A DNA stretch of 32,980 bases. It comes from Terriglobia bacterium. GTDB lineage: Bacteria; Acidobacteriota; Terriglobia; Terriglobales; Acidobacteriaceae. The notes beneath the pieces were generated by a model. That model did no database searches. It had not been told where the DNA came from and saw nothing but the letters and a program-made list of their open reading frames with translations. This document shows, one piece after another, positions 1-32,980 of the stretch (positions within the stretch are counted from its first letter, which is position 1; the number at the start of each line of letters is the position of its first letter). The position numbers and the translations under genes are program-made. The stretch is taken from positions 1 to 32,980 of the forward strand of contig JAIQFZ010000036.1 of NCBI GenBank assembly GCA_020073015.1, written 5' to 3'.

Positions 1-33
1 ACCTGTACTAATCGCCCGTTCGGCTTGACCATA
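1..33 (+). rRNA. 23S rRNA, 3' end only (partial)
   Basis: The first bases read as the conserved 3' terminus of bacterial 23S rRNA, including the closing segment that ends in CGGCTTGACC. The gene begins outside the window. The 5S gene about 310 nt downstream on the same strand supports the reading. The exact mature end is not resolvable by eye. Confidence 0.85.
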
Positions 34-341
34 AAATTTACTCGGTGCAGAAAAACAGCCGTCAGCACTCAGCCGTCAGCTTTCAGTTCGAACTTGTTCG
101 AAAGCTGCGGCGTCCTCAGTCCCTAGTCAGAAACTGGACGGGACTGACCACAAGTACTGACGACTGTGCGCCGACGAGAAACGTCTTGTAAGTAGAGACG
201 GGGCTTGCCCCGTCTCACCCAATCTATTCAGTTGTGAGGCTTCGTCCTCACGATCTTTGAAAGTTTGCCGCGCTTCAGCATTGAGGTCGCCACAGCGCAG
301 GTTTGCTGATGGCTGATGGCTGAGAGCTGACGGCTACAAGT
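34..341 (+). other. 23S-5S spacer with simple repeats and one hairpin
   Basis: This 308-nt spacer has no credible gene. It holds degenerate GCTGATGGCTGA / CAGCCGTCAGC short repeats (62-85 and 303-336) that recur elsewhere in the window (12989-13030, 20123-20148). It also holds a perfect GC-rich palindrome at 195-216. It is probably part of the rRNA operon transcript, where such hairpins could serve processing. I see no tRNA. Confidence 0.6.
195..216. repeat. GC-rich palindrome in rRNA spacer
   Basis: GAGACGGG and CCCGTCTC arms are separated by a short GCTTGC loop. It resembles the REP-like hairpins seen through the window but lacks the GTGTGGAGCGG head, so membership in that family is uncertain. 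Confidence 0.5.
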
Positions 342-976
<635 letters not shown>

Positions 977-1002
977 CTGATGTATGTGTGCGTCGAACGT
1001 GG

Positions 1003-1028
1003 GTGTGGGGCGGGCGCCCTCGCCCGCC
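1003..1028 (+). repeat. REP-like palindrome
   Basis: GTGTGGGG head plus GGCGGGCG...CGCCCGCC hairpin, about 27 nt upstream of the transposase start codon and in the same orientation as the 516-540 copy. Confidence 0.7.
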
Positions 1029-1148
1029 TGCTCTTGACTTTCCTAGTTTCGACCAGACGGAAGGGATCGGTCTGTGACTGAAGCACAGCCAAAATGTGAC
1101 GATTTCAAACGCCCGGAAGGTCCTGGAGGAATCCTCGACGGGCCTTTC

Positions 1149-1174
1149 GCGGGCGGGGGGCGCCCGCGCCACAC
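1149..1174 (-). repeat. REP-like palindrome, inverted copy
   Basis: On the minus strand it reads GTGTGGCGCGGGCG followed by the closing arm, so it is inverted relative to the copies at 516 and 1003. It directly abuts the duplicated 5S fragment at 1178. Confidence 0.65.
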
Positions 1175-1177
1175 TCC

Positions 1178-1203
1178 TGTGGGAGAGTAGGCCGTTGCCG
1201 GCG
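1178..1203 (+). pseudogene. Duplicated 3' end of 5S rRNA (remnant)
   Basis: TGTGGGAGAGTAG, then G, then CCGTTGCCGGC repeats positions 434-459 of the real 5S with few changes. The homology continues through the terminator. The 5' three quarters of a 5S gene is absent and replaced by a REP-like palindrome, so this cannot encode a 5S rRNA. Confidence 0.75.
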
Positions 1204-1208
1204 TAAAT

Positions 1209-1242
1209 AAAGGCCGCGTTGAGAAATCAACGTGGCTTTTTC
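1209..1242 (+). terminator. Duplicated rRNA-type intrinsic terminator
   Basis: AAAGGCCGCGTTG pairs with CAACGTGGCTTTTT. It is the second copy of the hairpin at 466-498 and follows the 5S remnant. Arm changes between the copies keep pairing with some G-U wobble. Confidence 0.7.
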
Positions 1243-1253
1243 CGTTCGCGACG

Positions 1254-1290
1254 GTCGTGTGTCGCGAGGCGTATAATCCCTTCCCATAAC
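1254..1290 (+). promoter_or_regulatory. Putative promoter of the ACT-domain gene
   Basis: A perfect TATAAT box lies at 1272-1277, about 31 nt before the ATG. No convincing -35 box is visible at the standard spacing. Only the -10 element is supported. Confidence 0.45.
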
Positions 1291-1307
1291 CCGTAGGAGG
1301 CTCCAAC

Positions 1308-1691
1308 ATGGCCAAGATCAAGCAGTTCACAATCACGATTGAGAATCGACCGGGTACAGTTGCCGAGATCGCTCACACGCTGGGGAACGCCAAGGTGAAC
1401 ATCCTCGCTCTCCTGGGAACGGCGCAAGGGACGACTGGCACGGTGGAACTCGTCGTCGAAGATGCCCGGCGAGCGAAGAAAGCGCTCGACGAAGCCAAGG
1501 TCACGTATAGAGAGACCGCAGCCGAGGGGTACGAGTTGCCCAACAAGCCCGGTGCGCTGGCCGATTGTTTAGACAAGCTCGCCGCGAAAGGCGTCAACTT
1601 GAATTCGATCTGCGCCACCGCCGCGAAAGGCGGAAGGAAAGCGGTTGTGGTCTATAGCGTGGCCGCGGAGGAAAAAGTAGCGGCAGCATAG
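1308..1691 (+). CDS. Tandem ACT-domain protein
   Basis: A 127-aa protein made of two ACT domains, roughly residues 1-68 and 69-120. Each opens with the family pattern, ENRPGTVAEIAHTL in the first and NKPGALADCLDKLAAKGVN in the second. ACT domains bind small ligands, often amino acids, and form regulatory dimers. No catalytic domain is fused, so this is a stand-alone ligand-sensing or regulatory protein, presumably cytoplasmic. The start is set by GTAGGAGG about 8 nt before the ATG. A TATAAT box lies upstream and an intrinsic terminator 24 nt after the stop, so it is probably monocistronic. The ligand and partner cannot be told from sequence. The short Lys/Ala-rich C-terminus is low complexity. 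Confidence 0.9.
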   Translation: MAKIKQFTITIENRPGTVAEIAHTLGNAKVNILALLGTAQGTTGTVELVVEDARRAKKALDEAKVTYRETAAEGYELPNKPGALADCLDKLAAKGVNLNSICATAAKGGRKAVVVYSVAAEEKVAAA

Positions 1692-1714
1692 AGTCGAGCA
1701 CCAGGCCTGAAACA

Positions 1715-1747
1715 ACGGCCACGTTGCCAATCAGCGTGGCCTTTTTC
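1715..1747 (+). terminator. Intrinsic terminator after the ACT-domain gene
   Basis: ACGGCCACG and CGTGGCCTTTTTCG flank a TTGCCAATCAG loop. It is the third near-copy of the hairpin that follows 5S rRNA, and it too is followed at once by a REP-like palindrome. Confidence 0.85.
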
Positions 1748-1754
1748 GTTTGAA

Positions 1755-1780
1755 TGTGTGGAGCGGACACTCTTGTCCGC
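1755..1780 (+). repeat. REP-like palindrome
   Basis: GTGTGGAGCGGACACTCTTG followed by the closing GTCCGC arm. It lies 8 nt after the terminator at 1715-1747. Confidence 0.75.
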
Positions 1781-1863
1781 TTCCGTTGACTTTGACTTTG
1801 ACTTTTGACCGCCCCAAGGTTAACGCTTCTACTGAAACTAAGCTTGGTTGCGTTCGACACTTT

Positions 1864-1885
1864 GGGCGGACAAGAGTGTCCGCCC
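1864..1885 (-). repeat. REP-like palindrome, inverted
   Basis: GGGCGGACA/TGTCCGCCC arms, opposite in orientation to the copy at 1755. It sits 4 nt beyond the stop codon of the NmrA-type gene. The pair at 1755 and 1864 looks like a head-to-head REP doublet between convergent genes and may act as a bidirectional 3' end. Confidence 0.75.
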
Positions 1886-1889
1886 TACT

Positions 1890-2789
1890 CTACGCTGCTG
1901 CCTGCTGCTGGTACGCCGGTACGAATGCTTCGGCCACAAAAGTTTCGTACGGCGTTGGAGTGGTGTTGCGGACCGATCTTGGCTCGAGCGCCCGCATGTG
2001 TCCTGTGTTCAGTGCACCGGCCATCTCGAGGATGAGCCCCACAACATTCTCCGACATCCCCATCTGCACCATGGCCGCCTTCATCGGATCGTCCGGCATC
2101 TGAATGTAACCGAGCCCTGGTTTGCCGATGCCGTTGCCGATGATGGCCGCGACTTCGGTGTAGTCGAGCTCGCGCTGTCCCAGCAGTTCCTGCGTCTGCG
2201 TGCCGCGGAATGTCAGCCCCAGAAGCGCCTCGGCCGCCACCGTGCCAATGTCGCGGGTGGCGATCATGGCAACTTTCAGGTCCGGACGAAGCGGCCCCGC
2301 TACGCTGCCGGTCATGCGAATGGCGCCCACTTGTGGCAGCGTGTTTTCCATGAAGTATCCGGCGCGCAGGTGGAGAACGTTTGTGGCGTCGATCTGATTG
2401 AGTTTTTGTTCCAGGTTATAGAGACCGACAACCGGCCCGGTACCGCTCGCTTTGTCAGCTCCGATACTGCTGAGCGAAACCACATTCTTGACTCCGGCAT
2501 TTCGAACTGCGGTGGCGATCGCGTCGCTCACACGCTCCTGATCGGCTCGGAAATCGTTGCTGGTAGCGTTGGGTGGAATCATGACGTAGGCCGACTCGAC
2601 GCCCTTGAATGCCTTGGCCAGGGCCCGCGCATCGGTCACATCGCCGATAAAGATTTCTGCGCCTTCGGTCGCCAGCGCCTGCAACCGAGCCGCGTTTCTG
2701 CCGACGACGCGAACTTTCTCCCCGCGGGCAAGAAGGTTCTTCGCCACTACGTGTCCAGTGTTGCCACTTGCTCCAAGCACTGCGTACAT
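1890..2789 (-). CDS. NmrA-family NAD(P)-binding protein
   Basis: A 299-aa Rossmann-fold protein of the NmrA / atypical short-chain dehydrogenase group. It opens with MYAVLGASGNTGHVVAKNLL, the GxxGxxG dinucleotide-binding loop, followed by VRVVGRN, which fits NADP preference, and DVTDARALAKAFKGVESAYV, typical of the family. No Tyr-x3-Lys catalytic pair is obvious, so it may be a redox-sensing or quinone-reductase-like member rather than a classical dehydrogenase. The start is the ATG at 2789, preceded by GGAGG 6 nt upstream. The frame remains open for 28 more codons upstream, but those residues do not look like protein of this family. It is transcribed convergently to the ACT gene and divergently from the next gene. 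Confidence 0.85.
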   Translation of the reverse strand: MYAVLGASGNTGHVVAKNLLARGEKVRVVGRNAARLQALATEGAEIFIGDVTDARALAKAFKGVESAYVMIPPNATSNDFRADQERVSDAIATAVRNAGVKNVVSLSSIGADKASGTGPVVGLYNLEQKLNQIDATNVLHLRAGYFMENTLPQVGAIRMTGSVAGPLRPDLKVAMIATRDIGTVAAEALLGLTFRGTQTQELLGQRELDYTEVAAIIGNGIGKPGLGYIQMPDDPMKAAMVQMGMSENVVGLILEMAGALNTGHMRALEPRSVRNTTPTPYETFVAEAFVPAYQQQAAA

Positions 2790-2981
2790 ACAAACCTCCA
2801 ATCTTGGGATTGGATGCCGCAACGGGCGGATGGACTCTAGCCGGAAGGGCAGCGGGAAGAGCACCCTTGCCACAATCGACTTTTACTTGCTCTTCACGGG
2901 TAACCAACGCCCCCTCACTTCCGTAACCTCGCCTCTTCGCACCGGCGACAACTACTCTCTCGCGTGGGGGTTTGTACGGTC

Positions 2982-3362
2982 ATGAAGAACACATTCAGCA
3001 AGTCGCTGTTAATCCTGGCAGTCGGCGGGTTGATGGTCGCCGGTTCCGCCGCTGCTCAAACCGCAACCACCACTTCCGGCGCCGGACCGGGCGTGAAAGA
3101 TCCCTTCCATCCGCGCGTGAATCAGGTCAACCGCCGCGAGGGACGCCAGCAAAAGCGTATTGCCAAAGGCATCCAGAACGGAAAGTTGAACTCGCAGCAG
3201 GCGGCAAACCTGGAGAAGCGAGAGACGAGTGTGCAGAACCGTGAACAGAAAGACATGGCGAAGCACAACGGCCATCTGACCAAGGCCGAGCAGAAAGGGA
3301 TCAATCGTCAGCAGAACCGCATTAGCCGCAGCATCTACAAGGATAAGCATCCCAAGCAGTAG
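2982..3362 (+). CDS. Small exported basic protein, function unknown
   Basis: A 126-aa protein with a clear Sec signal peptide: MKNTFSK n-region, SLLILAVGGLMVAGSA core and AAAQ cleavage site near residue 25. The mature part is rich in Lys, Arg, Gln and Asn, with no Cys. It resembles a helical protein with repeated RQQ/NRRE/NRISRSI patterns, for example NRREGRQQKRIAKGIQNGKL and KGINRQQNRISRSIYKDK. These two spaced look-alikes suggest an internal duplication. It is probably periplasmic. The ATG at 2982 is chosen over one six codons upstream because it begins the signal peptide. A GTGGGGG stretch lies about 10 nt before it. The closest family by eye is the small exported Acidobacteria proteins of unknown role. 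Confidence 0.75.
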   Translation: MKNTFSKSLLILAVGGLMVAGSAAAQTATTTSGAGPGVKDPFHPRVNQVNRREGRQQKRIAKGIQNGKLNSQQAANLEKRETSVQNREQKDMAKHNGHLTKAEQKGINRQQNRISRSIYKDKHPKQ

Positions 3363-3399
3363 TCGGATGCGAACCGGTGTAAAGGGTCAACGTGAGGAC

Positions 3400-3430
3400 A
3401 GCCGCAGGCTTGCTGCGGCTTTTCCTTTTG
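3400..3430 (+). terminator. Intrinsic terminator
   Basis: AGCCGCAG and CTGCGGCT arms with a short loop are followed by TTTTCCTTTT, 37 nt after the stop of the exported basic protein. Confidence 0.85.
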
Positions 3431-3460
3431 TGCGCTGGATCAGGCGGACGGTCGCCGTCA

Positions 3461-5935
3461 TCAGGGCGCTGCGTGCGCCGATAAAACGTCCATCACTACA
3501 ATATCTCCGCGACAAGTGTTCGGCCCAAGATTGAGCCAGAGCACATTGTTATCAGCGATTGTTCCAGTGACGGTTTTGTCGCTGGTGCAATAGTCGCCTG
3601 GAGATGGACATACAGTGTCCCAATTGGGGACCGTGGAAGCTTCCGTACAAGTCGTCGTTCCGCCATTGTTGGGGCATCCAACAGCCTGGTAAATGTCGAG
3701 GCTGCCGTTATGAGTGACCGGCATCATGGAATCCTGGTAGGTCACGGTCTGCGACGGTGCTGGCAGGTACTGGCCGCGCAGCGGGTGCTCGCACGTAACT
3801 GATCCAGTTGCCTTGTCACCCCGCGTGTTCATGGCATCGGTGGTGTACGCCAGCATGTCGCCTTGCTGCGAAATGACTCCAATTGCGTTCTGGATACCAA
3901 AGCCAGAGTTGGAACCAGAGTTGTAGTTATGCCCAAAGCGCCATACGGTTTGGTTCCCGTCCGTAGAGAATGCCAGTTCCTCGTTGTACCCGGCACATGT
4001 GTAGCGGCTGCAATTAGTGACATTGCTGCCCGTGCAGGCACTAAGACCAACTCCTCCCCACGCCGGGACATCGGCGGTTGGGTCAAAGATCGGCTGCAAG
4101 TCGAGCGGGCCATTGTTGCGATACGTGGGATGTCCGTCGTTGCAGATCGCGTTCGGTAGCAGAGCCGTGCCGGGATTCGCCGCGCCTGGATAAAGACAGG
4201 GTGCGGTCGCATCGTCACACGTTGGCTTGCTGTAGAGATGAGCGAAATACTTCCCGCCCCGGTAGGTGTATTGGTAGGCCCCAACGTTGTGACCATCGGT
4301 TGAGAAGCCGCCGCCTGAAACTCCACTCGGAGTCGACACGCCGATCAGCGGGCGAACCATGAGCGTGTGCTTCTGCCAGATGTAGCCGTAACAGAGATTG
4401 TTATCGTTAGCCCAGTTGGTCGAGTCCAGGTGTGGTGCGATGGTCGAGGTAACCCCACCCGAAGCCTTGACGTTCCACCAGTTGTGCCCGGAATCGTTCG
4501 GATCGTACACGAAGTCATGGAAAGCGTAATTGGTGCCTGTCGCCCACGCGCCTTTGAACTTCATCCCTGAATCAACGCATGAGCCCACCCCGGGGAAGGC
4601 TCCGTTAGCTCCACCAGCTCCGGTAGCTCCCAACGTAGCGAAATTGGAATCCTCCTGCTGCGACGTAGCATGCAACGTGAATGTATCCAGCATGGCGCAT
4701 GGCGCTGCGGTGCCGAGCCGGTCGCAAGTGAGTTTGTCATCGGTCAACATTGTCCCGGCCGGGTCCGAGTTCCCGGTTCCCCGATAAATCTTTCCGAGTC
4801 GCGTATTGATCCGCGAACATCCCGTAGATGGGTCATAGGACACAACATCGAACCCTGGACCTTGCCCAGAACCTGTTCCGATGTTGGTCCAGGTTGCCGA
4901 TCCGTCTGTGCAGGTATTTCCCTTCGCGGGACAACTTACCGCCCAGTTTGGCTCGGTAGAGAGATCGCTGGTTCCTGCCGTGGTTGCCTGAAACATGAAA
5001 TGAGCCATGCCGGAATCGTTGTGGATCGGGTCGATGAAGTTGTCAGAACCGTAGGCCGTATTCGCGTGCCATCCTCCGGCACCACTGGACGCGATCGCGA
5101 ACGATCCACCGGTGGAGGGGCTGAATCCCCCGTTCCATGTGGAGACGTAATCGCCCGGCAGAACACTGCAAGGCACGGGCGTGTCGGACGTGAAATCGAC
5201 GACCAGAGTGCGTGAGAACGTATCCGCGCCCGTCGGAATGCCATTGCCGTCGGTCGGGACCGTGATCACCAGTTTATAGATAGAGGTTGGTGTTCCTTCG
5301 TACAGCGTGTTCGGCGAATCCGTGGGGACGCGGCTAAACGCAATCGCAGCGTTGTTGTCGAGAAGCGTGCAATTGGTAGTGCACCCGCCGCCGCTCCCAC
5401 CATGAATCTGGCTCTTGATAAAGCACGGGGTGGAGGGCGAGCAAGTATGCGAGTGGAAGCGCGACGGAACCACATCCACTAGATATGAAACGCTGCCCGA
5501 GTTCTGAAATGTAAGTAGAGTTCCGTTCTGATTGAAGGCATCGTACCCACCGTCCGATCCCATACTCCATACGGTCGTGTTCGTCTGAAACGCCTGATCG
5601 GTCACAAAGACTTCATAGGTTTCAAAGTCGGGGTCGGTAAACGAGGTGTTCATCACCGCAGGCGTGGTCGCGTCGTCCAACCGCTTGAATGGCACCGGGT
5701 CAGATGTTCCCTCCTGAAAGACGAGGGCACTGCCAGCCTGGCCTGTGGTCCTGCCACCCATACATCCCGACTCCGACCCAGTCACACAGGTGTCCGTGCG
5801 AGCGTTGTAGGTCAGGGGAGCGCCGGAGGAGGCGACTGAAAAAATCGCCGGGCCCGAGGAATAACCGGCTCCCGAGTACACCGCTTGCCCGAAGGCTGGG
5901 AGACACAGAAGTACAACCGCCAACAACTTCTTCAT
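3461..5935 (-). CDS. Large secreted fibre-like protein, function unknown
   Basis: An 824-aa protein starting at MKKLLAVVLLCLPAFGQA, a typical Sec signal peptide cut near residue 18. The ATG at 5935 has GGAGAAGGA just upstream, and 12 further upstream codons are not used. The mature protein is rich in Gly, Thr, Ser, Asn and Cys and has no recognised enzyme motif. Two imperfect copies of a pattern shaped like P-N-W-x5-P-x3-N/Y-C-T-x-D occur: TEPNWAVSCPAKGNTCTDG with ATWTNIGTG, and VPNWDTVCPSPGDYCTSDK with LWLNLGPN. I associate this TEPxW...G.T.TDG..TW...G pattern with phage fibre and surface proteins. It is probably an extracellular or outer-surface beta-rich protein. It lies outside the phage module and has its own upstream region. 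Confidence 0.7.
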   Translation of the reverse strand: MKKLLAVVLLCLPAFGQAVYSGAGYSSGPAIFSVASSGAPLTYNARTDTCVTGSESGCMGGRTTGQAGSALVFQEGTSDPVPFKRLDDATTPAVMNTSFTDPDFETYEVFVTDQAFQTNTTVWSMGSDGGYDAFNQNGTLLTFQNSGSVSYLVDVVPSRFHSHTCSPSTPCFIKSQIHGGSGGGCTTNCTLLDNNAAIAFSRVPTDSPNTLYEGTPTSIYKLVITVPTDGNGIPTGADTFSRTLVVDFTSDTPVPCSVLPGDYVSTWNGGFSPSTGGSFAIASSGAGGWHANTAYGSDNFIDPIHNDSGMAHFMFQATTAGTSDLSTEPNWAVSCPAKGNTCTDGSATWTNIGTGSGQGPGFDVVSYDPSTGCSRINTRLGKIYRGTGNSDPAGTMLTDDKLTCDRLGTAAPCAMLDTFTLHATSQQEDSNFATLGATGAGGANGAFPGVGSCVDSGMKFKGAWATGTNYAFHDFVYDPNDSGHNWWNVKASGGVTSTIAPHLDSTNWANDNNLCYGYIWQKHTLMVRPLIGVSTPSGVSGGGFSTDGHNVGAYQYTYRGGKYFAHLYSKPTCDDATAPCLYPGAANPGTALLPNAICNDGHPTYRNNGPLDLQPIFDPTADVPAWGGVGLSACTGSNVTNCSRYTCAGYNEELAFSTDGNQTVWRFGHNYNSGSNSGFGIQNAIGVISQQGDMLAYTTDAMNTRGDKATGSVTCEHPLRGQYLPAPSQTVTYQDSMMPVTHNGSLDIYQAVGCPNNGGTTTCTEASTVPNWDTVCPSPGDYCTSDKTVTGTIADNNVLWLNLGPNTCRGDIVVMDVLSAHAAP

Positions 5936-6071
5936 TCGATCCTTCTCCACGAACCCGAGGTTTTCCGGCACTGATCTCGGCTGGGTCGGCCGTTTAGGGC
6001 GACCTTGCGCCGGCCGGAAGCCGTTCCAACAACCCCTGCCACTCGCGACTGCGGGACCACTGCTCCTCCCG

Positions 6072-6100
6072 CCTTCGCTATAATGTTGTGTTTGGTCTCG
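6072..6100 (+). promoter_or_regulatory. Putative promoter of the E2 gene
   Basis: TATAAT lies at 6079-6084, about 54 nt before the ATG. The -35 region is not convincing. Only the -10 box is supported. Confidence 0.4.
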
Positions 6101-6137
6101 CCCAGCCGTTCGTGCCGGGCTTCATCGAAAGGGAACT

Positions 6138-7403
6138 ATGCCGACCGACGTAGTCATGCCCCAAATGGGGGAATCGATTTTCGAAGGAACCATCACCAAG
6201 TGGCTGAAAAAGCCGGGTGATAAGGTCCAGCGCGACGAGCCTCTCTTCGAAATCTCTACTGACAAGGTGGACGCTGAGATCCCCGCGCCCGCCAGCGGTG
6301 TCCTCCAGGAAATCAAGGTCTCCGAGGGCAACACCGTCCAGGTCAACACCGTCGTGGGAGTGATTGGCGACGGCGCGGGCGCTTCTGCTCCGTCCCCTGC
6401 CAAGGCGGCGGCTCCAGCGACTGCCGCGGCCGCGCCCCCCGCAGCCGCGAAGAAGGAGGCTCTCGCTCCACCCCCCGCGCCTCTCGCGCACGAAGAGGGA
6501 GAAGACTTCGACGTCCGCTCCTCACCTCTCGTCCGCAAGCTGGCGCGCGAGCACAATGTGGATCTCGCAAAAGTCAACGGCACTGGCACCGGCGGACGCG
6601 TCACGAAGCAGGATGTTCTCGACTACGTCGAGCACCTCGCGTCGGCTCCGGCTGCGACGCCCGCGGCCCGTCTGGCGCCAGCGCCCGCCCCGGGCGCAAT
6701 CCCCGGCGACCTGGTTCCCATGTCGCAGATGCGAAAGATCATCGCCCAGCGCATGATCGAGTCACGCCGCACCAGCGCGCACGTCCACTGCATGTTCGAA
6801 GTGGACATGACCCGCATCGTCCATTTGCGCAACAAGCACAAGAACAGCTTTGAGCAGCGCCACGGCGTGCGCCTTACTTTCATGCCGTTCTTCGTGCGCG
6901 CGGCCATCATCGCGCTGCAGCAGTATCCAGTCGTCAACGCCTCGCTCGAAGGCGACAACGTCCGCTATCACAGGCACGTGAATGCCGGCATCGCCGTAGC
7001 GCTCGACTGGGGTCTCATCGTCCCGGTTCTCAAGAACGCCGACGAACTCAACTTCCTCGGACTGCAGCGCAGCATCACCGACCTCGGCGAGCGCGCCCGG
7101 TCGAAGAAGCTCATGCCCACCGACGTGGAAGGCGCAACCTTCACCATCACGAACCCCGGCCAGTTCGGCGCCGTGTTCGGTCTGCCAATCATCAACCAGC
7201 CTAACGTCGCCATCATGGGAGTGGGCGGCATCACCAAGCAGCCCATGGTCATCACCGACAAAGACGGCACCGACTCGATCGCCATCCGCTCCATCGTTCA
7301 TCTCACGCTCGGCTATGACCACCGCATCATAGACGGCGCCCTAGCCGACCAGTTTATGGTCGTAGTAAAGAAGACGCTGGAAAACTGGAGCGAAGAAGTG
7401 TAG
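6138..7403 (+). CDS. Dihydrolipoamide acyltransferase, E2 of a 2-oxoacid dehydrogenase complex
   Basis: A 421-aa E2 subunit that transfers acyl groups from its lipoyl arm to CoA in a cytoplasmic 2-oxoacid dehydrogenase complex. The lipoyl domain spans about 1-77, with the lipoylated Lys43 in EISTDKVDAEIPA. An Ala/Pro-rich linker follows, then the E3-binding domain about 127-164 (SSPLVRKLAREHNVDL and GTGTGGRVTKQDVLDY), a second Ala/Pro linker, and the acyltransferase core about 190-421 with the catalytic motif DHRIIDG (His395, Asp399). Length and order are standard for single-lipoyl E2s. Whether the substrate is 2-oxoglutarate, pyruvate or a branched-chain oxoacid cannot be decided, since no E1 or E3 gene is adjacent. 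The stop codon TAG is the start of a REP-like palindrome (GTGTAGGGCGGGC), so that repeat abuts or enters the gene end. Confidence 0.95.
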   Translation: MPTDVVMPQMGESIFEGTITKWLKKPGDKVQRDEPLFEISTDKVDAEIPAPASGVLQEIKVSEGNTVQVNTVVGVIGDGAGASAPSPAKAAAPATAAAAPPAAAKKEALAPPPAPLAHEEGEDFDVRSSPLVRKLAREHNVDLAKVNGTGTGGRVTKQDVLDYVEHLASAPAATPAARLAPAPAPGAIPGDLVPMSQMRKIIAQRMIESRRTSAHVHCMFEVDMTRIVHLRNKHKNSFEQRHGVRLTFMPFFVRAAIIALQQYPVVNASLEGDNVRYHRHVNAGIAVALDWGLIVPVLKNADELNFLGLQRSITDLGERARSKKLMPTDVEGATFTITNPGQFGAVFGLPIINQPNVAIMGVGGITKQPMVITDKDGTDSIAIRSIVHLTLGYDHRIIDGALADQFMVVVKKTLENWSEEV

Positions 7404-7423
7404 GGCGGGCACTCTTGCCCGCC
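7399..7423 (+). repeat. REP-like palindrome between convergent genes
   Basis: GTGTAGGGCGGGCACTCTTG plus the closing CCCGCC arm. It supplies the stop codon of the E2 gene and lies between two convergent transcription units (E2 on plus, phage module on minus), where it could act as a shared 3' hairpin. Confidence 0.75.
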
Positions 7424-7572
7424 GCCTTTGATCTTTCTTCGATCGTAGAGACATGCCGCTTAAGCGGACGCCTGTCCAGCCCGATGCTCTCAGCTTCTGA
7501 TCTCCATCGGCGCGAACCAGTGTCATCTGGAACGAAGGATGGAACTCCATTTGACGAACTCCTCGACTACGA

Positions 7573-7776
7573 TTACGGGGCAGACGAAGCAGAAGTCGGT
7601 TGAAGCTGTTGCGCGGCATTAGCCTTGACTTGCGCCCATATCCCATCGGCTTCCGACAGAAACTGATCTCCGGTCATCCCTTGACTGCTCTCGAGCAAGG
7701 ACTTGATGTAGCCCAGGATTGCGGGTTCGGCTGCCGCAATCAGGGACAGAAGTTTCAGGATTTCGCTTGCGTTCAT
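7573..7776 (-). CDS. Small phage-module protein, unknown
   Basis: A 67-aa protein starting after GTAGGAGGGTCT, a strong Shine-Dalgarno. It has a helical, Ala/Leu-rich N-terminal half (ILKLLSLIAAAEPAILGYIK), then an acidic stretch and an Ala/Gln/Ser tail. It is the last gene of the minus-strand phage run, 8 nt after the lipoprotein-like gene, so it is in the same transcript. I recognise no family. The small size and position at the distal end would fit an accessory or lysis-associated protein, but this is only context. Confidence 0.6.
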   Translation of the reverse strand: MNASEILKLLSLIAAAEPAILGYIKSLLESSQGMTGDQFLSEADGIWAQVKANAAQQLQPTSASSAP

Positions 7777-7784
7777 AGACCCTC

Positions 7785-8207
7785 CTACTGAGCAAAGGCT
7801 GCAATGTTGTCAAGGATCGACTGGCACGACACAATCGCTGCCTGAACCGCCAGCCGAGTCTTCTCATCCTTGATTCCGGTAATTTGATTGTTAGACAGGT
7901 CACTCAGGAGAGAGGCCGCAACGTCAATCTGGGCCTTGGCTCCCTGAGCGTTGTGGGCTTGGTTGATGGCCCGGTCCAGCCCCACCCCAGCGTCGGCCAC
8001 TTGAGAGAACTTGGCCTGGATGACAACGTGGCTGACGGGCTGGATATAGCCGCTGTTGTAGGCCTGGATTTCAAGCTGCTGAGCCACCAGGACCGTGGCG
8101 GCAAAGTCCTTGGCCAGTTGGCCAGCCTTGGCGTACTTGTCGCACGAGAATCCCGTCAGCAATAGGGAAACCATGAGAACGGAAACGACATGGTAAAAAC
8201 TCTTCAT
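7785..8207 (-). CDS. Probable lipoprotein of the phage module
   Basis: A 140-aa protein with an N-terminal export signal: MKSFYHVVSVLMVSLLLTGF followed by SC. The Cys at position 22 sits where a lipoprotein Cys would be, although the GFS residues before it make a weak lipobox. The mature part is helical and Ala/Gln-rich, with no enzyme motif. The ATG is preceded by a very strong GGAGGAGGAGG. Export in a phage late module suggests an envelope role such as an outer spanin or superinfection-exclusion lipoprotein. No inner-spanin partner or endolysin is seen, so this stays a guess. It lies between two other small genes in one run. Confidence 0.65.
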   Translation of the reverse strand: MKSFYHVVSVLMVSLLLTGFSCDKYAKAGQLAKDFAATVLVAQQLEIQAYNSGYIQPVSHVVIQAKFSQVADAGVGLDRAINQAHNAQGAKAQIDVAASLLSDLSNNQITGIKDEKTRLAVQAAIVSCQSILDNIAAFAQ

Positions 8208-8293
8208 TTAGCCTCCTCCTCCTCTAATCTGTGACACCCTCGAGAACCGGGCCTTTCTTGTTTGCTACAACTTCCGCCACCGCGCCCGGCCCG

Positions 8294-8557
8294 TTATGCT
8301 TGCTTCCGCGCCCAGCTGGAGGCATTTAAGCACTCCACTGTGCCGTCGATCACTTTGGACAAGCCTTCCTTGAACTTCGCCTCATCAACGATTTCCCGGT
8401 TCGCCACCGCCTCCGTCAATTGGAGCGCCGCTGCGACAAAGGAAACTGCGGAGTCTTTTTTCTGCTGGCCGGACTGACTTCCGAACAGGCCCTCGATGCT
8501 GTTCACGATTGCAGGGACAAACGAAATCCCCTGCAGTAATTTCTGCAGAAAATCCAT
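8294..8557 (-). CDS. Small phage-module protein, unknown
   Basis: An 87-aa protein. The ATG at 8557 is chosen over a GTG one codon upstream because AAGGAG lies 7 nt before it. The N-terminus is amphipathic and hydrophobic (MDFLQKLLQGISFVPAIVNS), followed by a GSQSGQQKKDS linker and a helical region with a single Cys. No family is recognised. It may associate with membranes. It sits between the coiled-coil/TM protein and the lipoprotein-like gene. Confidence 0.6.
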   Translation of the reverse strand: MDFLQKLLQGISFVPAIVNSIEGLFGSQSGQQKKDSAVSFVAAALQLTEAVANREIVDEAKFKEGLSKVIDGTVECLNASSWARKQA

Positions 8558-8617
8558 CACTGCTCTCCTTCTTAGTTGTGTAAGTGAGTTACTGCGTGAA
8601 AAGAAATACCGTGTGCC

Positions 8618-8914
8618 TTACTTAAACCCCAGGTGGTCATGCAGCGCGATCATCGCGCTGACCGCGAACGCAATGGCCGCCGTCACGATTCGGTCATAAA
8701 CGTTCCTTTTAGTGTCGCTTTTTTCAAGAGCTCCAACTTTTTCTTCCAGTATCCTCAACCGTCCTGGCTGGCCATTGCCGACAATCATGTCGACCTTAGC
8801 TTCCACCATCCCCAGTTTTTCCAGCACTTCAAGTTGAAAGTCGCCGCTCATCTGGAATACCACCGGTGAATGAGTCCCTTCCCCAAATCCAGTTTCTTCA
8901 TCACTGCGCTTCAT
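8618..8914 (-). CDS. Coiled-coil protein with C-terminal membrane anchor (holin/XhlA-like shape)
   Basis: A 98-aa protein. The first 25 residues are polar. Residues about 28-68 form a heptad-like helix (VLEKLGMVEAKVDMIVG and LRILEEKVGALEKSD), followed by one membrane segment, IVTAAIAFAVSAMIALH, near the C-terminus. This layout matches haemolysin XhlA-like proteins, which sit next to lysis genes in many phages, but sequence identity cannot be claimed. The start overlaps the stop of the upstream tail gene by 4 nt (ATGA), so the two are translationally coupled. It may be a holin, an anti-holin, or a tail-associated membrane protein. Confidence 0.6.
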   Translation of the reverse strand: MKRSDEETGFGEGTHSPVVFQMSGDFQLEVLEKLGMVEAKVDMIVGNGQPGRLRILEEKVGALEKSDTKRNVYDRIVTAAIAFAVSAMIALHDHLGFK

Positions 8915-11256
8915 AATGGATAGTCAACATGCAGTCCTGCCGAATACCGCGAATACTTCGGCGGGGAACTGTTGTCATATCTCCGTAAGAAATAGTCTTG
9001 CACCCTGCCAAAACGTGGCAGCGTGAAACTGCTGCTCGTAAACCGGCCCGCCAGGTTGCGATCGTTGTCCGGTCCCCAGCCGGCATCCGAGCTCCGCACT
9101 TCGATGCCTTCGCCCGCTCCCGGAGTGAACCCCGTATCCACCGTCACCGTGGTCGAACTCACATTCGTGACGGCGGCCAAGGTCAGATCCGCCAGAAACA
9201 TGCCGACCGCGCTGATCTCCGTCGCAGCCATCGCGGTTGCCTGCGTCGCAGTCGCGGTCTGGAATGCAAAATCCAACGACGGATCTGCGGCGTCCACAAA
9301 CTGCAGCGTGTAGCGGCAATTCTCCCCCGCGACGTCCATGATCTCCACGTCCACATCCCGCACGATCGCGGCAAAGGACGACGCCCGGGACGGAACCTCA
9401 ACCGCTAACCCGTCCCCCGGAAAAATGTCTACCGCACCGCCGGGCAGGAATGGGCTCCACGTCCGATACTGCCCCGCCCATCCCAGCCCGGCATCATCCA
9501 GCAGCGCCAGAGCTGCTGTCTCGCAATCCGTCGAAGTGCGTGGAAGGGGCATTGCGATCTGCCGCACAGCTCCGCGCACTCCGTCGTCGCCGCCGCGCTG
9601 CAGAGCTGCAATACCCGCCGAGTTCATTACCCGTGCTCTAGCGTGATTGCGGCCGCGATAACTCACTTCAATCATTTCGTTCGCGGCCGGGATGTATTGC
9701 GGATAAAACTGCAGCGACGGTTCCTCAGAAACATGGCACTCCGCTCCTTCCCGAAGCGAACCGGTACGCCGCGTCCGCGTGCTCTGCTGCGGCAAAGTGC
9801 TGCGGACCAGCGCATCCACCGCCAGAAAGAGATAGGTGAACGTTACCGAACATTGCATGCGAGCAGCATTGACCAGTGCGTAGGTGCAGAACCCCGGAGC
9901 GTTCGCAAGGACGTTGTCATACAGCACCGTCGCCGGCGCGACCTGGGTCGCCGGATTTGCTGGGTCGATGTCATGCACTTCCAGTACAACCCGAACGCCA
10001 CTCACGATTGCATTACCGCCTCGCGACGCCCCAACCGGATGCAGTGCCGAGTGAAACACCTGCTGCGTGCGATAAACCTCGGTGGGATACAACTGCGTCG
10101 TGAACACGTAGTGATGCCCGGCTTGTGTCGTGAGGGCTGTTCCCGTGCTATTGCCGCTGATCAGAGCCCGAATACTGCAGTTCGTCCCCGACGGAGAGAT
10201 GCGGAAGCCCGCCAGACATCCTGCGATCGAAACCCCACCAGCATAGAGCCCCCCGATTACCCCGTCCGACGCCGCGCTGAACACTACGTCGCCGTGATTG
10301 AGTACCGTGGCTCCCCCCAACTCGATCTGCTCAACGAAGTCCAGGCACGTTTGCCCGTCCGTTCCCGTGCCGCCCGTAACTCGAAGCTGACCTCCGCTGA
10401 CGGCAATCGCGTGCTGTGGATCGACCGCCGTCCAGTGTGTCGGATCCAGCGTCGCATATTCCTCGTACAGGACGGTACCCGAACTCAGTGCACTGCTTGC
10501 CATCGTGCGTGTAAACGGAATCTGCGACAGGTAGAACCTGGTCGTGAACCCGTCCCCCACAAAGTAGTCCCTCACGTGGGCACTCGGTTCCAGCGGTCCC
10601 AGAATCGTCAGGTCATTGACGATCCGGTCGACGCTGCGCAGCGTAAGGTCACCCGGAGAGAAATCGGCAGCCGTCTCCGCCAGTTCGTACGTCTTTTCCC
10701 CTAAGGGAGCAAAGTACAGTTTGCCGCCATCATCGCGGTACGCACACCGCGCCGCCAGTGCGATCTCCGCCGCTGACGCGCTCCAACCCTGCGCCGGATT
10801 CACGCGATAGTATGGGATCGGATCGCCCTCCTCGACTCCGCTGTAGTCAAACCATCCGGCTAACGCAAACTCGCTCAGTTGCCGGAGCGCCTCACCCGCG
10901 CTCCGGGCCACGAAAGGGGGGTGCGGAGGTGGTGTTTTACGATCCAACACCGTTTCGTCACCCCGCGCTTCCACCTCATACCTGTAGATCGGGCCCTTCT
11001 CAGCCCAGCCCATGTACTGATACGTCGGCGCGCTCAGAACATAGCCGGTGAATACATCACTGCCGTTGCTTCGGCCCAGCATCACGCGTGCCCCCACCAC
11101 CGGCACCACGAAGTCGCCGTCTCCCGTGACCAGGCTGAATTGCAGGGTGGCCGGGCTGTTCAGCTTGCGCGTCAGATGCGGACTCTTGCCCGCGTCCAGA
11201 AATGCCGTGTAGTCCTGCGGCCCACGCCCGTCCAGGTTATCGATCGTAAGTTTCAT
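8911..11256 (-). CDS. Phage tail/baseplate hub-like protein with inserted lectin-like region
   Basis: About 781 aa from the ATG at 11256. A TTG seven codons upstream is also possible. The N-terminal ~250 residues (LTIDNLDG, GARVMLGRSNGSDVFTGYV, RYEVEARGDETVLDRK) and the C-terminal half (PLPRTSTDCETAALALLDDA, FPGDGLAVEVPS) look like a hub or tail-attachment protein of siphovirus type. Between about 255 and 480 lies a region reading like a beta-sandwich carbohydrate-binding domain (HWTAVDPQHAIAVSGGQLRV, VVLEVHDID). It follows the tail-tube-like gene, and its stop is coupled to the coiled-coil/TM gene. In most siphophages a tape-measure gene would lie between tube and hub; none is present. The hub assignment is by position and style only. 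Confidence 0.65.
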   Translation of the reverse strand: MKLTIDNLDGRGPQDYTAFLDAGKSPHLTRKLNSPATLQFSLVTGDGDFVVPVVGARVMLGRSNGSDVFTGYVLSAPTYQYMGWAEKGPIYRYEVEARGDETVLDRKTPPPHPPFVARSAGEALRQLSEFALAGWFDYSGVEEGDPIPYYRVNPAQGWSASAAEIALAARCAYRDDGGKLYFAPLGEKTYELAETAADFSPGDLTLRSVDRIVNDLTILGPLEPSAHVRDYFVGDGFTTRFYLSQIPFTRTMASSALSSGTVLYEEYATLDPTHWTAVDPQHAIAVSGGQLRVTGGTGTDGQTCLDFVEQIELGGATVLNHGDVVFSAASDGVIGGLYAGGVSIAGCLAGFRISPSGTNCSIRALISGNSTGTALTTQAGHHYVFTTQLYPTEVYRTQQVFHSALHPVGASRGGNAIVSGVRVVLEVHDIDPANPATQVAPATVLYDNVLANAPGFCTYALVNAARMQCSVTFTYLFLAVDALVRSTLPQQSTRTRRTGSLREGAECHVSEEPSLQFYPQYIPAANEMIEVSYRGRNHARARVMNSAGIAALQRGGDDGVRGAVRQIAMPLPRTSTDCETAALALLDDAGLGWAGQYRTWSPFLPGGAVDIFPGDGLAVEVPSRASSFAAIVRDVDVEIMDVAGENCRYTLQFVDAADPSLDFAFQTATATQATAMAATEISAVGMFLADLTLAAVTNVSSTTVTVDTGFTPGAGEGIEVRSSDAGWGPDNDRNLAGRFTSSSFTLPRFGRVQDYFLRRYDNSSPPKYSRYSAGLHVDYPL

Positions 11257-11341
11257 GGTTTTCAGATAGCTCCGCAAGCTGGTACCCAGGGCGGCGCAAC
11301 GGTTTCATTGTCGATTTTCCGCAGCGTGCCCCCAGTGAGAA

Positions 11342-12319
11342 TCAGTAAACGGGCGAGTTACTCGCCGGGAAGTAACTCCTGTAACACAACACTACAGCAC
11401 CATCATTCCCATCGACCGTCGGCAATGCCGTAAACGACGCCCGCAATGCCACCAGACTGATCGGCTTCTGAATCTCGACCAAACTCTCCCGTTCCCAAGC
11501 CGGCTTCGTCGTACATGGGCTCAGGCTGGGATAGAAAAGACAGATACGCCCACCCGATTCCTCTTCCATCACAAACAACCCCGACCACTGCTGTAGGAAC
11601 GCGCCGCCTTCGCGATCCACGAATGCGATGACCTTCTGCACCGACGCGGCAGCCGCCGGCGTCCCACCCGGCAAGGCCTGCGCCAGCAGCAACGAGGTCG
11701 CCGTCTTCTGCGCAACTCGCCCGACATTGAATGTGACCCGCCGCACGTAGTTCGCGTCCTGCCGCACATCTCCAGGATTCTTCACGTACGCCGCCGCAAT
11801 CCCAGAACCCACAAACCCGACCTGCTGCGCATAATCGACATCGCAGGCCACCAGGTCGCCCGTCTGAAACCCGTTAATCGCGCCGGCTCCGACCACCAAT
11901 TCCGCCCCGGTCGAGCCTGCCAGTAAAGGCACTGCGGTTACTGGAATTCCCCCCGATCCTGCGCGCGATCCGCTCGCATCCGTCGCCAGCACATTCATAT
12001 GCTCTGCACCACCCGCCAGCGCCATCTGTAACTTGCCCCAGTCGCGAAATTCAAAGTCGATTCTCGCTCCCAACCCGTGCCGCGCCTGTACCGATATCGC
12101 CCCGGCTAGTCCGCCCGTCAGAGGCTCGATCTGCGTCGCGCTCGTGCGCTGAAAGTTTTCGATCCAACCCAGATCGATCCACGGCCCCGGCGGCGAATCC
12201 ACCTGGAACCCGTAGTCCTTCGACGGATCAAAGATCGCGGTTGCTCCATTCACACGATCCACCGGAGCAAAGTAGGCGCGCGTCTGCCGCGACACTGGCC
12301 GTAGTCCCGTACGGGTCAT
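11342..12319 (-). CDS. Putative major tail (tube) protein
   Basis: A 325-aa protein whose ATG overlaps the previous gene's stop by 4 nt (ATGA). It is beta-rich, with Gly/Ala/Val-rich repeats, and includes DLGWIENFQRTSATQIEPL and FEFRDWGKLQMALAGGAEHM, a style typical of tail-tube or major tail proteins. It sits after the connector, head-closure and tail-completion genes, exactly where a tail-tube gene is expected. It is longer than many tube proteins (about 150-250 aa), so an additional surface domain may be present in the middle. The family assignment is an inference from order and style. Confidence 0.65.
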   Translation of the reverse strand: MTRTGLRPVSRQTRAYFAPVDRVNGATAIFDPSKDYGFQVDSPPGPWIDLGWIENFQRTSATQIEPLTGGLAGAISVQARHGLGARIDFEFRDWGKLQMALAGGAEHMNVLATDASGSRAGSGGIPVTAVPLLAGSTGAELVVGAGAINGFQTGDLVACDVDYAQQVGFVGSGIAAAYVKNPGDVRQDANYVRRVTFNVGRVAQKTATSLLLAQALPGGTPAAAASVQKVIAFVDREGGAFLQQWSGLFVMEEESGGRICLFYPSLSPCTTKPAWERESLVEIQKPISLVALRASFTALPTVDGNDGAVVLCYRSYFPASNSPVY

Positions 12320-12828
12320 GCTCCAACCTCCGGCAGAAAGAAATAAACCTTCAGCTGCGCATATCTCGTGAGCCGCGCCGGGCTCGCGCGCCGTTCCTTC
12401 GTGAGCGCTTCTCCCGGAGTCTTCGCCAGGTCCGGCATCGTCCAGAAGATGCTGGAGCCCAAACCCGCGCTCGGAGACTGACTGTAATCCCGCAAGCCGG
12501 TATAAGGTGGATTGCAGATTCTCAGCAGTTCTTCATCCATCTGCGCCAGCGCGCGTCCCCGGTCCACACCCGCGCCGACACTCCCTTCGCTCGCATACCA
12601 GATCTGGCAATCCAGCCCAAGAATTGGCCGCGTACTCTCCGCGATCTGCGCTTCTCCCCAATCCACGTAAAACGCTCCCACCTGAGCTTCCGCAAACTGC
12701 GGCTCCATGTTTTCGCGAACCACGATCGCCGGCAGTGCCACCCCGTCCACCACCATGGTTCGCGCCGGATTCAGCGCCGCCAGCCTGTCCCGCAGCGCCA
12801 TGTAGAAACTGTCCTTTGCCGCCTGCAT
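12316..12828 (-). CDS. Putative tail-completion / neck protein
   Basis: A 170-aa protein starting at MQAAKDSFYMALRDRLAALN, with AGGAG 5 nt before the ATG. The frame stays open upstream through a dispersed repeat (12879-12942), which is not coding. Its length and position between the head-closure-like gene and the tail-tube-like gene fit the neck or tail-terminator proteins of tailed phages. No decisive motif is visible. Its stop is coupled to the next gene by ATGA. Confidence 0.6.
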   Translation of the reverse strand: MQAAKDSFYMALRDRLAALNPARTMVVDGVALPAIVVRENMEPQFAEAQVGAFYVDWGEAQIAESTRPILGLDCQIWYASEGSVGAGVDRGRALAQMDEELLRICNPPYTGLRDYSQSPSAGLGSSIFWTMPDLAKTPGEALTKERRASPARLTRYAQLKVYFFLPEVGA

Positions 12829-12878
12829 GTTTCTCCTATTAATTCCCGACCCGTGGACTCTCCCGAATTTCCGCCCAT

Positions 12879-12942
12879 TGTCATCCTGAGCGGAGCAGAG
12901 CAATTCGCGAAGTGAATCGCTCTGCGGAGTCGAAGGACCCCC
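12879..12942 (+). repeat. Dispersed palindromic repeat, long form (TGTCATCCTGAGCG family)
   Basis: TGTCATCCTGAGCG opens the unit and GGAGTCGAAGGACCCC closes it. Between them is an inner palindrome GCAGAGC...GCTCTGC around a CGCGAAG centre. It lies in the 207-nt gap between the head-closure and tail-completion genes. Confidence 0.85.
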
Positions 12943-12988
12943 TGCCTCACCCCGAAACGTGAAGTGAATCACTGATGCAGATAGTCAA

Positions 12989-13030
12989 GAGCTGACCGCT
13001 GATGGCTGACAGCTGACGACTGACAGCTGA
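12989..13030 (+). repeat. GCTGAnnGCTGA short tandem repeat
   Basis: A run of degenerate 7-10 nt units (GCTGACCGCTGATGGCTGAC, then further CTGACGACTGACAGCTGA). It lies just beyond the stop of the head-closure gene region. Similar tracts occur at 62-85, 303-336, 19697-19720 and 20123-20148. Confidence 0.6.
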
Positions 13031-13035
13031 ACGCC

Positions 13036-13446
13036 CTACGCCACCGCCAGCACCCGATACAGGTACGCCACTCCCGCAAATCGTTCCACCACATATCCCT
13101 CGATGTGGAACATCTCTCCCTGATACACCACACCCAGAGCCGTTTCGAATAACACTTCCGCGGAGGCGACGTTCCGTTGGCTCACCTGCTCTGCCATGGC
13201 ACTCCGCCCCGCCACCAGTTCGATCCTTCGCCGCGGACCGTTATTCTCCGTCGTCAACTCGCGCACGAGCACCGGCGAGATCAACGCCTGCTCGACGCCC
13301 GGGTCCACCAGTCCCAGTTCTGCTACGCGATCCGCCGGCAATCCCGCTGCCGCAAACAACAGGGCTACCTCCGCCCCGCCCAAGGTCCGCAGCATGGCGT
13401 CTGCTGCCCGGATCGCCACCATCCCCGAAATCCCCGTCATGGTCAT
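13036..13446 (-). CDS. Putative head-closure protein
   Basis: A 136-aa protein. The ATG overlaps the stop of the connector gene by 4 nt (ATGA). It holds an Ala/Leu-rich N-terminal half and a C-terminal beta region (EVLFETALGVVYQGEMFHIE), ending YLYRVLAVA. Size and order match head-closure / adaptor proteins that follow the gp6-like connector. No diagnostic motif is visible, so the call relies on position. Confidence 0.6.
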   Translation of the reverse strand: MTMTGISGMVAIRAADAMLRTLGGAEVALLFAAAGLPADRVAELGLVDPGVEQALISPVLVRELTTENNGPRRRIELVAGRSAMAEQVSQRNVASAEVLFETALGVVYQGEMFHIEGYVVERFAGVAYLYRVLAVA

Positions 13447-14069
13447 CCCACCTTCTGCGCAACATAGGGCACCAGCAGCGCGCGCACCGTACTATCCAGC
13501 AGCGCATCCGAGAAGTACATCAGATGCATTCGGTCAAGCATGCCTTGCTTCACGTTCAGGGCCGGAGTGGCCTGCGCATTCTTCACTAACTGCGCACAGG
13601 CCACCTTCACCGTGTCCGGTATCGGATCCAGTCCCGCCGTGTAGACAATTTCAACTTCGCTGAATCCCCAGCCCAGCACATTGACCGGCAGCCTGATTTC
13701 GCCAGTCTCCAGGCAAGCATCGAGATCCGCCGCACCCAAGTCGGTCCACGACCCAGGCAACCCAAACACCGCTGCGGCTTCCCAAGCCATCTCTTCGTGG
13801 AGCCACTCGCCGCGACGTGGCATGGAGTAACGCGCCCGCGCCGACACAATGGGCGACGTCGCGGGTGCGACCGCAACCAGAGGCAGGTACGTCGTCCGGA
13901 TCGCGCCTTGTCCGGTCTCGATCCGCATCCGCTCCGTGTACTGAACAATCGCCAGCGTTGCCCGGCGGCAATGGGAATCCACAATCGCCGAGGCCGCAAT
14001 CACCCACGCCGCGGCGGTCGTCGCTTCCAGCCCATACTTCTCGTATTCCGATGGTTGCAGATAGTTCAT
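13443..14069 (-). CDS. Putative head-tail connector (gp6-like adaptor)
   Basis: A 208-aa protein starting at MNYLQPSEYEKYGLE, with GGGAG about 7 nt before the ATG. The frame is open for 107 more codons upstream, but those run through a repeat and antisense of the capsid gene and are rejected. N-terminal helices (TTAAAWVIAASAIVDSHCRR) and a helical C-terminus (KVACAQLVKNAQATP) suit the alpha-helical adaptor family that docks on the portal ring. It sits just after the major capsid gene, as expected. It is coupled to the following gene by ATGA. Confidence 0.65.
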   Translation of the reverse strand: MNYLQPSEYEKYGLEATTAAAWVIAASAIVDSHCRRATLAIVQYTERMRIETGQGAIRTTYLPLVAVAPATSPIVSARARYSMPRRGEWLHEEMAWEAAAVFGLPGSWTDLGAADLDACLETGEIRLPVNVLGWGFSEVEIVYTAGLDPIPDTVKVACAQLVKNAQATPALNVKQGMLDRMHLMYFSDALLDSTVRALLVPYVAQKVG

Positions 14070-14127
14070 GATCAGCTCCCAGCCTTCAGTCGTCAGATCT
14101 CGGCCCCCAGTCCTCCTGTGGACTTGA

Positions 14128-14163
14128 TCCACTGAGAACTGAGAACCGGGAACTGAGAACTCG
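14128..14163 (-). repeat. GAACTGAGAACCGGGAAC repeat next to capsid stop
   Basis: ACTGAGAACTGAGAACCGGG followed by AAC recurs at 22744-22766. Both copies lie within 15 nt downstream of a minus-strand stop codon (major capsid here, the deacetylase gene there). Confidence 0.6.
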
Positions 14164-14164
14164 T

Positions 14165-15133
14165 TTACCGGTTCACCTTCACTTCGTAGTGCGCATACGA
14201 CGCGCCCTTCACCACCACGCCGCCGAATTTCACCACGACGCTTTCCGTCGCCAGCGAACTCGGCAGTCCCAGCTTGAACACCCGCGGATTCGGATCCGTG
14301 AGCCAGTGGTACTCGATCATGTCCTCGCTCACGATGTAAGCCGGCAGCACACTCCCGGCTCCCCCCGTGCCCGTGTACCCCAGTGCCCACTCCGGAATCA
14401 GCGGCAGATCCCCCGCCTGCGTGCTCAGGGTCTTGACCCGCAGCCCGCCCGTGATTTCGGTGGTCGAGAGCACGACATTGAACTCCGCCTTCATCTCGCG
14501 GTCGATCAAGTCGAGCAGCACCGGGTTCGCGTAAATCGCCGTGGGCCGCACTTCGAACGACGAGCTCGCCACCATCTGCGCGATCGTGCTTTTCAGCCCA
14601 TCCACGATGCTCGCGCCGGCTGCAATTGTGGTCGTGTTGCCTCCCGCATCGATCTGTCCGATAGCGCCGAAGTATTGCGCCGTCGTCGGAGCACTGAGCG
14701 ATGTGTCATTGCCGTTCCACAGCGCCACATCGTGCGTGCGCAGCAGCCCTTCCACCGCATCGGCCAGATCTTTGGCCTGCAGGTAGGCGAACTGGCTCTG
14801 CTGCGTCCCGACCTCCAGGTCAAATAGGTTGTAGTTGATCTGCGACACCAGAGCTTTCAGCGGGACGCTGCGCTCCACCCGAGTCGGCGATTGCGTCGTC
14901 GGCTGAATGTTGCGCGGGTCCACGAACGCCTGGGCCGCCGTCGGCGATGCAATCGCGGTCTCTTCGAAAAACCGCGACGGATGCCCGGTCGCAGGTACCT
15001 GCTTGATCCGTTGTCCGAACACCCCGCGCCGCCGCACGATGTCCGTGATCTCTGTCTGATACCGGTCAACCTCGACCGCACCCGGCCCCAGAAAGTCCGC
15101 GGCCGCATGCAAATCCAGAAAATTCGCTTTCAT
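14165..15133 (-). CDS. Phage major capsid protein
   Basis: A 322-aa protein, ATG at 15133 with GAGGAG 6 nt upstream. It builds the icosahedral shell. Sequence style is HK97-fold: an N-terminal arm (YQTEITDIVRRRGVFGQRI), a long loop region, a helix with the DLEVGTQQSQFAYLQAKDLA pattern, the RTHDVALWNGND turn, and a C-terminal domain with PTAIYANPVLLDLIDREMK and PNPRVFKLGLPSSL. Its position after protease and scaffold-like genes and before the connector confirms the role. There is no long N-terminal delta domain, which fits the presence of a separate scaffold-like gene upstream. It is separated from the scaffold gene by a hairpin terminator and a dispersed repeat, so it may have its own promoter. 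Confidence 0.85.
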   Translation of the reverse strand: MKANFLDLHAAADFLGPGAVEVDRYQTEITDIVRRRGVFGQRIKQVPATGHPSRFFEETAIASPTAAQAFVDPRNIQPTTQSPTRVERSVPLKALVSQINYNLFDLEVGTQQSQFAYLQAKDLADAVEGLLRTHDVALWNGNDTSLSAPTTAQYFGAIGQIDAGGNTTTIAAGASIVDGLKSTIAQMVASSSFEVRPTAIYANPVLLDLIDREMKAEFNVVLSTTEITGGLRVKTLSTQAGDLPLIPEWALGYTGTGGAGSVLPAYIVSEDMIEYHWLTDPNPRVFKLGLPSSLATESVVVKFGGVVVKGASYAHYEVKVNR

Positions 15134-15188
15134 GTCTTCTCCTCAATTGAGTTGTTATTGCCCGTTCTGTTCCTGACCCATTTCCGCT

Positions 15189-15215
15189 TGTCATCCTGAG
15201 CGAAGCGAAGGACCT
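15189..15215 (+). repeat. Dispersed palindromic repeat, short form
   Basis: TGTCATCCTGAGCG joins directly to AAGCGAAGGACCT, the 27-nt short version of the family, upstream of the major capsid gene. Confidence 0.8.
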
Positions 15216-15291
15216 CGTGTTCCCTTGCTCTGCGAGCGCAGCCGGGTGCGGACACTCATCGCGCACTCTGCGATGAGTGGGTTCCATTCAC

Positions 15292-15321
15292 CCAAAGAAA
15301 AAAGGCGCGATCTCTCGCGCC
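15292..15321 (-). terminator. Intrinsic terminator after the scaffold-like gene
   Basis: On the minus strand GGGCGCGAGAGATCGCGCC is followed by TTTTTTC. It lies 26 nt past the stop of the scaffold-like gene and before the capsid gene. Confidence 0.75.
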
Positions 15322-15346
15322 CACTGTGCGCCCTACTCGCGACTCG

Positions 15347-15778
15347 CTACTCGATCATCCCCGCCCGCGCCAGTTCCGCTTTCACGGCGATACGCTGCTC
15401 CACGCTCAACGCTGCCAGCGTCTTGTCGAGCACCGCTGCATCCAACCGCTGCCCGTCAACCTCGTTCTTCCCCAGCAGCGCCGACACCACCGGAGAGAGC
15501 GTCTTCCGAGCCATCCGTGCCGTCTGCGCTTTCAGGTCGGCAGTCGATTTTTCCAGCTCCGCCAGCCGCCGCTGCAAATCACCGCCCGCTTCTTCCGCCT
15601 GGCGTTCCTCCGCAACTTGAGCAACGTTCTCCTCGACCGCCGCCACGATCCGATCCACTTTCGCGTTCAACGTTTCCTGTTGTGCGTCCAGCTTCCCCAG
15701 CACGCGATCCAGCGTCTCCGTCGCCGTCGCCAGCCGCTCAGCCGCCGCCATCATCTGCTGCACCAACTCCTCGTTCAT
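15347..15778 (-). CDS. Coiled-coil scaffold-like protein
   Basis: A 143-aa protein starting at the ATG of MNEELVQQMMAAAERL, with GGAGAGG 9 nt before it. A GTG three codons upstream is less likely. Residues about 5-95 are a continuous heptad-rich helix (ATETLDRVLGKLDAQQETLN and DLQRRLAELEKSTADL). The C-terminus is a small Ala/Leu-rich helical domain. Location between prohead protease and major capsid, acidic helical composition and size all fit a capsid scaffolding protein that the protease would remove. No family motif can be named. A terminator follows it. Confidence 0.7.
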   Translation of the reverse strand: MNEELVQQMMAAAERLATATETLDRVLGKLDAQQETLNAKVDRIVAAVEENVAQVAEERQAEEAGGDLQRRLAELEKSTADLKAQTARMARKTLSPVVSALLGKNEVDGQRLDAAVLDKTLAALSVEQRIAVKAELARAGMIE

Positions 15779-15817
15779 TCTCTTCACCTCTCCAAGTCTG
15801 CAAGATACTTACATCGA

Positions 15818-15880
15818 GTCATCCTGAGCGGAGTAGATTGCATCACGAAGCGATGCAATCTGCGGAGTCGAAGGACCCCT
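15818..15880 (+). repeat. Dispersed palindromic repeat, long form
   Basis: GTCATCCTGAGCG opens and GGAGTCGAAGGACCCCT closes. The inner palindrome is AGATTGCATC...GATGCAATCT, different in sequence from the 12879 and 20975 copies but equally self-complementary. It lies between protease and scaffold genes. Confidence 0.85.
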
Positions 15881-15886
15881 ACCCAC

Positions 15887-16435
15887 TCACGACTGTTCCA
15901 GCTCAATCCAAGTCGAGCGATACGCCGCCTTCTCCCGCAACAAGATCGCCGCTCCCGTAAACGTCACCTTATTCAGCACCCACACGGTCGCGTGAATGTC
16001 CTGAATCTGCGCATCGGCAATCTCGTAAGACATCCCCAGGCCCTGTGTGGGTGCCCCATCCTTGCGCGTTCTTTGCGCAAGGGTGGGTGTTTTTCTTTCA
16101 ATCTCCGCCACAATCTCCGGAAAATCCCGCGCATACAGAAACCCGCTCACCTCGATCCCCCGCCCCACAATCTCCGCCCGAGTGATCACCCCAATCTTCC
16201 GCCGCACATCGTGACGGTCGAGCGCTGGAGCATAGTCCAGCGCCATCCCCAGCAGCGACGGAATCGCCGCCTCCGCCGCACGCCGCGTCAGCAACACCCG
16301 ATGCCCCCGAGCTCCAGCCGGAGGCTTGTCCGACGCCACATCGACGATCGTCAATATCCCCTTGAACCCCACCCGGTTCGGATGCCCCAACACCGCCGGC
16401 ATCTCAATCGCCATCGACTCCATCGACAATCCCAT
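15887..16435 (-). CDS. Prohead (capsid maturation) protease with in-frame repeat insertion
   Basis: A 182-aa HK97-type prohead protease that trims the immature capsid. His75 in ALDRHDVRRKIGVIT and Ser136 in LGMSYEIADAQI match the family's His...Ser pattern. The C-terminal VWVLNKVTFTGAAILLREKA block is typical. The ATG at 16435 is chosen because AAGGAG lies 6 nt before it; an ATG two codons upstream is only 1 nt from the ribosome site. Residues about 115-132 (KTPTLAQRTRKDGAPTQG) are encoded by a dispersed hairpin (16055-16087) that interrupts the protein between EIERK and LGMSYE without shifting the frame, just before the catalytic Ser. It sits between portal and scaffold-like genes. Confidence 0.8.
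   Translation of the reverse strand: MGLSMESMAIEMPAVLGHPNRVGFKGILTIVDVASDKPPAGARGHRVLLTRRAAEAAIPSLLGMALDYAPALDRHDVRRKIGVITRAEIVGRGIEVSGFLYARDFPEIVAEIERKTPTLAQRTRKDGAPTQGLGMSYEIADAQIQDIHATVWVLNKVTFTGAAILLREKAAYRSTWIELEQS
16047..16090. repeat. Dispersed hairpin inside the protease gene
   Basis: CCCATCCTTGCGC pairs with GCGCAAGGGTGGG across a short loop, flanked by GTGGGTG on both sides. It lies within codons about 115-132 of the protease and preserves the reading frame. I recall similar GTGGGTGCCCCATCCTTGCG units as intergenic repeats in Acidobacteriota. Confidence 0.8.
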
Positions 16436-16473
16436 TCCCATCTCCTTTTTGGCCTCGGCATACTCTCTATTTT

Positions 16474-16500
16474 TGTCATCCTGAGCGAAGCGAAGGACCT
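16474..16500 (+). repeat. Dispersed palindromic repeat, short form
   Basis: The same 27 nt as at 15189-15215, lying between the portal stop and the protease start. Confidence 0.8.
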
Positions 16501-16562
16501 CTGCAGTTCGGCGTGCGTCGGCGTCTATCCGTGCGCTCAGTGCCAAAGGGAAGCCCTCGCCC

Positions 16563-17906
16563 TCACACCATCTCCGCCAGTCCCCGCGCCCGCCGCACTT
16601 CATTCACTGTCACTACTCCATTCCGCAAGAGGATCTCGTCAATCTGCGCCTGCTGCATCTCATCCGTGGCATCGACGTCAGTGAATACGAATTCCAGGTC
16701 CGTCCATCCCAGCTTTTTCCCGATGGCATCCCGCGTCAGATGCTCCGCCACCAATCGCGCGGTCGGAACAACCGCCGACCGGAAGGCCAGTTCATTCATC
16801 TCCGCTGCCGTCGACCGGTTCACATCGCGCTCCACTCCCAGAAACTGCGCCGGCAAGTCGAACGCATCCGCGATCACCCGCAACAGGAACTCCTGCCACG
16901 CCAGCCGGAGGTCTGCATCCGTTCCCGCCCCAAACCGTAGTACCTCCGGCTTCGATTCCACCGAAAGAATCGGCACCCGCCCCGTACCCTCAATCTCATC
17001 CTGCCACCACCGGATCAGCCGCTCGTGATGCGCCGGGCTCAGATCCTGCAGCCACAACGCATACTGCACCACCGAATTCGAAGCCAGCCGAGACGCATAC
17101 CGGTGCGCGCTAAGAAACGAGTTGATCGTTTCAAACGCCACCTCCACTCGGCCCAACCCGAACGGAGTATGCGTCCGAGGATTCAACCGGATGTAACTCA
17201 GTTCGTCATCGTTAAGAACGATCTGCCCCTCCGGCCCATGAAAGCCCGTCGCCTGCACATACCGAGGCGAATCCGGCCGCCCATCCCAATCCGTCATGAT
17301 CCGGATCGAAGCCCCATCCACTGGCCACATCAGAAGAGGTAGCGCCGGCGTCCCGCCGGCTGTCGGGACGGAGTCTCGCCGTCCCAGCCCGTTGACCGAG
17401 CCAGTCCACCCGTCCACCCGATCCAACTCAATCGCTCCAAACCCGCCAACGATCACGTCCTCCAGCACCTGCTCCAGCAGTGACCGGAACGAATCATCCG
17501 GATTCGGCGCCTCAAAATTCTCGGTCAGGATCTGCGCCCGCAGCGCGCCCTCCGGAATCTGGTCCAGCGACCGCCCCCGCCGAGCCTGGATCCGCCACTT
17601 CATCCCCGCAATGCGATCCTTAGTTACATTGATCGCCCGCCGCGCCACCGGAGTCTCCGCAAACCGCCGCAAATTAGCCGGCGTAGGCTTCGGCACAAAG
17701 TTGTGTAGGGCGGACACTCCTGTCCGCCCAAAGCGTGCAGCTGTCGTAACTCCTGAGGGAAAGAACGGGGCCAGGTTCGACCCCGCTCCCACCGTCCGCC
17801 GCCCACTACTTCCGGCTCGCGCAAACAACTTCGCCGACACCAATTCCCGCAGCGACACTTCTCCCACCCGGCGCATAGCGCCGCGAACCCTCTCTCGAAT
17901 GTTCAT
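16563..17906 (-). CDS. Phage portal protein with two in-frame repeat insertions
   Basis: A 447-aa portal of the HK97-type family, the ring at the capsid vertex through which DNA is packaged. The ATG at 17906 follows GGGGAGATC. Family features include PKPTPANLRRFAETPVARRA near residues 72-91, the DRIAGMKWRIQ block, LLMWPVDGASIRI, and the C-terminal FDLPAQFLGVERDVNRSTA and EILLRNGVVTVNEVRRARGL segments. Two stretches interrupt the expected sequence and coincide with dispersed palindromes: residues about 45-70, including RFGRTGVSALHN (17703-17735), and residues about 173-190, including GRRDSVPTAGGTPA (17341-17386). Both keep the frame. The gene follows a terminator and lies upstream of the protease, as in HK97-like modules. 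Confidence 0.85.
   Translation of the reverse strand: MNIRERVRGAMRRVGEVSLRELVSAKLFARAGSSGRRTVGAGSNLAPFFPSGVTTAARFGRTGVSALHNFVPKPTPANLRRFAETPVARRAINVTKDRIAGMKWRIQARRGRSLDQIPEGALRAQILTENFEAPNPDDSFRSLLEQVLEDVIVGGFGAIELDRVDGWTGSVNGLGRRDSVPTAGGTPALPLLMWPVDGASIRIMTDWDGRPDSPRYVQATGFHGPEGQIVLNDDELSYIRLNPRTHTPFGLGRVEVAFETINSFLSAHRYASRLASNSVVQYALWLQDLSPAHHERLIRWWQDEIEGTGRVPILSVESKPEVLRFGAGTDADLRLAWQEFLLRVIADAFDLPAQFLGVERDVNRSTAAEMNELAFRSAVVPTARLVAEHLTRDAIGKKLGWTDLEFVFTDVDATDEMQQAQIDEILLRNGVVTVNEVRRARGLAEMV
17341..17386. repeat. Double hairpin repeat inside the portal gene
   Basis: GCCGGCGTCCCGCCGGC is followed by GGGACG...CGTCCC. Both hairpins fall inside the portal frame and encode residues about 173-190. 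Confidence 0.75.
17703..17735 (+). repeat. REP-like palindrome inside the portal gene
   Basis: GTGTAGGGCGGACACTCCTG plus the closing TCCGCCC arm, nearly identical to the intergenic copies at 30613-30640 and 1864-1885. On the antisense strand it encodes FGRTGVSAL of the portal. Confidence 0.85.
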
Positions 17907-17921
17907 GATCTCCCCGTCTTC

Positions 17922-17947
17922 GTGTGGAGCGGACATTCCTGCCCGCG
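17922..17947 (+). repeat. REP-like palindrome upstream of portal
   Basis: GTGTGGAGCGGACATTCCTG with a closing CCCGC arm. The pairing is imperfect, so it looks like a decayed copy. Confidence 0.65.
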
Positions 17948-17998
17948 AACGGCGTGCAACTATCTATGATCTTGCGACTACAATCACTCTCACATTCT

Positions 17999-18059
17999 GT
18001 CATCCTGAGCGAGGATTGCCGCTCACGAAGTGAGTGGCAACCGCAGTCGAAGGACCCCT
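17999..18059 (+). repeat. Dispersed palindromic repeat, long form
   Basis: GTCATCCTGAGCG and CGCAGTCGAAGGACCCCTA frame a third, different inner palindrome (TTGCCGCTCA...TGAGTGGCAA around CGAAG). It lies in the 248-nt gap before the portal gene. Confidence 0.85.
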
Positions 18060-18101
18060 ACTTCACCAACCCAGCCTGCATCGCCCGCAGGCTTTCTCCC
18101 C

Positions 18102-18133
18102 AAACAAAAACGGCACAGCCTTCGCCGTGCCGT
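18102..18133 (-). terminator. Intrinsic terminator before portal
   Basis: On the minus strand ACGGCAC...GTGCCGT is followed by TTTTGTTTG. It lies about 20 nt past the stop of the small membrane protein, so the capsid genes downstream need read-through or another promoter. Confidence 0.75.
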
Positions 18134-18154
18134 GCAGCTCTCATCTTTACCATG

Positions 18155-18478
18155 TCAAAGGATCGCGAACGCCCGCCCTAGCGCAAGAATGCCGCCCAAA
18201 AGACAGAGCACGCCCGCAATCACCGAGGTTAAGTCCGTAGCTTTCCGAATCGCCCACACTCCAACCCACACCCACATAGTTCCAGCAACAAGTTCCACGC
18301 CAGATGGACTCACCCCTAATTTAGCCAGCCATTCTGGCACCTCTAAGATTGCGAACACGCCAAGAAGCACAACCATCACAATACCAATGGCAACCGCATA
18401 CGCGAGCACGATGTGTTCCCGCCACCATTTTGCGCGCTTCTTACGTGCCCGATTCGCGGCTAGGAATTCATCCGTCAC
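18155..18478 (-). CDS. Small three-helix membrane protein, unknown
   Basis: A 107-aa protein with a basic N-terminus (RARKKRAKWWR), then three predicted membrane segments: IVLAYAVAIGIVMVVLLGVF, ELVAGTMWVWVGVWAI and SVIAGVLCLLGGILALG. The GTG start at 18478 overlaps a TGA (GTGA) that belongs to a duplicated scrap of the DUF3037 gene's 3' end, so originally it was probably coupled directly to that gene. No family is recognised. A toxin-immunity, sensor or effector role in the kinase/DUF3037 cassette is possible but not shown. Confidence 0.6.
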   Translation of the reverse strand: MTDEFLAANRARKKRAKWWREHIVLAYAVAIGIVMVVLLGVFAILEVPEWLAKLGVSPSGVELVAGTMWVWVGVWAIRKATDLTSVIAGVLCLLGGILALGRAFAIL

Positions 18479-18499
18479 GCCCGCAGCTCCCGCCGCACG
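18475..18499 (-). repeat. 25-bp direct repeat, copy 1 (scrap of DUF3037 3' end)
   Basis: Identical over 25 nt to 18901-18925. On the minus strand both copies encode the end VRRELRA plus stop, followed by GTGA coupling. Here the copy is not attached to the gene and precedes the next membrane protein. Confidence 0.85.
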
Positions 18500-18538
18500 C
18501 TGTCTCCAGTCCTGCTAGGTAACCAGTCTGCTCTGTTC

Positions 18539-18904
18539 CTAAGGAATTGTACTCATGATCCAGAACACTGCCGTCCCAAAACATGCGGACGCTATAGGCG
18601 CGATCAAGCGCGGTCGCCCTAGGAACCCTAGCAGCGGTGCAAGTGCGCAGATCCGCACGCTCACCTTGGTCCAGGTCTGTGCGACGCGAACCTGAGCTCC
18701 AAAATCGCTCCCCCAGAACGCTGGCATCACAAACCTTAGAAACACCGCCACCGAAGCGAGCGCGACCGCCGCCAGGCTGACCCAATCCCTCCAGCAAAAC
18801 CATTTCTCTGAAGAGGTCTTCAGCAAGCGGAACCAGGAATAGAGGAACCCGATCAGCCCCGCAACGCAGCATGCCAAAATGAGCACTTGTACAGATGTAC
18901 TCAC
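18539..18904 (-). CDS. Multi-pass membrane protein, unknown
   Basis: A 121-aa protein with about three to four hydrophobic segments: VQVLILACCVAGLIGFLYSW, WVSLAAVALASVAVFLRFV, and a C-terminal pair including ICALAPLLGFLG and IASACFGTAVFWIM. The GTG start overlaps the stop of the DUF3037 gene (GTGA). It is bracketed by a 25-bp direct repeat whose other copy lies after it, so the gene looks inserted between the DUF3037 gene and the next membrane gene. No family is recognised. Confidence 0.6.
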   Translation of the reverse strand: MSTSVQVLILACCVAGLIGFLYSWFRLLKTSSEKWFCWRDWVSLAAVALASVAVFLRFVMPAFWGSDFGAQVRVAQTWTKVSVRICALAPLLGFLGRPRLIAPIASACFGTAVFWIMSTIP

Positions 18905-18925
18905 GCCCGCAGCTCCCGCCGCACG
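18901..18925 (-). repeat. 25-bp direct repeat, copy 2 (authentic DUF3037 3' end)
   Basis: This copy is in frame and forms the true C-terminus VRRELRA of the DUF3037 protein. The twin lies 426 nt away at 18475-18499. Confidence 0.85.
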
Positions 18926-19704
18926 TCCTCCGCCACCGCCGCCATCTCCCCCACCACCCGCACCCGCACCGAATTCTGCTCCAGCATCCCGATCGCAAAC
19001 GCGTTCCGATCTTCCGGCAACGCCAGCCCCTGGTCCACCACCGCCGTCAACGACGCCCGCATTTGCTCCTGCCGCATCCCCGCCTCAATCCGCGAGTAAC
19101 GATACGCCAGCGCCAAAGCCTGGTCCACATTCACCGCCAGCGACACCGCATGAAACATCTTCACCGCCCCGCCCACTCGATATCCAAAATCAATCCGGAA
19201 CGGATCGCCCAGCCCCGTGTACTTCCCCACATCCAGATCTCTCTGCATCAAGTCCAGCACACCCGCATCGGCGAAAGCCTCTTTCATCGTGGCGACAATC
19301 GCCCCGCGCCCCGTGCGCTGCTGCGTCCGCTCGCCCCGTCCCAGCGGAGCGAAATACATCTCCGCCAGCACTTCCATCTCTTTCGCCGGATCCTCCGTCA
19401 GCACGCCCTTCGCCGGTGAGACATCCAGTGAAGACCCGAACCGCTCATCGACCAGGTGAATCAGGTCGTCCCGCCGCCGCAGACTGCCCAGTCTCCCGCG
19501 AATCTCGTTTTCCACCTTCTCAAACCACTCTGTCTCCACCTCCGGAGCCACACACTGCAGCATTCGCCAGTCGCGCGTGAACCGCAAATCCGCAAACCCG
19601 CCATCCTTCTCCACCAACAACAATCCCACCGTGACAAAGTCATCCCGCAAAGCATGCGGCAGAAACCGAAGCAGGAACAACTCAAGTTGTCGCTTCTCAG
19701 CCAT
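18901..19704 (-). CDS. DUF3037-family protein
   Basis: A 267-aa protein whose N-terminus matches the DUF3037 pattern: LELFLLRFLPHALRDDFVTV followed by GLLLVE, where the family has RY.P...R.EF.NVGV. The remainder is helical, with HAVSLAVNVDQALALAYRYS and a C-terminal MAAVAEDVRRELRA. The function of the family is unknown. I recall genes of this family standing next to HipA-like kinases in many genomes, and here a HipA-like kinase lies upstream with one small gene between. The ATG begins 7 nt after the restored stop of the four-helix-bundle gene, so the three form one unit. The stop is coupled to a membrane-protein gene. Confidence 0.75.
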   Translation of the reverse strand: MAEKRQLELFLLRFLPHALRDDFVTVGLLLVEKDGGFADLRFTRDWRMLQCVAPEVETEWFEKVENEIRGRLGSLRRRDDLIHLVDERFGSSLDVSPAKGVLTEDPAKEMEVLAEMYFAPLGRGERTQQRTGRGAIVATMKEAFADAGVLDLMQRDLDVGKYTGLGDPFRIDFGYRVGGAVKMFHAVSLAVNVDQALALAYRYSRIEAGMRQEQMRASLTAVVDQGLALPEDRNAFAIGMLEQNSVRVRVVGEMAAVAEDVRRELRA

Positions 19705-19710
19705 CAGCCC

Positions 19711-20084
19711 TCAGCCCTCAGTTCCAGTCCTAGGCTGGCCGAGGTATTGGATGAAGCCGCTCAACATCTTCTTAGTTTCGACCACCTGTTCCGAAAGCTG
19801 CTGGTAGACCTCGGGATCCAGGTAGCCAGATCATGCGATAACAACAGGTGATACTCCAGCTCGCTCGCCGAACCGAGTGCGATCTGTAAGAACCGAGCCA
19901 GATCAGGTCGTGAGTTCTTTCCCGACCCTTCAGCGATGTTAGCCCCAATCGAAACAGCCGCCCGCCGAATCTGGCTGGTCAGGCCGTACAATTCCTCTCT
20001 CGGCAACAACTTAGTCACGCGGCAAACATCCAGCGTCAACGCGTGCGCCTTATCCCAAACCTTGAGCTCTCGAAAATCGCGCAT
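19711..20084 (-). pseudogene. Four-helix-bundle protein (S23/IVP-type), frameshifted
   Basis: The first ~86 residues match the four-helix-bundle family: FRELKVWDKAHALTLDVCRV, ELYGLTSQIRRAAVSIGANI, AEGSGKN, and ELEYHLLLSHDL. After HDL the frame turns to nonsense (ATWIPRSTSSFRNRW) and stops at 19761. Reading one base over restores the family ending: GYLDPEVYQQLSEQVVE, then TKKMLSGFIQYLGQ, to a TGA at 19711. A single missing G at about 19827 (CTGGGCTAC to CTGGCTAC) explains this. The restored protein is about 124 aa, the family's usual size, and ends 7 nt before the DUF3037 start. A homopolymer error in assembly is possible. Members are known as intervening-sequence proteins of 23S rRNA and as stand-alone genes of unclear function. 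Confidence 0.85.
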
Positions 20085-20148
20085 AACGCCCTTCCCTAAC
20101 TCAGAAACCGAACGCCTTACCCGACGGCTGATGGCTGACGGCTGACCG

Positions 20149-20952
20149 CTAGTTTTCTACCCACTCCGGAAACGGCCGCCGCGGCGAACTCCGAAACGCC
20201 TGAATCAACTCCCGCACCACTTCCCGCCGCTCAATCAGCTTCGTCACCAAACGTTCCAACTCATCCCAGGATTCCCCATACCACGCCGGAGGAATCTCTC
20301 CCGCCACCGCCCAGATCGCATCTTCGTCCAGCTTCTCGATCCGCGACAGCCAAGGCTCAAACGACTCCCACCCTCGCACCCGAGCATAAACTTCGTTCCT
20401 CGGATACACACCGCGGAGCGGAAAATCGGGAAACGTCCACTCCCCCGCATTGAAACAGTAACCCTGATCGATAAACGCCGCCGAATATTTCCGTTCCCGC
20501 AGCTTCCTCCAGAATGCCGCCTGCCGCCCGTCCGCGTTGCACGTCCACTTGTCCAGCGCCAGGATTCCGGTAAACGTATCGAGATTCCGAACCCGGTCCA
20601 GCATTTCCGGCGGAAGATAATCCAACACCTGCCCCTCCACCGGACTTACCACATACCGCGACCCGAATTGCAACCCCGCCTCGGCCGGGATCACCTGCGC
20701 CCCCAGCACAATCGTCAGTTCCGCCGTGTGTTCCACCAGCCACTGCGTGACCTCCACCACTTGCGCAATCGGCACCGGCAGCCCCACCCGCTCCGCCAGC
20801 CGAGTCGCCAGAAACTCATTCGCCAGCACCCGCTCGCTCTGCGGATTGTTCCGAAACTTCACCACATAATAATGACCATCGTCGCAGCGCATCAGATGCC
20901 CCTGCGCACCGCCCCGCATCCTCTTAACGTGTTGGACCGCCGTGGTCGGCAT
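20149..20952 (-). CDS. HipA-like kinase
   Basis: A 267-aa protein resembling the short HipA-family Ser/Thr kinases. Lys32 in YYVVKFRNNPQ is the likely ATP-binding lysine. The GLPVPIAQVVEV block follows. LALDKWTCNADGRQ (Asp134, Asn139) corresponds to the catalytic Asp/Asn loop, and FIDQGYCFN (Asp162) to the metal-binding Asp. No HipA N-terminal domain and no HipB-like repressor are present, so it is not a classical HipBA pair. The start could be the GTG at 20973, but the ATG at 20952 is preferred. The gene lies between the large terminase and the portal, an unusual insertion point in a head module, and is followed by four-helix-bundle and DUF3037 genes. Confidence 0.75.
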   Translation of the reverse strand: MPTTAVQHVKRMRGGAQGHLMRCDDGHYYVVKFRNNPQSERVLANEFLATRLAERVGLPVPIAQVVEVTQWLVEHTAELTIVLGAQVIPAEAGLQFGSRYVVSPVEGQVLDYLPPEMLDRVRNLDTFTGILALDKWTCNADGRQAAFWRKLRERKYSAAFIDQGYCFNAGEWTFPDFPLRGVYPRNEVYARVRGWESFEPWLSRIEKLDEDAIWAVAGEIPPAWYGESWDELERLVTKLIERREVVRELIQAFRSSPRRPFPEWVEN

Positions 20953-20974
20953 CTTCCACGAACCCTGATCCACT

Positions 20975-21038
20975 TGTCATCCTGAGCGGAGCAGAGTGAT
21001 TCGCGAAGCGAATCGCTCTGCGGAGTCGAAGGACCCCT
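20975..21038 (+). repeat. Dispersed palindromic repeat, long form
   Basis: TGTCATCCTGAGCG opening, GGAGTCGAAGGACCCCT closing, inner palindrome GCAGAGTGATTCGC...GCGAATCGCTCTGC. It fills the gap between terminase stop and HipA-like gene start. Confidence 0.85.
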
Positions 21039-21133
21039 ACCTCATCGGTCCGCCTGCGTGGATACAGTTCTCCACTTTGCAATCTATCCTCTCCCTGCTC
21101 CCGTGCCTGTGACCACCGCCACATCAACTTTGT

Positions 21134-22693
21134 TCACTTTTCCGCCAGGCTTTCCCATCCCATCTCGACGCTTGCCCCGCGTCCCGCTTCCGCCGCCCGC
21201 ACTGCCCACGCAATCGCCAGCGCCATCACGCAGTCATCATGGGTTCCCGGCGCTGCTCCCGTATTCCCATCCGCGTACCGCACAAACGTCCGGCACTCAT
21301 TCAGCAGCTTCGCGCTTCGAAACAGCGTCGGCTCCTCCGCCAGCGCCGCCGCCAGATTCTCAATCATCGCCGGCCGGCTCACCGCTGACGTCAGCCACCC
21401 ATCCTGCCCTTTCTGCACGAACACATTCGGATACTCCATCATCCGCAGACACGCCAGCACCCCGTGCCCGTGATTGTTCTTCTCCACCGCCAGCAGCGCC
21501 GTGTTGTATTCCTTCCCCAGATCCACCAGCTTCTGCGCCAGTTCCCGCGGTGGATAATGCCCATGCAACTCCACGCACTGCGTTCCCAACTCCCGATCGA
21601 TCACCTGCGCGCAAGAGTAGTCGCCCTCCGCTCCACCCCCCGCCGGATCCACTCCGATCACATACTCCCGCCCTGCCTGCGCCGGAAGCCAGGTCATCAG
21701 CCGTCCGTTGTCCCGCGTCTCCACCGGATCTCCCGATCCCGCCAGCGCGCGTTCCACCGCCGTCAAATCAAACACGCACTCGCCCGACGCCCGGAAGCAA
21801 GACACCGCATCCTCGGCAAACTCCTGCACCGCGAATCCGCGCAGCGCCGACCACTGCTTCCGCCGCCAGGCGATCTGTCCCGGCTTCAACCCGTGAAGTT
21901 CCGCCAGTCCCCGTTCTTCCTCCGTCATGGGCAGAAAATTCGGACCAAGCTTCGCTTTGTACCTGTCTTCAAACCACCACGGGAAAAAATGCCGCGTATA
22001 TCCTGTCTCGTCCGCCCGCTGCCACTCCTCATAAAATGTTCCGCCGGCGCCATTGGCAGTCGACTCCAGCACGATGTCGCCGCCCGGAACCACCGCCGCC
22101 CGCAACGATGCCAGTGCTTCTTCTCCTCCTGGCCCCCACCGCGCCACTTCCGAGCAATGCAGGTTCTGAATCGTCCATCCCCGCCCCGCGTTCTCGTCCG
22201 CTGTCGCCACCGAGTACTCGCTATCCAGCAAAGGAAACACCAGCTGCCGCGCATTGCAATGCGAAGTCCGCAGCGGACCTTTTCGCCACTCCGCCGGTAG
22301 GTTCTCCCAGAACCGCCTCACAATGTGGAAAATCTCCTCCGCCGATTCCCGATCGTGCGCCACCTGCACACTCAGCGTCCCCGGCCGGGTGATCGTCTGC
22401 ACAAAAAATCGCGCCGCGATGTAACTCGTGATCCCAAGTTGCCGTGCCTTCAGCACAATGTTTCGCTTCGAGCATCGCCGCGAATACTCCCGCTGCACCT
22501 GATTCAGGCGGAATCGCCTCCGATTCGTCTTAGTTCGTATCCGCAACCACCGCCCGATAAAAGCGTCGCGCCTCGTCGGCACCCATAACTCACCGAGTTC
22601 CAGCTTGCCCACCTTCCGCCGACGTCCCACCGGACGTTCATCCAAGCGTGTCCCCAGCAATTCAAACGCCCCAAGCCCCCAATGACTCGTCAA
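21134..22693 (-). CDS. terL: Phage terminase large subunit
   Basis: A 519-aa DNA-packaging motor and nuclease. The ATPase part has a Walker-A variant LKARQLGITS (81-90), a Walker-B LHCSEVARW with Glu182, and a coupling motif LESTANG (209-215). The RNase-H-like nuclease has Asp349 in VIGVDPAGGGAEGDYS, Glu404 in LLAVEKNNHGHG, and Asp486-Asp487 in GTHDDCVMALAIAW. All key residues are present, so it should be active. The start codon is TTG, preceded by AAGGAAAG. No clear small terminase lies next to it; the 124-aa protein at 31279 is one weak candidate. It is separated from the head genes by the HipA/DUF3037 cassette. Confidence 0.92.
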   Translation of the reverse strand: MTSHWGLGAFELLGTRLDERPVGRRRKVGKLELGELWVPTRRDAFIGRWLRIRTKTNRRRFRLNQVQREYSRRCSKRNIVLKARQLGITSYIAARFFVQTITRPGTLSVQVAHDRESAEEIFHIVRRFWENLPAEWRKGPLRTSHCNARQLVFPLLDSEYSVATADENAGRGWTIQNLHCSEVARWGPGGEEALASLRAAVVPGGDIVLESTANGAGGTFYEEWQRADETGYTRHFFPWWFEDRYKAKLGPNFLPMTEEERGLAELHGLKPGQIAWRRKQWSALRGFAVQEFAEDAVSCFRASGECVFDLTAVERALAGSGDPVETRDNGRLMTWLPAQAGREYVIGVDPAGGGAEGDYSCAQVIDRELGTQCVELHGHYPPRELAQKLVDLGKEYNTALLAVEKNNHGHGVLACLRMMEYPNVFVQKGQDGWLTSAVSRPAMIENLAAALAEEPTLFRSAKLLNECRTFVRYADGNTGAAPGTHDDCVMALAIAWAVRAAEAGRGASVEMGWESLAEK

Positions 22694-22743
22694 AACTTTC
22701 CTTTCCCTGTGGCCAAGCTTTGTCAGCGACTCAAACCATTACG

Positions 22744-22775
22744 ACTGAGAACTGAGAACCGGGAACGGAGAACTG
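22744..22775 (-). repeat. GAACTGAGAACCGGGAAC repeat next to deacetylase-gene stop
   Basis: Shares ACTGAGAACTGAGAACCGGG followed by AAC with 14131-14153 downstream of the capsid gene. Confidence 0.6.
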
Positions 22776-22779
22776 AATT

Positions 22780-25176
22780 TCAGTGCATCGCGCTAAGATT
22801 TTCCGGAACATAGACGTAAGCTCCCATCTCCCATCCCGTCCCAAACGAATTTTGATTGGTCCCCATCAGGTCGTACTGATACTCCGCTCCCAGATTCGCT
22901 CCCGCATCCCGCACCGGCGAATTCACTGTCGGCCGGAAATCCGCCTCCACGCCGCTCGCCGCGCAGACGTAGTAACTCCCCGCCACATACCCGCTTGGCA
23001 CCGCATCATTCGCCTGGCATGCCAGCAGGACATTCACCATCTGCGTATTCGACTTCAACGTCGCTCCCGCCTGCACCAGCGCGTCCATGAAATTCGTCAC
23101 TTCATCCGGCCGCAGTTCGTTCACATGCCAGAAGTACCCGATCGGCCGTCCCCACAGCGCATTCTTGAACACATCCTGCGCCACCCGATTCCGCAGTTGC
23201 TGATAACTAAGCCCTTGATAGTTCGGCACCATCCCCTGGCTCAAAATGTTGAGCACGTCATATCCACTGGCCAGCGTAGTGTTCGCCCCACAACAGGGTT
23301 TCAGACTGCCCGTTCCGCGCACCCCCGCGTATCCCAAGCCCGCCGCGATGTTCTCCGTCACCGGATCGCCATACGTCCCCGGCATCACATAAACGCGGTT
23401 CGCCGGCAGCCCAGTAAAGTTCAGATTCATCCACCCCAGCGACCAGCTCATCTCCTCAGTCTCCATCTGTGTCTCGTCAAGATCGAGATTCTGCGCCGCA
23501 GTCGCGATATCCAAATTCGTAACGTCCGCCAGCGAGATGCTGCGCGCCGTGCTTTTTGCGTTCGAGTCCAGCGTGATCGAAAACACCCCGCGTTGCTGCA
23601 GCGTGTACAAGACTCCGCCCAATGTGTCGAGCCCGGTTGCGGCTTGCCCCGGCGCCGCCGGTGTCAGATTCCAACTAATGTCTGCCGCCGGATCATCCGG
23701 ACTCGTCGTTACCGTCAACGTCGCATGCCCTGGCGAAGGATGAGTGACGCTCAACGTCGCCGTAGTCGCCTTCGTGCCGACATACTGAAAACTCTCAAAC
23801 GCGTGACAAGGAACCGGGAACGATCCATTCGCCCCGCAACTGGCCGCTGGCGGATCCCAATACTCATGCGAGATCGAATGCGCATTAATGTCCCACCCCG
23901 CATTAATCCACCCCTGCACTTCACCAATGATCGACTGCGAATAACTTCCTCCCGTAACTACCGCAATCGACAGCGGAATCTCTTTCGCCGCCATCATCGG
24001 CAGCAGCGAATTCACGTAAGTGTCACTGTCCTCGACCAGCCCCGGATCGTCATAAGTCACCGTGGTATACGCCGGCCACCGCCGCCACTCCCGCATCCAG
24101 GGCGGCGTTTCCGCGACGATATTGTGCCCGCCCGCCGTCGGTCCCGGCGTCCCCGAAACATCTACCGTAACCGCCGTCGCCAGGTTGTTCGCATACAGAT
24201 GGCAGTAGTCATAACTCACCGCCCCCTGCACGTTGTCCATGATCCCGTATGCGCGATTCCCGTACGCCCGGCAATTCACAATCTCGAATGCGCAGCCTCC
24301 ACCGGTGCATCCATCAAACCGGTAGCCGGCGTAGTTCATGTGCGCGTCCGTGTTATAGAGGTGAATGTCCACCGGCGTCGCGCCCGGATGCACATAGAAC
24401 CCCAAGGGCGCCGCCCCGTTCTCCACCTCGCTGTCCGCCACCATGTTCGCCAGCCACAAATGATCGCTCGCTCCCTGCACCTGCACGCCATACGCATCGA
24501 ACCAGTCAATCTGCAGGTGTTGGATCTCCAGCCAGGAAACATTGTTCAGGTTCAGCACGGTCCCGCCACTCAAAACGATCGGCGCGATGTTCCCGTAATG
24601 CGCCGCCGGATTCCCGCTCGCGCTGTACACATACAAAATGTAGTTCGTCGCGTCGTACCACCAGTCCCGATCCTGCCCCAGTGCCACCTGGCTCGCCTGA
24701 CCAACACCCCACACCGTGCCGAACCGCACATACTTCAGTTGCGACGGCGCCTGCGTCAGACAATAAAATCCCCGAATCCCGCACTGCACGACGTTCGACA
24801 ACCCGCTCGTCCCCGAATAAAGTGTGGCGTACCACACGTTCGTGCTTCCCACCTGCCTCCACCACTGCGAGTCAATCGCCAGGTAACCCGTCAAATGCGG
24901 TGGCCGCCCATTCCCGTAGCTGTCGATCTTGATCTTCGCCGTCGACGATCCGCTCGAAGGCGGCGTCAGCGTCTCATTCCACATGCAGTCTCGCAGCAGA
25001 TTGATCGTGTCGCCCGGCTCGAAGCTCGAAATCCCAACCTTCAGCAACGTCCGCCACGCCATCTGCGGACTCGTCCCCGAATTCCCATTCGATCCGTAGT
25101 TGCAGTCGACGTAGTAATCCGAGGCACACGCCAGCGGCCCTCCCACCAAGAGGAGCAACAACACTTTTCTGATCAT
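22780..25176 (-). CDS. Secreted beta-helix plus NodB-type polysaccharide deacetylase-like protein
   Basis: A 798-aa protein with an N-terminal signal peptide (MIRKVLLLLLVGGPLACA). Residues about 20-350 read as a right-handed beta-helix of the pectate-lyase-like kind (YYVDCNYGSNGNSGTSPQMA at the N-cap; repeated short strands later). Residues about 370-660 look like a NodB-fold carbohydrate deacetylase: TVTYDDPGL (Asp376/377, counterpart of TFDDG), INAHSISHEYW (His433 and His437, the H-x3-H metal site), and the later GLGYAGVRGTG segment. It would modify polysaccharide outside the cytoplasm. It lies upstream of the terminase in the phage run. The signal peptide conflicts with direct incorporation into virions. 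The deacetylase motif is degenerate at the first site. Confidence 0.7.
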   Translation of the reverse strand: MIRKVLLLLLVGGPLACASDYYVDCNYGSNGNSGTSPQMAWRTLLKVGISSFEPGDTINLLRDCMWNETLTPPSSGSSTAKIKIDSYGNGRPPHLTGYLAIDSQWWRQVGSTNVWYATLYSGTSGLSNVVQCGIRGFYCLTQAPSQLKYVRFGTVWGVGQASQVALGQDRDWWYDATNYILYVYSASGNPAAHYGNIAPIVLSGGTVLNLNNVSWLEIQHLQIDWFDAYGVQVQGASDHLWLANMVADSEVENGAAPLGFYVHPGATPVDIHLYNTDAHMNYAGYRFDGCTGGGCAFEIVNCRAYGNRAYGIMDNVQGAVSYDYCHLYANNLATAVTVDVSGTPGPTAGGHNIVAETPPWMREWRRWPAYTTVTYDDPGLVEDSDTYVNSLLPMMAAKEIPLSIAVVTGGSYSQSIIGEVQGWINAGWDINAHSISHEYWDPPAASCGANGSFPVPCHAFESFQYVGTKATTATLSVTHPSPGHATLTVTTSPDDPAADISWNLTPAAPGQAATGLDTLGGVLYTLQQRGVFSITLDSNAKSTARSISLADVTNLDIATAAQNLDLDETQMETEEMSWSLGWMNLNFTGLPANRVYVMPGTYGDPVTENIAAGLGYAGVRGTGSLKPCCGANTTLASGYDVLNILSQGMVPNYQGLSYQQLRNRVAQDVFKNALWGRPIGYFWHVNELRPDEVTNFMDALVQAGATLKSNTQMVNVLLACQANDAVPSGYVAGSYYVCAASGVEADFRPTVNSPVRDAGANLGAEYQYDLMGTNQNSFGTGWEMGAYVYVPENLSAMH

Positions 25177-25213
25177 TTGTGTTTAGACCCGCCTACAACA
25201 TGGTCGATGGAGA

Positions 25214-25232
25214 GACGGGCGCCCTCGCCCGT
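25214..25232 (+). repeat. REP-like hairpin
   Basis: GACGGGCGCCCTCGCCCGTT, with the inner stem of the 516-540 family but without its GTGTGGAG head. Confidence 0.55.
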
Positions 25233-25370
25233 TCCCTCCCGACTTTGGAAAGGGCACGGCTTCCCCCGCGCCACAACCGTTCACAACAATGCGCGCCTTA
25301 GTGTGTGCGTCAAAAGTGTGTGCGTCAAACTTGTTTTCGGGCCATCCAGTGGAACGACACAACGTAGAAT

Positions 25371-25460
25371 CCAGCCCCGGAGGGGCGAGCCAGTTTAGCC
25401 CCGCGCTTCAGCGCGGGGTACGGTAAGAAGGTTGAGTAGAGTCCCGGAGGGACGACCCAT
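25371..25460. repeat. Hairpin cluster of the AGCCCCGGAGGGGCG type
   Basis: Three consecutive perfect GC hairpins with short loops. I recall this arrangement as a dispersed intergenic repeat in Acidobacteriota genomes. Confidence 0.65.
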
Positions 25461-25527
25461 TCCCCACGCCCGCTCCTTGGCCCCTGAGGGCGTTCCCCAC
25501 ATCCGCTTCGTGCATCGCCAGATCGTT

Positions 25528-28500
25528 CTAGTTAATCGCCCAGGTCGGCGCGCTCGTCGTCGCATACACATCCGAAGGACAACTCGCCGTCGCTGGCAAC
25601 GTCCCGCCCGCCGTCACGCTCGCGTTCGAATTCGCGCCCCCCGAACTGCCCGCGAATGTAAATCCGCCCGTATCTCCAATCAGCGTCGCGCAACTCGAAG
25701 TGCAATTCGTCGTATACGCCAGATAGTAGCGTCCGGGCTGCAGCGTAACTGCCCCGCCCGTCCAGTTCGTCGTCTTCCATCCTGTCGACGAAGCAAACGT
25801 CGTCCCCGCCGTCGAACCTATATGCGCCTGCAACGTGCAAGTCCCACCCGACGTCCCCGCGTACACGCCCAGGTCATAGGTATTCGCCGTGTTGTCCACA
25901 GTCGAGACGTTGTAGCTCACCTGCGTCGTAGTCTTCGCGAAATTCAGAATCACGCCTGTAAAGATCGCCTTGTTCGCTGCGGTCGAAAAATTAATGTTGC
26001 TGCCCCCATGCGAGAACGTCAGCCACGGGATCGCCGTAGAATTCGGCGGAACCGCGCCACTCGCTGGCATGCACGACGCCCCGCTCGCAAGCTGGCACTT
26101 CAACGTATTGTCCGAGCCAATCCCCAGCGAATAGTCCATCCCACTCGGAACCGTCGCCGTCGTCCCCGTCCACTTTTTCCCCGACCACTGCGTTGGACCC
26201 GAGCTCGTCTGATTGATCGTCCCCGCCACATTCAGATTCCCATTCAGCGTCACATCGCTCGCGAACGTCTTCGCCCCCGTGATCGTCTCCCCACCCGCCA
26301 CATGCACAACCGCAGAGTCCGCCGCCGCCCCCGTGACCTGCGACACGGAATAGTCCCCCGTCGCCGCCACAATCGCCCCCGTTCGCCCAAACACGGAACT
26401 GATATTCCCTTCGTCGCTGCCCGCCGGCGGCTGCAGGTTGACGCGCATGCCGTTCGTCTGGCCGCTCAAAGGGTTAGTCACATCCACATACCCAATCAAC
26501 CGCGCACTCGGCTGTGCCGCCGAACCTGAATCATGACAGTCACCGGCAGTCGTCGTGCTCGCCACCACCGCATGTCCCGCCACCGTGGCATTATCAAAGA
26601 TGCAATAGCCGTAACCGGCCCACGCGATCACCGCATTGCCGCTCGTCCCCGCTCCCCCCTGCACCAGTCCAATCACATTCGGGGACGAAGGTCCTGCCAC
26701 CACCGCCTGCGAAGGATTGTTGGCGTTGTACACCGCCAACTTATTCAGCACCGTTCCACTCGTTGTATCGTTCGGAATCTCGAAGTCGTGCCGCCCGTAC
26801 ACCACCGAATTAAATGACGTCTTCGCAAACACGCTCTTCGGAGCATTCCCGCTGTCACTTCCCAAGCTGTAAGTGTTGTCCGTCCATGGTTTAAAGTTGT
26901 AAGCCCCATCGACAACCCACCGTTTCGCGTTCCCTACCCACAACCCCAGTCCCGGCGCTGAAGCGGAGTTCGCGTTTTCACTCCGTACGACCGCGTAGTT
27001 ATCCGCCGAGTCAAACCCCAGCGAAGTCCGCTGCCAGGTCGTATTGTTCGTATAACTCGAATACACCCGCAGATTCTGTGCCGTCGCTCCGTTGCGTTGC
27101 TCCAGATTGTTGGCCGCATCGCCTCCAGGATCCGAATTGAAGAAGTTGGTCAGCCCCAACTGCATGATCTGGCCGTTGTTCTCCAGCACCCGCGGCGTGT
27201 GTGTAGCCGAGTCGAACCAGAACACGCCCCAGTTCGGAACGCCCGCCGGCTGCGTAGACTCCGCCAGTTGGATCACATTCGGCGTCGTGCAGTTCGCATT
27301 ACCATTCGCCGCAATGCCCGTGGCAAACGACCCGCTGCACTGCGTCGGCGTCGCCGCCAGCGCCAGCGCCGTGCCCGCCTGCCCGCTGATATTCGAACTC
27401 GTGTAGGCCACCTGGTGCGTCGCGCCGCCGATGTTCACCACTGGCAGCCCCGCTGCAGTGTCCAGCCCAATCCCGCCGTTCGCGGGAGCGTACCCGCTTC
27501 CCTGCGGCAGGATCAGACCCTCGCTCATCGTCACACTCTGGTCAAACTTCACCCCGACATTGAATTCCTTCAAGCTGGCGCTCAACCGCTCCAGCCAATT
27601 CGTATGCGTACCGTCCCCGGTCGCGCCGATGTAGTTCGTGATCGACACCGGAGCCCCAAACGCCAGTTGCCCCGCATTCAGGCCAACTCCGACAGCCGGC
27701 ACATCCGTGCCGATCCACACATCATTCGCGCTCGCCGGCGGCCGGTATCCGGTGGTCGCCTGCGTCAGGCCGGGCTGCGAGTCAACCAGCGTGATGATAT
27801 GGTGCGGTTGCAGAGAGGCCCACGGAGAAGTCGCAAAGTTCAATCTGCCTTTCGAAATCGTCTGGCCGCCGCCCGCCGCAGATCCGTCCGTCATCAGCGT
27901 TGCCGTCTGATTTGGAACACCGTTGTTGGACGAGGTCACGCTCGCAGCGCACGCCGTATACCCTCCCGGCGACGTTTGGCCATAGTTCGCGCATCGGCTG
28001 GCAACTTGCAATGGACTGTTAGTAAGCCCCACGCCCACCACATTTCCATGTTCGATATCCACCGCCACACTCTTGTTAACCGAAACAATCGATCCCGGCC
28101 AGAAGATCAGGTTCCCCCCATACGTCCCCTGACGAACCGTGTATGACGCCGGCACTGCGCTCCCGCTGTCGGTGTATGTACAAACCAGTCCCGCGCATTG
28201 CGTGAGATTCTGTGCCACATACCCGCACGACGCCGTCGTTCCACCGTTGCAGTTCCCATAGGATGGATACACCGCCCCCACTCCCACCGGGGTTGTGGTG
28301 CGGATCACGTCATACGTGATGGTGTCCGTCCCGTTCGCAACTCGCGGCCAACGCACCGGGATGGAGTCACTGCCCGTCGAGTTGTAGTTCATCACCTGCA
28401 TCGGCGAAGTGTGACTGCCGGCGGTTGTATCGTTCGCGACGATAAAGTACGAATACTGCGCGCTCCCACTTCCGCCCGAGGGAAACGCCCCTCCGACACC

Positions 28501-30591
28501 GCCTACCCCAACGATCGCGAAGTTTCCCACCCCGCTGGTCGCCCCGGCGATCAGCCCCGCGACTCCCGTCCCGGCGAACGGAGAACGCGCCGGCGAAACC
28601 GGGTTCGCATTCGTCGAACTCTCCGAGTAGATGTTCTTCAGGTACGCTCCTTGATAGTTCCCGGTCGAGTTCGCCGCGTACACTTGCCACGGCCCCGTTG
28701 CCTGCAGCACTGTGTTCTCGACATAAACGCCATTGGAGTTGTAAACCGTCACGCCATTGGAGTAGTTGGCCGTGATCGTCGAGTCCCGCAGCGTGATGAC
28801 CGGAGCAATCTGGTTCAACGATCCCTGATTCCCTGCAGAAAAAACGAACGATCCCGTCCAGTTCGCCCCGTAGTTCAGCGACGATGCATTGTTGTTAAAG
28901 TGATCGATGGTGGCGTTCTCGTCGTCCCAGAGATCGAAAAAATTGTTGAAATGCCCATTCTCCCCAACCCGGTCATAGAAAATGTCGGTGAAGTGCGTGT
29001 TCATGCCGTTGTCCAACACGGCCACGTACGCCAGAGCCACCACTCCGGGCGTGGTCTGCGGAGCAATGTCATTCCCGGAATGCGCATACTGGAACGTTGT
29101 GCTCGACGGTACGCCTGTCACGGTCGCATCCCCCCAGTACGCGTTGTTGTCCGTGAACAGGATCGTCACCATGTCGCCCGGCCGAAAGCCGTGCGCACTC
29201 GCCGTCGTGATCGTCACGATCTGCGACGCCTTCTGCGTGTTCGTGATCGCCACTCCCGCATACGCCGGGTTACTCGAGTAATTCGTCGGCGTCCGGAAAC
29301 TGAAACCCTGTACCGTATTGTTCCCGAACGAATTGGAGTCCGTCAGGTTGCCGACTTGCAGGCAGGCGCCACGTCCGGTGCAATCCAGGGAAACTCCGTA
29401 GCCGCTGAACACCGATTGGTTCGAGTGCAGATAAATCGTTCCGGGAACGCTGTAGGTGTTGATGGAATGCGGCGACCCCGGACCGTTCGCCGGCACCGTC
29501 ACATTGCACTGGCTGTTCTTCCACGAGGTCGGATCGACTCCGCAGGCCGCATTCAGCGTCTCCTGAATGCCAGACGAAGCCGAACCGATGCTGGATCCAG
29601 CTGGATACGAGGAGTAGAGAGTGAACGTGATCGTGCCCGAAGGCGCTCCCGACACGCAACTTCCAGAAACCACGTTGGCTGCTTCGCTGTTTCCGCCGCC
29701 CGAAACAAACACCTCGTAGCCCGCACCGCTGGTCGTGTCGATCCCGGTCGGACAAGGAGTCAGCGTGATCGTCGCTTGCGTTCCGCCCGTCAACGTTTCC
29801 GAAATCGCCTGCTTCCAGTTCTGCGCCGTCGTCGCGAATGTGATTCCTGCTGGACTGCCACCGCCACACGAGCCCCAGGTTGAGTTCCCGTTCAGACAGT
29901 TGGACGCGCTCGCCATTCCCGAACCCAACTGCCCGGGTGGCACCACCCCGCTCACCAGGCTGGCCTTCGCCGCCAGCCCGCTGTCTACATACTGCCGGGT
30001 CGAAGCCTGGTTTGGTGCCGTCGGAGGGCCCGCCAGCGTCAGCGGCCCTTCCATCGTGTCGCCCGCTTTCGAAACGAACGATCCCGCTCCCACGTTTGCG
30101 ACCGCACCATCCACGTAGGCTTTCGTAGCCGCTACCGCCGCATCTACGTATTGCTGCGTCGCGGCCGGATTCGCCAGACCTACACCCGGCGTCGTTCGCA
30201 CCGCTGTGATCGTGGTGGGCGAAGTCGCCGGCACGGACCAGTACTCGGTTCTCACCGTGTAGTCGTCAAGTTGAAACACGACCGTGTAGTAAGTCCCAGC
30301 CGGACTTGCTCCGACGTTAGGAACCAACTGCGTCGTGAAAGATCCTCCCGTTCCGATCGCCACGCTCTGGTTGCCGGCCGCCACGACATCACCCTCCGTG
30401 GTCTGAAACGCCGGCCAGGAAATCAGCACCGTGCCCGATGCTGGGCTCCCGTCGGCGCGATAGACCGTGTCGCTGATGGTCGTCAAAGCCGGTCCCGCCG
30501 CCCATAACGTCGGCGTCAATACAACCGCGGCCACTAACGCCCAGAGCGGCCAACAAAAATGCCGCTCCCCGGAGCGGCGTCCCGTTCGCAT
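25528..30591 (-). CDS. Giant secreted phage-fibre-like protein
   Basis: A 1687-aa protein. The ATG at 30591 follows GGGGAGGATCT; 19 upstream codons run through a REP element and are rejected. Residues 1-32 form a Sec signal peptide (CWPLWALVAAVVLTPTLWAA). Residues about 35-130 are a beta domain. Residues 140-210 carry the fibre-type pattern TQQYVDAAVAATKAYVDGAV and SKAGDTMEGPLTLAGPP, then ASTRQYVDSG, as in phage tail-fibre collars. The middle is beta-helix-like (VTLRDS/TVQGF type short strands). Near the end FGRTGAIVAATGDYSVSQVT is a motif I associate with phage fibres. It lies upstream of the terminase. A signal peptide on a fibre is unexpected and points to surface display rather than virion assembly. 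A terminator-like hairpin lies inside codons 4-14. Confidence 0.75.
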   Translation of the reverse strand: MRTGRRSGERHFCWPLWALVAAVVLTPTLWAAGPALTTISDTVYRADGSPASGTVLISWPAFQTTEGDVVAAGNQSVAIGTGGSFTTQLVPNVGASPAGTYYTVVFQLDDYTVRTEYWSVPATSPTTITAVRTTPGVGLANPAATQQYVDAAVAATKAYVDGAVANVGAGSFVSKAGDTMEGPLTLAGPPTAPNQASTRQYVDSGLAAKASLVSGVVPPGQLGSGMASASNCLNGNSTWGSCGGGSPAGITFATTAQNWKQAISETLTGGTQATITLTPCPTGIDTTSGAGYEVFVSGGGNSEAANVVSGSCVSGAPSGTITFTLYSSYPAGSSIGSASSGIQETLNAACGVDPTSWKNSQCNVTVPANGPGSPHSINTYSVPGTIYLHSNQSVFSGYGVSLDCTGRGACLQVGNLTDSNSFGNNTVQGFSFRTPTNYSSNPAYAGVAITNTQKASQIVTITTASAHGFRPGDMVTILFTDNNAYWGDATVTGVPSSTTFQYAHSGNDIAPQTTPGVVALAYVAVLDNGMNTHFTDIFYDRVGENGHFNNFFDLWDDENATIDHFNNNASSLNYGANWTGSFVFSAGNQGSLNQIAPVITLRDSTITANYSNGVTVYNSNGVYVENTVLQATGPWQVYAANSTGNYQGAYLKNIYSESSTNANPVSPARSPFAGTGVAGLIAGATSGVGNFAIVGVGGVGGAFPSGGSGSAQYSYFIVANDTTAGSHTSPMQVMNYNSTGSDSIPVRWPRVANGTDTITYDVIRTTTPVGVGAVYPSYGNCNGGTTASCGYVAQNLTQCAGLVCTYTDSGSAVPASYTVRQGTYGGNLIFWPGSIVSVNKSVAVDIEHGNVVGVGLTNSPLQVASRCANYGQTSPGGYTACAASVTSSNNGVPNQTATLMTDGSAAGGGQTISKGRLNFATSPWASLQPHHIITLVDSQPGLTQATTGYRPPASANDVWIGTDVPAVGVGLNAGQLAFGAPVSITNYIGATGDGTHTNWLERLSASLKEFNVGVKFDQSVTMSEGLILPQGSGYAPANGGIGLDTAAGLPVVNIGGATHQVAYTSSNISGQAGTALALAATPTQCSGSFATGIAANGNANCTTPNVIQLAESTQPAGVPNWGVFWFDSATHTPRVLENNGQIMQLGLTNFFNSDPGGDAANNLEQRNGATAQNLRVYSSYTNNTTWQRTSLGFDSADNYAVVRSENANSASAPGLGLWVGNAKRWVVDGAYNFKPWTDNTYSLGSDSGNAPKSVFAKTSFNSVVYGRHDFEIPNDTTSGTVLNKLAVYNANNPSQAVVAGPSSPNVIGLVQGGAGTSGNAVIAWAGYGYCIFDNATVAGHAVVASTTTAGDCHDSGSAAQPSARLIGYVDVTNPLSGQTNGMRVNLQPPAGSDEGNISSVFGRTGAIVAATGDYSVSQVTGAAADSAVVHVAGGETITGAKTFASDVTLNGNLNVAGTINQTSSGPTQWSGKKWTGTTATVPSGMDYSLGIGSDNTLKCQLASGASCMPASGAVPPNSTAIPWLTFSHGGSNINFSTAANKAIFTGVILNFAKTTTQVSYNVSTVDNTANTYDLGVYAGTSGGTCTLQAHIGSTAGTTFASSTGWKTTNWTGGAVTLQPGRYYLAYTTNCTSSCATLIGDTGGFTFAGSSGGANSNASVTAGGTLPATASCPSDVYATTSAPTWAIN
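30554..30578 (-). terminator. Terminator-like hairpin inside the 5' end of the giant gene
   Basis: On the minus strand GCCGCTCCGGGGAGCGGC is followed by ATTTTTG, all within codons 4-14 of the 1687-aa gene. It could attenuate transcription when translation stalls, or may simply be a chance or inserted hairpin. Confidence 0.4.
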
Positions 30592-30612
30592 AGATCCTCC
30601 CCACTCAATACC

Positions 30613-30640
30613 GTGTAGCGGACACTCCTGTCCGCCCAAA
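30613..30640 (+). repeat. REP-like palindrome
   Basis: GTGTAGCGGACACTCCTGTC plus the closing CGCCC, directly upstream of the giant gene's ribosome site and close to the copy inside the portal gene in sequence. Confidence 0.75.
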
Positions 30641-30736
30641 GCCGACACTACCTGTATCAGTGCATCGCGTGAGCAATGCCGAAGTCCTGCTTCTCAGCGG
30701 CCCCTTGAGGGACTGCAGTCGCACTTGCGGCAACCC

Positions 30737-31282
30737 CTACGATTCGCTCTCCACCCGCGACTCCAGAAACCGCCGCACGCTTTCGACATACACGTCTGCA
30801 AAATCCGCCATCGGCCGCCGCGTTTCGATCAGCGCCATCGCCGGTTCCAATTCCCATCCCATTGCGCCCAGCACCGCCAGCGTCATCATCGGCGCGCGGT
30901 GCACTCCGGCGGCGCAATGAATGTACACCTTTGCGTCCGCCTCGCTCAGCGCTCCGAGTGCAAACTCGACTCCCCGCTCCAGCAGACCGGGCGGCTTCGG
31001 CAGGAAATCGTCGTCCGTCGGGTTCCACAGCACCCGGACTCCATGCGCCTCCCCGAGCGGTGTGTCATCAAACTCGATTTGCATGTCCAGCACATGCGTT
31101 ACGCCAGAGCGCGCGAGTTCTTCCATGTTGTGCGCATTCCAGATCCCGCCTCCCAGCGCGATCCGCTCGGTCACCCAGGTTACGTCCATGCCTTGTGCCG
31201 TTCGCCTTCCTGCTCTTGCAATGTTTTTCGGGACCCGGCGCGCCCGTTGGCGCCTCAGAATCCTCACCGGCCGGCTCTTCAC
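30737..31282 (-). CDS. Dual-specificity-type protein phosphatase
   Basis: A cysteine-based phosphatase of the DSP/PTP fold. The active-site loop VYIHCAAGVHRAP supplies the C-x5-R motif, and Asp residues in NPTDDDFLPK can act as the general acid. The fold begins at MDVTWVTERIALGGG. The GTG at 31282 overlaps the stop of the preceding gene (GTGA) and gives a 181-aa product with a 31-residue Arg-rich leader. The ATG at 31189 gives 150 aa without it. The overlap favours the former, family length the latter. It would remove phosphate from Ser/Thr/Tyr or other groups in the cytoplasm. A HipA-like kinase is encoded further along in the same element. Confidence 0.8.
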   Translation of the reverse strand: MKSRPVRILRRQRARRVPKNIARAGRRTAQGMDVTWVTERIALGGGIWNAHNMEELARSGVTHVLDMQIEFDDTPLGEAHGVRVLWNPTDDDFLPKPPGLLERGVEFALGALSEADAKVYIHCAAGVHRAPMMTLAVLGAMGWELEPAMALIETRRPMADFADVYVESVRRFLESRVESES

Positions 31283-31653
31283 TCTTCCGGCGGCGATTCT
31301 TCTGATTCTACGTCACCGTCCGGGTCTGTCTCGTTGCCCGGAAGTTCCTCATACAACCCCAACTTCTCCAGCAGTGCCTTCGTCGACGTTGCCTGTTCAT
31401 TCTCGTCCGAGCCGGGAGCGGTCGGGAACATACCCGCCACTTCCCACAGAAAACGCAAGGCCGGAACGCTTCCTTGTTCGCTCACCGACCGCACCAGCCG
31501 CTGGGTCATTTCGACCGAACTGTCCACGATCAGGTTCGCGACCTGGTTGCGCGCGCTTTGCATTTCTTCCGGCTTCTTGGCGACACCCGTGATCTTGAGC
31601 CGTGGTTTCGTTGCCGCTGGCTTCGTTCCCGCCCGTTTCTTTGCCTTCGCCAT
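31279..31653 (-). CDS. Basic-acidic small protein of the phage module, unknown
   Basis: A 124-aa protein from the ATG at 31653 (a TTG one codon upstream is possible). The N-terminus is very basic (MAKAKKRAGTKPAATKPRLK), the middle helical (QVANLIVDSSVEMTQRLVRS, VPALRFLWEVAGMF), the C-terminus acidic (DPDGDVESEESPPEE). The basic tail suggests nucleic-acid contact. By position and size it could be a small terminase or a DNA-binding regulator, but I cannot match it to a family. It is coupled to the phosphatase gene by a GTGA overlap and preceded by a terminator. Confidence 0.6.
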   Translation of the reverse strand: MAKAKKRAGTKPAATKPRLKITGVAKKPEEMQSARNQVANLIVDSSVEMTQRLVRSVSEQGSVPALRFLWEVAGMFPTAPGSDENEQATSTKALLEKLGLYEELPGNETDPDGDVESEESPPEE

Positions 31654-31660
31654 CAACCCG

Positions 31661-31700
31661 CCCCAAAAAGAAAAAGGGCGCGATTTGCGTCGCGCCCTTC
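31661..31700 (-). terminator. Intrinsic terminator after the sigma-like gene
   Basis: On the minus strand AAGGGCGCGA...TCGCGCCCTT is followed by TTTCTTTTTGG. It separates the regulatory genes from the rest of the module. It lies only a few nt before the next start, so it could also act as an attenuator. Confidence 0.75.
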
Positions 31701-31769
31701 AGAGTTTTCTATTTTTCTCTACTCTTAAGTTTAGAATATCAAATCGCAGGGGGGTATACCGAAGTGATT

Positions 31770-32300
31770 TCAAGAAATATTTTCGCCATCGTTTGAATCA
31801 CTTACCGAGAAAGCACCGTTTTTACCCCCTTGACAACTTTCCGGGCGACTCTCGGCCTGGGCCATCCGCCTCATCAAACCGCACTCCAGCAGAATAAGCG
31901 TCATCTCGTCGATCGCCTCGGGAATCCGGAACTCGATCCAACGTTTCGTGCATCCTAGCAAGCGCGCGATTTCCGCTTGCGTATATTCCTCAAGCACATT
32001 CATCGCGAGCAGTCGCTTTTCCAGCGGGCCGAGCTTGTTCACAGCCATCTCCATGTCGTGCACGAAAATCACGATGTCCTCAAAGCTCGTCATCGGGTAG
32101 GAGGACACGCGCGCCCGGAAGCACTCGCGTCCGAGCACCGACGGCAACCGCCCTATCTCCACCGAAGCCCGGCCGTATCGCTTCAGCAGCCCTACCGTGC
32201 GACCACGGTAGGGCCACAGGTCAATTTGCGTTTCGGCGAAGAGAGCCGCTTCGGGCAACTCCGTGTGGGCCAATAGCGTCCATGCTTGCGCTGCGATCAT
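31770..32300 (-). CDS. Sigma-factor region-4-like DNA-binding protein
   Basis: A 176-aa protein with a helix-turn-helix of sigma-70 region-4 type at about residues 93-130: LEKRLLAMNVLEEYTQAEIA then RLLGCTKRWIEFRIPEAIDE. The LEKRLLAM...YTQAEIARLLGCT pattern matches ECF/ArpU-like late regulators. No region 2 is evident, so it is not a complete sigma factor. It probably regulates transcription of the phage genes. The ATG overlaps the stop of the zinc-ribbon gene by 4 nt (ATGA). A terminator follows it, so it is the last gene of a small regulatory unit. Confidence 0.75.
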   Translation of the reverse strand: MIAAQAWTLLAHTELPEAALFAETQIDLWPYRGRTVGLLKRYGRASVEIGRLPSVLGRECFRARVSSYPMTSFEDIVIFVHDMEMAVNKLGPLEKRLLAMNVLEEYTQAEIARLLGCTKRWIEFRIPEAIDEMTLILLECGLMRRMAQAESRPESCQGGKNGAFSVSDSNDGENIS

Positions 32301-32557
32301 GCCCGCACCTCCAGCTCAGTAACCGCCTGCAGATACTCAATCTGGACTTGCCCCCGCAGATCTTCCGGCGTCGGGCATGGCAGCCGCGGCTTTCCAGAAC
32401 GCTCCCCGGTGCGCCGCGGCATTTCCGCCATGCGCAGGCGGCAACTCATGCAGTAAATCTCGCTCTCTCCCTGCAAACGCAGCCATAATCCTCCGCAGCG
32501 CTCGCAATACTTCAACTCCACCGCGACTCCCTTTTCCAATATGCTGATGAAATTCAT
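32297..32557 (-). CDS. Small zinc-ribbon protein
   Basis: An 86-aa protein with two CxxC pairs, YCERCGG and YCMSCRL, 13 residues apart, forming a zinc ribbon. The C-terminal half is helical and acidic (IEYLQAVTELEVRA). It likely binds DNA, RNA or protein, and is coupled to the sigma-like gene by ATGA, which suggests they act together. Upstream on the minus strand is a purine-rich AGAGAGAG instead of a clear Shine-Dalgarno. Confidence 0.7.
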   Translation of the reverse strand: MNFISILEKGVAVELKYCERCGGLWLRLQGESEIYCMSCRLRMAEMPRRTGERSGKPRLPCPTPEDLRGQVQIEYLQAVTELEVRA

Positions 32558-32603
32558 GATTGCTCTCTCTCTGGGTATGAAATGAAGCCTGCTGATGATG
32601 ACG

Positions 32604-32643
32604 AAAATAAAAAGCCCTGATCCCGATTGCTCGGTTCAGGGCT
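32604..32643 (-). terminator. Intrinsic terminator after the 75-aa gene
   Basis: On the minus strand AGCCCTGA...TCAGGGCT is followed by TTTTATTTTCG, between the 75-aa gene and the zinc-ribbon gene. Confidence 0.8.
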
Positions 32644-32698
32644 CGTTTCTCTTACGATGACCTGTTGGTTTATGTAGTTCGGAATGAAACGGTTACGC

Positions 32699-32926
32699 CT
32701 ATTGCGGCCGGACGGGCAGGCTGGGCTCGTGCTGCCGGAAGTAGCCTTCCTCGTATCCGGACTTCAGCACTTGCCCATTCTGCACTACCACGCTTAAGCG
32801 TCCCGTAAATTGCAGAGTTCGCAGCAGACGTTCCATGGCCGCCGAGAGCATCTCGGCGGAGCGCACTTTGCGGCGGAACTCCACAAAGCTTCGTTCTTCG
32901 TTTTCGTAGGATTGAACTTCGATCAT
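32699..32926 (-). CDS. Small protein at the head of the visible phage run, unknown
   Basis: A 75-aa protein, ATG at 32926 with AAAGG about 10 nt upstream. It is charged, with a helical N-terminal half (EERSFVEFRRKVRSAEMLSA) and a strand-turn-strand ending (SVVVQNGQVLKSGYEEG). No family is recognised. It ends before a terminator and is therefore a separate unit from the zinc-ribbon gene. The AT-rich stretch 32940-32980 upstream may hold its promoter, but I cannot define the boxes. Confidence 0.6.
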   Translation of the reverse strand: MIEVQSYENEERSFVEFRRKVRSAEMLSAAMERLLRTLQFTGRLSVVVQNGQVLKSGYEEGYFRQHEPSLPVRPQ

Positions 32927-32980
32927 GGCGACAACCTTTCGAGCAATATGAGTTATATGATTGTGCGATCGTATAGCTCA

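Follow-up and report, generated by a model that had tools for sequence, protein, structure and literature searches.

The window, a stretch of 32,980 nt, is contig C211 of a Terriglobia draft genome of 5.5 Mb in 245 contigs, probably a MAG. The host had been taken for an acidobacterium from the letters alone, and the nearest portals in named records agree, coming from Acidobacteriaceae, Terriglobia and the like. For gene prediction we wrote a codon-score script and trained it on this genome. Positions 8297–22456, on the minus strand, hold a prophage-derived module in a conserved order, with genes for TerL, a HipA-like kinase, the portal, a protein in the protease position, a capsid-like protein, a connector and tail proteins. 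The portal gene (16566–17936, minus strand) matches Pfam PF04860 (8.7e-43) and the PHROG portals, and its product has the portal fold. In the prohead-protease position lies a gene at 15890–16441 (minus strand), found beside the portal in all 20 chosen relatives. Its ORF was called as 15890–16603; judging from the alignment with homologues, the part upstream of about 16441 is probably non-coding and the real start is probably at 16441. Pfam and PHROG searches gave no hit for this gene, so the name protease rests on its position and on a motif recognised in the earlier note. The capsid-like gene (14168–15133, minus strand) is named by position only.

Gene order of the module was kept in 20 of 20 relatives, which were selected for carrying the portal, and in 15 of these 20 stretches the module lay beside an E2 gene (6138–7400 in the window). 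The claim that the module derives from a phage is supported. Identity to the seven annotated phage records compared was 23–26%. No integrase was found among nine different window proteins scanned with Pfam and PHROG. The gene beside the portal (18904–19704) was tandemly duplicated in G147 (L139:4092–5775) and in G127 (L140:4112–5795); it had the highest dN/dS measured, 0.21 against G147, 0.27 against G127 and 0.53 against G179.

Three palindromes, all mapped on the plus strand, lie within the portal and protease-position genes. REP A (17703–17735; GTGTAG-GGCGGACA-CTCC-TGTCCGCC) lies in loop 1 of the portal, where its in-frame translation is FGRTGVSALH. REP B (17339–17391) comprises two hairpins, GTAG-CGCCGGCGTCCCGCCGGC and GGGACGGAGTCTCGCCGTCCC, in frame in portal loop 2. 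Palindrome C (16049–16087; GGGTGCCCCA-stem-TGGG) falls in frame in the linker that precedes LGMSYE in the protease-like protein. The earlier note had described three translated hairpins in these places, and we confirmed both their positions and their open, stop-free frames. It had also credited REP A with about 25 added residues; the segment is indeed in frame, but REP A itself spans only about 11 codons, and 25 residues is the length of the entire variable loop. A and B both carry GTAG and are GTAG-type REPs. C is only REP-like, a GGGTGCCCC head replacing GTAG.

Near-identical copies of REP A, as claimed from the letters, occur elsewhere in the window: at 1857–1893 (minus strand, outside the head genes; 89% over 37 nt) and at 30613–30642 (plus strand, near the 5' end of the gene at 25531–30534), where 30618–30642 match at 25 of 25 nt. 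An A-type REP (7400–7423, plus strand) directly follows the E2 gene. A search of the host genome for the three repeat families, which the earlier note had called for, found every one of them dispersed. REP A had 44 matches, its own copy counted; the first hairpin of REP B, GCGCCGGCGTCCCGCCGGC, had 44 when up to 2 mismatches were allowed, including 11 exact ones, and its reversed control had 0; and the palindrome C pattern GGGTGCCCCA-N18..28-TGGG had 36 (control, 1). Stems varied widely among the palindromes with a GGGTGCCCC head at these 36 places. Because the head was fixed in the search, this shows only the variety of stems behind one head, which may be the recognised part.

The 413 kb of host DNA scanned contained 74 GTRG hairpins vs 14 in two Markov replicates combined, and this control together with the reversed patterns ruled out chance hairpins. 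At 80% identity, 85 of 128 GTRG hairpins had at least two relatives. These 85 repeated hairpins, in 1.003 Mb, divided into 58 that were intergenic, 24 inside 22 predicted genes and 3 overlapping gene ends, samples 1 and 3 of this count being mostly contigs that carry REP A hits; in the unselected sample of 216 kb, repeated REPs lay 0 times in genes, 3 times between them and once overlapping. The repeats are multicopy, dispersed and mostly between genes, as GTAG REPs are. Orientation relative to the gene was opposite for 16 of the 24 in-gene REPs and the same for 8, and all phases were represented. A few of the 24, for example those at L249:8844, L124:13341 and L249:13070, have a predicted start or end close by, and the true gene may not include them.

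Other repeats share the window. A second dispersed family, GTCATCCTGAGCG, occurs at 12880, 15190, 15818, 16475, 17999 and 20976, often with GAAGGACC after it and in some copies with a hairpin, mostly between module genes. Degenerate 14-nt tandem units of the GCTGATGGCTGA type lie between genes at 305–349, 12977–13035 and 20120–20150; in two relatives (L018 and L020) the protease-position gene contains strings resembling them that appear to be translated.

The host genome has eight matches to Y1_Tnp, seven of them above the Pfam cut-off. The eighth, a RAYT-like transposase gene in the window (395–976, minus strand), scored 21.2 bits (cut-off 23), and 43.7 bits against NCBIfam REP_Tyr_transpos (curated cut-off 80). 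A-type REPs lie in its predicted 3' end (518–543, plus strand), on its other side in the same orientation (1005–1028, plus strand), and further out in the opposite orientation (1148–1172, minus strand). The Y1_Tnp gene on C53 has an inverted pair of the first hairpin of REP B, one on each side; that on C45 has C-type palindromes as an inverted pair; that on C141 has an inverted pair of a related type; and on C71 A-like palindromes lie on either side in both orientations. On C34 the nearest C-type pair is in the same orientation, as is the nearest A-like pair in the window, and the expected inverted nearest pair is thus absent at two of six flanked genes. The flank scan gave only an unrelated hairpin at C95 and none at C137; it also missed C53 and C34, so these two are not firm absences. 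Flanking of RAYT genes by cognate repeats is another property of GTAG REPs, and it is found here. From this flank anatomy and from what the REPtron sections of PMC3733652 describe, we infer that the RAYT-like enzymes may move these palindromes.

The genes that contain REPs extend well beyond the phage module. Named hosts include MnmG (with two REPs), hydantoinase B, ValS, MutL, TrmFO and PurL; further ones are MoeA, which contains an inverted pair, and an acyltransferase with a REP near its start. The best solved matches of PurL (3viu), MoeA (2nro), ValS (1gax) and TrmFO (3g5q) lack the REP segment. In-frame elements in MnmG, ValS, PurL, MoeA and others rule out an effect special to capsid genes. 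At L130:18395–19999 a single open frame joins LeuD-like and LeuC-like regions with a REP between them, possibly a gene fusion made by the REP or a missing stop.

These hosts bear on one alternative, that the module is a decaying prophage and the inserts are mere damage in dying genes. The module is patchy: its portal was found in 120 of 200 genomes of the family (101 of 146 good ones) and in just 8 of 24 genomes of the genus, counting our own (5 of the 10 that were good). G200 has both module ends with the middle absent, G028 and G204 have remnants, and G165 has the E2 gene alone in the stretch fetched. We read the gaps in G200, G028 and G204 as loss. Against decay, dN/dS relative to G147 was 0.09–0.21 for the ten module genes measured, including 0.131 for the portal, 0.175 for the protease and 0.090 for the capsid-like gene, with 0.081 for the neighbouring E2 gene; dS relative to G093 was saturated for several genes. 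The gene order retained by all 20 chosen relatives also speaks against dying genes, as do the similar inserts in MnmG, ValS, PurL and MoeA, and we think decay an unlikely explanation. The proposal that the palindromes can disable capsid proteins is likewise unsupported; the genes have open frames and evolve under purifying selection.

A second alternative is that in-gene hairpins are kept for a job, such as mRNA stability, pausing, or binding of gyrase or RAYT, and are not merely tolerated. We compared four enzymes across 12 same-genus orthologues each, our own included, taking the best 12 loci of 21 genomes; the MnmG loop was compared by MAFFT alignment only. In different species the PurL and ValS loops contained REPs of several types, two REPs together or degenerate remnants, in open frames, and traces of the MoeA inverted pair occurred in most of the 12 orthologues. 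Stems in the PurL, ValS and MoeA loops exceeded those of same-gene segments (0 of 200 controls each). MoeA stems covaried across 10 species, after two of the 12 rows, which were not 81 nt, were dropped: 142 of 160 cells were paired, with 11 double changes vs 2.9 in shuffles (0 of 500). Such covariation is what a working hairpin would give, but the shuffles ignore relatedness, replacement of one REP by another yields the same pattern, and several of the PurL and ValS loops are degenerate. We judge a retained function quite improbable. The variety of REPs in shared loops could reflect selection on the hairpin, but also re-insertion or gene conversion, and we prefer the latter two.

The portal allowed the segments to be compared with their absence. 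We kept 76 rows of 111 hits, dropping duplicate ORFs and any row in which the anchors did not match. Loop 2 had 8 residues in 65 of these 76 distinct relatives, 14–17 in five and 28–87 in six. The six long loops are those of the window (28 residues) and L039, both of the B type; of L012 and L023, of the GGACGAATGCGTCC type; of L052, of the C type; and of L056, with 87 residues and several palindromes among them. In a midpoint-rooted portal tree of 44 sequences the six belong to more than one clade and are separated by relatives with short loops. In all 200 of 200 resamplings, stems in these six segments of at least 28 residues were longer than those in segments of the same gene. The prediction that homologues should lack exactly the inserted residues therefore holds for loop 2 in the 65 short-looped portals, but five have 14–17 residues there with no clear palindrome. 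Loop 1, where the window has REP A and G147 a different REP subtype that is read backwards from GTGTGGCGCGGACA, is long in several same-genus relatives, in some of them without a clear palindrome. The portal match at G127:C57 (L010) has one TAG stop inside.

In the best alignment with G127, loop 2 of the window differs by a 48-nt insert (17344–17391) and a separate 6-nt difference. The insert comes directly after GAGGTAGC, which is common to G127, and a target duplication is absent. Such a junction after a shared GTAG would be compatible with RAYT mobilisation. The empty loop-2 site of G147 reads GAGGCAGC, with GCAG in place of GTAG, so GTAG is not constant in empty sites. We surveyed empty sites in 44 alignments, covering our own genome, G200, G147, G127 and G202. 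Only the portal loop-2 junction was judged clean, the others having another REP or having diverged; with this one clean junction, we withhold a general claim about target sites.

An AlphaFold model of the portal (mean pLDDT 71, pTM 0.66) matched the fold of phage portals, including that of HK97, and of GTA portals. Seven stretches had pLDDT below 50. One of these, residues 55–84, holds REP A (about residues 68–78); another, residues 182–195 between two strands, holds most of REP B (about 182–200). Whether the inserts fall in loops had been posed as a check, and the AF2 model places both REPs in low-confidence, putatively loop regions.

The protease linker gave a less clear picture. After unanchored rows and duplicate ORFs were dropped (57 rows kept of 85 hits), it measured 5–7 residues in 32 of 57 distinct relatives and 13–91 in the other 25. 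Twelve tested linkers of 14–30 residues were not stem-rich relative to same-gene segments (23 of 200 controls reached their mean); their stem content was above that of shuffles, 3 of 200 of which reached the mean. Palindrome C is best described as a palindrome within a linker where many other sequences are tolerated too, and the case for an insert is weaker than in the portal. The test set for an ancestral segment, homologues with the residues in place and no palindrome, is partly satisfied here, many relatives having long linkers without palindromes.

That the segments are ancestral protein loops, palindromic by chance or biased composition, is suggested by the long and mostly non-palindromic protease linkers of many relatives and by the long loop 1 of same-genus portals, some without a clear palindrome, but we consider it very improbable, because the DNA of the segments matches families with tens of copies elsewhere, loop 2 has just 8 residues in most portals, and stems beat same-gene controls in four of five tests (the exception being the protease linkers); for A and B, copy number and absence from most homologues contradict it.

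We are confident, short of certainty, that the segments are host REP-type palindromes that were copied into genes by RAYT, and that in-frame copies in surface and linker loops survived. RAYT-like single-strand transposases would do the copying, and the copies to survive would be those that both keep the frame and land in a surface or linker loop. We infer that the same loops recur through tolerance of insertion and not through a preference of the transposase, and that in-gene REP inserts are near-neutral. A further reading, which we offer tentatively and to which we give somewhat less than even chances, is that certain loops of essential proteins in this genus are standing docking sites for REPs. 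In-frame REPs would repeatedly be swapped there for those of other families, by re-insertion at the resident GTAG or by gene conversion, so that the loops would evolve by palindrome turnover and compensatory stem changes and not by point mutation, and a single-strand transposase would diversify proteins genus-wide.

These observations extend protein-coding palindromes to a major soil phylum, with a candidate transposase source in the same genome, and illustrate how selfish DNA can turn into bits of protein. Same-site comparisons across the genus (12 orthologues, four enzymes) make the fate of an inserted peptide traceable, so that one can directly test whether peptides derived from REPs are just neutral debris or supply raw material for protein loops. 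In structure models such inserts would show as unexplained low-confidence loops.

The module resembles gene transfer agents and domesticated prophages in its head-tail cluster, its conserved host locus, its purifying selection and its portal, which matches those of GTAs and HK97. It differs in being known here from its genes alone and in not being found in most members of the genus. From gene content and conservation, it is a candidate for a domesticated particle of Acidobacteriaceae, such as a gene transfer agent.

For the palindromes, a parallel with those of Rickettsia had been drawn. RPEs are in-frame palindromes in functional genes (Ogata et al., as cited in PMC3733652), and the inserts here work in a like manner, being in-frame palindromes in otherwise conserved proteins. 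They belong to another phylum, however, and here Y1_Tnp genes are flanked by the same kinds of repeat. PMC3733652 describes rickettsial intragenic REPs as of the CGTC type (the RPE-4/6 tag); the tags here are GTAG or GGGTGCCCC, and by the tag as described there these palindromes are set apart from rickettsial RPEs, A and B being GTAG-type REPs instead.

The closest known system is that of GTAG REPs and REPtrons. In the portions of Di Nocera et al. (2013, PMC3733652) relevant here, some GTAG REPs lie wholly within ORFs, including repair and tRNA-synthetase genes, intragenic copies are published for several species, and the recB genes of two Xanthomonas species have REPs that differ although they lie at about one site. 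The only acidobacterium in those passages is Koribacter, with TIR-flanked transposases. Among the matches listed in our literature searches, whose scope lay outside subscription journals and supplements, no title mentioned REPs inside acidobacterial genes. As far as these searches show, it is new that such REPs occur in an acidobacterium, that phage-type head genes carry them and that fixed loops are re-occupied across a genus. Judged by those same passages, the repeats share with GTAG REPs the GTAG tag, the short palindrome, dimers in opposite orientation, repeat-flanked RAYT genes and copies inside ORFs. They differ in residing in Acidobacteriaceae and in the phage-type head genes of a conserved module, and in that, from species to species within one genus, many of them compared, the same loops carry different palindromes.
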